A stretch of 64,000 nucleotides of DNA, taken from assembly GCA_914767715.1 (NCBI GenBank), contig OU612069.1, forward strand, positions 64,001-128,000, in the 5' to 3' direction. Below, piece after piece: positions 1-64,000 of this stretch (position 1 is the first letter of the stretch; each line of letters opens with the position of its first letter). The notes beneath the pieces are model-generated. The model did not search any database and was not told where the DNA came from. It saw nothing but the letters and a program-made list of their open reading frames with translations. Source of the DNA: Membranipora membranacea. Lineage: Eukaryota > Bryozoa > Gymnolaemata > Cheilostomatida > Membraniporidae. The position numbers and the translations under genes are program-made.

Positions 1-51
1 TAGTAATGTATAAGTTAGGGAGTAAACAACTCCAAAGTAGTAGTCACTACA
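1..51 (-). repeat. 3' LTR (partial) of gypsy element 1
   Basis: Bases 1-51 match 4745-4795 exactly, both ending in cactaca on the plus strand (TGTAGTG on the minus strand). The rest of this LTR lies left of the window. Confidence 0.9.
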
Positions 52-230
52 TCCGCTTTTATGTCAATTACTTTGACGTTGAGCACCAGGTTCATGGTGG
101 CGGCAACTAAGAATGTTTTGTGTCTCTGTATGTAATTATACTTGTTGTATACTGGAGATATCTGTGTAACATGATTTCTCATGGTGACTGACTCCACAGT
201 TTCTCATGCTTCTTTTGAAACATCCAGTCA

Positions 231-3200
231 CTAGGTGTGGTACTCGGTCACGAAACCATCATATTTAGCTGGCCGATTCTTAGCTCGTACAGATTTACGA
301 GGAGTAGGCACATTTGGTTGTGATGAGCTGGGCATATTGGCTGCCTGAGGTATATCTTCGATCTCGACAAGTGCCGGTGGTACTGTAGGCGGCGTCACTT
401 GAACTGGTCTATCTGTTACCGTCTCAGTATCGTTCTCTGACCTTGGTATTATCGATATCATCTGTGATGGGCGGGTGGCTACTAAGGCTCCCTGCGTTTC
501 AGAATCCACGTCCGCATCTACAACAGGTTTCTCAGAGCAGTAATACGGTCTAACATGGCTTATGTTACGCTTATACAGCCGGCCTGCCCTGGATTTTACA
601 GTGATCTGAGAGCCTTTTATGTCCATTACCACAAATGGATCTGGGTGGAACAGTGTCTGACATTTAGATGGACTATCTCTCTTAACCAAAACAAAACTGC
701 CTATCTCTAGCTGGTGATTATTGCCACTACCAGTTTCCAACTTCTCGTTACGGGTGGCTATCATCTTATGTTTCATCTCACTATCTCTATCTCTAGCTTC
801 AACGTCATCAAAACTATTAGGCAGACTTGGCAAGTTAGTCCTAAGCACACGCCCAAATAACATCTCTGCTGGGCTTTTGCCAGTAATGGAATGTGGTGTA
901 TTACGATATGTAAACAGCCATGTCATGAGGGCACTCTCATAGTCTACCCTATTGTTGTGTGCAATCTGAATACGCTTCATTATGGATCTGTTTTGTCTCT
1001 CCACTTGACCATTGGCCTCAGGCCACCTAGGGGTTGTCAGACACTGTTCGATACCATACCCGGAGCAAAACTCACCATACTCATGAGAGATAAACTGTGG
1101 CCCGTTGTCACTCTTCATGCTGAGTGGATACCCATGCGTAAAAAATACTGATTTCAGCCAAGAAATAACATCTCTAGCTTTTGTGACTGTCATGAACTTT
1201 ACTTCGTTCCACCTACTATAATAGTCTGTTAAGACTAGAACTGACTTACCGTTAGACAGGGGACCCAAAAAATCTAAGGCAAGATCTTCCCATGGTCCAT
1301 TGGGAAGTTCTGTCACCCTTACTGGCTGCCTATCTAGTGGCTTACTGGTCAACTGACAATCGTGACAGTGTTTAACATACTTGTCTACATCAGAGTCGAT
1401 TCCGGGCCACCAGACTCTTGTTCGTAGATATCTCTTGGTGCCTCCCATCCCACTATGACCCTCGTGAGCTATCTCAAGCATCTTCTGTCTGAGCTCTTGA
1501 GGTACTACTATCCTACCTCCCCTCAAAACTAACTCCCCTATGACACATAACTCATTTTTAATGGCCCTATATACAGCTGGTATATCAACATTGTCGAATG
1601 AATTCGCTCTTATAGCTTGTTTTAAGGCCTTAATCTCCTCATCCATATAAGAGACTTCCTCACTATAGCGGGGTGTGATTGCCGATGGCACATTGTCCTC
1701 CACAACACTACGTACATAGAGCTCAACATTTTCCCTTTCTACCAGGTGTTCAGTCGCCTTTTTCGAACATAGAAGCCTTGACAGGGGGTCAGCAATATTA
1801 TCTGAGCTTTTTACGCGAACTATCTCAAAAGCATATGACTGTAAACGAAGCTGCCACCTCTCTATACGAAGGGATGTCCTCTTGGTTTTGTTTCCATAAA
1901 TGGACTCAAGAGGCTCACAATCAGAAACCACTTTGAACCGACAACCAAAGAGATAATGATGAAACCTCTCACATGCCCAGACAATACCTAGAGCTTCTTT
2001 TTCTGTCTGCATGTATCTTTTCTCGACATCAGACAATGCTCTACTTCCATAGCTAACCACTTTGGGCTCGCCATTTTGAATCTGTACCAGTATTGCGCCT
2101 AGCCCCACAGGACTGGCATCTGTGTACAGCAGAGTCTCACAACTAGTATCGAAGTGAGTCAGAGTATCATGATTACATAAATCAGCCTTTAGCTGATTGA
2201 AAGCCACAATCTCCTTATCTGACAAACATATAGCCTCTCGGGAATTTTTACCCGCTGACAACCTCCTCAACACATCAGTTGTGTGAGAGTAATGTGGAAT
2301 AAACTTAGACATATAACTAGTCAAACCGAGGAAACTCTTCAACTCACCAACTGTCTTAGGAACAGCAGCATCTTTGACTGCCTTGACTTTGCAACCATGG
2401 GGATCAATACCCTTGTAACTAAGGAGATGTCCGAGAAACTCTAACTGCTGAACCCCAATCTCACACTTCTTTTTATTCAGAGTCATGTTAGCCTGCTCTA
2501 GACGACTGAACACCTCACCCAGCCTACGATCGTGCTCTTCCCTTGTTTTGGCATGGACAATGATATCATCGGCAAGATTTGCTACACCCGGCAGGCCTTG
2601 GATAATTTTGGCGACCTCCTTCTGGTATATTTCTGGAGCCGCATTTATCCCAAACATGAGTCTCTTATATCTATATAGGCCTAAATGAGTACTGAAAGTT
2701 GTGATATCCCTGGACTCAGGGTGAAGAACAAATTGGTGGAACCCCATGCGCATGTCCAGCTTCGAAAAGTACTGAGCCCCATTCATGTCATATAGCATCT
2801 CGTCTACGGTGGGGACTGGGTGTTGGTGCCTAACTATAGCCTCATTGGCTCTCCTCATATCAATGCATAACCTAATCTTACCGGATTCCTTCTTTGGAAT
2901 GATCACTGCTGGACTTACCCATGATGACCCTGAATGACCTTCGACTTTCTCTATTATATCATGTGCGATAAGCTCATCTAAGTGAGCGGCTAGTTTATCT
3001 CTCAACAACAGTGGCACTCTTCGGAATGGCTGAGCAACAGGCGCTATATCATCTCTAATTGTCAGCTTTATCTCATTCTTAGACTTACCCAATACCTCTG
3101 AGAACAGCCTTGGATATCTAGCTTCATAATCATCTAAGCCTACTCTATTTATAATCCTGATTACACCTAGTTGTTTACCTGTTTCATTTCCTAACAAAGA

Positions 3201-4406
3201 TTCACCTTTATTAGGAATAACAGTAAATGCGACATCTTCTAAAACAGCAGTGTTGTTATGCAGCTGTAAATCACACCATACCCTACCTACTGGCTGAATA
3301 GGCTCTTTGGCTGTGTACGGGAGAATCTTTGGTCCTCCACTGATGAACCGTTTGATAATAAACTTACTTGCTCTCAAACGTTCATAGGTATCCCGTGACA
3401 TCACATTGCACTCTGACCCTGAGTCTATTATAAACCTCGCTGATACACCACCGACATAGACATTAACTCTGTCTAGAGAGTTACTATTACACACTAAAGG
3501 TACATGGTAAGAATTGAATACAAATTCTGGGCTCTCAGAATTATTGTTCACTGTTTCAGGGCTGGCTTGCTGGTGATCCCCCACATTTACATTGTTGGCC
3601 CTTCTAGATCTGTAATATCCTGCATTCGCACCTTGGCCATTCTGTTTGGCCTTGTTTTGACAGCACCGAGCATAGTGATTCATTCCATCACACTTACGGC
3701 ACTGTTTTCCATATGCCGGGCACTCACGAGGTTTGTGTGTGAGATTACAACGGGGACATACATTAGCACCCTCAGTCTCTTGTGTGAAACTAGGTTTTCT
3801 GGCAGTGGATCCAGAGGCCACACGGTTTATTGCCGAGGCATTATTCATCTCCCGGGACCTTTGGACCACAGCTTCATGTGTTGCTGACCGTGTCAATAGT
3901 ATTTGCAATGTGAGTGCATTTCCCTCTTCCAATAGCTTTTCCCTCAACTTATCGGCTGTGCAACCTTCTACTATTTGATCACGGATTTGGTTATTCACAG
4001 CTTGGGCATCGCCATAATCACAATGGGTGGCCAATTTTCTGAGTCTAGCACAGTATTGGGATATAGTTTCGGTTTCCTTCTGTATACATTGCCTAAACAT
4101 GTGTCGCTGATAGGTGATGTTAGGAGCTATATGGAAATGGCCTTGTAGAACAGCTACCATTTCAGTATATTGATCTCTCTGTGTTTGATCAAGTGTGCTA
4201 TGAATTTCCCTTACTCTTGGGCCTGCATGATATAGTAATAAAGCTTTCCTCTGGGCTCTCATATTTGCATTATCTTCCCCTGCCAAATTGAACAGCCCTT
4301 TTGAATCAGCAAAAGCCTCAAATTCCTCAAGCCAAGCATCCCAATTGACTGATACTGTGCTAGCATCCCCATCTGGTGTGAAATGACTTGGGCCTCTGGT
4401 ATCCAT
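231..4406 (-). CDS. Gag-pol polyprotein of Ty3/gypsy element 1
   Basis: This single frame gives about 1,391 residues if translation starts at the Met at 4406 (MDTRGPSHF); the frame is open upstream to 4445. Domains in order: gag capsid-like region (1-200), two zinc knuckles (about 217-250, CPRC..CRKC..HYARCC), aspartic protease with DSG (about 332), reverse transcriptase with LADD at its active site (about 612), RNase H with TDAS (about 765), integrase HHCC zinc finger (HEGHSGMGG.., then C..C) and DDE core with DFLGPL, DNGPQF and NGQVERQN. The order PR-RT-RH-IN is that of the Ty3/gypsy group. LADD instead of Y/FxDD is seen in several animal gypsy lineages. No stops or frameshifts interrupt it, so it may be an active copy. 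There is no env. Confidence 0.93.
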   Translation of the reverse strand: MDTRGPSHFTPDGDASTVSVNWDAWLEEFEAFADSKGLFNLAGEDNANMRAQRKALLLYHAGPRVREIHSTLDQTQRDQYTEMVAVLQGHFHIAPNITYQRHMFRQCIQKETETISQYCARLRKLATHCDYGDAQAVNNQIRDQIVEGCTADKLREKLLEEGNALTLQILLTRSATHEAVVQRSREMNNASAINRVASGSTARKPSFTQETEGANVCPRCNLTHKPRECPAYGKQCRKCDGMNHYARCCQNKAKQNGQGANAGYYRSRRANNVNVGDHQQASPETVNNNSESPEFVFNSYHVPLVCNSNSLDRVNVYVGGVSARFIIDSGSECNVMSRDTYERLRASKFIIKRFISGGPKILPYTAKEPIQPVGRVWCDLQLHNNTAVLEDVAFTVIPNKGESLLGNETGKQLGVIRIINRVGLDDYEARYPRLFSEVLGKSKNEIKLTIRDDIAPVAQPFRRVPLLLRDKLAAHLDELIAHDIIEKVEGHSGSSWVSPAVIIPKKESGKIRLCIDMRRANEAIVRHQHPVPTVDEMLYDMNGAQYFSKLDMRMGFHQFVLHPESRDITTFSTHLGLYRYKRLMFGINAAPEIYQKEVAKIIQGLPGVANLADDIIVHAKTREEHDRRLGEVFSRLEQANMTLNKKKCEIGVQQLEFLGHLLSYKGIDPHGCKVKAVKDAAVPKTVGELKSFLGLTSYMSKFIPHYSHTTDVLRRLSAGKNSREAICLSDKEIVAFNQLKADLCNHDTLTHFDTSCETLLYTDASPVGLGAILVQIQNGEPKVVSYGSRALSDVEKRYMQTEKEALGIVWACERFHHYLFGCRFKVVSDCEPLESIYGNKTKRTSLRIERWQLRLQSYAFEIVRVKSSDNIADPLSRLLCSKKATEHLVERENVELYVRSVVEDNVPSAITPRYSEEVSYMDEEIKALKQAIRANSFDNVDIPAVYRAIKNELCVIGELVLRGGRIVVPQELRQKMLEIAHEGHSGMGGTKRYLRTRVWWPGIDSDVDKYVKHCHDCQLTSKPLDRQPVRVTELPNGPWEDLALDFLGPLSNGKSVLVLTDYYSRWNEVKFMTVTKARDVISWLKSVFFTHGYPLSMKSDNGPQFISHEYGEFCSGYGIEQCLTTPRWPEANGQVERQNRSIMKRIQIAHNNRVDYESALMTWLFTYRNTPHSITGKSPAEMLFGRVLRTNLPSLPNSFDDVEARDRDSEMKHKMIATRNEKLETGSGNNHQLEIGSFVLVKRDSPSKCQTLFHPDPFVVMDIKGSQITVKSRAGRLYKRNISHVRPYYCSEKPVVDADVDSETQGALVATRPSQMISIIPRSENDTETVTDRPVQVTPPTVPPALVEIEDIPQAANMPSSSQPNVPTPRKSVRAKNRPAKYDGFVTEYHT

Positions 4407-4552
4407 TTGCCAGTTTGGATTGATACAGCAATAAATAGTAAACAATACTTATCTTATTCTGTCTATTCCAGAGAGCTCACAGCTATTTCTTCACACAGAA
4501 AGTTTAGCAGCTTATCTTGTCAGATTCACTATTTGTGATATTTTTTTGAACT

Positions 4553-4574
4553 CATAATCCCATCCTCGTCGCCA
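4553..4574 (-). other. Primer-binding site of gypsy element 1
   Basis: One base inside the 5' LTR the minus strand reads TGGCGACGAGGATGGGA, starting with the TGG expected to pair with a tRNA 3' CCA. The same TGGCGAC start follows the 5' LTR of the element at 58.6-63.6 kb. The tRNA was not identified. Confidence 0.75.
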
Positions 4575-4575
4575 T

Positions 4576-4795
4576 TGTAAGAACTGCTAATTGTGATGGC
4601 GATGAATAGTCTGTTTATTCTTCTGATAATAAATGATGATCTCTAACCAAGAAATCTAAACATCTTCAAGATGGTTGACAATAATAATTGGTATCAAGTT
4701 GGGCTGCTGTAATAAGCCACAATAGGGAGTAGACAACTCCAAAGTAGTAATGTATAAGTTAGGGAGTAAACAACTCCAAAGTAGTAGTCACTACA
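4576..4795 (-). repeat. 5' LTR of gypsy element 1 (220 bp)
   Basis: Bounded on the plus strand by tgtaag and cactaca, so the minus strand has the usual TG...CA ends. It contains an internal short duplication of a segment reading gggagtaracaactccaaag. The outer end abuts the 43-bp minisatellite. Confidence 0.85.
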
Positions 4796-6108
4796 GGTGG
4801 TGAACCTCTTATGTTATATCAGCCATATTTATCTCTTGGGTGGTGAACCTCATGTGTTATATCAGCCATATTTATCTCTTGGGTGGTGAACCTCCTGTGT
4901 TATATCAGCCATATTTATCTCTTGGGTGGTGAACCTCCTATGTTATATCAGCCATATTTATCTCTTGGGTGGTGAACCACCTGTGTTATATAAGCCATAT
5001 TTATCTTTTGGGTGGTGAACCTCCTGTGTTATATCAGCCGTATTTATCTCTTGGGTGGTGAACCTCCTGTGTTATTTCAGCCGTATTTATCTCTTGGGCG
5101 GTGAACCTCCTGTGTTATATCAGCCGTATTTATCTCTTGGGTGGTGAACCTCCTGTGTTATATCAGCCGTATTTATCTCTTGGGTGGTGAACCTCCTGTG
5201 TTATATTAGCCGTATTTATCTCTTGGGTGGTGAACCTCCTGTGTTATATCAGACATATTTATCTCTTGGTTGGTGAACCTCCTGTGTTATATCAGCCATT
5301 TATTTATCTCTTGGGTGGTGAACCTCCTATCTTATATCAGCCATATTTATCTCCTGTGTTATATCAGCCATATTTATCTCATGGGTGGTGAACCTCCTGT
5401 GTTATATCAGCCGTATTTATCTCTTGGTTGGTGAACCTCCTGTGTTATATCAGCCATATTTATCTCTTGGGTGGTGAACCTCCTGTTTTATATTAGCCAT
5501 ATTTATCTCTTGGGTGGTGAACCTCCTGTGTTATATCAGACATATTTATCTCTTGGGTGGTGAACCTCCTGTGTTATATCGGCCATTTTTATCTCTTGGG
5601 TGGGGAACCTCCTGTGTTATATCAGCCATTTATTTATCTCTTGTGTGGTGAACCTCCTGTGTTATATCAGCCATATTTATCTCTTGGGTGGTGAACCTTC
5701 TGTGTTATATCAGCCATTATTTATCTCTTGTGTGGGGAACCTCCTCTGTTATATCAGCCATTTATTTATCTCTTGGGTGGTGAACATCCTATGTTATATC
5801 AGCCATATTTATCTCCTGTGTTATATCAGCCATATTTATCTCTTGGGTGGTGAACCTCTTATGTTATATCAGCCATATTTATCTCTTGGGTGGTGAACCT
5901 CATGTGTTATATCAGCCATATTTATCTCTTGGGTGGTGAACCTCCTGTGTTATATCAGCCATAGTTATCTCTTGGGTGGTGAACCTCCTATGTTATATCA
6001 GCCATATTTATCTCTTGGGTGGTGAACCTCCTGTGTTATATTAGCCATATTTATCTCTTGGGTGGTGAACCTCCTGTGTTATATCAGCCATATTTATATC
6101 TTGGGTGT
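4796..6108. repeat. 43-bp minisatellite, about 30 copies
   Basis: The unit begins ggtggtgaacctcctgtgtt and continues with a tatcagcca...atctcttg part. Period is 43 bp (4796, 4839 and so on), with scattered substitutions and a few short units near 5355 and 5815. Open frames here are by-products of the repeat. The gypsy element ends exactly at its first base. Confidence 0.95.
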
Positions 6109-6700
6109 CGCAGCATTCATTCATTCCGACCAAGGTTGAGTTGTAAGTGTGCAGAACTCCCTGTACTAGTTTCACTGTTGTTCACAGATAGTGTGTGCTT
6201 TTTGGCTGGAGAGCCCGTTGTATGAACTGTTACAGGGGTGCAACACACAATATCTGACAATATTATCCTTCCCGGCTTTGTATGTATATAATGCTTTCCA
6301 CTCAGCTTATAAAACAAGAGTATGGAGGCCCAAACTAGTTTTAGCTTACCATCCATGACTGATAATCACAGCGTTGTTTACTTTATAGATATGAGATTCA
6401 GTGCAGAGAGTTACAGACTTGTGATCACAGGCTATCTGTATATTATAATGAACTGGATACAGCTAATAATAAACTTACTCTCCTACAAGGTTAGATGGCA
6501 GTCTACACATATATTTGGAAACGATATACTACTTTTTTTTCAGTTTGTTTCAATGGCCATTTCCATAGACATAAGCTATATTGTGCAATAATTGTGCATA
6601 TAATTTGCCTAAACCAGGTAGTCTAGGAAGAATTTTTGCAGAGGTCATTTTGATCACTGGCTCTATTATTGTTCTTTACTACTCGTCTTTTTTTCTATAG
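6109..6700. other. No gene recognised; region upstream of coiled-coil exons
   Basis: An open stretch at 6322-6591 on the plus strand (89 codons) lacks recognisable domains or convincing splice sites joining it to the next exon. The first exon(s) of the downstream coiled-coil gene could lie here or left of the 43-bp repeat. The segment ends in a pyrimidine tract and the acceptor ctatag at 6700. Confidence 0.4.
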
Positions 6701-9700
6701 GCGTAGTCCAGAGACATAGAGAGAGGTCAGATCAGTGTGAGAATCTAACTGAGAGATTAAATAACTCTGAGCTCGTCAAACAGGATCTCACTCATGTAAA
6801 TAATCCACTTAATCTACATATCTATGTGTGTGTTCAGTCTTACCAGCTAGTAAACTGTACAAGAAGCCTACTATCCATTCGGATATGATGATCAGTAAAT
6901 TATCTTACCATTATAACCAAGGGATACAGGGGAGTAACACGTGATTATCCAAACGGGCCTACCTGATCACAGTAACATCTGTGGTTGACTTTCAGATCAC
7001 AAAATTCTTTTGAATTATTGATCTTTATGTAACTGAATACATTATGCTGTATTAGATCTTAATATGATGAATCTAAGAATTCTTAGGAACTGATTATAGA
7101 AACATAACTATTCGTTGTATCCATCAAAAAGCAAGTAATTATAATTATTTCAGAAGGTAAACTCGCTAGAGGAGACATTACTTACTCTGAGTAGAGATCT
7201 AGATCAGAGACAGGATGTTATATCAGGACTTACAGACAGACTGGATGTGATGACTCATCACTCAGAGCTAGAGACACAGAGGATACAGATAGAGAGTGAG
7301 AGAGTATATAAGGATGAGATATCTCAGTATCAGTGTCAGATATCAGACTTAAAGAGGGAACTCGCTAAAACTAGTAAGTCTAATATATCAGACTTAGATA
7401 GGGAACTCGCTAACACTGGTAAGTCTAATATATGAACTCAAAGTGGGAACTCGCTAAAACTAGTAAGTTATTAGCATCCAATGACCGGATATGTCATCAT
7501 TTAGTGACCATAAATGATATAGGAGACTATAAAAACAAGCATCTGGAATAAAGTTTTAATAATTGGCTTAAATCGTCGCATCCTTCTGACCTAGATAACT
7601 CACTTCCAAGATAACAATAATCACTGATGCTGGGATTATCCTCTTCATCCATCCAATTCACCGAAAGTTTTATTGATTTTCAATTAATGAGGATAGCTCT
7701 GTTGAAAATAGCAAGTGATTGATTTAGGTTCAAATGTTGCTGAACTGTGTTAAGTCGCTTCGTCCCCTGGAAGCCTGTACCGCTACCTGTACTTGTCATT
7801 TCTGCTTTAAGCTGAAGGCTCATATGCAAATAAAACTGACCAAATTTTATTTTGAGACTCTAACTCTTCCACCATAAAAGGATATCTCAAGGTTTGATCC
7901 GTATCCCAATCTAATCCTATCCCAATCTAATCCTATCCCAATCTAATACTATCCCAATCTCATCCTATCCCAATCTAATCCTATCCCAATCTAATACTAT
8001 CCCAATCTCATACTATCCCAATCTAATCCTATCCCAATCTAATACTATCCCAATCTAATACTATCCCAATCTCATACTATCCCAATCTAATCCTATCCCA
8101 ATCTCATACTATCCTTAATCTCATACTATCCCAATCTCATACTATCCCAATCTAATCCTATCCCAATCTAATCCTATCCTTAATCTCATACTATCCCAAT
8201 CTCATACTATCCCAATCTAATACTATCCCAATCTAATCCTATCCCAATCTAATACTATCCCAATCTCATAATATCCCAATCTCATACTATCCCAATCTAA
8301 TCCTATCCCAATCTCATACTATCCCAATCTAATCCTATCCCAATCTAATACAATCCCAATCTCATACTATCCCAATCTCATACTATCCCAATCTCATACT
8401 ATCCCAATCTAATCCTATCCCAATCTCATACTATCCCAATCTCATACTATCCCAATCTCATACTATCCCAATCTCATACTATCCTTAATCTCATACTATC
8501 TTTAATCTCATACTATCCCAATCTCATACTATCCCAATCTCATACTATCCCATTCTAATCCTATCCCAATCTAATACTATCCCAATCTCATACTATCCCA
8601 ATCTCATACTATCCCAATCTCATACTATCCCAATCTCATACTATCCCAATCTAATCCTATCCCAATCTCATACTATCCCAATCTCATACTATCCCAATCT
8701 CATACTATCCCAATCTCATACTATCCTTAATCTCATACTATCCTTAATCTCATACTATCCCAATCTCATACTATCCCAATCTCATACTATCCCAATCTCA
8801 TACTATCCCAATCTCATACTATCCCAATCTCATACTATCCTTAATCTCATACTATCCTTAATCTCATACTATCCCAATCTCATACTATCCCAATCTAATC
8901 CTATCCCAATCTAATACTATCCCAATCTCATACTATCCCAATCTCATACTATCCCAATCTCATACTATCCCAATCTAATCCTATTCCAACCTCATACTAT
9001 CCCAATCTCATACTATCCCAATCTCATACTATCCCAATCTCATACTATCCTTAATCTCATACTATCCTTAATCTCATACTATCCCAATCTCATACTATCC
9101 CAATCTCATACTATCCCAATCTAATCCTGTCCCAATCTAATACTATCCCAATCTCATACTATCCCAATCTCATACTATCCCAATCTCATACTATCCCAAT
9201 CTCATACTATCCCAATCTCATACTATCCCAATCTAATCCTATCCCAATCTCATACTATCCCAATCTCATACTATCCCAATCTCATACTATCCCAATCTCA
9301 TACTATCCTTAATCTCATACTATCCCAATCTCATACTATCCAAATCTCATACTATCCCAATCTAATCCTATCCCAATCTCATACTATCCTTAATCTCATA
9401 CTATCCCAATCTCATACTATCCCAATCTCATACTATCCTTAATCTCATACTATCCTTAATCTCATACTATCCCAATCTCATACTATCCCAATCTCATACT
9501 ATCCCAATCTCATACTATCCTTAATCTCATACTATCCCAATCTCATACTATCCTTAATCTCATACTATCCCAATCTCATACTATCCAAATCTCATACTAT
9601 CCCAATCTAATCCTATCCCAATCTCATACTATCCTTAATCTCATACTATCCCAATCTCATACTATCCCAATCTCATACTATCCTTAATCTCATACTATCC

Positions 9701-12350
9701 TTAATCTCATACTATCCAAATCTCATACTATCCCAATCTAATCCTATCCCAATCTAATCCTATCCCAATCTCATACTATCCCAATCTCATACTATCCCAA
9801 TCTCATACTATCCCAATCTCATACTATCCCAATCTCATACTATCCTTAATCTCATACTATCCCAATCTCATACTATCCCAATCTCATACTATCCCAATCT
9901 CATTCTATCCTTAATCTCATACTATCCCAATCTAATCCTATCCCAATCTAATACTATCCCAATCTCATACTATCCCAATCTAATCCTATCCCAATCTCAT
10001 ACTATCCCAATCTCATACTATCCCAATCTCATACTATCCAAATCTCATACTATCCCAATCTCATACTATCCCAATCTCATACTATCCCAATCTCATACTA
10101 TCCTTAATCTCATACTATCCTTAATCTCATACTATCCAAATCTCATACTATCCCAATCTAATCCTATCCCAATCTAATCCTATCCCAATCTCATACTATC
10201 CCAATCTCATACTATCCCAATCTCATACTATCCCAATCTCATACTATCCCAATCTCATACTATCCCAATCTCATTCTATCCTTAATCTCATACTATCCCA
10301 ATCTAATCCTATCCCAATCTAATCCTATCCCAATCTAATACTATCCTTAATCTAATACTATCCTTTATCACAGTCGTGTCACTGAGACAACTAGAGAGAC
10401 GGTACGCTGATGTGACACTTCATAACCAAACCCCCTCAGGTATCAGAGAGAATCAGAATAGCAGACAGATAGAGGGCAGTGCAATGAGAGTCACGGATAT
10501 GTGAGTTATACTTACCTATATTATGCTATATAATAAATATTATATTATACATCACAAGTGAGTGATTTAGTTTTATTCATACAGACATTGATAGAGATGA
10601 TAATGGGGGGTCTTAAAATCAGAAAGAGCGATGCTTTACTAAAGCAAGATATCACTATCACATTGCTCAAAATTACTCACTTGGTCTTTCAATGAAAAAA
10701 ATTCGCTTCGCAATTGCTCACTCGGAATGTATCAATGACTGTGCGATTTGAAAGCGAGAGCCTAGCAGGTATCGCTCACTCACTGATCACGATCAGATTG
10801 CCATTTGGCTGTGTCTTATTGAAAGACCCCTTGATGCCTTACTCTCCAGTTGTGGCTCTCTTTAGTATTAAACTTTTGATTTAGTTCCTTAGCCCTTATT
10901 ATTTTGTTGCCCTGATACCCGAGTCAGCCCAAAACAGTACCTTAAATACCTCTAAGTTCAGTTCTACTTATTTAACACCGCATATCATAGCATTTCAGTT
11001 TTTATCCTTCATTTATATTCATAATGTATTTTTAGAGTATATAGTAGTTTCAATGATAATAAAGACACTTATATGAAGACAACTCCTGACAAAACAAAAT
11101 CTCCACCCTCCATACTAACTACTCATAATCAACCTGCTGATATTACTCTGTCTGTTAGTCCTCGTCATAGTATAACAGGTAAGTAAGCCCCGCCTCCACT
11201 GATATTACTCGGTCTGTTAGTCCTCGTCATAGTATAACAGGTAGGTAAGCTCCGCCCCTACTGATATTACTCTGTGTGTTAGTCCCCGTCATAGTATAAC
11301 AGGTAAGTAAGCTCCGCCCCTTCTGATATGACTCGGTCTGTTAGCCATCATCATAGTATAACAGGTAAGTAAGCTCCGCCCCTACTGATATTACTCGGTC
11401 TGTTAGTCTTCGTCATAGTATAACAGGTAAGTAAGCCCCGCCCCTACTGATATTACTCGGTCTGTTAGCCATCATCATAGTATAACAGGTAAGTAAGCCC
11501 CGCCCCTACTGATATTACTCGTTCTGTTAGTCCTCGTCATAGTATAACAGGTAAGTAAGCCCCGCCCCTACTGGTATTACTCGGTCTGTTAGTCCTCGTT
11601 ATAGTATAACAGGTAAGTAAGCCCCGCCCCTACTGGTATTACTCGGTCTGTTAGTCCTCGTTATAGTATAACAGGTAAGTAAGCCCCGCCCCCACTGGTA
11701 TTACTCGGTCTGTTAGTCTTCGTTATAGTATAACAGGTAAGTAAGCCCTGCCCCTACTGATATAACTGTCTGTTAGTCCTCGTTATAGTATAACAGGTAA
11801 GTAAGCCCCGCCCCTACTGGTATTACTCGGTCTGTTAGTCCTCGTTATAGTATAACAGGTATTTTAGTCCTCACACTGTCAGAACTGGACTAACCTCATG
11901 TTTTAGGCCCTCATTTCTTTTTGAATGAACGAAATAAAAATGAGGCCTTTTAGATGAGTCTGCAAGGGAGTGGCCCTGGTGCAATGGGTCTTACGTTTCT
12001 AACAAGGTATCACTATAAACTATAGACTATAAATGAATGTGAGTTGTTTTTTGGAGGAGGCTGTAGTTGACTTTTGTTTGTGATCTTCTGTGGCCATCAT
12101 TTGGCATTGAGGTTGAAGCAGGGAAGTCAATACGATATGCAGAGTATATCTCAGTCCCCCTCCTCAGTGTTACTCTCACAGCTCGCTGACCCATCACTCT
12201 TATATTGTAGCTGCTGCTGCTGAGTCTTCTGATACAGATTCTGTACTCGGCTCAGTACGTAAGCTGGCTCATAGTCTGCTTATATCTGATAGTGAGGACG
12301 AAGATGTCACTACCTGTTGTGATGATAAAGAGAATCAGCGCAAGGTGTAA
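6701..12350 (+). CDS. Coiled-coil protein gene, 5 exons seen (5' end missing)
   Basis: Exons by splice signals and frame: 6701-6795, 7154-7373 (alternative end 7418), 10374-10500, 11036-11178 and 12211-12350 (TAA). Junction phases agree throughout: 0 after the first exon, then 1, 2 and 1. Donors are gtaaat, gtaagt, gtgagt and gtaagt; acceptors are ctatag, tttcag, cacag, tttag and gtag. The peptide is heptad-like and Glu/Arg/Gln-rich in the first three exons (for example LEETLLTLSRDLDQRQ), then Ser/Pro-rich (SPPSILTTHNQ), with an acidic end SDSEDEDV and a DKENQ tail. AATAAA overlaps the stop. I do not recognise the family; a cytoskeletal or centrosomal coiled-coil protein is possible. Upstream exons were not found. 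Introns contain a large minisatellite, a MITE and a repeated splice donor. Confidence 0.68.
7359..7470 (+). repeat. Three tandem copies of an exon end with its splice donor (45 bp)
   Basis: The segment gggaactcgctaaaactagt with following aagt recurs with donor-like gtaagt at 7374, 7419 and 7463. The first two are 45 bp apart and in phase 1. The third is 44 bp further, out of phase, and lies after an in-frame TGA at 7433-7435. Either of the first two donors joins in frame to the next exon at 10374. Confidence 0.75.
7896..10360. repeat. 16-bp minisatellite, about 150 copies, inside an intron
   Basis: The unit is tatcccaatctcatac with variants (aatcctatccc, tatccttaatc). It fills nearly the whole intron between the exons ending at 7373 and starting at 10374. 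The plus strand is rich in pyrimidines and purine-poor, and the last units merge into the tract before the acceptor at 10373. Confidence 0.96.
10605..10830. mobile_element. MITE, GGGGGGTC family, copy 1 (226 bp)
   Basis: Starts ggggggtctt and ends gaaagacccc, giving imperfect terminal inverted repeats. The interior (agagcgat, cactatcaca, gcgagagcctagcaggtatc) matches the copy at 51513-51757. It lies in the intron 10501-11035. No coding capacity; a non-autonomous DNA element. Confidence 0.75.
11138..11862 (+). repeat. 62-bp tandem repeat: exon end plus 5' splice site, about 12 copies
   Basis: Each unit holds the last ~42 nt of the exon 11036-11178 followed by gtaagtaagccccgcccct. The first copy is the real exon end (ACAG/gtaagt at 11178/11179); the rest lie in the next intron. 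Most copies keep a perfect gtaagt; the last has gtattt. Because 62 is not a multiple of 3 and TAA follows (GGT AAG TAA), using any later donor would put a stop in the message. Confidence 0.88.
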
Positions 12351-13467
12351 TAAATTTTTTTGTGTTTCTGTGTTATTATGCTGTGATAAATATTGTGTTT
12401 CTTAAGTGAGTTTTCCTTTATGTGCGCTGTTTGTTTTTGTGTCTGTGATGTTTGTGTACTTATGATGACAAGTTTTTATTTATCTAAGTTTATTAAAAAC
12501 CAGAATATAGAAAATTCCGATATAATATCTGTTTTTATCTTGGTTAAAAACTAGCCAGAAATTATTGATTTTCATGTGTCATTGCGTTATCAAAGGAATC
12601 AAAACTATAGATGTGCCAGGGTAAATCACAAACCATCTACCAATTCCAAGTTTGAGCATTTTAACTAACAGGCATTGCAATTTGTCCATAAGAAATAATT
12701 GAATAATGTTCTAGTTGTTAACTATATGTTATCAGGGAACATCAGACTGTATCATGTTGTATTCCATTGGTTGGGGGTAGGATGGGGACATTCACAGTTA
12801 GTTATGAGATGTGGCGGAGAAGGACAAAATCTCAATGTCATGAACAGTCTGCTTGTAAACACACTCAAGGATCAAAGCAACGCATAGCCAAGACCCTAAC
12901 ATCATAAGCTGTAATCAATCAATACTCCTCATAGGAAAAGTTTAATATAAAATTAGTGAGACAGGAAATAAAATATAACCTTGTCTGCATCCCACAGTGC
13001 CAGGAACTCCCCACCTGTTCTGGATTATGATATGAGAATTATAAATACATCGAGCAGGAGATGAGTGGGTTTGATGAGACATCAGTCAGCATTTCCTTCT
13101 CACTTTTCTTTGTTGGTTTGTTCAAATAGACATCACCCTGTCATAATGTGTGTTACATAATAGACATCACAATGTCCCCATGTCACAACGTGTGTTAATA
13201 GACATGTGAGAACGCCGACCCCAGTAAAGCGTCAATAATAGACCATAATCTATAATTCATTTCCAAGTGCAGTGTTTGTTATTTTCCTGTTTAAATTTTA
13301 AAGTTATATCATTATCTGTAAACCACTCACATATTTATCACCAACACTAATGTTAACAATATAGACATCCACTTCACGAAGTAAACAACACTTATCTGTT
13401 CAGACTGATTGATTTATATCTAGGAGGGAAATCCGGCTGAGACCGCCTGATCAATAAACCATTTAAA
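12351..13467. other. Intergenic, no feature recognised
   Basis: AT-rich sequence between the coiled-coil gene and the LTR element. A short imperfect repeat, atagacatcac with tgtgtta, occurs near 13128-13205. No domain-bearing frame was seen. Confidence 0.5.
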
Positions 13468-13793
13468 TGTAAGGGTCTGCTGTCCTTACAAGTTGTGGTG
13501 GGTATTTGTGATCATTTAGAAGTACTACGCTACTTCGTTGCAACTTATTAACTGGTTTATTTGATAGTAAAACTTATATATATATATGAGACATAATATA
13601 TCTAAACCAATAGTAATACAGCAGTTCATATGATGGTAACAAAATGTAATCAGGATACAGCGAGCAAATGAATATTCAATCAATTAATTTCGATGACAGC
13701 ACAATCAGTCATGAATCTTGGCACATTCTTAACATGATGACATTAATGATGATGATATGAATTTGTCTATTCACATCTGATGTCATCCTTACA
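13468..13793 (-). repeat. 3' LTR of env-bearing element
   Basis: Ends are TGTAAGG and CCTTACA, a perfect 7-bp inverted repeat. The sequence equals 22923-23248 except for one substitution near 13596 (ataatat versus ataaaat). Confidence 0.95.
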
Positions 13794-13804
13794 CCTCCCC
13801 TCTC
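13794..13804 (-). other. Polypurine tract
   Basis: The minus strand reads GAGAGGGGAGG immediately before the 3' LTR, the expected second-strand primer. Confidence 0.8.
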
Positions 13805-15618
13805 AGGCGAAGCCGATAGAGTTTGTTGTATCTTGTCGTAATGTTAGCTTCTGGAATTGTTGAGTAGTTGGTAGTCGATGATGTAGTTGGTGAAGATCTA
13901 TTGTGGTCAGGTAAGGGGGGGGGGGGAGTTTTGGTTCTTGTAGGTTTATCTCTCAGCTTAGATTGTTCTTTGTTGTTGTTTGGTGTTGTTGGGGATTTCT
14001 TGGTATGTTGGTTGTTGATGAGGCTGCTGTTTGTTGATGTGGTGTTGTTGATTCTTAATCAGCCTTCAGTGTTCATCTCTGGTGCATTCTGTTGATGTAT
14101 CAGGAGTTGTCCTCTTTTACTGTAGGAGAACATGACTTGTCTTAGTTGTGTAATGAAGGTCATTAGGTTGGGTAGACTTCATTGTTTGTGCCATACTTCA
14201 CTAAAATTGTACTGCCTTTTCAACTCAGGGTTTAACGCTTCCGCTGTGTATACTGGATTACTTTCGGTTACCATCATAGGGATCAGTCGCACTAGTATGG
14301 TTTTACTCAAGAAAGTCCGAAGGACTATTCTGTCTCTGAAAGTAATAAAATGTATTCATTAAAAATATTAATCAGCTAATCTACATGTAAATGTTCAATG
14401 TAAAGAATATTATGTTATGCATTGGTTGTATCCGATTAAAAGATATTAAAATTTTATAGATCATTTAATTATGAAGGTGATTCATGCCACTAAATACATG
14501 AGGAATGCAATTTCTTTTTGTTTTTATGGTTGTCTATCAATAGAATGTATCCCTCCCCTCTCAAGTTTCAATGTCAATATGTCATATCTTTAAACTTAAC
14601 TTAAGGGTTATTATTCCACTCCATCTCTTCTCCGATCCAGTCATACTAGAGGGTTTCATCACTCAGACCATCCATTACAATGTCCTTCACATTCCACTAC
14701 CATGCCGATTCATCCTTCACTCCATCGGAAATCCAGGTGCTGAATGCACACAGGTACAGCCCATCTTGACAATCAAGAGCTGTGACACACACCAGAGATG
14801 GAAGTCTTCGGCAGACCAGTAGTAGGAGGCGCCAAACTCCCCTGGCTTCTTTATCCTATATACGACCATCTCTTTGAACTCGGTGAGGTCAGAAGAAAGA
14901 TTCCAGATCCACGCAGCACTGTTTTCCATGTCCACAGTGTGCGATGTCTCCATCCAAGCAATTTTCCAGTCCAGGTCCCGCCATACCACTCGTCCATAGA
15001 GTGTGAAGATTCCAAATCCAGGCAGCACTGTTTTCCATGTCCACAGTGTGCGATGTCTCCATCCAAGCAATTTTCCAGTCCAGGTCCCGCCATACCACTC
15101 GTCCATAGAGTGTGAAGATTCCAAATCCAGGCAGCACTGTTTTGCATGTCCACAGTGTGCAATGTTTCCATCCAAGCAACTTTCCAGTCCAGGATACGCC
15201 ATACCACTCCTCCATAGAGCATCAAGACTCCAGATCCACAGAAGAGAGACTGCTCAATCCAAGTGGCCAGCCAAAAGAGTGCACAACAACTCAAAACGCA
15301 CTCAAAATATTCAGGTGGGACCAATTTCGTCTTAGATACCAATTCTCTTTTCTTTTATTTTATTTTTATTTATTTTTTTTTTTTTTTGTAATAAGCACAT
15401 GTGATAATTTTGGATATTAATTGTGGGTAATAATTTTTTTTGGGCACAATTAGATGTCAATTGAATAACACATCGTTCAGCCAGACATCACCAATGTTAT
15501 TGTATATGCCCATGCCATAGCAATGAAGCAGTTAGTTTATAGCGGTTATTATTAAGTCAGATACATTTATAAATTGAATAATAATTGCATAAGCTGTCAT
15601 AAGTGTATGTGGAAGGGA
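13805..15618 (-). other. Long 3' non-coding region of the env-bearing element
   Basis: About 1.8 kb lies between the pol stop and the polypurine tract, much longer than usual for this group. It contains a G-run at 13916-13927, T/G-rich sequence (13860-14100), a triplicated 109-bp unit and a T-run near 15376. Minus-strand frames up to 163 codons cross the repeats in shifting frames and show no known domain. Confidence 0.6.
14899..15225. repeat. Three tandem copies of a 109-bp unit
   Basis: Copies begin at 14899, 15008 and 15117, with a partial fourth at 15226. The first two are nearly identical; the third differs at several sites. 109 is not a multiple of 3, so any frame shifts between copies. 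Confidence 0.93.
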
Positions 15619-18600
15619 TTAGTTATTCCTAGCTCGTAGATTATAGCCATGTGAACTTGTCTTAGTAGAGCCATCCTGAGCTGGTGTAGCGGAGTTAGAA
15701 GCCGGAACGGCCACAGCAGGATTAGTTGCTGGTTTCCTCTTTACAGATACATAGCTGGCGGGAGTAAAATCGGATGTCAAAGGTGCCTTAGCTTTCTTCA
15801 AACGTACCAGGTGGGTAGTGAACTGAGTTCCCACTGGCAAACCAGTTGTGCCTAGTGCCCTAACATCAGCATTTAACCCATTCAACATAACAATCAGATA
15901 AGGCCCTTGATATGAAGAAGAAAATTTCTTAACATTGCCAACTGCCACATGGGGAACCTTGACGTAAACCACATCCCCAACCTTATATTGATGTCCGTTA
16001 GTATTAAGATCATGGTAGTATTTATAGTTAGTTTGCGCACATTCCAAGTTATCCCTTGCCAATGCCCATGCAACCTTCAAGGAATCATGCATTTCCTCAA
16101 CGGGGTTTTTGTTTTCATTATAGCACACACGATCTACAACAGGTACAGCCAGCTCGAAGGGAATAGTTATTTCCCTTCCGCAACTCAGATACGTTGGTGT
16201 AAAGCCTGTTGAAGCATTCTCAGTGTTATTGTAGCTATGAGCAACATATTTGGAAAGCATATCCCAATTAGTCTGCGCCTTATCAATCATTGTAGCCATC
16301 AGATTGGAGAAACTCTGAAAAGAGCGCTCCACCTGCCCGTTAGTGCTTGCCATATAGGGAGTGCAGGTGCGCTTGTCGATGTTTAAAGTCTCTGCCAGTT
16401 TGTTCATTAGACCAGAAACAAATTCAGCCGCATTGTCCGAGACCAATATATTTGGACATCCATGAGGAAGTATCAAATACTCGATCATGCAATCAGCCAC
16501 AGTCTCCATTTTGTGATCAGAAATTGGCCTCATGATTACAAATTTGGAAAAAGAGCACTGTAACCCTAAAATATACTTACTCCCTCTCTCTGTTAAAGGC
16601 AACGGACCAAGTATGTCAAAATGTACCCTGGCGAATGGTTTGTCCTCCGTTTCTAATGGTTGTAGAGGAAAGATAGGGTTGAAAGGGCCCCTTTTCCTCT
16701 GATTGCACTGGATACAAGCAGCTATATATTCCGCAACATCCTTACTCATCCCAAGCCAATAATATTTCCTACTTAGTCTTTTGTATAAACGATTTCTCCC
16801 CACATGGCACCCAAATAATGAATTATGATACACATTCAACAAGTCAAATTTCATTATTTCAGGGACACATAGTAAGGGTCTGAGAGCATCCAGCGGATTA
16901 TAATATAATACGCCATCTTGCCTAACGTAATAACGTTTCTGAGCTAAGATATGCCTGCGCTCCACTGGAGAAAGATTGATTGGATTTGCACCGTCTGTCA
17001 GCAACTCAATAATCTGTTTGAGGAATGGATCTGTAATTTGCTGTTCACGAAATTGCAGCAAATCATCCTTACTACTAGCTAAGCACTCAGCAGTTAGCCC
17101 TATGACACATGAATCAGCTACTTCTATTCTAGAGAGAGCATCAGCCACATAATTTTCCTTGCCAGGTTTGTAAATCACTCTCAAATTATACTCCTGAAGT
17201 TTTAATGAAAACTTGGCCAGTCTCGAGTTCTTGTGGTCGCATGTTAACAACCAACGCAGAGGTGAATGATCAGTTGTGACAATGGTTTCGTGTCCTAATA
17301 TAAAATGCCTGAAGTGCTTGCAAGCTGCAACCACCGCCAACCCTTCTTTTTCATAAGTAGAATAATTTTTCTCACTTTTGTTCAATACACGACTGTAATA
17401 ACCGATTGGATGTAAGCCATCCTCAAATATCTGACATAGCTGTGCACCGATAGCAAAGTTCGATGCATCAGTGTGGATGTGAAAAGGTCTATCAAAAATC
17501 GGATAGCGTAAAACAGGATATGTTGAGAGTTTATCTTTCAAAACTCTGAAACTTTCAGAACAAGATCGCGTCCAGTCAAATGTAGCATCACTCTTAGTCA
17601 ATTCCAACAATGGTTTTGCCAAATCTGAGAATTTGTGAATATATGTCCGATAATAGGACATAGCTCCTAGGGCGCGCTTGAGTTGGGTTATATCAGTTGG
17701 TTCTGGATAACGGTTGATTTTGTCAACCAGACCGGGTGCAGGCTTGCACCCAAATTCATTGTACACATTTCCCAAATATTGCACCTCAGATCTAGCCCAT
17801 TTTGATTTTGCAGGATTGATCTTTACGCCATGTTTGATCAGCCTATCAAGAACTTGCCCAACTCTATGCATGTGGTTGTCTAAATTCCTATCACTAAATA
17901 TTACAATGTCATCAAGAAAACATTGACAGGTCACCCACTGAAGGTTTGATAAAATCACGGACATTGCTCTCTGAAAAATAATACTGGAATTACAAAAGCC
18001 AAAAGGTACTCTCAAATAACGATACGTACCTTTATGAGTGACAAATGTCGATCGCTCCCTATCCTCAGGATTTTCCATTTTCAAATTCCAAAATGCCTTA
18101 ATGAGATCAATAGTGGTAAACAATCCACTCTGACCGGCTAACATCTCCTTGATACTATCTGGGTGAGGTAATGGGAATGACAGGGTATGTGTTACGGCAT
18201 TGACCTTTCTATAATCTTGCACAATTCTCAAATCAGTAGTCCCAGCCTTTTTAACAAGCAAACAAGGCGATGCCCAAACACTGGAATTAGGTGCCTTTTC
18301 AATGATATTATGTTTCAGCATTTTGTCAATTTCCTTATTCAGAGCATCTTTATAAGCTACAGGCACTCTATAAGGTTGGGATCTAACAGGTCTAGCATCA
18401 CCAATATCACAAACCCTTCCAGTCAATCCTTTTACCTCACCAACATCATACTTGTGAAAGGCGAACACAGACTTTTTAGTACCTAGAAAAGAAAGAAAAC
18501 GCTTGCGTTCATGTGTGTTCAACGGTGATTTAGCTAAATCAATTCTAGAAATTGGATCCGCAGTCTCTGATTTATTGTCTTCTTTGACTTTGCCATTCAA

Positions 18601-21600
18601 TGTTTCATTCAGATTACTATCCTTTATTTGTACAGATTGCTGTTGAGTAACTGTGCCGAGTGGTGTGCCTTGATACACTTTGATATAATTGTCGGACACA
18701 TTTATTACTCTACATCTGATCATTCCATCAGCTGGATTCATAGTTTTGGCAAACATAAGACCACCATGTACAAAGGTAGGTTCATACATAAGCTGTACTT
18801 TAGACTGCGGTCCTTTAAAACAAATCTTATTATCAGACTTTGGAGGGAAAATAACATCCCTGTCCGCAAACACATTGCAGTACTCACGGTTTTCCACAGC
18901 ATCCATTGATAAATCATCACCAGAAGTGACCTGTCCAGACTTCCTTTCCTCACCATTGAATGGCGTGAGGTGTAACTTACCAGTGCTATAATCTAGCACA
19001 AGCTTCCCACAGTGGCGCAAATTATCAGCACCAAGTATAATAGGATATTTACATTCCCCAATCACTAAAAATCTGGCCCTGATTGGGCTCAACCCTGGAT
19101 ATGAAACAATCAAATACACCTCCCCAATTCCTTTAACCACACTACCCGAAACTGATCTTATGGATCTCATGGTACTTGTTATCCTGCACTGAATCATTAA
19201 GACTTTGCACATTTTCATTGTGATTGTCGATAGTTGTGCACCAGTGTCAAACAAGCATTGGTACAAGCCGTTGTCAATATTTAATTGAATGATCGATTCA
19301 TGACGTATCCGTTGAAAATTGCATAACATTTCACCAACTGATATTTTCCTAGCTGCCCTGGCTTTCGCCCGCCGTACAGCTGCCAATGTGACTCTAGTGT
19401 TTGTCAAGGTTTTAGGTCTTGCCCTAGGTCTTACTCTACCACTGGCAGATGAAATTTCATTTAAAACAACAACAGTTGGCTTGGGTTCTGTAATTTCTGG
19501 TTGCTCATGGGAGGGTCCAGGTTGGGGATTAGTTTGCTGTGTAACATTGACATTGATGTTAGACTGCTCCGGTTTGTTATCTTTTCCATGATAATTTCCA
19601 AAGAAATAACGATTCAAATTATCCTTAGGATCCCCTACAAATTGTCTTGCGCCAGTACACATTCTAACTAATGTCCAACAAAGCCTGAATGTTACTAGTA
19701 AACAGCAAAAGAAAATCCATATCTGCTTCCAATCAACAACATCCAATCCAGAAAGGAATGAAAATAAACCGTCTTTGACCACATTATGTGAAAAGACTTG
19801 TGATTGCCCACCCTGATATTCGTCATTAGTATTGTCTGTAATGCCTATCAAATTCCCAAGTATCTTATGTTGATATTGCATGGCACCTGTCAAGTCATTC
19901 AATGTAAATTTTTCTCTAAATAAATGCCAATCATATAATAGTAGTTTATGTATGACAGGTTGACCAATATCGTTTCCCAAATCAGAAAAATCAAGTGCTA
20001 TCGTATTCAGCTTGTCAATGCCACTGGCCCTCCTGACAGTCCCATCAACATGTGCATAGAAGAATAATTCTCCATCAATTACCATTGGAATCTCCTGATT
20101 TAATGCGCAATCAATGAGGCTTGGAGTGTCATGTAGAATGTTGTTATGAGGGTTTAACCACATAGTTCTGTTGGTGACACCTAATGAAACAGCCATTGGA
20201 ATTCTTTTCGTGCATTGTTCTGGTGAAGAGATCATCTCATAGTGGTCTACTGGCTGACAAGGATAGATGGTTATGAAATCATGTAGTTTCTGTGCATAAA
20301 TGTATGAATTATTCAACAGATGTCTCGCAGCCAGAATAGGATGTTCATCAAGTGATACAAGTAAAAGATCAGCCATCTTCATCATATTTTGACAAGTTAG
20401 CCTAAATGTCGTGTGAAACATCTGGTTAAAATTCTGTGAAACATGTATTTCAATTGCCTGTAGTCTAGAATTCAATTCAGTCGCTAAAACAGTCCCCTCT
20501 ATCTGTCGTTTCTCCCTTGTCTTAGTCAGGTCACCAACTTTAACTGCAACACCCTGGTCAGTTATGTCTACAAACCCGCCACAGTCCTCGTTTTGCTGAA
20601 TACGCTTTGGGTTTGCAAAAGTCAAGGCCAATTCCCCGTCATTTGATAGCCAAGTCCTGTCCTGTAGCTTTCCTTGATAGAATATATGCGGTAAGTAGAG
20701 ACATTTTTCTTTTTCATTTTGTGTCCACAACAGTCCTGATTCATCAAACAAATTACAAAAACCTGAATGGTAGTCACAGTGAGCTGTGCTACCCACAGGA
20801 CTCTGCATGTCCTCATCTTTACCATGTCTGATAAATACCACAGATTCATAGAGAAAAGCATTCTTTGATGAAAATTCATAATCAGTGCAGCACTTAAATC
20901 CTGTGTGATACTCAAAATCAGTTGTAATTTGAGTTTGGTATATTCCACCTATTTCAGTCATGTCACCAAAAGGTGCCCTTTTAAATTGTACCATGTTTCT
21001 GCAAGTTTCCATTGTCACAAGTTCATTTGTGTGTGTAGTTGTCCTATTTCTATTCTCACCAAAAAATCCTGCATGTGTTGTGATGTCAGTTCTGATTATT
21101 TTACAGTGATGTGCCTTGGATTTATATTGAATCAGATTTGGTTTGAACAAAGTCACATCCTGGTCTATTGGTGCATGCAAGTCCATGTGGCCACGTTTGA
21201 GATCACAACCTGATAGTTTTGGCAGTCTGAATTTAGCAACCGGATGATCAGTTTTGCATATCATTGGTGTTGTTGTATCCACATTACCGAAAAAACCTAA
21301 GAGGGTCATACAAATAGCTAAGCTGACAAAACCCAGTCCAGATGTTTGTCTCGATTTGGAAATTTTTGTTCCAGTCCTTGTTTTCTTTGACACACCCTGT
21401 GGCGTGTCACTTGAAATTTCAGTGGTCACATTACTGTCGTTATGGTCCGTGTCATCAATCATATCAATAGCACATGTGTCAAATAAACAGTTGTCAAACT
21501 CGTCATAATGCATGTTGTCTGTATTTTCAGATGGTTGATTAATATCTGGATCTGGAGGCTCCTGAGGGACCTGAGAATTGGCCATAGTGTGAGCACCACG

Positions 21601-22890
21601 ACCTCCTCTGCCTCTGCCTCTACCACGTGCGCGTCCCCTAGACTGATTGTAACCTCTATTATTATTATTATGTTGACTCTGTTGATAGTATGTCTTGGGA
21701 CATTCCCTTGCATAGTGGTCAGGCGCATTGCAAACAAAGCAGCGCCTTTGTCCTTGTTTGTTTTGACTAGTGTTACCGTTATACCCTCCCCGGTAATTTT
21801 GATTAGGGTTACTGTTGAATCCTCTGTTATAACTATCAAATGCATTTACGTTCAGCTGTGAAGCTTTTAGACCAGTTTCTGCCCCGCTGGCAGCCTGGTA
21901 CAACTCAGTTAGAGTTTTATTGGTCAATGGCATAACTGCCTCCTTGATGCCCATTTTTAATCCCATTCTGAAATACAGCAAAATGAATGGAGATGTCTCA
22001 TCTAAATCACTTTGAGCAACAGTTTTACGAAAGCGCTCAAAATAGGTTCCCACGCTTTCATTTGACTGTTGCTGCATGTTTGCCAGTTCCATGGCAGCCT
22101 GCTCGCCCCCTTTACCAGCTCTGACCTTTGAGCTGAATAGCTTTCTGATTAAACTGTAACTACCTGAGGCATTCTCCCTCACTACTTCTCTTAAATAGGT
22201 AGCTGCAAGATCTTTAACATACAAGCCTAGTAACATAACATGGTGCTCCGTAGGCACGTCATTCAGCAAGCAGCATGTTTCAAATTGGGTCAGGAAAGAT
22301 TCTACATCTTCATCTGACTTTGCAGTAAATTTGAGACCAAACTTTACCCAATCTTTCTTTCCTGAGTTATTTGAATTACTGCTTGCTGAAGGATAACTCT
22401 TACCTGGGGTTGGTGTTTGTTTAACGATCAGCTGTGGCTGTGTCCTCAGGGGTGTATTGATAACTGGTGTTGTAGCCATCCGTTGCATTGCTGTCCTTGA
22501 TCTTTCATTTGCCATTTTTGTCATCATCTGTTTTCCCATCTCATCCATTTGCTTTGTCATCTGCTCAGTGAGCTGTTTCATTAGCTGTTTTTGTTGAGCA
22601 GCAAATGTTAGTGTTAACTGCACAAGCTCCTCCTTCCTCGCTTCCTCCTGGGCCTGCATATCCTGCCTGATAACTTCCATGTCATCATACATTTGTTGAA
22701 GAGCCTCGTCTACTGGCTCCTCTTCCTCCTCCTCGAGGTTGCGGTCGGCCTCCTCGCCACCGTCATATTCATTGCGGTCGACCTCCTCGCCACCGTCATT
22801 TTCGTTGCGGTCGACCTCCTCGCCACCGTCATTTTCGTTGCGGTCGACCTCCTCGCCACCGTCATTTTCGTTGAGATTTCCAGGATCCAT
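15619..22890 (-). CDS. Gag-Env-like-Pol polyprotein (2,423 codons, single frame)
   Basis: The start chosen is the Met at 22890, just after the primer-binding site; the frame is open further into the LTR. N-terminus: four copies of an 11-residue acidic repeat (ENDGGEEVDRN), a coiled-coil stretch, a gag capsid-like region and one CCHC knuckle (CFVCNAPDHYAREC, about 384), then an Arg-Gly tract. Next comes a ~600-residue glycoprotein-like block: hydrophobic segment about 516-534, many Cys, sequons (NRT, NNS), furin-type REKR about 795, and a TM helix about 1056-1079 (WIFFCCLLVTF). Then protease DTG (about 1215), RT with FLDD (about 1660), RNase H TDAS (about 1809), integrase zinc finger (2020-2065), DDE core (FDILGPL, SDNAAEF, NGQVER) and a C-terminal tail. 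No stop or frameshift interrupts it. The env-like family was not assigned. Pol order is gypsy-like. Confidence 0.9.
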   Translation of the reverse strand: MDPGNLNENDGGEEVDRNENDGGEEVDRNENDGGEEVDRNEYDGGEEADRNLEEEEEEPVDEALQQMYDDMEVIRQDMQAQEEARKEELVQLTLTFAAQQKQLMKQLTEQMTKQMDEMGKQMMTKMANERSRTAMQRMATTPVINTPLRTQPQLIVKQTPTPGKSYPSASSNSNNSGKKDWVKFGLKFTAKSDEDVESFLTQFETCCLLNDVPTEHHVMLLGLYVKDLAATYLREVVRENASGSYSLIRKLFSSKVRAGKGGEQAAMELANMQQQSNESVGTYFERFRKTVAQSDLDETSPFILLYFRMGLKMGIKEAVMPLTNKTLTELYQAASGAETGLKASQLNVNAFDSYNRGFNSNPNQNYRGGYNGNTSQNKQGQRRCFVCNAPDHYARECPKTYYQQSQHNNNNRGYNQSRGRARGRGRGRGGRGAHTMANSQVPQEPPDPDINQPSENTDNMHYDEFDNCLFDTCAIDMIDDTDHNDSNVTTEISSDTPQGVSKKTRTGTKISKSRQTSGLGFVSLAICMTLLGFFGNVDTTTPMICKTDHPVAKFRLPKLSGCDLKRGHMDLHAPIDQDVTLFKPNLIQYKSKAHHCKIIRTDITTHAGFFGENRNRTTTHTNELVTMETCRNMVQFKRAPFGDMTEIGGIYQTQITTDFEYHTGFKCCTDYEFSSKNAFLYESVVFIRHGKDEDMQSPVGSTAHCDYHSGFCNLFDESGLLWTQNEKEKCLYLPHIFYQGKLQDRTWLSNDGELALTFANPKRIQQNEDCGGFVDITDQGVAVKVGDLTKTREKRQIEGTVLATELNSRLQAIEIHVSQNFNQMFHTTFRLTCQNMMKMADLLLVSLDEHPILAARHLLNNSYIYAQKLHDFITIYPCQPVDHYEMISSPEQCTKRIPMAVSLGVTNRTMWLNPHNNILHDTPSLIDCALNQEIPMVIDGELFFYAHVDGTVRRASGIDKLNTIALDFSDLGNDIGQPVIHKLLLYDWHLFREKFTLNDLTGAMQYQHKILGNLIGITDNTNDEYQGGQSQVFSHNVVKDGLFSFLSGLDVVDWKQIWIFFCCLLVTFRLCWTLVRMCTGARQFVGDPKDNLNRYFFGNYHGKDNKPEQSNINVNVTQQTNPQPGPSHEQPEITEPKPTVVVLNEISSASGRVRPRARPKTLTNTRVTLAAVRRAKARAARKISVGEMLCNFQRIRHESIIQLNIDNGLYQCLFDTGAQLSTITMKMCKVLMIQCRITSTMRSIRSVSGSVVKGIGEVYLIVSYPGLSPIRARFLVIGECKYPIILGADNLRHCGKLVLDYSTGKLHLTPFNGEERKSGQVTSGDDLSMDAVENREYCNVFADRDVIFPPKSDNKICFKGPQSKVQLMYEPTFVHGGLMFAKTMNPADGMIRCRVINVSDNYIKVYQGTPLGTVTQQQSVQIKDSNLNETLNGKVKEDNKSETADPISRIDLAKSPLNTHERKRFLSFLGTKKSVFAFHKYDVGEVKGLTGRVCDIGDARPVRSQPYRVPVAYKDALNKEIDKMLKHNIIEKAPNSSVWASPCLLVKKAGTTDLRIVQDYRKVNAVTHTLSFPLPHPDSIKEMLAGQSGLFTTIDLIKAFWNLKMENPEDRERSTFVTHKGTYRYLRVPFGFCNSSIIFQRAMSVILSNLQWVTCQCFLDDIVIFSDRNLDNHMHRVGQVLDRLIKHGVKINPAKSKWARSEVQYLGNVYNEFGCKPAPGLVDKINRYPEPTDITQLKRALGAMSYYRTYIHKFSDLAKPLLELTKSDATFDWTRSCSESFRVLKDKLSTYPVLRYPIFDRPFHIHTDASNFAIGAQLCQIFEDGLHPIGYYSRVLNKSEKNYSTYEKEGLAVVAACKHFRHFILGHETIVTTDHSPLRWLLTCDHKNSRLAKFSLKLQEYNLRVIYKPGKENYVADALSRIEVADSCVIGLTAECLASSKDDLLQFREQQITDPFLKQIIELLTDGANPINLSPVERRHILAQKRYYVRQDGVLYYNPLDALRPLLCVPEIMKFDLLNVYHNSLFGCHVGRNRLYKRLSRKYYWLGMSKDVAEYIAACIQCNQRKRGPFNPIFPLQPLETEDKPFARVHFDILGPLPLTERGSKYILGLQCSFSKFVIMRPISDHKMETVADCMIEYLILPHGCPNILVSDNAAEFVSGLMNKLAETLNIDKRTCTPYMASTNGQVERSFQSFSNLMATMIDKAQTNWDMLSKYVAHSYNNTENASTGFTPTYLSCGREITIPFELAVPVVDRVCYNENKNPVEEMHDSLKVAWALARDNLECAQTNYKYYHDLNTNGHQYKVGDVVYVKVPHVAVGNVKKFSSSYQGPYLIVMLNGLNADVRALGTTGLPVGTQFTTHLVRLKKAKAPLTSDFTPASYVSVKRKPATNPAVAVPASNSATPAQDGSTKTSSHGYNLRARNN

Positions 22891-22897
22891 CTCAACT

Positions 22898-22920
22898 TTC
22901 AAATCCCACTTCTGACACCA
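22898..22920 (-). other. Primer-binding site of env-bearing element
   Basis: Two bases inside the 5' LTR the minus strand reads TGGTGTCAGAAGTGGGAT, beginning with TGG as expected for pairing with a tRNA 3' CCA. It differs from the TGGCGAC site of the other two gypsy elements. The tRNA was not identified. Confidence 0.75.
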
Positions 22921-22922
22921 GA

Positions 22923-23248
22923 TGTAAGGGTCTGCTGTCCTTACAAGTTGTGGTGGGTATTTGTGATCATTTAGAAGTACTACGCTACTTCGTTGCAACT
23001 TATTAACTGGTTTATTTGATAGTAAAACTTATATATATATATGAGACATAAAATATCTAAACCAATAGTAATACAGCAGTTCATATGATGGTAACAAAAT
23101 GTAATCAGGATACAGCGAGCAAATGAATATTCAATCAATTAATTTCGATGACAGCACAATCAGTCATGAATCTTGGCACATTCTTAACATGATGACATTA
23201 ATGATGATGATATGAATTTGTCTATTCACATCTGATGTCATCCTTACA
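22923..23248 (-). repeat. 5' LTR of env-bearing element
   Basis: Same 326-bp sequence as 13468-13793. A TATA-like run (alternating TA) lies at about 23028-23042 and could serve as the minus-strand promoter. Its outer end is 65 bp from the start codon of the neighbouring lectin gene, which is transcribed the other way. Confidence 0.93.
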
Positions 23249-23313
23249 TAAACATAATGGAAAGTTTAAGATTTTTATCCTCAAGCACGTTCAGGTCACT
23301 TTCCGAGCTCAAG

Positions 23314-25935
23314 ATGAAAGCATTTCTAGCTTTAGCAGTAAATATACTTGTCATGTTATTAACGGTAGGTACAATCTTTATGTTATTAACGGTAGGTACA
23401 ATCTTTATGGTTTTATGAAAAACATAAATAAATAAATGTGTGATGACTCGTACATGTGGAACAATTTATCATTGAAAACACATAAATTAATTTATATTAC
23501 GAGATCTATTTTTGCTATTTCTCGTTAGCACATGCATTGTAAATGATCCTTTTCTATGGTTATACTACATAACAATCACAGGCTCAGCCATTGAAAGCAT
23601 TCAGATAATTTGAGAAACGAAAATTGAGCAGATTATCTGGCAAAAACTTAAGATTGCAATAAGCTCAGCTTATATTTTGGCTCTCAATCACTATGGTTCC
23701 ATGCTTCGATTTTGTGGTTCACTCCAATTTCGAATGGTTAGAATCGAGTGGGTTCTAACCATTCCCATGATGGAAAATACATGAAAAACATCTGCCGCGT
23801 CTAATCCCTTTGTGTGCAAGCGCGCTAACCATTCAGCCAAAAGGTCATTTGTCACAACCTGAGGGTGACTTTGAAGTTATTTCCATGGGGCGATTACTCC
23901 CGAAATCCTTACAAAATCGCAACATGGAATCATAGTGTATGTCTCACAGAGGAAACTCATCAAAATCATTATTATTATCTTATTAGCACCTGTATTACTA
24001 ACGCCTAACATATTTCGTTATTTTCTCTTGTAGAATGCATCAAGTCATATCACCAATCGGGATATGACATTAGTTCATACGGAGGACTGTTTGGGAGCAC
24101 ACACTGTGACTGCAGCTGGTGGTGGTGTCAACATCTTACATTGCGCTCTGCACTGTCTAGAGGAGGCTGATTGTATCGCTGTGGGATTTACCAGGATCTC
24201 AGGCTCATGTAGACTAAGCTCCAGTCTATTCTCTCAGACTCATCCAAACTCTGACTGTTCAGTAGGAGAGTCCGTGTATAAATCAGGTACGTCTGAGAAG
24301 AAAGATCTATAATGGTTATTATTCTAAAGCCGTTCATATATATATATTATTTTGTATGTATGTATATTATATATACATAATATGTGTATTCATGTATATA
24401 AACGACTGTAGCTCAGTGGTTTAGGGTTGGGTCTCTAATGCAAAAGTCCGAGATACCATGTTGATATCTCCTGGTGACTGACAGGGTTTCAGGAAGGGCC
24501 TTTTATCCTGTGTCACACTTAAATACTTAAGGCCTCCCATCTGCATGGTTCAAGGCAATACCACCACCATAGTCAAGATAATCTACAAGGAGACTGGCCA
24601 GTTGCGAGCAACATATCATACCAACTGGTAACAATGTAGAATGGAAACGGGTGAAATAAAAAACCTTTAAACTGCCTCTGTCTGTTAGCATGGCACGGAT
24701 GGCCGATAGGCAATAGACTCTGCAGACATTTATTGACATTATGTATGAAGCTAGACTAATGAATACCAGTGCATTTGAGGCGTCGATAAATGACTAAACT
24801 TATTAAACATGTAAGCCTTTAGATGATTTGTTCGTGGTTCAGTTCAAAATCAGCTGAGAGAGTTACATATTATGTGATTTCTTATCAGTTCATTATCATG
24901 CTGTCATATCTGGATCTGGTATGTGGTTCTCTCTCTCACCGCTATATACTGTTTCTTACTGCTCACTGCTGTATTTATAGTTGGAGCTGTCACTACTAAG
25001 TCATGTGACCGAGATGATGACTGGTATCCCAGTGCTACAGGTGACACCTGTATTAAGATGTTCTTACAGGCTGTCACGAGAGAAACTGCCCTGTCAGATT
25101 GTGTCAGTGAGGGAGGGGCACTTGCTAGATGGAGAACTCAGGATTCTATGGATATGTTTGAGGATCTCTGCTCAAATAGCAGCACAGGTAAATCATTTTC
25201 TCTGTTTGATTTTTCAATGCCACCTGAGACATTGATAACAAACGGGCTACGAGGTCAATTAAAAGTTGTGATAACTGGCTCATCAAATTTAGGAAGCAGA
25301 TATCACCAGGCTTGGCCAGATCTCACTCTATTACCTTGAGGAGATTCATTAGTTCTATTAGAGTATTTATAGCCTCTGACTGCTGACTCCCTCAAAAAAA
25401 CTTTCGGAGATGAAAACTTTGCTTTTCTTTTATGGACACTGTCAACTTATCGTGTAGAACCTTTGTATTTTTCTCACCTAGTCCGCCGTGTTGCAGGATG
25501 TTCGGTATACCTGTATACCTGCTGTAAAGTAGCGTTTAAGATTTATATGGTGTACGTCTCAGTAGATTATAATGTGTAGTCAAACTAAAAACCTCCTTTT
25601 TGAGTTTGTCAATAATGACTACTGTGACATTGCGAGGGAATGTACCAAAACTTGTCACTCTCAGCTCATAATTATATCCTCTCACAGGCTGGTCAGGTAA
25701 CAATGACGGAGTCTGGACAGATCTACTGAAGGTAGCTGATGTGTGGCAGTGGAGCGATGGTAGTACTGATATAGTTAACTGGAGTGACGGTACGTCAGGA
25801 GTAATAAACTGGGGATCCGGTCAGCCCGACGGAGGGGCAGACTGTACGCAGCTGTGGAGGAGTAATCAAGACTACAAGGTCGACGATGTCGGCTGTTCAG
25901 CTCATCGCCAATATGTCTGTGAGAAAACAAAGTGA
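23314..25935 (+). CDS. Secreted PAN/apple plus C-type lectin protein (gene A)
   Basis: Exons: 23314-23364 (or to 23391), 24034-24286, 24981-25187, 25688-25935 (TGA). Phases 0, 1 and 1 agree; total 252 residues. Exon 1 encodes a signal peptide (MKAFLALAVNILVMLLT). Exon 2 is a Cys-rich PAN/apple-like module (EDCLG...C..C...DCIAVGFT...C). Exons 3-4 form a C-type lectin domain: start SCDRDDDWYPSATGDTC, WTDL and WSDG core, QPD (typically galactose-type calcium-site motif), and a final VDDVGC..YVCEK. The WND motif is altered to VDD, so Ca-dependent binding is uncertain. A secreted lectin for recognition or adhesion is inferred. A paralogue lies at 28065. A candidate AATAAA is at 26548. Confidence 0.8.
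23349..23402 (+). repeat. 27-bp tandem duplication across the exon 1 splice donor
   Basis: atgttattaacggtaggtac followed by aatcttt occurs twice in a row, duplicating the end of the signal-peptide exon and its gtaggt donor. Both donors (23365 and 23392) are in phase 0, and the 27-nt extension is open. Confidence 0.88.
23740..23850 (-). mobile_element. Possible tRNA-like SINE fragment
   Basis: The minus strand has an A-box-like GGCTGAATGGTTAGCGCGC and further on GGTTAGAACCC, a weak B-box. No tail or target duplication was identified. It lies in intron 1 of gene A. Confidence 0.3.
24403..24670 (+). mobile_element. Possible tRNA-derived SINE
   Basis: Begins with a tRNA-like head, gtagctcagtggtttagggt, in intron 2 of gene A. 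The B-box is poor (ataccatgttgatatctcc). The end is uncertain, perhaps at the A-rich gaaataaaaaacc. Confidence 0.4.
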
Positions 25936-28064
25936 TCCTAAATTCTTTGTTGTGTTGTTTCGGTGAACATTGTGCAAAGACGGTAACTAAAATGATTCAA
26001 TAATCAATTCTTTCTCTCGCTGATAGTCTAATTGTTGGGAAGTAAGACCCTTGATTTTACCACTGTTAAATTCTTGCATAACTACAGCACAACTAGCTGT
26101 CTCACCGTCTTATGTTTATTTCTGAATATCTTTTTCTTGTGAATTGTGGTTAAGCTGGCTGCCTTTCTGTCATCCAGCTGTCATCTTGATCTTTTAAGAA
26201 TGATGGGGAATCATGATAGGAGGGATACGACCCTTATCACAATAACATCACAGTTTATAACAAAATTTCACCACAATATATCTGAGTTTATCGTCATATG
26301 TCACTAAATGTCACTATCTTAGTATAATTATTCATCACATCACATGTGATCATTTAGTTTAGAAACCATTTTTTTTATGAGAGTAATAATTGATGTGTAA
26401 TGTTGATACAATACCTCACATATATTGAGGGTATTGAATTACGATTTCCTGCAGAGTATACTATCAATAGGAACTTTTGTCTACCCATTGAAATTTATCC
26501 ATTAACAGACATTATTATTTATAACTGATCCAGATTTGTCATTCAGTAATAAAATGAAATCATGTAAATGTTTGCACTTTATTTGATTTTATCAGTGTTG
26601 TTAAACTAAGGTAAATATAGAAGGTGTGCTGGGTGGTGATGAGATGGTATGAAGAGTGTTACTGTTTTTATTATCCTACATTCCAGATATGTTATTTCAA
26701 GGTTACATTATACAAGCAGGTAGTAACCTATCAGATAGCCCACTGAGTAACCTGCTAAGATGAGTCTTGATATAAAGTGTTCACATTCATAATCTTATGC
26801 TCTTATCGCAGGGACTGACAGCATTTTACATGGAACAAATATCTGCTTTTTGTTTGCCATATCTGGTTTTTATGTTTACCAGTTTTCACGACAATATTAC
26901 AAGACATTCTTCTCTTAGTTATTGTTAGTGATAGTAATAAATCCATCAATTAAAAAAAATGACTTATTATCCATTCCAGCAGGCTAATCTCTGCCCAGCT
27001 TACAGATTTAGCCATAAAAAAAGTTTCTAAGATAAGACAGTGGACACAAGATTGGAGATATATGTATATCTCCATTTAAAGCTTTATGTTATGATGACGA
27101 TTTCTTTGATTTGTTTGAATTTTTGAACAAGGCGGCAAGGGAGGAAAGGAAAGACAGCAACACTTGTAGTTTTCCCAAAGACTCCATTTGATATTTGGTG
27201 ACCTCGGGTGCCATTTTTCACCTTGAGCTGACTATAATCATTGTATTATAGTGTTTACACACACACTACTTATAATATTATGATACTCAGCTCAGACTAA
27301 CCTACGGGAGCCTCACATCAGCAGTATTAATCAATTATTAAGTTGGATATAATCACATATATGATATGGATGCATAAATCTGTGACAGTATGATATTCTA
27401 TGATATAGATGTATGTTTAATGAAATTGGTTAATTAGTAATATTATTTGGGGGAAGTAGAAGAAGCCAGACACAGGTTTGATGTTGCAAACAAACTGTAC
27501 GAGGAAATCAATAAAAGCGAAGAGTCCGAGTTAAGAGCCTGACATTGATCGAAACTCAGGATAAATGAAAAGGTCGGGTCGGGAAATGAGGCTGTTTTAT
27601 GGGACTCTATGCAGTAGAGCGCCAATAACAGAATCTATATAGAATTCTGTCTCAAACAAATATTAGTTTCCTGAAAGTAGAATAGTGTGATGTCATTCAT
27701 ATCTAAATCAAACATAGGATCAGTCCTCTCAAATATCAATCATATGAATTATCAAAATGGCATATAAAATCCACTTATGTCATACATTTGTATTTTCAAT
27801 GACTTTCATTTCCTGTGTTCAATTCAGTTAAAACAAATCTAGTCTTATACAAACATAATGTCAAACTCTTCATACAATAATGACAAACACTAATATTAAC
27901 CATAGTTATCCGTAACGCAGTGTACACATCACATAACCTGTCTACTCAGATGTATCATTCATAATTATCTACAATGAACATCCGGCTCCTTTGGTGAATT
28001 TTATGTCGAGAAATACTGCAGAATACATTTGGCCTTGCATTCAGAAGAAATAAACGTCCTCGGG
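25936..28064. other. Intergenic between lectin genes A and B
   Basis: AT-rich, with no domain-bearing frame recognised. It includes the likely 3' UTR of gene A and, presumably, the promoter of gene B. Confidence 0.5.
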
Positions 28065-30833
28065 ATGAAGGTTTCTGTATATTTTACAGTGATTAATATC
28101 CTCCTTCTATTTTTAAAGGTGAGTATATAGAAGTGGACTTGTAGGTAGTTATAATATTGGTTTAAGATATAATTGTGATGTCACTGTTCAGGTATATCTA
28201 CAGAATGTGTTTTATTGTAATTTTAATTAACTTATTATTTTACATGTCAGAGTTGAAAGACAAAATTGAAACAGAGTTTCAATGAATTAACGGAATTGTG
28301 TAAATATCCCTGTTGCTATATTTCAAGTTATTTGTGGAACTGAGGAATTCGAAACTGAGCAGCTCAATTAATTTCATTTTTTCTTATTGATAAACTAACA
28401 TCACTTGTAGAATGCATCCAGCCATATCACCAATCAGGATAGGACATTAGTTAATACAGAGGACTGTCTGGGATCAGACATTGTGACTGTATCTGACGAT
28501 GAGAGTAACTTCAAGCAATGTGCTCTTCTTTGTGTCGAGGAGGCTGATTGTATAGCGTTTGGTTATACCAGGATCTCAGGCTCATGTAGACTAAGCTCCA
28601 GTCTATTCTCTCAGAATCATCCAAACTCTGAATGTTCTGTAGAAGAGTCTGTGTATAAATCAGGTACATTGTAGGTTTATCCATATACCCACATATATAC
28701 ATATTATATATATATATATGTGTATCAAAAACGATCATGCTAATCTGTATCATATATCATCTAAAGATAAACTATACACAGTAGAGCAGGCTTATCATCT
28801 AAAGATTAACTATACACAGTAGAGCAGGCTTATCATCTAAAGATTAACTATACACAGTAGAGCAGGCTTATCATCTAAAGATTAACTATACACAGTAGAG
28901 CAGGCTTATCATCTAAAGATTAACTATACACAGTAGAGCAGGCTTATCATCTAAAGATTAACTATACACAGTAGAGCAGGCTTATCATCTAAAGATTAAC
29001 TATACACAGTAGAGCAGGCTTATCATCTAAAGATTAACTATACACAGTAGAGCAGGCTTATCATCTAAAGATTAACTATACACAGTAGAGCAGGCTTATC
29101 ATCTAAAGATTAACTATACACAGTAGAGCAGGCTTATCATCTAAAGATTAACTATACACAGTAGAGCAGGCTTATCATCTAAAGATTAACTATACACAGT
29201 AGAGCAGGCTTATCATCTAAAGATTAACTATACACAGTAGAGCAGGCTTATCATCTAAAGATTAACTATACACAGTAGAGCAGGCTTATCATCTAAAGAT
29301 TAACTATACACAGTAGAGCAGGCTTATCATCTAAAGACTAACTATACACAGTAGAGCAGGCTTATCATCTAAAGATTAACTATACACAGTAGAGCAGGCT
29401 TATCATCTAAAGATTAACTATACACAGTAGAGCAGGCTTATCATCTAAAGATTAACTATACACAGTAGAGCAGGCTTTCGTCGCTTCCGTCGCTGCTGTA
29501 GTTGTTGTTGACATTGTTTTTGTCATCTTAGAGTCATTACTAACATATACCTGTGAGTTTGTTTAAAACATTGGCTCTGTCTTCAAAAGGCTGACTGTCA
29601 CTGCTCTCTCACTGCTCCCTCACTGCTCCCTGCTGTATTTATAGTGGAAGTCGAGGCTACTCGGTCATGTGATCGAGATGATGACTGGTATCCCAGTGCT
29701 ACAGGTGACACCTGTATTAAGATGTTCTTACAGGCTGTCACAAGAGAGGCTGCCCTGTCAGATTGTGTCAGTGAGGGAGGGGCACTTGCTAAATGGAAAA
29801 CTCAGGAGTCCGTGGATATGTTTGAGAGTCTCTGCTCAAACAGCAGCACTGGTAAGTAGTTCACTGATGAGAAACATAAAATTAAGACCAAGAATTGAAA
29901 GGTCATATAACAAATTTCTAATTAGTTGAAACAGCAGGAAGAATCTGTATTATTCACAAATAGAAAGCAGGGGGCCAGGAGAATGTCTTTGTGCTATGTC
30001 TCGTCTGTGATTCACTAGTTTATGTGTACCAGCCCTTCCTGAGCTCCTGTCAGAATGAGTAGTATGTAGTTGCCAATGTAATGTTACAATCAGCGACCGA
30101 GGCGGCAGCTAAACTACTCGTCAAAATTTCTCTATAGCTAATATAAAACTAATTGAGGCTTTTATCCCAGAATTTCGACCTTGAGTGCAATTCATTTTCA
30201 CAAACAGACCAGCTATTTTATACTGTGTCACTAGTTAAAGTTAATGATATCACTGAGCCGTTTATCTGCCTGATTTTGATGATCGGTTTCTGCGAATAGC
30301 GAATGCTCATAAGATGATAATTCTGAGATTGAAGCCTAATTCTGTTATCTTTGAGCTTTCCAGAAATCAAAGAGCACACATTAACCTGTGTAGTAACAGA
30401 GTAGTTTAGGCACCTTAACTAGTGCCCAGCAAATGATTTCCAAGTAATGTTAAATAATTGGTTATGACATAAACTGGATATGTTGGCTGAGGACTTTGTG
30501 TGCATTGCTTGACAATATCAAACATTGAGTAGCACCCCCATTTTGGTGTATTTACTTGCTTGGTAGTTGAGAAGAGGAATACTTTCAGTATCAGCAGCTC
30601 ACCATCTCTCCTCTCTCTCAGGTTGGTCTGGTAATCATGGTGGGATCTGGACAGATCTTATGAAGGTTGATGATGTTTGGCAGTGGAGTGACGGTACTAC
30701 CGATGTAATTAACTGGGCAGAGAATCAGCCTGATGGAGGAGCAGACTGTACTTAATTTTGGAGACATAACATCAAGTTGGATGATGCCGGCTGTACAGCT
30801 AGACTGCAGTATGTCTGTGAGAAAGCAAACTGA
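28065..30833 (+). pseudogene. PAN/apple plus C-type lectin gene B, premature stop
   Basis: Exons: 28065-28118 (signal peptide MKVSVYFTVINILLLFLK), 28411-28663 (PAN/apple-like), 29645-29851 and 30622-30833. Exons 2 and 3 have exactly the lengths of gene A (253 and 207 nt), and the phases match. In the last exon an in-frame TAA at 30753-30755 sits where gene A has Gln after ADCT. Reading continues in frame afterwards to TGA at 30831-30833 (LDDAGCTA..YVCEKAN), so this is a point change, consistent with CAA to TAA. The product would stop after QPDGGADCT and lose the end of the lectin fold, including the last conserved Cys residues. It could be a pseudogene, a null allele, or encode a shortened protein; a sequencing error cannot be excluded. 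A candidate AATAAA is at 31244. Confidence 0.75.
28755..29477. repeat. 38-bp minisatellite, about 19 near-identical copies
   Basis: The unit starts cttatcatctaaagattaac and ends tagagcagg. Almost every copy is identical; one has agacta and the first differs slightly. It lies in intron 2 of lectin gene B. There are no spacers, so it is not CRISPR-like. Confidence 0.97.
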
Positions 30834-31955
30834 TTTGAAAGTCTCTGCTGTGTTGTATTAAAAACATTGTGCAAAGACGTATAATTTGGATAACACACTT
30901 GAGAAATTGCAAGCTTTATATTGAGATATATTTTGTGTGCGAAAATTAAAACGCTGCATAATATTTTGAGTGGATGTCTTGTTTTGTATTATTTGTATAG
31001 TTTAAACTGGGTATGTTGTTTGTTTTGATTCTATTGTTTGTATAGCAAACCAGACTGTTAAGTGTATTGCTCTGTTTTCAAAATTTTCATATTAACAAGC
31101 CACAACCAACTTAAAAATTTGTGCGAATTTTAAGTGTGTGCGTACCAATCGATTGTGACCCTGTATAATGGGTACATGACTCATCATTGTTATAGTTTAT
31201 TTATGTGCACACTAAAATTGTTAATAACAAACAATGATTCCTCAATAAAACTGATTTCTTTAATTCTTAAAAGTATGATCTCTAATGGCCAATACTGGCG
31301 GTGAAAGAGTCTGGATATCATCACATTTCAAATAAGTCAAAGAGTTCAAGTTATTTTGATAAACATTAATAATTTCAAGGAAAGAAACCTTTTAAGATCA
31401 GTCTATGTACCTACTGGTCAACTTGGGCGACAAAAATGTAGGTGTAACTTTGGTATGGGCCGCTACCACATGGATGACTTTACCCCTCCATATATAAGTC
31501 AGGTGACTTTTTATGATGTTTATATTGTTTACCTTGGCTGTTGTTTTTGTCAGGGAGAGGAGATAGAATTGTAAAAGGGAAGCATTAAGTAACATAAGCA
31601 CATCACAGTGCATCACAGCAATCCCTATCTGCCTTACCATCACAATGACATTTTTGAAATCACAAGAACAGGTTTAATATTATTTATTATTTGTTATTAT
31701 TATCATTTATTATTTGATTTAAACAGGAGTTTTGCCCCCAATGAAAATAGAGGATAAATCAAATTACAGGTATTTCTTAAAGGAAAATAATGTCCCGGTT
31801 CGATTTCCAGTCCTCTTTGATTTGGTACTGGCATGCCATTTATCTAGAGGTCCACTGTGTGTTTAAACACCCTACATACAGTAAAAATACCCCCCTCTGC
31901 CTCTTCAATAAAAATAGTAGCGGGAATTAAGGCAAGCAAGGTATAGGGCGCGCTT
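30834..31955. other. Intergenic, no gene recognised
   Basis: AT-rich sequence downstream of lectin gene B. Short open stretches at 31356-31574 (plus) and 31398-31643 (minus) have no recognisable domain. Confidence 0.5.
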
Positions 31956-32935
31956 ACTATTACCACCACCAACGCCGCAGCTGCCATCAAACCAATACCA
32001 CCACCGCCGCCACCACCACTTCTACTGCTACCTCTACTACAATGTCTACTACAGCCGGTACTACTACAACCTCTACTACTACCTCTACTACAACCACTAC
32101 TACAACCTCTACTACAAGCTCTACTACAAGCTCTACTACTACCTCTACTACTCCCTCTACTACCTCTACTACTACATCTACTACAACCTCCACCACTACC
32201 TCTACTACTACCCCTACTACTCCCTCTACTACTCCCTCTACTACCTCTACTACTACATCTACTACAACCTCTACTACTACCTCTACTACTACATCTACTA
32301 CCTCTACTATTACCTCTACTACCTCTACTACTACCTCTACTACAAACTCTACTATTACCTCTACTACAACCTCTACTACTACCTCTACTACAACCTCTAC
32401 TACCTCTACTACTACCTCTACTACTACCTCTACTTCTACCTCTACTACTACCTCTACCACTACATCTACTACTACCTCTACTACTACCTCTACTACTACC
32501 TCTACTACAACCTCTACTACTACCTCTACTACAACCTCTACTACATCTACTACTCCCTCTACTACCTCTACTACTGCCTCTACTACAACCTCTACTACAA
32601 CCTCTACTACTACCTCTACTACAACCTCTACTACATCTACTACTCCCTCTACTACCTCTACTACTACCTCTACTACAAACTCTACTATTACCTCTACTAC
32701 AACCTCTACTACAACCTCTACTACTGCCTCTACTACAACCTCTACTACATCTACTACTCCCTCTACTACCTCTACTACTACCTCTACTACATCTACTACT
32801 ACATCTACTACTACATCTACTACTACATCTACTACTACCTCAACTACAACTACTACATATACTACAATCATTACAACAACCTCTACTGTAACAGCTACTA
32901 CAGCTGCCACTATAACCGCTACTGCAACCGCTACT
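31956..32935. repeat. Trinucleotide-type array (CTACTA/CCTCTA), about 1 kb
   Basis: Imperfect repeats of tctactactacc-like units. The plus frame 32042-32983 reads a Thr/Ser polymer ending TSEGYVRLVGYGNV; the minus frame reads Val/Glu-rich sequence. Because many frames are open, coding status is uncertain. A mucin-like Thr/Ser stalk exon is possible, but no flanking domain or clear splice context was found. Confidence 0.9.
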
Positions 32936-35805
32936 ATTACCAGCGAGGGATATGTCAGGTTGGTAGGGTATGGTAATGTCTAGCGTGATGGGCATGGATG
33001 AAGGAGGAGCTTACAATGTCTTGAGATTTGGCTATTCAAATTGTATGTGATTTCCCTATAACAGTCTCGCAATTATTGTGTGGCAATTTTAAAACCATAA
33101 AACTTGAAATTGAGAATTGATTGTAAAATTTCTCAGTCTTGGTGAAAGCTGCTTTAAGCATCCACCACCTGTGAAGTTGTTTCAGCATCTCTTTAAAGTA
33201 GCAGACAACCATAAAAGTTATATTTTGATATTTGATGCGTAATGATTTACTCTTTCTAAACTTGCGTGTTAGAAACAAATATTTAATTAGAAAATTTTAA
33301 TTATTTTAATAGCAAACTCTCTTCCACCATTTTGTTTCAGTATCAGGCATACCCAATATGATTGGCCAAGTGTTAATACTCTCAAAATAAATGTATTGCT
33401 GGAAAATGTTGATGTAGAAAATTAATTGTTTCTGGAATTAAAGCAGCTATCTTTCGTTTGTTTTAATCTAATACATAAACAGGCATGTCAATTGAAAAAT
33501 CATCTACAAAAACAATGTTTTTGCCTTCAATAAAAAGAAATTACGCTTTTCTATGAGATTATAAACAAAACATAGCTTCCCAATTTAATTCAGTTTTTTT
33601 GAAGCCATAGGGGTTTAGGGGCTGCTGACTGCCCTGCGGTGCAGAACCGGAGCTTATACCTAGGATTTTCATTGTTGAGTATGCTGCCTATCTGTGAAAG
33701 TAAATTGCAAGTGGATTCATAACTAGTGGTGCCAGGGTTGTATGCCACTTTAAGGTCTTATATAAAACATTTATTTTCATTATTACATTCATCATGATCT
33801 GCAGATGTTCTCCCTGATTTGATAATTGTATTTGCTTTAACTTAATTAATTAATATAGTTAATCATATGAGACATAATGACTGGCAATTATGAGTATTGA
33901 TTTTGCAGCTAGGTTGAAGAGGTTATTGCAACTAGTTGAGGCAACAACTTTGATCTCCTGCAACGAATCATGCATTTAAAATCTTAAAAAGAAATACAAT
34001 GGTGTGATTGACCATTGCGAGGGTGTGAACCTCCATCAGAAATCATTTTGGAATATCTTTGTAATATTTAACTTAATTCCGGTAGATATGGTTATTTGAT
34101 TCATGTGTAACGGAAATTGTATAATTTAGGTCTACATCTTAGAACTACATCATATTTCTTGTCTTAATATATAAAAATAATTGAGCTCCTCGAAGGTGCA
34201 GGTGTGCCTGGGTTCTTCTTTATATTTTGAAATTCGATTAGCTCATAACAGATGACAGTGCCAAGTAGGAAGCTAGAAGCTTACATTTATGTTCCCTCGA
34301 AAGTGATTGAGGTAAGACATTAAGCAAATATAAATAGAAAAACAATAAGTGTTTAATAGAATGCTGCTGTGCGTTTAAAAGGTCAATATTTTTTTTCTTA
34401 CCAGACTAAAGAGCTTTAGAATGACAAATGACAAGTCCTGCCAAGAACCACATCATGTGATTACTTTAGGGAGTGATGGAGCTCTCAACCAATTACAAAG
34501 AAGATTATTAACAAACACTGATTAACACGCAGAACATGAATGAATAGCAGTTAAAATAATGCCTGCACTGTGAGTTTCTTATTTTCCGTACTTATCTGAT
34601 AATAATTGGCTGTTGTCATTATTTGGAGGTATTGATGAGGAAGTCATAGTCAGTCATAGTAAACCAGCCTCACAGTTTGTTTGTGCTGTTTATAAAACAA
34701 TAATATAATGAATTACTGGATAAGTTTTGTTAGAGATGAAGAGGATTGCATAACATCGTCGTCTCTTTATATAATTGCTTTGCTGTCGTCAGTCTTTCCT
34801 TCATTTTTATCGCAAGTGAATCATTTGTAATCCAATGATATAATATTATGACTGGCAATTATTAATATAGATTTTGCAGCCAGGTTGAAGAAGATTTCGC
34901 AATTAGTTAGTTTAACAAGACAAAACCAGGCGTATAAAATCTTAAAGGGAAACAAAAATCTCAGCGAAAACAAAATATTTCTCAAACATGAGACTGTAAT
35001 AAACGATGAATGAATGAAAAATCCCTGAAGTTAGGAATTACCATTGTGAGGACGAGAATATTTTATGAGAAATCATTTTTGGATGATTTTTGCTCATAAT
35101 CATAATATTCAATCACGGTACATGTTGTATTATTGATTTCTGTGCAGTGAGAGTTGTATAATTCTGGTCTACACAGTACTCAGTTCATTAAAGTCAATTT
35201 TGGCAAATCTTAGGCTAAGAAGTTGTCCTCTCTTATTGTTGAAATTTGGTGGCTCATTTGCAGTATAGAGTTATCACCCATCTATCTAGCTGTGTAAAAC
35301 ATTTTACAGGTGGCTAGACTGCTTCACAGAGTGAAGGGATACAGAGTAAATTTTTTAACAATAGTCAAGGAAAGAGTTTTTTACTCCTTGGTCAAGGTAC
35401 CTGCAAGCTTTGTGTCAAGGGGAAATTTATGTGAAGCTTGATGCAAAACACTCCTTTCATCTATTTGTCACAATTATAGGGTTCTGGAGAATGACCTGAA
35501 TTCAAAGTTTTTGATTACAGTAAATAATAGAATATGCAGGCTCTCATGTAAAAGTTTCTTATTGTACGGCCTTACTCCACGATTAGACTTGATGTTTTAT
35601 GCTTAAATTACACCTGTAACTATCCTAGCTAAATTGGTAAGGTGGGTATAGCTAGGAAGGCAGCATTGTGGCAGTTATTATAATAGGATTAACTTTTACA
35701 ATCCTTGAACAATGCTGTCACAATATACCCTTGGTCTATGCAATCATTGAACCTTACATTAATCGAAAGGACCTCATATCAAATGTATCTGCGATCCATT
35801 GTCGA

Positions 35806-35960
35806 CTGGGCTTTGGTTGACAGCCAGGTGTGCTCCGACCTGCCTGCAAACAGAGAGCAACCTGGCGCAGATATTGTGCCCTGGCCACAAGGCAACGAAT
35901 TTCGCCGCCCATGCTCCGGGATGTGGCTTGTGACAAGACATCTGATTTAAATCAACTTTC
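35806..35960 (+). mobile_element. SINE body fragment (family 1)
   Basis: Matches the body of the SINE at 47187: gtgctccgacctgcctgcaa, then gcgcagatattg and a catgctccgggatg part. The tRNA-like head is missing. Confidence 0.7.
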
Positions 35961-36782
35961 AATTTTAATCAGATGTAATAATGCAATAATACATAAATAT
36001 CATAAGAAGCAACAGGTCTTGAGACACAAAGGTTATCCTCAGGTTTTGATATTCTAATATTACATTGCCTTTAAATCCTTTGGTAAGGCACAAAAGTAAC
36101 AAATTCTTTCCCTGTAATGAAAGACAGAGACTGCAATACAACTGGTTGTTTACAAATAAGATTTTCTTGAGGGATTAGAAAATTTACTCTGAGAAAACAA
36201 TGCCTGTAATTGCTCTAACTGATATCTTCATCCAGCTTAGGTCTCAATTGTACTTGGATCGTTTCAATGCACTGCGTGAAGAATTGCTTCCAATTTTGTT
36301 TGGAGGCCATCTCAGATTTGTTATTTATTGAGGCAGGCCACCTGTTTGGCTAACCGAATCCTCAAAAGTAGCAACATCATAACTTGTTGCAGTATAGATG
36401 CAGTCCCAGGGCACCCTCTACTTGATTGTGTAATAACTCCCGGTAGAAGGTTTACCCGGCTAGCCAAGAGTGAAGTGACTGCAACCTTGTATAACTTTTT
36501 AGAAGCATGGACCATGGTTTTGTTAAGTAAAGAGAGTGTGGATAATTGAATGTCGGCGAGGTGTCATGGTCGATTGCAAAAATGTAAATATATGAGTAGC
36601 CAGCCACCAGAGTCTATTGATTCAACATAATATGATATGATATTTTATATGCAATATAATTTGGTATAAAAAAACCGGGCACACTCGATATGGGCCAATT
36701 TTTGTATCAGAACTGGGTTTCGGGCTTGGAATACTGGTAGGAAAATACATTTGGTCTGAGCAGGAATTACGAATTATCTAGC

Positions 36783-36945
36783 ACTGGGCTTTGGTTGGCA
36801 CCCAGGTGTGCTCCGACCTGCCAGCAAACAGAGAGCAAGCTGGCGCAGATATTGCGGCCTGGCCACTTAGGCAACAAATCTTGCCGCCTATGCTCCGGGA
36901 TGTGGCTTGTGACAAGACGTCTGATTTAAATCAACCTTCAATTTT
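36783..36945 (+). mobile_element. SINE body fragment (family 1), second copy
   Basis: Near-identical to 35806-35960 and part of the same local duplication. It starts with actgggctttggttggcacc and lacks the tRNA-like head. Confidence 0.7.
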
Positions 36946-39167
36946 AATCAGATCTAATAATGCCTTAATACATAAATATCATAAGAAGCAACAAGTCTTG
37001 AGACACAAAGGTTATCCTCAGGTTTTGATATTCTAATATTAGATACAACATACAGTGGTGCGCGTACCACTGCACAACACACAGGTCTTCAGCTAGAAAC
37101 CATGAGTCAAACGCTGTTTCGAGGCCTTTAAATCCTTTGGAAAGGCACAAAAGTATCTAATTCTTTCCCTGTAATGAAAGACAGAGACTGCAATACAACA
37201 GGTTATTTACAAATGAGATTTTCTTGAAGGATTAGAAAATTTACTCTGAGAAAACAATGTCTGTAATTGCTCTAACTGATATCTTCATCCAGCTCAAACT
37301 GCTTCCAATTTTGTTTGGAGGCCATCTCAGATTTGTTGTTTATTGAGGCAGCCCACCTGTTTGGCTAACCGAATCCTCAAAAGTAACAACATTATAACTT
37401 GTGGCAGTATAGATACAGTCCCAGGGCATGATTTTGAAAAAATGTACAAATTGAACCGTAACATGAATGCTGTCAATGGTTATTTCAGGGCTGCAATTCC
37501 TAAATGGTGATAAATACACCAAGGTCGACCACACAGATACCAGCTCACTGAAAATGCAGCAGAATATTTCACAAAGAATATTATGTGTTTATTATAAGTT
37601 TATTAGGGGTGAGCCCTCCAGACACACAGTTATCATAATCCTATACGCATCCAGCATAATTACATTAGTGTTTTTCAATAATAAAAATATTGGGATGACA
37701 TTCGTGTAACATTTAAGCTCAAACATTTGGGTCTATTTTGAAAATGCTATCATTGAACAGTATCCACTGAAAAAGCCAAATCCAAACCATGTTTCGGAAT
37801 ATAGAAACATACAAAGTGAGGATGGTATAGCATAAACACCTCTCCCCCGAGCACCGTCTACTTGATTGTGCAATAACTCCCGGAAGAAGGTTTACCCGGC
37901 TAGCCAAGAGTGAAGTGATCGCAACCTTGTATCACTTTTTTAGAAGCATGGACCATGGTTTTGTTGAGTAAAGAGAGTGTGGATAATTGAATGTCCACAA
38001 GGTATCATGGTCGTTTTCAAAAATGTAAATTTATGAGCAGCCAGCCACTAGAGCCTATTGATTCAACATAATAATGATATGGTATCTTAGGTGCAATATA
38101 ATTGGTATAAAAAAACGGGATACACTCAATATGGGCCAATTTTTGTATCAGAACTGGGGTTTTGGGCTTGGAATACTGGTTGGAAAACATATTTGGTCTG
38201 AGCAGGAATTACAAGATATCTAACGCTGCGTATATAAATCAAATATTCTATTGAGTTAAAAGTGCAGATCTGACTGGCTAAAAGTGCAATACTATACTAC
38301 AAGACAAACAGCGTATGAATCGGATATAGATTCTGGAAATTTCTGAATATGTATGTAGAATGATGAAGATTAATTATTTTGAGGTATATAGTCATTCTGA
38401 TAGAATTTGATGGGTGTCTGATGGGTCACCACAATCTATACTGAAAACTTATATCAATCAACAGAAATATTCTTTTGTTTAAGTTCAGTATAGCATCTCC
38501 ATTGTCATTTGTAAATTGCTCCACTCCTTTGATAAAAGGCAATTAAAATTTGTTTGAAACTGTACACAATGGCATAGAAACTACAATTATATAGGCTCTT
38601 TGCACTGCCTTGCGCAACATTGCCACTGCACTGATGGATGAAATAAACACTGTAATGAAAAAGTAAACCGCAATTTTAAATATGATAAAAAAATATTTCA
38701 AACATGCCCTCAAAAACTCATTTAGATAATGTGATGAACTGATGCTCCAAAAAAAACCAGATCTCTGTGAGTTACCATGTCGAAATGTAGTTCTGCCCAA
38801 GCAGAAAAACATGAACTTGGAGATTTTTTGTCAGATTTGGAGTTTTTTGCAGAAAAAAAAATTGAATAGTTAGCTGATTGACTAGCGATCCAGGTGACCA
38901 AATGTGGTTATTCTGAAATAAAACATGTAGGAAGGAGATGGCTTTTGGAAAAGTAAGGAGGAGATAACTACAACTGAGCATTTTTGACTTTAAATAACTG
39001 AGTAGAGCTACATCATATTTGTATTTCAATTTTGATTTAATTGATAAATAATTGAGCTCCTCAAAGGAGCAGGTGTGTAAGGGTTTTGCTTGATATTTTC
39101 ATATATAATCCATTAGCTTGTAACCTATCCAGTGACAGTATGTCAAGCAGGAAGCTAGGTAGGAGAA

Positions 39168-39405
39168 GGAGGCAGCCCAGTTGGTAAGAGCGCCTGCCCT
39201 CTAACGCGCAAGCATCGGAGATCCTGGCTTTGAATCCTGCTGCGGTCTACTGACTACTGGGCTCATATGACGCCCCAGATGTGCTCCGACCTGCCTGCAA
39301 ACTGAGAGCAACTTGGCGCCGAATACGGCGGCCGCGCCCTTAAGGCACTGGTATTTCTCAGTCCCCGGACGGAGACAACACTTGCGATTTTAACCGACAT
39401 TAACC
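39168..39405 (+). mobile_element. tRNA-derived SINE (family 1)
   Basis: A-box-like text gcccagttggtaagagcgcc, then a B-box-like tttgaatcctgc, then the family body gtgctccgacctgcctgcaa. Too divergent to be a functional tRNA gene. Confidence 0.75.
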
Positions 39406-40308
39406 CACATCAATGTTCCCTCAAAAACTAATGTTGTTATAAACCAAGCTTGATTGGGGTTAGACATTAAGCAAATATAAACAGAACAATTAATCGCCGA
39501 TAAGTGTTTAATACAAAGCTGCGGTGTGGTTAAAAGGTCAATATTGTTTTTCTTAGCAGATATAAGGGCTTTAGAATGACAAGGGACTAGATCTGCCAAG
39601 AATCACATCAAGTGATTCATTTAGAGAGGAGGAGGGTCCCCCCCCCCCCCGGGTTTCCCATCAATTATAAATAATAACAACAAAAAAAGATTATCAACAA
39701 TGACTGATTAACATGCATAACAGAAATGATTAGGAGGCAAAATAATTTCAGGTTTCCCCTATCATAAACCTCACCGCTCTAAGCATCAATATCATGTTAA
39801 CTATTGCGCTTACTACCAAAGTTAAACACAGAGTTAGTTATAATTAATAACATGTGGCAATACCGGTTATGAGTTATGAGGTAAAAAAAGTATTGAAGAA
39901 TAATAAGATCATAGATAATAGTGTTGCAGATAAGGAGCTGATAAGCCAAAGAATTAACGGTTGGGAAAATAAGAAATATATGATAGAATGCTAAAGAGAT
40001 AAATCTATGAGTTTACTGTATCATGTTCCTGTTAAATCAAATGTCAGAAGAGTTTTAGCTGATTTATCTTTAAGTGTAAATTGGTGAAATAAGTTTAAAA
40101 GGGCTGAGTTTCCAAAACTTGTTCTGTATGAGAGTTTAATAATAGTGCAGTTGCTTCTCAGACAACGCTGATGCTTTCCGGACTTTTGAACTAGATTAAG
40201 GATATGCTGAGAAGCTTGTTTTTTGCAACATTTTCATGTGTAAAATTATGAAATAGGTATTGTCTCCTACTTAGTAGTGTGGGTAAATTTAAAAGCAATC
40301 TACCAGTT

Positions 40309-40690
40309 GTGACAGAAAATTTCTTGGGAGCAGATACAAGTTTGACACCATCGAGGCAATATACGAAAGAGTGATGATAACAAGATGCCTCAGACTCGTA
40401 GCTACTGACCACGCTGACCCAGTATTTACATTCGATAAACTTCCGTCTGGTCGATACAGAGCAATCAAGGCGAGGGTAAACATACGAACTGACTGTTTCC
40501 GATCCCTCTGTGTGCGGAAGTTAAATAGTATAATTTTTTAGCCAACTAGTGATAATTCTTACTGTTTATTTATTTTTTCTCAATTTTTAAAACCAACCAG
40601 ACCAAAACTTTTTAATTGTTTAACTTTTATTGCTCAGCGAAAACAAAATATTTCTCAAACATGAGACTTAATAAACGATGAATGAATAAT
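40309..40690 (+). pseudogene. LINE (L2/CR1-like) C-terminal and 3' end fragment
   Basis: The plus strand encodes IYERVMITRCLRLVATDHAD followed by LPSGRYRAIKARVNIRTDCF and a TAG. The RCL...HP/DP...LPSGRYR.IKAR pattern matches the end of L2/CR1-type LINE proteins as I know them. The 3' tail ends in repeated atgaatga. A similar tail occurs at 34979-35027. The 5' part is missing. Confidence 0.65.
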
Positions 40691-40858
40691 TCTGATTTCT
40701 CTATTTAGAACTTTCTCAATTGTTCCAGTGACCTTTTGTGTAGTATCTACGTAAATTGCTGAGCAAAATTCTAATATTGGTCGGACAATGGTTTTGTAGG
40801 TTTTATATGGAAACATCATTGCTGTCAATCTGTTGTACAAATTGGATTCCAAATTTCC
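40688..40858 (-). pseudogene. LINE reverse transcriptase fragment
   Basis: The minus strand reads YKTIVRPILEFCSAIY..., then IEKVLNREIRI. This is the typical end of a non-LTR RT domain (YKTLVRPxLEYxSxVW, then IExVQRRxxRx in relatives). Only about 60 residues remain. It lies tail to tail with the plus-strand LINE piece. Confidence 0.65.
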
Positions 40859-43800
40859 ATAATTGATTAGCTCATAACAGATGACAGTGCCAAGTAGGAA
40901 GCTAGAAGCTTACATTGATGTTCCCTCAAAAAATAATGTTGTTATTAACCAAGCTTGATTGAGGTTAAACATAAGGCAAATAAAAACAGAAGAAACAATC
41001 ATCGATAAGCGTTTAATACAATGCTGCTGTGAGGTTAAAAGGTCAATACTGTTTTTCTTACCAGACTAAAGAGCTTTAGAAGGACAAACAACAAGTCCTG
41101 CCAAGAATCACATCATGTGATTATTTTAGGGAGGGAAGGAGCTCCCAACCAATTACAAATAAAAACAAAAATAAGATTATCAACAAAGACTGATTAACAT
41201 GCATAACACAAATGATTAAGAGGCAAAATAATCCCAGGTTTCCCCTATCATAAACCTCACTGCTCTAAGCATCACCGTCATGTGAAGTTATTTCAGCTTC
41301 TTTCCAAGGCTTTAAATTATATTATATTATTTACATATTTATTTGCATCCATCATGATCTGCAGAAATGTTCCCTTATTCGCGAAAGATTGCTATGATCG
41401 TAAATAAAATAAAGGGAATAATTTGTTTCTCTACCAGTAGCCATCTTCTTTAATCGTCAGTAATTTCACTTTGACCTTGGTGATTAAGTGGACTTTATCG
41501 GAGAGTACAATTCACAGACATTCACTCCAATAGACCCAACAGTTTTAACTTCCTTTTCTCCCCAGCCTTCAATGTCCCTATTGACTCGATTGCACACAAA
41601 TGGTCATTGAAGAATCTCCCCATTTCCTTGATTCTCCAGCAAGATATTTTGTCCTCAGATTGGCTGCCCAGGGTGCGGCATCCCTTCCATCTTAGCCACC
41701 ACACATGAAATAAATTGATTACTAGTTATTATTTATTCTACAACTAAACTAAGATAGATCGCACAGTAAAATATTACAAAATCTTCTTGAGTGAACAGTA
41801 CCAACAAAGAGATATAAGGGCAACAATAATATTATGCTAACCGTATTAATGCAACACTTAGGTCACGCATCCAACAATTTCGTGCCCTGTATGGAAACAT
41901 TATCACTGCCATTAGAACTGGGATACCAAGGCTTTATTTTCACTCACTCTTCTTAGCAATTTCTCTATCTCACATACCTCAGCACCAATTAGGTATCAAT
42001 TAAAACATGATACGACTGATGAATACCACTTTTTCTAATGATGAAAATTATGTAGATGAGGGTAATATTCAATTGAAGTTATGTCAGCTACCATAAGTAT
42101 GTTAATCTCCTCTTAAACCACTGCTGCCACACAGGCAAATGTTTGCTAATTGAATTCTCTATACTTCAAAATAAATATTATGAGGCTGCAATCTCAGCAT
42201 TGTCACCTAATGGGCATACAATTTGCACAAAATTATCTTGAAAATTAGGGTATGTAATAAATTATCAAACTGATCAAATGCTAATTTATGACTTGTAGGA
42301 TAAGATTTGCTGTATGTGAGGAGGATTGTATACCATCATTTTCCCTTTGTGCACCTGTCGGCTGCATCCATCAGTCTTTGCTTCATTTTCCTCGCCATGT
42401 GACGATCGAAAGGTGTATCATTTGTAATCAAATGAGAACATATGTCTGAGAATTATGAATCCTGATTGTTGAGGTTATTGCAATTAGTTAAGGTAACTAT
42501 TCGGATCTCATACATTAGATTTTAATAAAAGGAAAAAATGGTGTAAATAAGTCATGATTTACTATGGTAGGGAGATCCTTTATCAGTACTCGATTTTGAA
42601 AGATCACTGTTCATAATCATTAAACTCCAGTAGATATTGTAATACTAATACAGCATCATCCTTCTAAAATTCTAATAATAGAGAAAAAATAATGAGCTCC
42701 TAATATTCCCATAATTCGATTGGCTCACAACAAATTACAGCGCCAAGCAGGAAGGTACAAGAAACTTACGTCAAAATTAACTGAAAAATAATATTTTTCT
42801 TAAAAACTTGATTGAGTTAAGACATTGAGCAAATAAAACAGAAGAAGTAATTACCGATAAGTGGTTAATACAATGCTGCTGTGAGGTTAAGAGGTCAGCA
42901 TTGTTTTTCTTAGCAGACAAAAGAACTTAAGAATGACAAACACCAACGCCAGCCAAGAATCGCATCATGTGATTACTTAAGAGAGAGAAGGAGCTCCCAA
43001 CCAATTACAAAGAAAAACAAAATAAGATTATCAACAAAGACTGATTAGCATGCATAACACAAATGATTTGGAGGCAAAATAATTTCAGGTTTCCCCTATC
43101 ATAAGCCTCACTGCTCTAAGCATCACCGTCATGCGAAGTTATCTCAGCTTCTTTCCAAGGCTTTATATTATATTATAATATTTACATTTTTATTTGCATT
43201 CATCATGATCTGCAGACATTTTCCCTTATGTGCGAAAGATTGCTATGATCGTATATAAAATAAAGGGAATAATTTGTTTCTCTACCAGTAGCCATCTTCT
43301 TCAATCGTCAGTAATTTCACTTTGACCTTGGTGATTAAGTGGACTTTATCGGAGAAACAATTCACAGACATTCACTCCAATAGACCCAACAGTTTTAACT
43401 TCCTTTTCTCCCCAGCCTTCAATGTCCCTATTGACTCGATTGCACACAAATGGTCATTGAAGAATCTCCCCATTTCCTTGATTCTCCAGCAAGATATTTT
43501 GTCCTCAGATTGGCTGCCCAGGGTGTGGCATCCCTTCCATCTTCAGCCACCACATATGAAATCAATTAATTACTTGTTATTATTAAGTCTACAACTAAAC
43601 TAAGATAGATCGCAAAGAAAAAGTATTACAAAATCTGTAGTAAGCAGTACCAACAAAGAAATATGAGAATAAATATTATGCATGACTGTATTAATACAAC
43701 ACTAAGGTCATGCATCTAACAGTTCGCTGCCCTGTATGGAAACAATATAATAGCCACTCTGTTGTAGAACTAGGATACCAAGGCTTTATTCTCACTCACT

Positions 43801-46110
43801 CTTCTTAGCAATTTCTTTATCTCACATACATCTGCATGAATAAGGTATCAATTAAAACTTGATACGACTGATGCAGACAGCATTTTTTCAATGATGATAA
43901 ATTTTGTTGATGGGAGTAACATTCAATTGAAGTTATATCAGGTGCCTTGAGTATGTTAATCTCCTCTTAAACCACTGCTACCACATAAGTAAATGTTGGT
44001 TTTATTGAAGTCTGTATACTTCAAAATTAGTATTTTGAGGCTGCAATCTCAGCATTGTCACCTAATGGCCATACAATTTGCACAAAATGATCTTCAAAAT
44101 TAGGGCATGTAATAAATTTATCAAAATGATAAAATGCAAATTATGACTTGTAGGATAAAATTTGCTGTATGTGAAGGAGATTGTATAAAATGGTTATCCC
44201 TTTGTGCACCTGTAGGCCGCTTTCATCAGTCTTTGTTTTATTCTTCACGCCATGAGACCATCGAAAGTGTATAATTTGGAATCAAACGCGAAAATATGAA
44301 TGACAATTAAAATCTTGATTATTGAGGTTATTGCACTCGGTTGAAGTAAGTTGAAGTAACTATTTGGATCTCATATATTATTAGATATTAATAAAAGGAA
44401 TAAATGGTGTAAATAAGTCACGATTTACCATGGCGAGGGCAGGGATCTTTTGTCATAAATCATTTTTGTAAGATCTCTGTTCATAATCATAACATACAAC
44501 TCCAGTAGATATTGTAGTACTAATAATAATACATAAATACATCTCCTTCTTAAATTCTATGAATAAGAGAAATAACTGAGCTCCAAGAAGGAACAGGTGC
44601 CCAGGGTTATGCCTCATTATTCCCATAATCAATGGGCCCCCAACAGATGACAGCGCCAAGCAGGAAGTTACAAGAAACTTATGTCAAAGTTCACTGAAGA
44701 ATAATATTTTTCTTAAATACTTGGTTGAGGTTAGACGTTAAGCAAATAAAAGCAAAAGAGGTAAACGCCGATAAGTGTTCAATACAATGCTGCTGTGTTG
44801 TTAAGAGTTCAACACTGTTTTTCTTAGCAGAATAAGGAGCTTCAGAATGACAAACAACTAGGCCTGCCAAGAATCACATCATGTGATTACTTAAGAGAGG
44901 GAAGGAGCTCCCAACCAATTACAAAGAAAAACAAAAATAAGATTATCAACGAAGACTGATTAACAGTTTCAGCATCCTTCCAAGGTTCTATATAATATAT
45001 TCATTTTTGTTTGCATTTATCATGATCTGCATTTGTTTTCCCTGATATGCAAAAGATCATTATAATAATCCAATGTAAAATGAAAGGAATAATATTGTTC
45101 TCTAACAGAATCCATCTTCTATAGGACAGTAATCTGGCTTTTGAACATGGTGCTGAATTGGACTCTATCTGAGAGTAGAATCCACGCACATATTCACTCC
45201 AATGGACCCAAAATTGAATTGAAATTTATCAGAAATCATTAATCATGTGTAGTGGGAATTGTATAATTCTGGTCTGCATCTTCGGTCTCTATTTTTGAGC
45301 TCCATGAAGGAGCAGGTATGTCAGGTGTTTGCTTGATACTGCTATATTAAGTTAGCTCATGACAGATCACAGTGCTAAGCAGGAAGCTAAAAGCTTACGC
45401 CAATGTTGATTGAGGTTAGCCATTAAGCATATAAAAACAGAAGAAGCATTCACCCGTAAGTGTTCAATACAATGCTGCTGCGGTGTAAAGAGGGGATTAC
45501 TGTTTTTCTTAGCAGACAAACAGGCCTTAGAATGACTAATGGCAAGGCCTGCCAAGATAATTTTAGCGGAGGGCTCGCAACCAATCACAAAGGAGCACAA
45601 AGTCAGTTTATTAACAAACACTGATTTGCATGCATAAGTATAAGTGTGATAAGTATGTAGTACAATGCTGCTGCGCGCTTAAGAGAGGAATACTGTTCTT
45701 CTTAGCGGACATAAGGCAATGCCTAACAAGATTATTCTTGGGGAGGGGTCACAACAAATCACAAAGGAGCACAAAGTCAACAAGCACTGATTTGCACGCA
45801 TAACATGAATGATCAGCAGTTATAAGATTTCGAGGTTTGAAATGCTAACAACACCATAGGCCAGCAAAAAAGTACTTCCCCTTTAGATATCAGTGCCTGC
45901 TGCAAAAGTAGGCCCCAAAATAAATAAAAAACTGTAATAGATTAGATGCTATGCTGAGTGCATAATGTCCTTAGAAGACCTTGACCAATCATAAAACGAA
46001 ACAGAGCATCATGTTATATACTGAGCTGGTTGATGTATATATTAGAATGCAGCTAACCTCCCATTTTATTTTGACTGAATAATGTTCTCAACCTCACTTG
46101 CCGCTTTAAC

Positions 46111-49100
46111 ATGAGCTTCTTATCTCTGCTGCTCCTTACGTTTTCACTGCTGATCCTCAGTGCTGCTATAAAGTTAGAAGATGAGAGTTATAATTTCTGT
46201 CCTACAAACTACAGTCACACTATAGTACCTGTAAATAACAGTGGAATCCTCGTCTTCAACAACTCAGAAACTCAGATTTCATGCTCTGTTAATCTCAGGT
46301 TCCGCACAGGATCACTTTATATGATTTGGTTCCGTTACATAATTGACGGAGAATGCTTCCCGTACATGACCTGTGGCAACATTCCTGTAGATTTAGAGAC
46401 GGGTGGTCGTGACTTCTGCCCGCTTAATAGTCCTCATTACTGGACCACATATTCTGAAGTGAGAGAAGAAGGGTCCTATTTGGTGAAAATAACCGGACAC
46501 AACCGACCAGCGATGCAGCCTTTCAAGTTACACTATTGGACAGGTAAGTGACTCTACTTGGGCCTTGCAAGGCTCCAGTTAATTCAGTCTATAAATAAAT
46601 AAACTAAAAATGCCACAGTAATAAATCCCACAAAACTTCAGTGTGTGGATAACACACTCATGATTTTGAATAGTTTTATTGGCGATTGAGTTGTGTGAGA
46701 TGAATGGTTGAAGGGATTCTCCTGTAGGCTATAGGTTCTGGGTGGCAGATGCCAGAGGTGGGCAAAAGACAGGCTTGCAAGTCACAGTTGCTTGGGTACA
46801 AACCCTCCCACCTCAACTCCTGTTTCTTTCTCTCCTCCTATTCCCTGCCCATGCCTCTTTGCAGCAGGTATGATTGCCGTAGAGCGCATGCCTGATATTG
46901 TTATGTATGTTGTACCTAGTTACTTTTAATTTTGATATATTAATATATATATATAAAAATAAGGGGTCATCCTCTTGCTCGTCCTTGCTATTTTTGATGC
47001 CATTCCTACCAATCATAAACTATCTACCTCTAGTCAAAAGTCACATTGTATATAGTTTGTGCACTTGAAATTTAATTATGTAGTGTGTAAGAAGTAATAG
47101 GTAACAGTTAAAACACCAAGTAGTTTAGTTTTACTCCGCCTTTGTCAGTGTGGTCTAACAACCAAGGAGTGGAGTAGGAGTGGATTAGGTTGTAGCTCAG
47201 TTGGTAAGAGCACCGCACATTTAGCATGCTGAAGGTTGTGGGTTCGAATCCAACTACGGTCCACCGACTACTGGGGTTTGGTTGGCCCCAAGGTTTGCTC
47301 CGACCTGCTTGAAAACAGAAAGCAAGTTGGCGCAGATATTGCGGCCTCGCCACTAAGGCTCTATTATTTTGCCACCCATGCTGCGGGATGGGCAAATGAT
47401 AAGACACCTAATTTTAATCGACCTTTTTTTTAATGAACCTGTTAATCCTTGGTCAGACTACTTATATATAAAGAGATGATAAGTAAATAAGAAATCAAGT
47501 AGTGAAATGGTGGTGCACTCAACATGCTGACTTGGAGATATAATAGATGAGAATTTGCCATTGAGACAAAGTTCATCGTTTAACACAGACTTACACATGC
47601 ACACAAAGCCCATAGTCAGAAGATGCAGTAGTCTAGTAGTGTTACCCATAGACTTAATGATAAACCTAGACAGGAAACTATATGGAGCATAAGCATTGAG
47701 GCACTGAGGCATTTGGTTGTGGGCAGCGTAACGTCATTGGAAGGTGTACAAGCAAAGATGCTATCATTGATTTACTGTCCAAAATCCAGGTTTTTTGTCA
47801 ATAACTAAATCAATTTTGATTGGATTTTGAGTTTGAAAATTACAATAGATTTAGCAGCTTGTCCTGAACAGTTTGATAGTAACTTAAGGCAAAAAATAAT
47901 TTTTGAAGAAGAAATAGCATCAAGTTGATAACAAAATGCTGCTGATTGTAAAGCAATTTTCAAATTAAGAACCCTATCAAAATTGAACAAGTTATGAACA
48001 AAAAACCTGGATTACGGACAGTCAATCATTGATACCATCATTGCTTCTACACCTTCCAATGTCGCTCCACAATTAAAGGGCAACCAAGGTTTCAAACAAC
48101 TTCTCATTGATGGCCATTGATTAATAGCAGATTGCACCTTCTGCATGGGGAAAAAGACAAAATATAATTCGGATGATTATTCAGCCAGAATTCTTGTGAA
48201 ACATTTCTTACATCAGGTACTCAAACTCAGCTAAAAGAGAATACCACATAGCAGTTTCCTGCTCCTGTTATTATTTAGCCTGTGCTCTATAATTATTACA
48301 GCAAAGTCTTGGAACCTCCCCTAAACTGAAGTGTTACCCAGCTTAGAGTCAGCAACTACTTTGAGTTTTGCATCGCGTAATGCACAAAGCTGATGCTGCC
48401 CAGCACATTATTTGCTACCCATTAATGCATTGCTGCGAAACCTTGGTTGCCCTTTATTTTTTTCAGGAGACAAGCATCTGTTAGAGACTCTAACAAATTT
48501 GTTAGAGTCTCTAACAAATTGTTAGAGTAGAGAATATTAACATAAGCCTCAGATCCACTCAAGGATTTTTCAGTGAAGCTTGTGAGTGGATCGGAGGCTT
48601 GTGGTGGTGGTTTTGGCCTCAGCTATTTCAGCATGTGATTGGATCTTTGGCTTGAGTTGAGGTGGTGGTCTGGCTCGGCCACAGCTACGCTTTAGAATGT
48701 CTGACTTGACTTGAGGCCCTAAGGCTGCCAACAAGCTTCAGGTTCACTCACAAATCTTTTGCAGAATTCAGTCATGGGTATCTGGGAGATCAGACATAGT
48801 ACACATTTCAAAAGCCCATTATCAACCCATTGGTTGGGTGGTTGATAAGAATCCGTGACAACTTGAAAATGCAATTTCAAAAATCAAACCACAAACACCA
48901 TTTTTGAAATGTACATTTTCGAAGTGTCCGTATACCGGTTGATAGTAGACTTTTGCAATATGTTGTGTACTATGTCTGATCCAGCAGGTACCCATGATGA
49001 CTGCAGTGGGTCTGACTCTGAGGCTGTGTTGTGACCATGATTGATAGCTATGACTATGATGGCCAAGTGGTGGTTCTGTGGGGTTCTGTTGACAGTCTCA

Positions 49101-52100
49101 ATCAATCAACACAACAATAAAATCAATGAATCAACAACAAGCAATCAATCAAACACCAAACATCATCATCAATAATGAAATGATGATCATGATGATGATG
49201 ATGAAAAAAAAACAAAAACAGACAGGTGTGCTTGCTTTGCTTTGTTGCTAAATATGCATATTGATGAGAGGATTGGAGGGATAAAAGTCAAGGGACTTTC
49301 TGGGTAACAATATATACAGAGCAATACTCCAGAGATTTGGGTAGCATTAGGGTAGCATGAGGAAGTTTTTAGGGAGAAAAGATTTGCTCTCTCTGTATTT
49401 TCCTGTAACTTCGTTGCATCCCAAAGTATTAATTAAGATGACCTTGGAATGTCAATAGACAACAAAAAGTCTACTGGTTTCATATCAAAATTTTACTTTT
49501 ATGTCCAGTGACAAAGAGAGGACAACTAATAATAATAACAGAAAAAGAAGACAATTCCTCATTACTTGATTCGAGGGTGGAACATTTTTCCCAACATTCT
49601 AACCATCCTTGCCTCTAACATTCGAGAGTTCGAGATAGTTAAATACGCCTATGTTTAGGGCAAATGTAAATTCCTATTGTTAAATATTGTAAATAATCAA
49701 CATTTTTGGTAGGAGATGAAACTATCTGGGCACTGAAATATGATCAGTCCATCTCACGTTTCCTAGCAGGTCAACCTGCAGCTTTGAGCTTGGCCAACAG
49801 CTTGTGTTTGTTTGTGCATCTTTCACTGCATGCACCTCATCATCAACCATAGGGCTTCTCACCATTGGGCTTTGTTTCGAGAACCACCGTTAGGCCTCCT
49901 AGCCGAAGTGGATGTGTTGGAGGACCACCTTTATCACTTTGTTTGGTGATTCTTTCATCATCATATCTTGCATTCAATGTTTTACATCTTAGTGTTGAAG
50001 CTTCTTTCGCTTTATTCTCTGTACTTGTTTTGTGGAATATCATAACTGCTCTAGGCATAAGTGCAAAGATTAGTATACAAGAATTGTATTCATCACATTT
50101 TTTTCCATCTTATCGAGCCAAGTAATTAGTTGTTTTCTCATCTTGCTTCCACAAAACCTCTCGGTGAGTGGCGAACCACACCATCAGCTTAAATTCTTCA
50201 CAGGCTGCTATCTAGTGTGGGTACTATGCTCAGTACCAACAAAGTAGGTACTTGGAACAGGTTTTCCTTCGCACAAAGCAAGTGACTGGCTCATGCATGG
50301 TTTGGATAGCGCCACACATCTTTGTATCATTTCATGCAGTCTATTGATTGAAGCACGAACAGTGCTTTGTTTTGTTAATTTGATTAAAATCATCTTTTGA
50401 GGCCCTCATTGACAGAAGTATCTTGTTCTAGGCTTTACAGGATAAAATAGCAAAACTTATATGGACATAATAAAAAAAATTTATGATAATGCAGAGGTAT
50501 ATAATAATGAACCAGGCAATAGATAGACTGTTCTTCGGGATACCTCATTTGGCTTTGCGATGACATAGTAGTGTCTGGATATTTCATCTTCATCAAGGCA
50601 AATGCATATTGGTGGGAATTTCAGGCCAAGTCTATGTCTTTTTGACATGTTGTCTCTGATTCACATATATATATATATATATATATGTATAGTATGTATA
50701 TGTATAGCTCCTAATGGAATTTGTGCACAAAATAATTCATTTGTTTAAATTATTGATATTTATTTATTTTAGAGTACATAAGTTTGTGTAATGAGACTAT
50801 GGTGATAGATAAGGACTCCTTCTCTACGTACAAGCAAGTGGTGTACGAACCGTATTACTACGCAGGTGGTGGCCCTGAGAACGAAACATGTATACACAGA
50901 TTGGAAGGCATACCAGATGGAGCGTTTTTGTCTGTAGCTTTGCTTAAAGGGGGCTACCATTCTTTTTTTGCTGAGTATCATGATAGTTATTTCTCTGTAA
51001 GCAATGGAACTGATGAAGAATACATATTCAGTGACAGATCCTTGTATATGAGACAGTCTGATGGTACAAACACTTTATTGCTAACCATTTATACTGGGAG
51101 TTCCGGGGGCCTTGGACTCAAATATAAGTATACAGGTAAGCTGTAACACCCTACTACCAATCATATGCAGTGAACCACAATTAGACAGTACTAGTCTATT
51201 TAAATATATCAGTCACACATGAAAGGATCAGTCAAAGTGATATAACCCTTTGTTCACTGTAAAATCAAGGATTTAATTTGGTGTAGTTCTTTTTTTAGCA
51301 AAGATATTTTCTTATTGAAAGCACAATTCAGCGAATCAATACATATGCTGTCATATATCAGGGCCGAAGTTTAGGAAAAATGGTAGGAGAGATAGAAATC
51401 CTCGAGGGTGTGAAGTAACACAAGGTTGGGTATTGTAAGCTTCTCCGGAAGAGTCTGGAGTTAATCCTAAGCCTCCAATGCGTTTTAAGGGACTCCCAAA
51501 TGAGCTGATTCTGGGGGGTCTTTCAATTAGAAAGAGCGATCCCTTACTAGAGCAAGTTATCACTATCACATCGCTCAAAATTCTCACTCACTTGGTCTTT
51601 CAATTAGACAAAATGGCTCCCAAATCGCTCACTCAGAATGTATATTGTTCCATCACGTGGCTGAGCGATCTGAAAGCGAGAGCCTAGCAGGTATCGCTCA
51701 CTCAGTGAGTGAGTGATCAGATTGCGATTTTTGCTGTTTCCAATTGAAAGACCCCCCTGACATGGAATACTCAATGATAGCACTCTTAGGCCATCTTTTG
51801 AGCATTCTAGGGGGGCAGAGCGTCCCTGCCTCCCCTAGAACTATGGGCCTGTATATTCAGCAGCAAATATTATTGTATATTACAGTGCTGATATGTGAGG
51901 ACCCCCCAGCTGTGAGTCATGGTACATACACGAGTACATCTAGATGGCTGAATGGTAGCTCAGTGATATACACATGTGATCCAGGTTATGAGATAGGAGA
52001 AGATAGTAGTGATTACAGAACATGTACTGTGGTGGGGTCAGAGGTCACGTGGAGTAATGACACTGTACAATGTATACCTGGTGAGTCCTGCAGCCATGAA

Positions 52101-55018
52101 AATGACGGTAGCATATATATTCAGACAGTAATTTTACAGTAATGAGATAGTTCAATGCATCCTGGTACATTTTACAAAGCCTCAAATTCTATGATAATAT
52201 CGCCATTTGTATCAATGCTTGTGTAAGAAAAGGTAACTGGCTGTCCATATGTGTGATTTTTATAATAATTTTGGTGTTCATGTTTTTAAAAGGGCAACCA
52301 GGGTTTTGCAACAATGATTAAATGTGTAGTAAAGAATTGTTATGCAGCATCAGCTTTTTGCATGACCCTGTGCAAAAAAGCAGTTGCTGACTCTTAGCTG
52401 AGTAACACTCAAGTTTAGGGGAAGTTCAAAGACATTACTGTATGATAATGATAGAGCACAAGCTAAATTTATAACAGGAACAGGAAACTGTTCATTGTGG
52501 GTTCATTTTAGTTGAGTTTGAGTAGCATTTTAGCACCTGATGGATGAAATTTTTCACAAGAATTCTCTCTGAATAATCATCCGATTTAGATTTGCTCTTG
52601 TTCCCTATGCATAAGGTGCAATCTGCTATCACTCAATGATAACTTGTTTTAAACCCTGGTTGCCCTTTGAGCAGAAGTGTATGCCAGTTCATTGTTTATC
52701 TCATGGTTGACCTTTGAACTTTCAAAAAGTTGGTCTTTGTCGATACCTAGTGTTTGCAATTAATGTCATCATTCTCATGACTGGTGTTGTAATTTCAGCC
52801 TCTTGTGGTCCGGCGCCGACGATGAGCTTCACTACAAGGACTCTAAGTTCTGATGGACTGACTGCTACTTATAGATGTGAGGATCATTTTAACCACACCG
52901 TCGGTGGGACTGAGTTAGTCCTCAAGTGTTCATCACTAGATCCAGGAAACTTCCCCTCAGAATGGCGTCCTGTGTCTAATGCTGCGCTAATCTGCGCTAC
53001 AGGTAAATCTTTTTTCTGAATTCTAATACTAAATTTTGACATAGATCATGTGAATCTTTAACAATTTGATTGGTCAAGCTTTCTGTGCGTTTCTTTTTTA
53101 TTGAATAAAAAGCGAAAACGTTGTCAGGTACCATTTAATTACTGGCAAAATGTTTATTCTGAGACTTACCCGTTTCCTTTGTTGGCTACATGACTCGATT
53201 TATTTTTGTAGAGGTCTGTCCAACATTTTCACCATGTACTACCCAGACAACAACTCAGTGTCCGGTTTGCCCAACTACACCACCAACAACTCCATGTCCA
53301 GGGATTCCGACTACCCAGCCCACAACTCAGTGTCCAGCATGTCCGACTTGTCCCGCATACCCAGATACAACATCCAGTGGACCTTGTACAACAGTGACAT
53401 CTGATGGAGGTGAGAATTTTTCAATGTTGAAATCTACCCTGTCCATCTTTTTTTTATTGCTGGCTATCTAACAGCCGATCAACACCCTTTGACTTCAAAT
53501 TATGAAATAAACAAGGCATTATTATGCTGCTGTAAACCGGGAGAAACTAACTGACAGGCCCACCAAGTGTACATGCGCAAGGCAAGTTCTGTGTTTGGTA
53601 TATCGTTACTCTTTACTTTCTCAGATGAAAGCAATCGTGAATCTCTTACGATGAGTGAACTAATAAGAATTCCACTAGTAGTTGTGATGATGATTATTAT
53701 TATTCTCAATACTCTGTCTACAATATTACTTGGAGCTTGTCACTACTGCAGAAGGCAGCAGAATCAGAGGTAAGGTGTAATGATTTCTAATAGTAATCAA
53801 GACAGTTCAACCCTCCCAAATACTTAACATTCAGTCATAGGGAATTCTGAATGTTCACTTCGAGACAAAAAGTACTATTTTTGGATTGGCCCTGGACCAT
53901 GCAGATCCAGATCCAGATCCAGACTATAAAATGGTCTCTAATCCTCTCATTTCAAAATGCATAGATACCCGTCCACCAAGCCTGTTCCCAAAGTGTGGAC
54001 AGGTTCATGTCATTCGCAGGTAGATGGGTCGTTTTAATCCCTGGTCACCCGGCTAGTTTCTGTCAACTGCAACATATGTACACTGTAAACACCTTGAGGA
54101 GGAGGCTCAGGGGTAATACCAGTTTACAGGCCCTATCATGATGTTCTAGAAGAGATGGTATATAGTATAACTTTGACTGATGACTGATTTGAAAATCTGA
54201 CCCAGTGCGTCAGCCAGCCATCTTTCCTCTCAGTGCCTCCATATGGCCTATGCACCATTATACCAGAATCCTTGATCAGGGAAGGCCAACTCAAACATAT
54301 GCAATAAGTTTTTTCTGAGAAATCAATTTTTGAATGTCAATTTTTTTGTAACAGCAATAAGGTCATTTCTAGCAATTATGCTGTGCATGAAGCAAAGCAA
54401 AAGAATATATTTAACTCGTACATAGTTATCATGAAGATGGAACTACATTTTTAATTTTTCTGCTGCATGAAAAATAGCTCTACAAATGCGGTTTCCTATA
54501 AGATAAGGCAGCAAAATTTCACAACTGTACGAGTCAGGATTTCTTGCAAGCTGCTGACTGTTCCCAGCTGTTCTCAGCTATTCAGTATGGTAGACAGTGG
54601 TGTTCTGTAGAAAAAAAAATGTTGCCCTGTCCCTGACAACTATTGGATGTTTTCCATCCATTGGACAACATCCAAAATCTCTCTGCCTGAAATTATCATT
54701 GCGCAAGCTCATCTGGCCCAAAGTTCAAAGATCTTCTGTACATGCCCACCTTAAAGGTTTGGTTTTTCATTCATTCAAACGGCTTTGCAAAGACATTCCA
54801 TTTAAAATGTTCTGCCTCTCCATCCAAAGTTCCATGGTGAAAAGCAAGTAGAAACCTTCATAATCAACTAGATGATGAATACTGTGATGTGTGTTGTATA
54901 CGTTAATTCTGCATGATGTCTCTCTTTTAGATCAGGTGATAATGAGAAGGCAGATAAACAGGTATTTAGGAATCCAGCTTATGAGCAAGCAGAAGAAACA
55001 GCTTCTGTTCATCACTAA
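46111..55018 (+). CDS. CUB-like/sushi type I membrane receptor, 7 exons
   Basis: Exons: 46111-46543, 50773-51135, 51886-52080, 52799-53002, 53212-53409, 53625-53769 and 54931-55018. Frames join at every junction (five phase-1 junctions, then phase 2); total 541 residues. Domains: signal peptide MSFLSLLLLTFSLLILSAA; a ~125-residue Cys-containing module with sequons; a CUB-like module (CNETMVIDKDSF...); a sushi/CCP module with four Cys and Trp (ICEDPPAVSHGTY...VTW..VQC); a second, degenerate sushi module (SCGPAPTMSFT..ALICA); a Cys/Pro/Thr-rich stalk; a TM helix (IPLVVVMMIIIILNTL); and a short tail with FRNPAYEQ, an NPxY-type motif that in other receptors binds PTB or endocytic adaptors. A cell-surface adhesion or immune-type receptor is inferred; no ortholog recognised. 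Confidence 0.85.
47187..47427 (+). mobile_element. tRNA-derived SINE (family 1), best copy
   Basis: The head gtagctcagttggtaagagc is an A-box, and ggttcgaatcc at 47241 is a B-box; both are expected RNA polymerase III promoter parts. The body (tttgctccgacctgcttg, gcgcagatattgcggcc) is shared with 35806, 36783 and 39168. The run of T near 47425 may be the end. It lies in intron 1 of the receptor gene, same strand. Confidence 0.85.
47647..48070. mobile_element. Foldback element, truncated copy
   Basis: Begins catagacttaatgataaacc and follows the intact copy at 55066-55553 through most of its length, including the ccaggttttttg arm. The right end is lost near 48070, next to a MITE. It lies in receptor intron 1. 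Confidence 0.75.
48075..48455. mobile_element. MITE, AAAGGGCAACC family, copy A (381 bp)
   Basis: Ends are aaagggcaaccaaggttt and ccttggttgcccttt, an inverted pair. The interior matches the copy at 52289 in opposite orientation. No coding capacity. Confidence 0.8.
48456..50772. other. Rest of receptor intron 1, no further gene
   Basis: Contains a short palindromic cluster of gttagagtctctaacaaatt-like repeats (48480-48530), an atgatgatg/aatcaatca simple stretch near 49100-49205 and a TA run at 50665-50690. An 86-codon open stretch at 49865 has no recognisable domain. Confidence 0.45.
51513..51757. mobile_element. MITE, GGGGGGTC family, copy 2 (245 bp)
   Basis: Perfect ends ggggggtctttcaatt and aattgaaagacccccc. 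The interior matches 10605-10830 (agagcgat, gcgagagcctagcaggtatc). It lies in receptor intron 2, ending about 130 bp before an exon. Confidence 0.85.
52289..52668. mobile_element. MITE, AAAGGGCAACC family, copy B (380 bp)
   Basis: Ends are aaagggcaaccagggttt and aaaccctggttgcccttt. Inverted relative to copy A at 48075. It lies in receptor intron 3. Confidence 0.82.
53770..54930. other. Last receptor intron, no feature recognised
   Basis: The interval between the TM exon and the tail exon. It includes a ccagatccagatccagatcc simple stretch near 53900 and an open but unrecognised stretch at 54597-54851. Confidence 0.45.
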
Positions 55019-55065
55019 GAGGAGTTTGCGAGAGAGAATACTGAAGAATAGAGATTTGTCAAATC

Positions 55066-55553
55066 CATAGACTTAATAATAAACCTAGACCGGAGACCAT
55101 ATACAGCTGAAGTGAGGCACTTAATTGTGGAGCAATGTAACGTCATTTGAAGGTGTAGAAGCAACGATGCTATCATTGATTTACTGTCCATAATCCAGGT
55201 TTTTTGTTCATAACTCAATCAATTTTGATCCGATTTATAATTTGAAAATTGCTTTACAATCAGCAGCATCTTGTTATCAACTTGATGCTGTTTCTTCTTC
55301 TTTTTGTGCCCAAAATAGGTATCAGACTGTCCAGGACAAGCTGCTCACTCTATTGTAATTTTCAAACTCGAAATCCGATCAAAATTGATCAAGTTAGCGA
55401 CAAAAAACCTGAATTTTTGAGCGTTAATCAATGATAGCATCTCATTGCTTCTACACCTTCCAATGACGTTACGCTGCCCACAATCAACTGCCACAGTGCC
55501 TCAATGCTTATGCTCCCTATAGTTTCCTGTCTAGGTTTATTATTAAGTCTATG
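55066..55553. mobile_element. Foldback (hAT-like TSD) element, intact copy, 488 bp
   Basis: The terminal inverted repeat begins catagacttaataataaac and is perfect for 25 bp. The two arms (ccaggttttttg near 55195; caaaaaacctg near 55400) also pair imperfectly inward. It is flanked by the 8-bp duplication gtcaaatc (55058-55065 and 55554-55561), the length produced by hAT transposases. No coding capacity. It starts 48 bp after the receptor stop codon. Confidence 0.88.
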
Positions 55554-55561
55554 GTCAAATC

Positions 55562-58500
55562 TTATACTGACTATTCATTCTGATTTATATAATATAAATA
55601 TGTATATTATATATTTGTTTCCTCATTCTATTTTGCGGTATTTTTTTAAGCTTGATTTTACATTTTTAAACTGAACTTCACCTTTTACATCACACAATAA
55701 GATCTGACTTACATGACCAGTTAAAATCTAGAGGAAAAGCTGTCGTTTTATTTCCTGGCTTGCAGCGCTGAGATTATTACTCAGCAGTCCGGGTGACTGG
55801 TAGCTGCTATGTTACTTATGCCAGGAGAGCCAGATCAAAGTTTGACTTTACGATTCTACATTCTACAACACAACCCAGAACCAAAAACCCAGAAAATGTG
55901 GAAAATAACTGTAACTCTAAAGTCCAACAGTTCGTTTTTTTGTGTATATCTCATTCATATTTATCACTTATATTTCTTGCAGCTAGAGCCACCATTATTA
56001 TCCTTTTATTTTATTCCACATTTTTAGCTCGCTTCTTATTTCTGCTGCGTTTGTAAACCCGATTATTTTGTAGTATTGACCTAAACAGCTTCTTTTAATT
56101 TTCACACACTGTAATAGTTCCTAGGACTTGTTATAGTAGAAAAATGGATTTAAATGCATTATGATATTTGAATAAACACGTATCTAGACCTCCATAGTCC
56201 TCATTGTAATGTCAACTGGACACTAATTTGACCAGACAGCGTACAGTATGGCAATCGGATGTTTTTCGTGATCTGCAATGCAGTACACATGACAACTAAC
56301 TTGTAAGGAGTTATAAATAATCATCAGAAATCTGTTGTTACTCGGACTCGAACTAAGTAGGAAATATGATCAAAAAGCTTACTTGTGAGCACTAGAGAGT
56401 TCTTAATCAGTCTCAGCCTAACTTTATTTTTCTTATTACCTCATGCCCTTTGGTAATTACCCACTTAAGGTGCTTTCTGAGAGTGATGTATCGGGATTTT
56501 CTTCCCTTGTCGAATGGTGAGAAAACTCCCCATAAAGGCACAGATGACAATTGAGGAAAGTCTTAATCAAACATGATCGCAGAGTAAGAAAACCAAAGGA
56601 TATTATTATCAGCCTTTGAATGATATATTTCCTTTCTTTGTATACGGAGACCTGACTACTTGATGTACCACATGGTCTTATATGCACATGCTTGATCAGT
56701 GAATAAAGTGGATGAATATATAATAACTATAATATAACGCGATATCACTCTGACTCTAAAGCTGTATGAGCTTGCACACTACAACACATAATAACAGGAA
56801 GTTGTAAAACCTCTCAAAACTGTAACTCTCAATCCTATCAATGTCAAATTTGCACAGCAACGTAAAACCAGGAAGAATTTTAAAACACCTTGGTAGAAGC
56901 TAAGCGTGACGACAATAACACCATCGAGAAAAGATAATTACGAGATTTTTAAACTCCTAGAAATTTGCTGTCCGCACTGCAGCTATGTTACATTGCCAAA
57001 CAAATAAAATGTTTGATAATGTAATGCTTAGACTACACTGCAGGAGTCAGAAAGGACAATAACAACACTTGATTATTTTATTTCCAAAATAGAGATACAA
57101 ATCTGGCGAGCTAGATTTGTTAGCTACATATACCTAAGGGAAATTCGGATGATATCATTAGAGCTTTGTTAATGGGTGATATAATAATAAATATGATTCT
57201 GGATTAATTCAGTTTCCAAATGCAAAAAATCTTGTAATGGTAGCTTAAGAGACTTTAATTAATTTGTTATTAATTAAACTGTTAGGGTTAATATCAACAG
57301 GTCCTATAGATTACTCCAGTTTTGTAATTAAGTTTTACAGTAGAGGAGTAAATAATGGTTTGAGTCTAGCTAAGCAAGGTTTGGAGACTAAATGTTAGCT
57401 AGCACCAATATTTACTAGCTAAGCAAGGTTTGGCGACTAAATGATAGCTAGCACCAATATTTGCTAGCTTAGGCGGAAGTTTATCCAATGTAAATATGCT
57501 GAGAAAATTTTAGCTACTCATTAGTTTCACAATTTAAGCCTGTAGGTAAAGTAGGTAATATATCCTTCCGCTTTTAGTCTACCTTGGGGGTAATGTCTTC
57601 TCCGCCAATACTCCACTCCTCCTAATACTCCACGTCTTTGGTAATAAAACAATCTTTGTTTGTCCTGATATATTTATTTGTTCTACTATATTTGACTAGT
57701 CTGAGCCCCCCAGACTTTTGCCCCCGTCCGACGGCCCCCTGGCTGAAGAGGAATACAGCCCTGCAGTCCTGTAGTCCTGCAGCCCTGCAGTCTATAATTT
57801 AGAGTCAAATCACTACGACACACTACTTGGGGTTTGAAAAAATGATTAAACACGACAATAATGTAATAATACGGGTTCTATTTTGTTTGATTCACAACTA
57901 TGGTACTGCTTTGATATGAACAATAGTTGCACTGATATGCCTTGGAACCCCCTCCCCAATATTGACTTTCTGTAAACCGATGGAGAGCAACCTAGCTACT
58001 TAAAAGTAGAAGCCCAACAGGAATTGATTTTGAATTTAATTTTGTCAAAGAATCGATGCCTGTAAGGCTGTTTTGATCAAAATGCCAAATTGATTTTCTA
58101 AACAGTTCTTATTTATTAAAGAAAATGATGATGTGCTCTTTGAACCAGTCTATTTCTCATCGACTTCAGAAAAATAGGTCAATATAATGAATAGCAAGCG
58201 CGCTAACCAAGTGCGCTAACCAATCGCGCCATCTTGCCATCTCACAATCCCAAAACAAGAACGGGTTGACGGCGCTAATTAGATAGCCCGCTGTTCACTA
58301 CTCGGAGTATTACTAAACAAACTAAACACTCTTTATTACACTTTATAATTTTTAGTTCAGGGCAGATCATTCCTACAGAAAAAGGCCAAATATCCAATCT
58401 TATCTAAAGTGAAGCATCTGGGGCAATTCTAGAGGAATGAGGAAGCGCCCGAACGGGAAATGATATGTTTTACCCCCAAGCAAGGAGGAGGACTTCCATA

Positions 58501-58584
58501 TAGAGCTGGCCTTGTTTCTCAAGCAGAATAGCATCAATATTTTCCTGGCCTTTACAATCACTGATAACAGATTTATTTTGATTT
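55562..58584. other. Intergenic, no gene recognised
   Basis: AT-rich. A ~49-bp segment containing gctaagcaaggtttgg and gctagcaccaatattt is duplicated in tandem at about 57368-57465. A ctgcagtcctgtagtcctgc simple stretch is near 57760, and a SINE fragment is listed separately. Confidence 0.5.
58192..58310 (-). mobile_element. SINE fragment (family 2)
   Basis: The minus strand has GGCGCGATTGGTTAGCGCAC (A-box-like, with a repeated GGTTAGCGC) preceded by a block, CGAGTAGTGAACAGCGGGCT, shared with 61256-61305. The B-box part is absent. Confidence 0.6.
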
Positions 58585-58588
58585 ACAT

Positions 58589-58792
58589 TATTAAGTTTGT
58601 GTGTTGGTGATGTTTTACGATATTTTATTGGGAGCATCTAGCAGAGGCATCTTACTGGTAGCATGGTTTACATAGAAAGGAAGTAGCCACTGCATTGTGG
58701 TCATTATAAAAGAACAATAGAATCTGACATCACGTCCTGTGATGTCTGTTAGCAGACTAATTAACTGTCATCGTTAAGGCATGGCATATATA
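58589..58792 (-). repeat. 3' LTR of degenerate gypsy element
   Basis: 204 bp, from tattaag to ggcatatata on the plus strand; matches 63407-63610 with two substitutions (near 58747 and 58766). Confidence 0.9.
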
Positions 58793-58806
58793 ATGTTGCC
58801 TCCCCT

Positions 58807-59505
58807 TTAAGAGGGTTTATATCTCTCTGGTGGTTTGCTTATTCGAGCTGAACGTCTCAGTACTGGTGGTGTAATAGGTGACGGTGTAGAGGTTTGAGTA
58901 CGTTGTCTCTGCGTTGTAACCATCGGACTAGTACTGGGTATAAGGCTTGTATCTGTATCAGTGCTCGAACCATCATCTGTACCGTCAGCATCTGACGACC
59001 TCTGGGGCAAAGTGGTTGCTGCTTTTACACTGGCTTTGCTGAAGGTATCCTGAGATAAATCTTGTCTTGTTACATTAGAATTATGGGGTTGGTTTAAATC
59101 ATCATAGTCACAATCATCAATTTGTGTACCAGCAGAAACTAAATGATTCAAATGACAATACCGAACTCTAGAACCAATCCTGACTAGATACCTGAGCGGA
59201 CCTATGCGTTATATTACAGTGCCAAATAACCACTTGTCTCGACCAATCATGTTCCGGACCTTGACAGAATCTCCGACTTTAAACTCACGAGACTTGGAAT
59301 TACTACCATCGACATAACTATGATCCTGAGAATTATCAACGTCTGCTTGCAGACTGGGTTTCATGAGAGTAAATAAAGTGCGTAGTTGTCTGCCCATTAA
59401 CAGTTCACATGGAGCACGCCCTGTTGTAGCATGATTGGTTGTGTTATATCCTAACAGAAACCTCGACAGTGCCAAATTCCTATCCCTTGAACTACCTTTC
59501 ACTTT
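58807..59505 (-). pseudogene. Integrase C-terminal part and tail, two in-frame stops
   Basis: Same reading frame as the pol segment upstream, but separated by TAG at 59503-59505 and TAA near 59206. Readable parts include the GYNTTNHATTGRAPCELLMG region with RQLRTLF, a KVGDSVKVRN strand region and a Ser/Thr-rich tail ending SARISKPPERYKPS. All are typical of the gypsy integrase end. Confidence 0.85.
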
Positions 59506-61062
59506 CTAGAGAAAACTCTTAGCTGTCTGCACACAACGCTCTGCTTGACCATTTGATGCAGCATGATACGGAGGTGAATATTTATGAACTATTCCATTAG
59601 ACTTGAGAAACTCCTCAAACTCTCCGGATGTGAATGACTTAGCATTATCTGTATACAATATCGCACATAACCCATGTGTCGAGAATAATTGTCTTAGCGA
59701 AAGGACAGCCTTAGAGCTAGTAATACTGCTTATGGGCTCTACATGTAACCATTTGCTATAACTATTGACCAAAATCAAATAATTCTGACTATCATATTCA
59801 GCGAAATCAGCATGAAGCCTGAACCATGGCTTCTTCTCAAACTGAAACGGATACCAAGTTTTGGGTGGTGAATTACCAACCATTTGACATTCACGACATT
59901 CTTTTGCTATAGTCTCTATAGTACTATCAACATTTGGAAACCAGAAATAACTACGAACCACTGATTTCATTCTGACAACACCAGTGTGATCCTGGTGCAA
60001 CTCTGACATAACTCTATCGATAAGACAATAGGGTAGGACAACTCTACAATCATACAATATACATCCTTTGTCAACTGCGAGATCACCGCGCTTACTGCAG
60101 TATGGCTCTAACTCTACATCTGATACATGTTTAGGCCAACCGAATTTCACGAAGTCTGGAACCTTACTGAGAATAGGACATCTACTAGTTTCACGAGCTA
60201 TTTCATCAGCAGTCACTGGGAGATTATCAACTATTGAGAAATAATTTACTTCCATCTCAAAACTTTCATTAGAACTGAGCGGAGCTCTCGACAGATAATC
60301 AACATGACATAAGTCAGAACCTTTGCGATATTCTACTGTATAGTTGTACTCGTTTAGAATGAGTTTCCATCTGTGCAGTCGAAAGAGGGCAACTCCAGAC
60401 TCTAGTTTAGCATTAGGGCCGAAAACTGTCTGAAGTGCACTGTGATCTGCGATGAGTATGAATTTGTTGCCAATAAGATACTTTGCAAACTTCTTCAATC
60501 CAAACATGATGCTGAGAGCTTCTCTGTGTGTCTGAGCGTAGTTTGATTCTGCATTTGAGAGTGTTCTCGAGGCATAGGCTATCGGTGTTTCAGATCCCTC
60601 TTCTTCTCTATGTGAGATTATGGCTCCAAAACCGTAGGGACTTGCATCACACGCCATCACTAGCTGTTTTCTAGGGTCAAATCTGGTGAGCAGATTTTGG
60701 ATGCACAACTCTCCCCTCAGATTGTTGAATGCTTGTTGGCACTCTTCCGTCCAAACGAAGTCAACTCCATCACGCGTTAGATTATGTAACAGCTCAGCTT
60801 TGGTAGCGACTTGTTCAATGAACTTTCCATAGTAGTTGATCATTCCTATGAACTGCTGCACGTCTTGGACTTTCTTAGGAGTCTTAGCTTCTTTTATAGC
60901 TTTTACTCTGTCTGCATTGGGTGCTATGCCAGATTTACTGAGAACATGACCAAGATATGGAACCGACAACTGCAACAACGAACTTTTGTGTTTATTCACT
61001 GTGATACCATGTTTTTCCAACCAATCAAAAGCCTCATCTAGCGTTTTCAAGTGCTCAGGAGA
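59506..61062 (-). pseudogene. Pol fragment: RT thumb, RNase H, integrase core
   Basis: Begins at the insertion junction (SPEHLKTLDEAFDWLEKHGI) and covers the RT connection, RNase H (ACDASPYGFGAI), integrase zinc finger (HQDHTGVVRMKSVV..CREC) and DDE core (DFAEYDS, TDNAKSF, ASNGQAERCV). It ends at a TAG stop. The RT catalytic centre is missing on this side of the insertion. Confidence 0.9.
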
Positions 61063-61310
61063 GGTATACACCCGAGGGTGCTGGGGGCTGGAACAATCAA
61101 CAATGAAAGCTCCCCCAGTGGGACTCGAACCCAAAACTCCTGCGGCACAAATCGCCTGGCAGTGAATAGGAAGCGCGCTAACCGATTGCGCCATCCCGCC
61201 ATCCCGCCATCCCGCCATCCCGCCATCCCGCCATCCCGCCATCCGCAAAAAAGAATGGGTTGATGGCACTTATTTGATAGCCCGCTATTCACTACTCGGA
61301 GTTGTGTTCT
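61056..61310 (-). mobile_element. tRNA-derived SINE (family 2), inserted in pol
   Basis: The minus strand has A-box CGCAATCGGTTAGCGCGCTT and B-box GGTTCGAGTCCC, then a tail CCCCCAGCACCCTCGGGTGT. Upstream of the A-box is a run of six GATGGCGG units (61193-61242), preceded by CGAGTAGTGAATAGCGGGCT. Polymerase III promoter parts are present. Confidence 0.82.
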
Positions 61311-61498
61311 CTCATCCCACAGCACATTCCAATCCACCATTGCCACCTTATGAAACACAGCGTACGTGTTAGGATTATTGGCCTTACATGGCCCATTGCT
61401 GGGACCCCTTGTAGAAGGTTTTAGCTGTCTTTCCAGCTTGTCAGCATGTCTTTCCATGCTGTCACATGTCTTTTCATGAGTCAGTCAGTAGACAAGTA

Positions 61499-61632
61499 CA
61501 CAGGAGAGGTATACACCCGAGGGTGCTGGGGGCTGGAACAATCAACAATGAAAGCTCCCCCAGTGAGACTCGAACTCACAACTCCTGCGGCACTAATCAC
61601 CTGGCAGTGAATAGCAAGATATACCAACATGT
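61499..61632 (-). mobile_element. tRNA-derived SINE (family 2), second copy, truncated
   Basis: Repeats the B-box and tail region of 61056-61170 (GTTCGAGTCTCACTGGGGGA), but is cut off before the A-box, where pol sequence resumes. About 190 bp of unidentified sequence separates the two copies. Confidence 0.75.
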
Positions 61633-61965
61633 GTTAAGAATACCTGACAAAACCTGATCTAGGACTTTCTGAAACTGCATACTTGCTACTTTCACACCAA
61701 ACAGCAACCTGGTAGGCACTAATAACCCTTTAGGAGTATTCATTGTGAGAATTTTCTGAGAGCTTTTGTCTAGCTTTAACTGTGTGTAGGCAGATGCGAG
61801 GTCAATCTTAGAGAATTTTTCTCCTTTCGTTGTGAAGAGATCATCTGGCAGCGGTAGCGGATAAACATTGTCTTCAATAGCCTTGTTAACAGAAATGGAG
61901 TAGTCGGCGCATACTCTTACATTTTGCCTTGATCCCTGGGTACACATACGAGTGGTGAGGCCCAT
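61633..61965 (-). pseudogene. Reverse transcriptase N-terminal fragment
   Basis: Encodes VCADYSISVNKAIEDN, the KIDLASAYTQLKLD motif and FQKVLDQVLSGI, then NTCWY, where the expected YxDD motif is broken by the insertion. It is joined to upstream protease sequence only through a frameshift near 61970. Confidence 0.85.
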
Positions 61966-61995
61966 TTAATCTTCTGAACAGGTACGAGACAACCA

Positions 61996-62815
61996 TCTGT
62001 GACTCGTTTATCTAGATGTGTCTACCTTATCTCTGAACATCAACGGAACTGGTCGAGCTTTACAGAATATGGGTGTACAATCAGGTTTCAACTCTATAGA
62101 AGCCTCATAACCTCTAATCTCACCAAGGCAATCACTACGAAATACCTGAGCATGCTTTGACAACACCTCATTGAGAGTACGAGATTTGACCTGACCTACT
62201 ATTGGTACTGAGAATATTTCATTCCAATTCAACCGTATGTGAGAAAGCCAATTTCTACCTAGCAAACTTGTACCATTACCCTGTACTACAACAAGCGGCA
62301 ACTTATGTGACTGAGCTGCATAAACTACATCAACAGAAATCTCACCTAAAACTTTAACTAGATTGCCACTATAATCATGTAATGTCAAGTCAGAACGAGC
62401 AGACAACTTACAATGACTGAATTTTGACTGGTACACTTTTGATGATATTAGACTCCAACCACACCCCGTATCCAATTGTAATTTGATAGATTTACCTTCA
62501 ACCTTCATTGGTATATCGATCGGTTTGCGTACATCAGCCATGAGGTTGATTTCCGGCGTGGAGACCGTCATCAGTCCGAGTACTACAACACTTAGCAAAA
62601 TGACCTTTTTTAGAACATTTTTTACATATAATGTGTTTATTTGGACAGTTGTCAGCCTTGTGGGGACCAGCACAGCGTGTACATTTCATGCGCGTTTCTC
62701 TATAATTATCATGAGGTTTCTTACGACTCATTCTATTCACTCCAGTATTAAAGCTGCTTGCTGCTGGTTGGCTATTGTCTGAAATAGGGTGCTTTTGTGC
62801 CATATCCATTGTCAT
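61996..62815 (-). pseudogene. Gag zinc knuckles and protease fragment
   Basis: 62534-62815 encodes paired knuckles (CTRCAGPHKADNC, CKKCSKKGHFAKCC). 62008-62673, in another frame, encodes the protease (LQLDTGCGWSLI) and RT start. The two frames must have been one in the ancestor, so there is a frameshift between them. Confidence 0.85.
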
Positions 62816-62907
62816 GGCTATAGATTTCGCATTAATTCATGTTAATGCATCACCCTCTTGCAACAATGCCTCACGAATGCGATTATTGCTAACATGCAGG
62901 CCACAAA

Positions 62908-63351
62908 TCAGTTTATTACGGAGACGATTGTATAAAGCGTTACCTGTACGGCTACAATATAATCTGAAACAGATTCATGAGGCAACTGATGTCTCATGTC
63001 AAACCTAAGCGATTCCGACACCGCATTGACTCCAGCTCTAAAATGTTCATCTAGTAATGTAACAAGAGCATCAAATGTGGAATCCTCTACTTTGTTTGGG
63101 ACACTCAAGCTTATAAGCAAGTCCAGAGTTTCATTACCTATCACAGCCAAAAGAATGTTTTTCTTTTTAGCAGCCTCATTTACCTCGTTGGCCTCAAGCC
63201 AAGAATTTAATCTCAGTTTATATGTGGGCCATTTATCTTTACAATCATATTCCGATACCTTACCTATTGACATGTTGTAGCAGGTTCTCTGAGGTTCTCT
63301 GTCTTCAGTGTATAATTTTGCCAGAAATGTGCCTTTTATATCATCTTCCAT
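62908..63351 (-). pseudogene. Gag N-terminal fragment
   Basis: Starts MEDDIKGTFLAKLY 55 bp inside the 5' LTR and reads a capsid-like region (WLEANEV, FRAGVNAVSESLRF, ESVSDYIVAV) before a frameshift near 62945. Confidence 0.8.
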
Positions 63352-63406
63352 CTACTGTATGCCTCCCTCATAGTATGAGTAATCTTTCACCAGCCTGTGT
63401 CGCCAT

Positions 63407-63610
63407 TATTAAGTTTGTGTGTTGGTGATGTTTTACGATATTTTATTGGGAGCATCTAGCAGAGGCATCTTACTGGTAGCATGGTTTACATAGAAAGGAA
63501 GTAGCCACTGCATTGTGGTCATTATAAAAGAACAATAGAATCTGACATCACGTCCTGTGATGTCGGTTAGCAGACTAATTAATTGTCATCGTTAAGGCAT
63601 GGCATATATA
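63407..63610 (-). repeat. 5' LTR of degenerate gypsy element
   Basis: 204 bp. The minus strand runs directly into ATGGCGACACAGGCTGG, the primer-binding site, after the LTR end CTTAATA. Confidence 0.9.
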
Positions 63611-63614
63611 ACAT

Positions 63615-64000
63615 ACATATTCTACAGAAATGTGATGTCTAAATAAAAATGAGGATCAATCTATGATGGCAGCGACAAAAATTGATTCAGCTTAACGAGG
63701 CATGTGCTAAGCCACACTGCCGTGAATCATGGTATTGTTGTTGGAACATCAATGTCCGATAACGCTGAGAACTGGTGTAAATGTTGCCACTGTCAGCGCG
63801 GTGTACATGGATGATTTAGAGGAGGATGAGGATACGTTACCAATTCTTGCTCTTTATGTTTGTGTCACCTAATTATCAGTGCATCCGATTCCCTGGTTAG
63901 GATTAATGTGCGACTGATCTGATAACTTTGCTGTGGCCAGTGTCTTACCTTTTTTTATATATCTTTTGAATTCTCAATATAATACACATGCTTTGTTGTA
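63615..64000. other. No feature recognised
   Basis: Unique-looking sequence right of the degenerate gypsy element; no open frame of note. Confidence 0.4.

What the first reader, a model, noticed from the sequence alone, without database searches (positions are those of the whole stretch)
19600..21560. Envelope-like glycoprotein fused in frame between gag and protease
Seen: one uninterrupted 2,423-codon frame runs gag (CCHC knuckle) - hydrophobic segment - Cys-rich ~600-residue block with sequons, furin-type REKR and a TM helix - DTG protease - RT - RNase H - integrase. Known: in retroviruses, errantiviruses and Cer-type or Athila-type elements, env is a separate frame after pol, usually spliced. 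Inference: here the glycoprotein must be released from a gag-env-pol polyprotein, perhaps using the first hydrophobic segment as a signal anchor, which would also put pol on the cytosolic side after the TM. The env was presumably captured from a virus; the cleavage-site-plus-TM layout resembles class I-like or mononegavirus-type glycoproteins, but I cannot assign it.
Basis: partly seen in the sequence, partly recalled or inferred. Interest (0 to 1): 0.93.

Follow-up and report, generated by a model that had tools for sequence, protein, structure and literature searches.

The report
Retroelement with envelope inside its polyprotein
A young, virus-like jumping gene in an animal genome carries a membrane-fusion glycoprotein, related to those of negative-strand RNA viruses, in the middle of its one long protein instead of in a separate gene at the end, which suggests that it makes all its parts from one chain threaded through a membrane.

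Summary
Confirmed. A recent LTR retroelement (minus strand, 13468-23248; LTRs 325 of 326 identical, 4-bp target duplication, PBS, PPT) has one 2,423-codon frame: Gag, linker, signal-peptide-like segment, Cys-rich ectodomain with R-x-x-R site, transmembrane helix, protease, RT, RNase H, integrase. The middle block passes the curated cut-off of Pfam PF24664 (Monjiviricetes fusion glycoprotein), so it is a captured viral envelope. A related family elsewhere (two overlapping proteins; 65-76% identical in the ectodomain, 93% in the RT part) keeps glycoprotein, TM, protease and the start of RT in one frame. Ectodomain cysteines, cleavage site and one sequon are conserved. ICTV places Metaviridae Env downstream of integrase; this layout differs. 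Best mechanism: a flavivirus/alphavirus-like polyprotein with cytosolic Gag and Pol and lumenal envelope, cut by signal peptidase, furin and the element's protease. Not shown: expression, processing, fusion activity, fold class (model pLDDT 33), a second copy including Gag, copy number, host name. Splice signals are at background, so a spliced Env is neither supported nor excluded. Rated a new variant of a known kind.

The parts
22923..23248 (-). 5' LTR, 326 nt, TGTAAGG...CCTTACA
   Evidence: 325 of 326 identical to the 3' LTR
22904..22920 (-). primer binding site TGGTGTCAGAAGTGGGA, two bases after the LTR
   Evidence: read directly; complementarity to a tRNA-Leu 3' end is recalled, not tested
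15619..22890 (-). single open reading frame of 2,423 codons plus stop: Gag - glycoprotein - PR - RT - RNase H - IN
   Evidence: read in four pieces
21955..22218 (-). Gag capsid-type domain
   Evidence: PF03732 Retrotrans_gag, 26.5 bits, cut-off 24.1
21694..21744 (-). CCHC zinc knuckle
   Evidence: PF00098, 22.5 bits, cut-off 20.8
21340..21561 (-). linker between Gag and glycoprotein: acidic part, then a basic stretch just before the signal-like segment
   Evidence: 26 of 64 identical to P0005; net charge +6 in the 20 residues before the hydrophobic core
21280..21339 (-). internal signal-peptide-like hydrophobic segment, followed by conserved PMIC[KR]T
   Evidence: hydropathy 2.11; present in 4 of the 4 sequences that reach this region (P0002, P0005, P0007, P0011)
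20104..21162 (-). stretch matching Monjiviricetes fusion glycoprotein PF24664 (profile positions 57-428 of 653)
   Evidence: E 2.9e-09, 35.9 bits, cut-off 27
20506..20517 (-). R-E-K-R furin-type site between GP1 and GP2
   Evidence: R-x-x-R in 4 of 4 aligned sequences (REKR, RSTR, RNRR, RGKR)
19732..20505 (-). GP2-like part of the ectodomain
   Evidence: 166 of 257 identical to P0005, 104 of 251 to P0006
19657..19731 (-). transmembrane segment
   Evidence: hydropathy 2.19 at block residues 616-632; conserved in 3 of the 3 aligned sequences that reach it and in P0012
19015..19287 (-). retropepsin-type protease (DTG)
   Evidence: PF13975 E 1.1e-04, 23.2 bits, below its cut-off of 28.2; the homologue P0012 reaches 28.4
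17770..18255 (-). reverse transcriptase
   Evidence: PF00078 E 4.3e-28
17188..17496 (-). RNase H
   Evidence: PF17917 E 4.8e-34
16354..16866 (-). integrase zinc-binding and core domains
   Evidence: PF17921 E 2.7e-18, PF00665 E 9.4e-10
13805..15618 (-). 1.8-kb region after pol, without a frame long enough for an envelope gene; holds a 109-bp tandem array (14897-15238) and a second PPT-like purine run (14550-14562)
   Evidence: longest listed frames 161 and 163 codons, overlapping the tandem array, none of 200 or more stop to stop
13794..13804 (-). polypurine tract GAGAGGGGAGG
   Evidence: directly before the 3' LTR
13468..13793 (-). 3' LTR
   Evidence: both flanks read TTTA, a 4-bp duplication

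Best explanation
A recently inserted Ty3/gypsy-type LTR retroelement whose ancestor took up a whole Monjiviricetes-type fusion glycoprotein, signal peptide and membrane anchor included, in frame between Gag and protease. Shown: anatomy, homology, the order glycoprotein-TM-protease-RT kept in a related family, young LTRs. Inferred: the full-length RNA is translated into one Gag-Env-Pol chain; Gag is made in the cytosol, the internal signal peptide opens the ER channel, the ectodomain enters the lumen and is freed at its N terminus by host signal peptidase, the TM helix stops transfer, and protease-RT-RNase H-integrase are made back in the cytosol. Furin cuts GP1/GP2 at R-x-x-R, and the element's own protease cuts the two cytosolic junctions (Gag/linker and TM tail/protease). 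The result is an enveloped particle made from one polyprotein, with Gag, Env and Pol made in equal number unless splicing or turnover changes the ratio.
For: Uninterrupted frame with all domains. PF24664 above cut-off in the window and in 2 of the 5 homologues scanned that carry glycoprotein sequence (P0005 E 8.4e-13, P0006 E 6.5e-10; P0007 matches below cut-off; the partial P0011 and P0012 do not match it). In P0005 the match begins at profile position 7, on its signal-like segment. Same order elsewhere: P0005 is one 868-aa frame with glycoprotein and the start of the protease, P0012 one 689-aa frame with glycoprotein end, TM, linker, protease and the first part of RT. P0005 and P0012 overlap with 308 of 319 identical and look like one family. 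Identity of the window to them: GP1 193 of 254, GP2 166 of 257, TM and tail 29 of 46, protease 67 of 100, RT part 160 of 172, linker before 26 of 64, linker behind 43 of 70. All 14 ectodomain cysteines are kept wherever one of the 4 aligned rows has letters; R-x-x-R and the N417 sequon in 4 of 4. LTRs 325 of 326 identical.
Against: No RNA, peptide or activity data. No second copy with Gag in the same frame was seen: P0005 begins at a Met that aligns with the end of Gag, and what lies upstream in its contig was not available. P0006 ends about 110 residues behind its TM without a protease. The model of the glycoprotein is unusable (pLDDT 33.2, pTM 0.24). The heptad test behind the cleavage site is negative, there is no hydrophobic fusion peptide directly behind the site (mean hydropathy -0.09, -0.60, -0.48 in three sequences), and charge on both sides of the signal core is positive. 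The signal peptide was judged by hydropathy and alignment only. The linker behind the TM (61%) is nearly as conserved as GP2 (65%), so the conservation contrast is clear only against the linker before it. The host genome search did not complete.
Confidence: 0.75

Rival explanations
1. The glycoprotein is expressed mainly from a spliced RNA (Env or Env-Pol without Gag, as Env is in errantiviruses), or is spliced out to give an ordinary Gag-Pol; the common frame is then a compact coding trick, not a 1:1:1 polyprotein.
For: [quoted passage not shown] The element holds a strong donor in gag (22403) and a strong acceptor before RT (18483), which would join in frame by my own count, and a weaker acceptor at the gag/glycoprotein boundary (21562). 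A Met eight codons before that boundary lies in a good initiation context by my reading and is the first residue of the homologue P0005; but it would be lost if the acceptor at 21562 were used.
Against: Sites this strong are at the level of other stretches of the window: donors of score 11 or more, 1.02 per 10 kb in the element sense strand against 0 to 7.43 in five control stretches; acceptors of 8.4 or more, 1.02 against 0 to 1.02. The strongest pair would delete glycoprotein and protease together. P0012 shows no break between glycoprotein and pol. The splice scores come from a simple matrix that I wrote from recall, so this is a weak test either way.
Confidence: 0.22
2. The glycoprotein is a passenger: an insertion that the element tolerates, or a domesticated assembly domain, without envelope function.
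For: No function is shown; no canonical fusion peptide behind the cleavage site; the model is poor.
Against: The ectodomain is 65-76% identical to P0005 while the linker before it is 41%; the linker behind the TM, 61%, is no clear contrast. Cysteines, R-x-x-R and a sequon are kept at 39-51% identity to P0006 and P0007. The frame is intact in a recently inserted copy.
Confidence: 0.08
3. A local chimera: a glycoprotein gene landed in one copy of an ordinary element, or the assembly is wrong.
For: Host copies could not be searched (genome search did not complete).
Against: P0005 and P0012 from two other contigs keep glycoprotein-TM-linker-protease(-RT part) in one frame at 61-93% identity by segment; both LTRs and a target duplication enclose the whole.
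Confidence: 0.03

Closest known systems
Anakin, BEL/Pao elements of mosquitoes with a chuvirus glycoprotein (PMC7642597, passages)
   Same: LTR element that captured a glycoprotein of a Monjiviricetes virus (chuviruses belong to Jingchuvirales).
   Different: There the host element is BEL/Pao; here pol shows the Ty3 order and no BEL/Pao-specific model. Here the glycoprotein lies inside the polyprotein before the protease; the passages that I read do not state the position in Anakin.
Errantiviruses / insect ERVs such as gypsy and ZAM (PMC12992720, passages; ICTV Metaviridae profile PMC7879559, passages)
   Same: Ty3/gypsy-type element with an envelope that has signal peptide, furin site and TM.
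   Different: Their Env is of F type, lies downstream of integrase and is typically made from a spliced RNA; here it is before the protease, in frame, and of another Pfam family.
TelKA of bdelloid rotifers (PMC5408684, passages)
   Different: Paramyxovirus F type, as an ORF3.
MDG1 group of Drosophila, e.g. 412 (PMC11952523, passages)
   Same: Metaviridae element with a membrane fusogen-like protein that is not encoded after pol.
   Different: A short (~100 aa) separate frame upstream of gag, FAST-like, not an envelope glycoprotein and not part of the Gag-Pol frame.
Alphavirus and flavivirus polyproteins (recalled, no call)
   Same: Capsid, internal signal, glycoprotein and TM in one chain that crosses the ER membrane.
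   Different: No homology claimed; a works-like comparison only.

Membership tests
Monjiviricetes fusion glycoprotein (PF24664) | profile score above the curated cut-off | tested here: met
   35.9 bits against 27; P0005 47.6, P0006 38; P0007 17.7 is below
Monjiviricetes fusion glycoprotein (PF24664) | ectoprotein with signal peptide and C-terminal TM | tested here: met
   two hydrophobic segments in the right places; hydropathy only, no dedicated predictor
Monjiviricetes fusion glycoprotein (PF24664) | fusion-glycoprotein fold | tested here: inconclusive
   AlphaFold2 with 4 sequences: pLDDT 33.2, pTM 0.24; no solved relative by sequence (only chance-level hits, none)
Monjiviricetes fusion glycoprotein (PF24664) | place in a tree with exogenous viruses | not testable with these tools
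   no exogenous relative was recognised in 2 protein searches or in viral contigs
Ty3/gypsy (Metaviridae) | Gag with CCHC, then PR-RT-RNase H-IN in this order | tested here: met
   the protease model is below its cut-off in the window
Ty3/gypsy (Metaviridae) | LTRs TG...CA, 4-6 bp TSD, PBS, PPT | tested here: met
   TSD range and TG...CA from the abstract of PMC12440569
Ty3/gypsy (Metaviridae) | RT in the Ty3/gypsy part of an RT tree with reference elements | not tested
   no named reference elements at hand; the clade within Ty3/gypsy is open
Ty3/gypsy (Metaviridae) | Env, where present, downstream of the integrase domain | tested here: not met
   statement in ICTV profile PMC7879559; here before the protease
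Errantivirus | F-type Env after pol | tested here: not met
   PF24664 is the only Pfam match of the block up to E 1; longest listed frames after pol are 161 and 163 codons on a tandem array
Anakin / BEL-Pao | BEL/Pao-type pol | tested here: not met
   no BEL/Pao-specific model among the Pfam matches up to E 1; that such models exist in Pfam is recalled
Troyka | 3-bp TSD and CG...CG termini | tested here: not met
   TG...CA and TTTA; criteria from the abstract of PMC12440569

The most novel reading that the evidence does not exclude
A lineage of reverse-transcribing agents that makes an enveloped particle from a single Gag-Env-Pol polyprotein woven through the ER membrane, with Gag, envelope and enzymes at equal number and tethered to one membrane: a third gene plan for retroelements beside 'env after pol, spliced' and 'no env', reached by capture of a negative-strand RNA virus glycoprotein by a Ty3-type element.
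Probability: 0.5. Interest if true: 0.88.

Novelty: new variant of a known kind. Interest (0 to 1): 0.76.

Why it matters
Envelope capture is how retrotransposons become retroviruses, and the captures whose position I saw stated put env behind pol (Roo, Tas, Cer-7; Metaviridae in general). An envelope inside the Gag-Pol frame breaks that rule, needs a membrane topology that none of the passages I read describes for a retroelement, and poses a testable question of stoichiometry: how does a particle assemble when each Gag brings one envelope and one polymerase? A 2023 survey reports Gypsy fragments beside Jingchuvirales glycoproteins in several insect orders but no clear capture by Gypsy elements (PMC10084718, passages). 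I saw no report of this layout in the listings of ten full-text searches of the held open-access library; these searches were not all aimed at layout, their lists were capped, only 11 papers were opened (passages, and one outline), and subscription papers are not in the library.

Tried and rejected
Structure: AlphaFold2 on the block with 4 sequences gave pLDDT 33.2. I did not interpret a fold from it; one attempt at a fold search met a busy machine. Fusion class (I or III) stays open. The literature seen points both ways: mononegavirus fusion proteins form a class I clade in Viro3D (PMC12583693, passages), chuvirus glycoproteins were modelled on type B glycoprotein templates (PMC7642597, passages).

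Heptad test (3.5-residue periodicity, five stretches, 2,000 shuffles each): the value is reached by 57% (window 360-410), 16% (window 405-432), 2.5% (window 552-606), 94% (P0005 384-434) and 41% (P0006 174-224) of shuffles. One of five below 5% is not support.

Codon usage: the glycoprotein block correlates with PR-RT at 0.89 and with Gag at 0.62, but the same block read in wrong frames or antisense gives 0.66, 0.79 and 0.73 with PR-RT, so this is weak. The Gag column was out of frame and is not used.

Splice sites: at background, see rivals.

Viral contigs: 33 stretches matched a peptide pattern, none encodes a relative. Solved structures: chance-level hits or none. Rfam: 0 matches at gathering score in the window. 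RNA fold of 13768-14100, which spans the start of the 3' LTR: no excess structure (z 1.14).

Of the 8 proteins, P0012 carries the glycoprotein end; P0013 begins about 30 residues before the protease and P0014 behind it, too late to tell; P0015, P0016 and P0017 also begin shortly before the protease; P0019 has a Gag-like region, by my reading, directly before the protease; P0018 was not read. Only P0012, P0013 and P0014 were compared with the block by BLAST.

Full report
What is there. The finding lies inside one LTR retroelement on the minus strand, 13468-23248. Its LTRs are 326 nt, TGTAAGG...CCTTACA, 325 of 326 positions identical. TTTA lies on both sides, a 4-bp target duplication. A primer binding site follows the 5' LTR by two bases, and a purine tract GAGAGGGGAGG abuts the 3' LTR. 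Near-identical LTRs and an open frame mean a recent insertion.

The frame. From the ATG at 22890 to the stop at 15619 there are 2,423 codons. Read in four pieces and scanned against Pfam, they give Gag (PF03732, PF00098), a middle block, protease (PF13975; 23.2 bits, below the 28.2-bit cut-off, but with DTG and in the right place), RT (PF00078), RNase H (PF17917) and integrase (PF17921, PF00665). The order after the middle block is that of Ty3/gypsy elements. RT was not placed in a tree.

The middle block. Its only Pfam match up to E 1 is PF24664, Monjiviricetes fusion glycoprotein, E 2.9e-09, 35.9 bits against a cut-off of 27. Monjiviricetes holds Mononegavirales and Jingchuvirales. The block has a hydrophobic segment at residues 75-94, preceded by net +6 charge in 20 residues and followed by TTPMICKT; REKR at 349-352; and a TM segment at 616-632. 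So the captured gene seems complete, from its own signal peptide to its own anchor; in P0005 the Pfam match starts at profile position 7, on the signal-like segment.

Relatives. A search of 5.8 billion predicted proteins gave 3 hits among 3,378 candidates; with the alignment of these, 4 among 4,366; a search with protease-RT gave 8 at E 1e-60 or better among 7,070. P0005 (868 aa) has the glycoprotein and the start of the protease in one frame. P0012 (689 aa) has the glycoprotein end, TM, linker, protease and the first part of RT in one frame. The two are nearly identical where they overlap (308 of 319; the end of P0005 looks frame-shifted) and probably belong to one family. So the conserved order rests on one related family beyond the window. 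P0006, P0007 and P0011 add glycoproteins whose link to pol could not be seen; P0006 ends about 110 residues behind its TM without a protease. Identity of the window to P0005/P0012 is 76% in GP1, 65% in GP2, 63% in TM and tail, 67% in protease, 93% in the RT part, and 41% and 61% in the linkers before and behind the glycoprotein. The glycoprotein is thus held about as tightly as the protease and more tightly than the linker before it; the linker behind it is no clear contrast. All 14 ectodomain cysteines are conserved wherever one of the 4 aligned rows has letters; R-x-x-R and the N417 sequon occur in 4 of 4. The sequon at 172 is shared with P0005 but not with P0007, that at 464 with P0005 but not with P0006; the other row is a gap in each case.

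Contrast. In P0019 (34% identical over about half of the query) a Gag-like region, by my reading, runs straight into the protease. In another frame of this same window (231-4448) the half that I scanned has Gag, protease and RT together without a glycoprotein, the first two at E 1.9e-04 and 1.4e-04, just below their cut-offs. This suggests that the glycoprotein was inserted in the lineage of the present element. The state of the nearer relatives P0013 and P0014 is unknown, because they start about 30 residues before the protease and behind it.

How it most likely works. Shown: one frame, two hydrophobic segments, conserved cleavage site, cysteines and sequon. Inferred: translation of full-length RNA makes Gag in the cytosol; the signal peptide targets the chain to the ER; signal peptidase cuts near PMICKT; the ectodomain is glycosylated and later cut at R-x-x-R; the TM helix leaves protease, RT, RNase H and integrase in the cytosol; the protease frees Gag and Pol from the membrane pieces. 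It works like the structural polyprotein of an alphavirus or the polyprotein of a flavivirus (recalled comparison), without claim of kinship. A 1:1 Gag:Pol ratio is not prohibitive, since single-frame elements exist: Cer1 has no stop between gag and pol (PMC10309623, passages) and the ICTV profile lists elements with one gag-pol gene. Against a simple class I reading: no hydrophobic peptide directly behind the cleavage site and no heptad signal there.

The main rival is splicing. Insect Metaviridae typically make Env from a spliced RNA (PMC12992720, passages). The element has one strong donor (22403) and one strong acceptor (18483), but at densities found elsewhere in the window, and joining them would remove glycoprotein and protease together. 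A weaker acceptor sits exactly at the boundary where I cut Gag from the middle block (21562). A Met eight codons before it has a good context by my reading and is the first residue of P0005, but would be lost if that acceptor were used. RNA data would decide.

What is known. [quoted passage not shown] Captures in the passages read: chuvirus glycoprotein by BEL/Pao (Anakin, PMC7642597), paramyxovirus F by TelKA (PMC5408684), an envelope likely from baculovirus by errantiviruses (PMC12440569; F type in PMC12992720). A short fusogen-like frame upstream of gag is known in the MDG1 group (PMC11952523), and additional frames upstream or downstream of gag-pol are mentioned in PMC8220671, so positions other than after pol are not unheard of for separate frames. 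A 2023 survey found Gypsy fragments beside Jingchuvirales glycoproteins in insects but no clear capture by Gypsy elements (PMC10084718). In the listings of ten text searches I saw no Gag-Env-Pol layout. I therefore rate it a new variant of a known kind: the kind is a Ty3-type element with a captured envelope, the variant is its place inside the polyprotein.

Limits. The host is an animal, to judge by lectin and sushi-type exons, but is not named. Copy number, expression, fusion activity and fold class are unknown; no structure model could be used; the second half of the frame 231-4448 was not scanned.

Noticed in passing
window 231-4448, minus strand: Another Ty3-type frame of 1,405 codons; its first half (2340-4448) holds Gag, protease and RT together, without a glycoprotein. 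It serves as a same-genome contrast; the second half was not scanned.
   Followed up: partly
window 59506-62685, minus strand: Ty3-type pol pieces in separate frames: a protease piece (below its Pfam cut-off) and an RNase H-integrase piece.
   Followed up: partly
window 7902-10363: A 16-bp satellite of about 152 copies with almost no G on the + strand (GC skew -0.997 over 8001-10000).
   Followed up: no
window 14897-15238 and 14550-14562: A 109-bp tandem array and a second PPT-like purine run between pol and the true PPT.
   Followed up: partly
window 22738-22873: The N-terminal part of gag has a 33-bp (11-residue) tandem repeat, about 4 copies, acidic.
   Followed up: no
window 25672-25935 and 51717-52142: C-type lectin and sushi-domain exons on the + strand, so probably host genes of an animal; two further frames at 24034-24312 and 28411-28674 resemble each other by eye.
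   Followed up: partly
window 32021-32941: Long array of a 12-bp unit (TCTACTACTACC), open in several frames, probably by composition alone.
   Followed up: no
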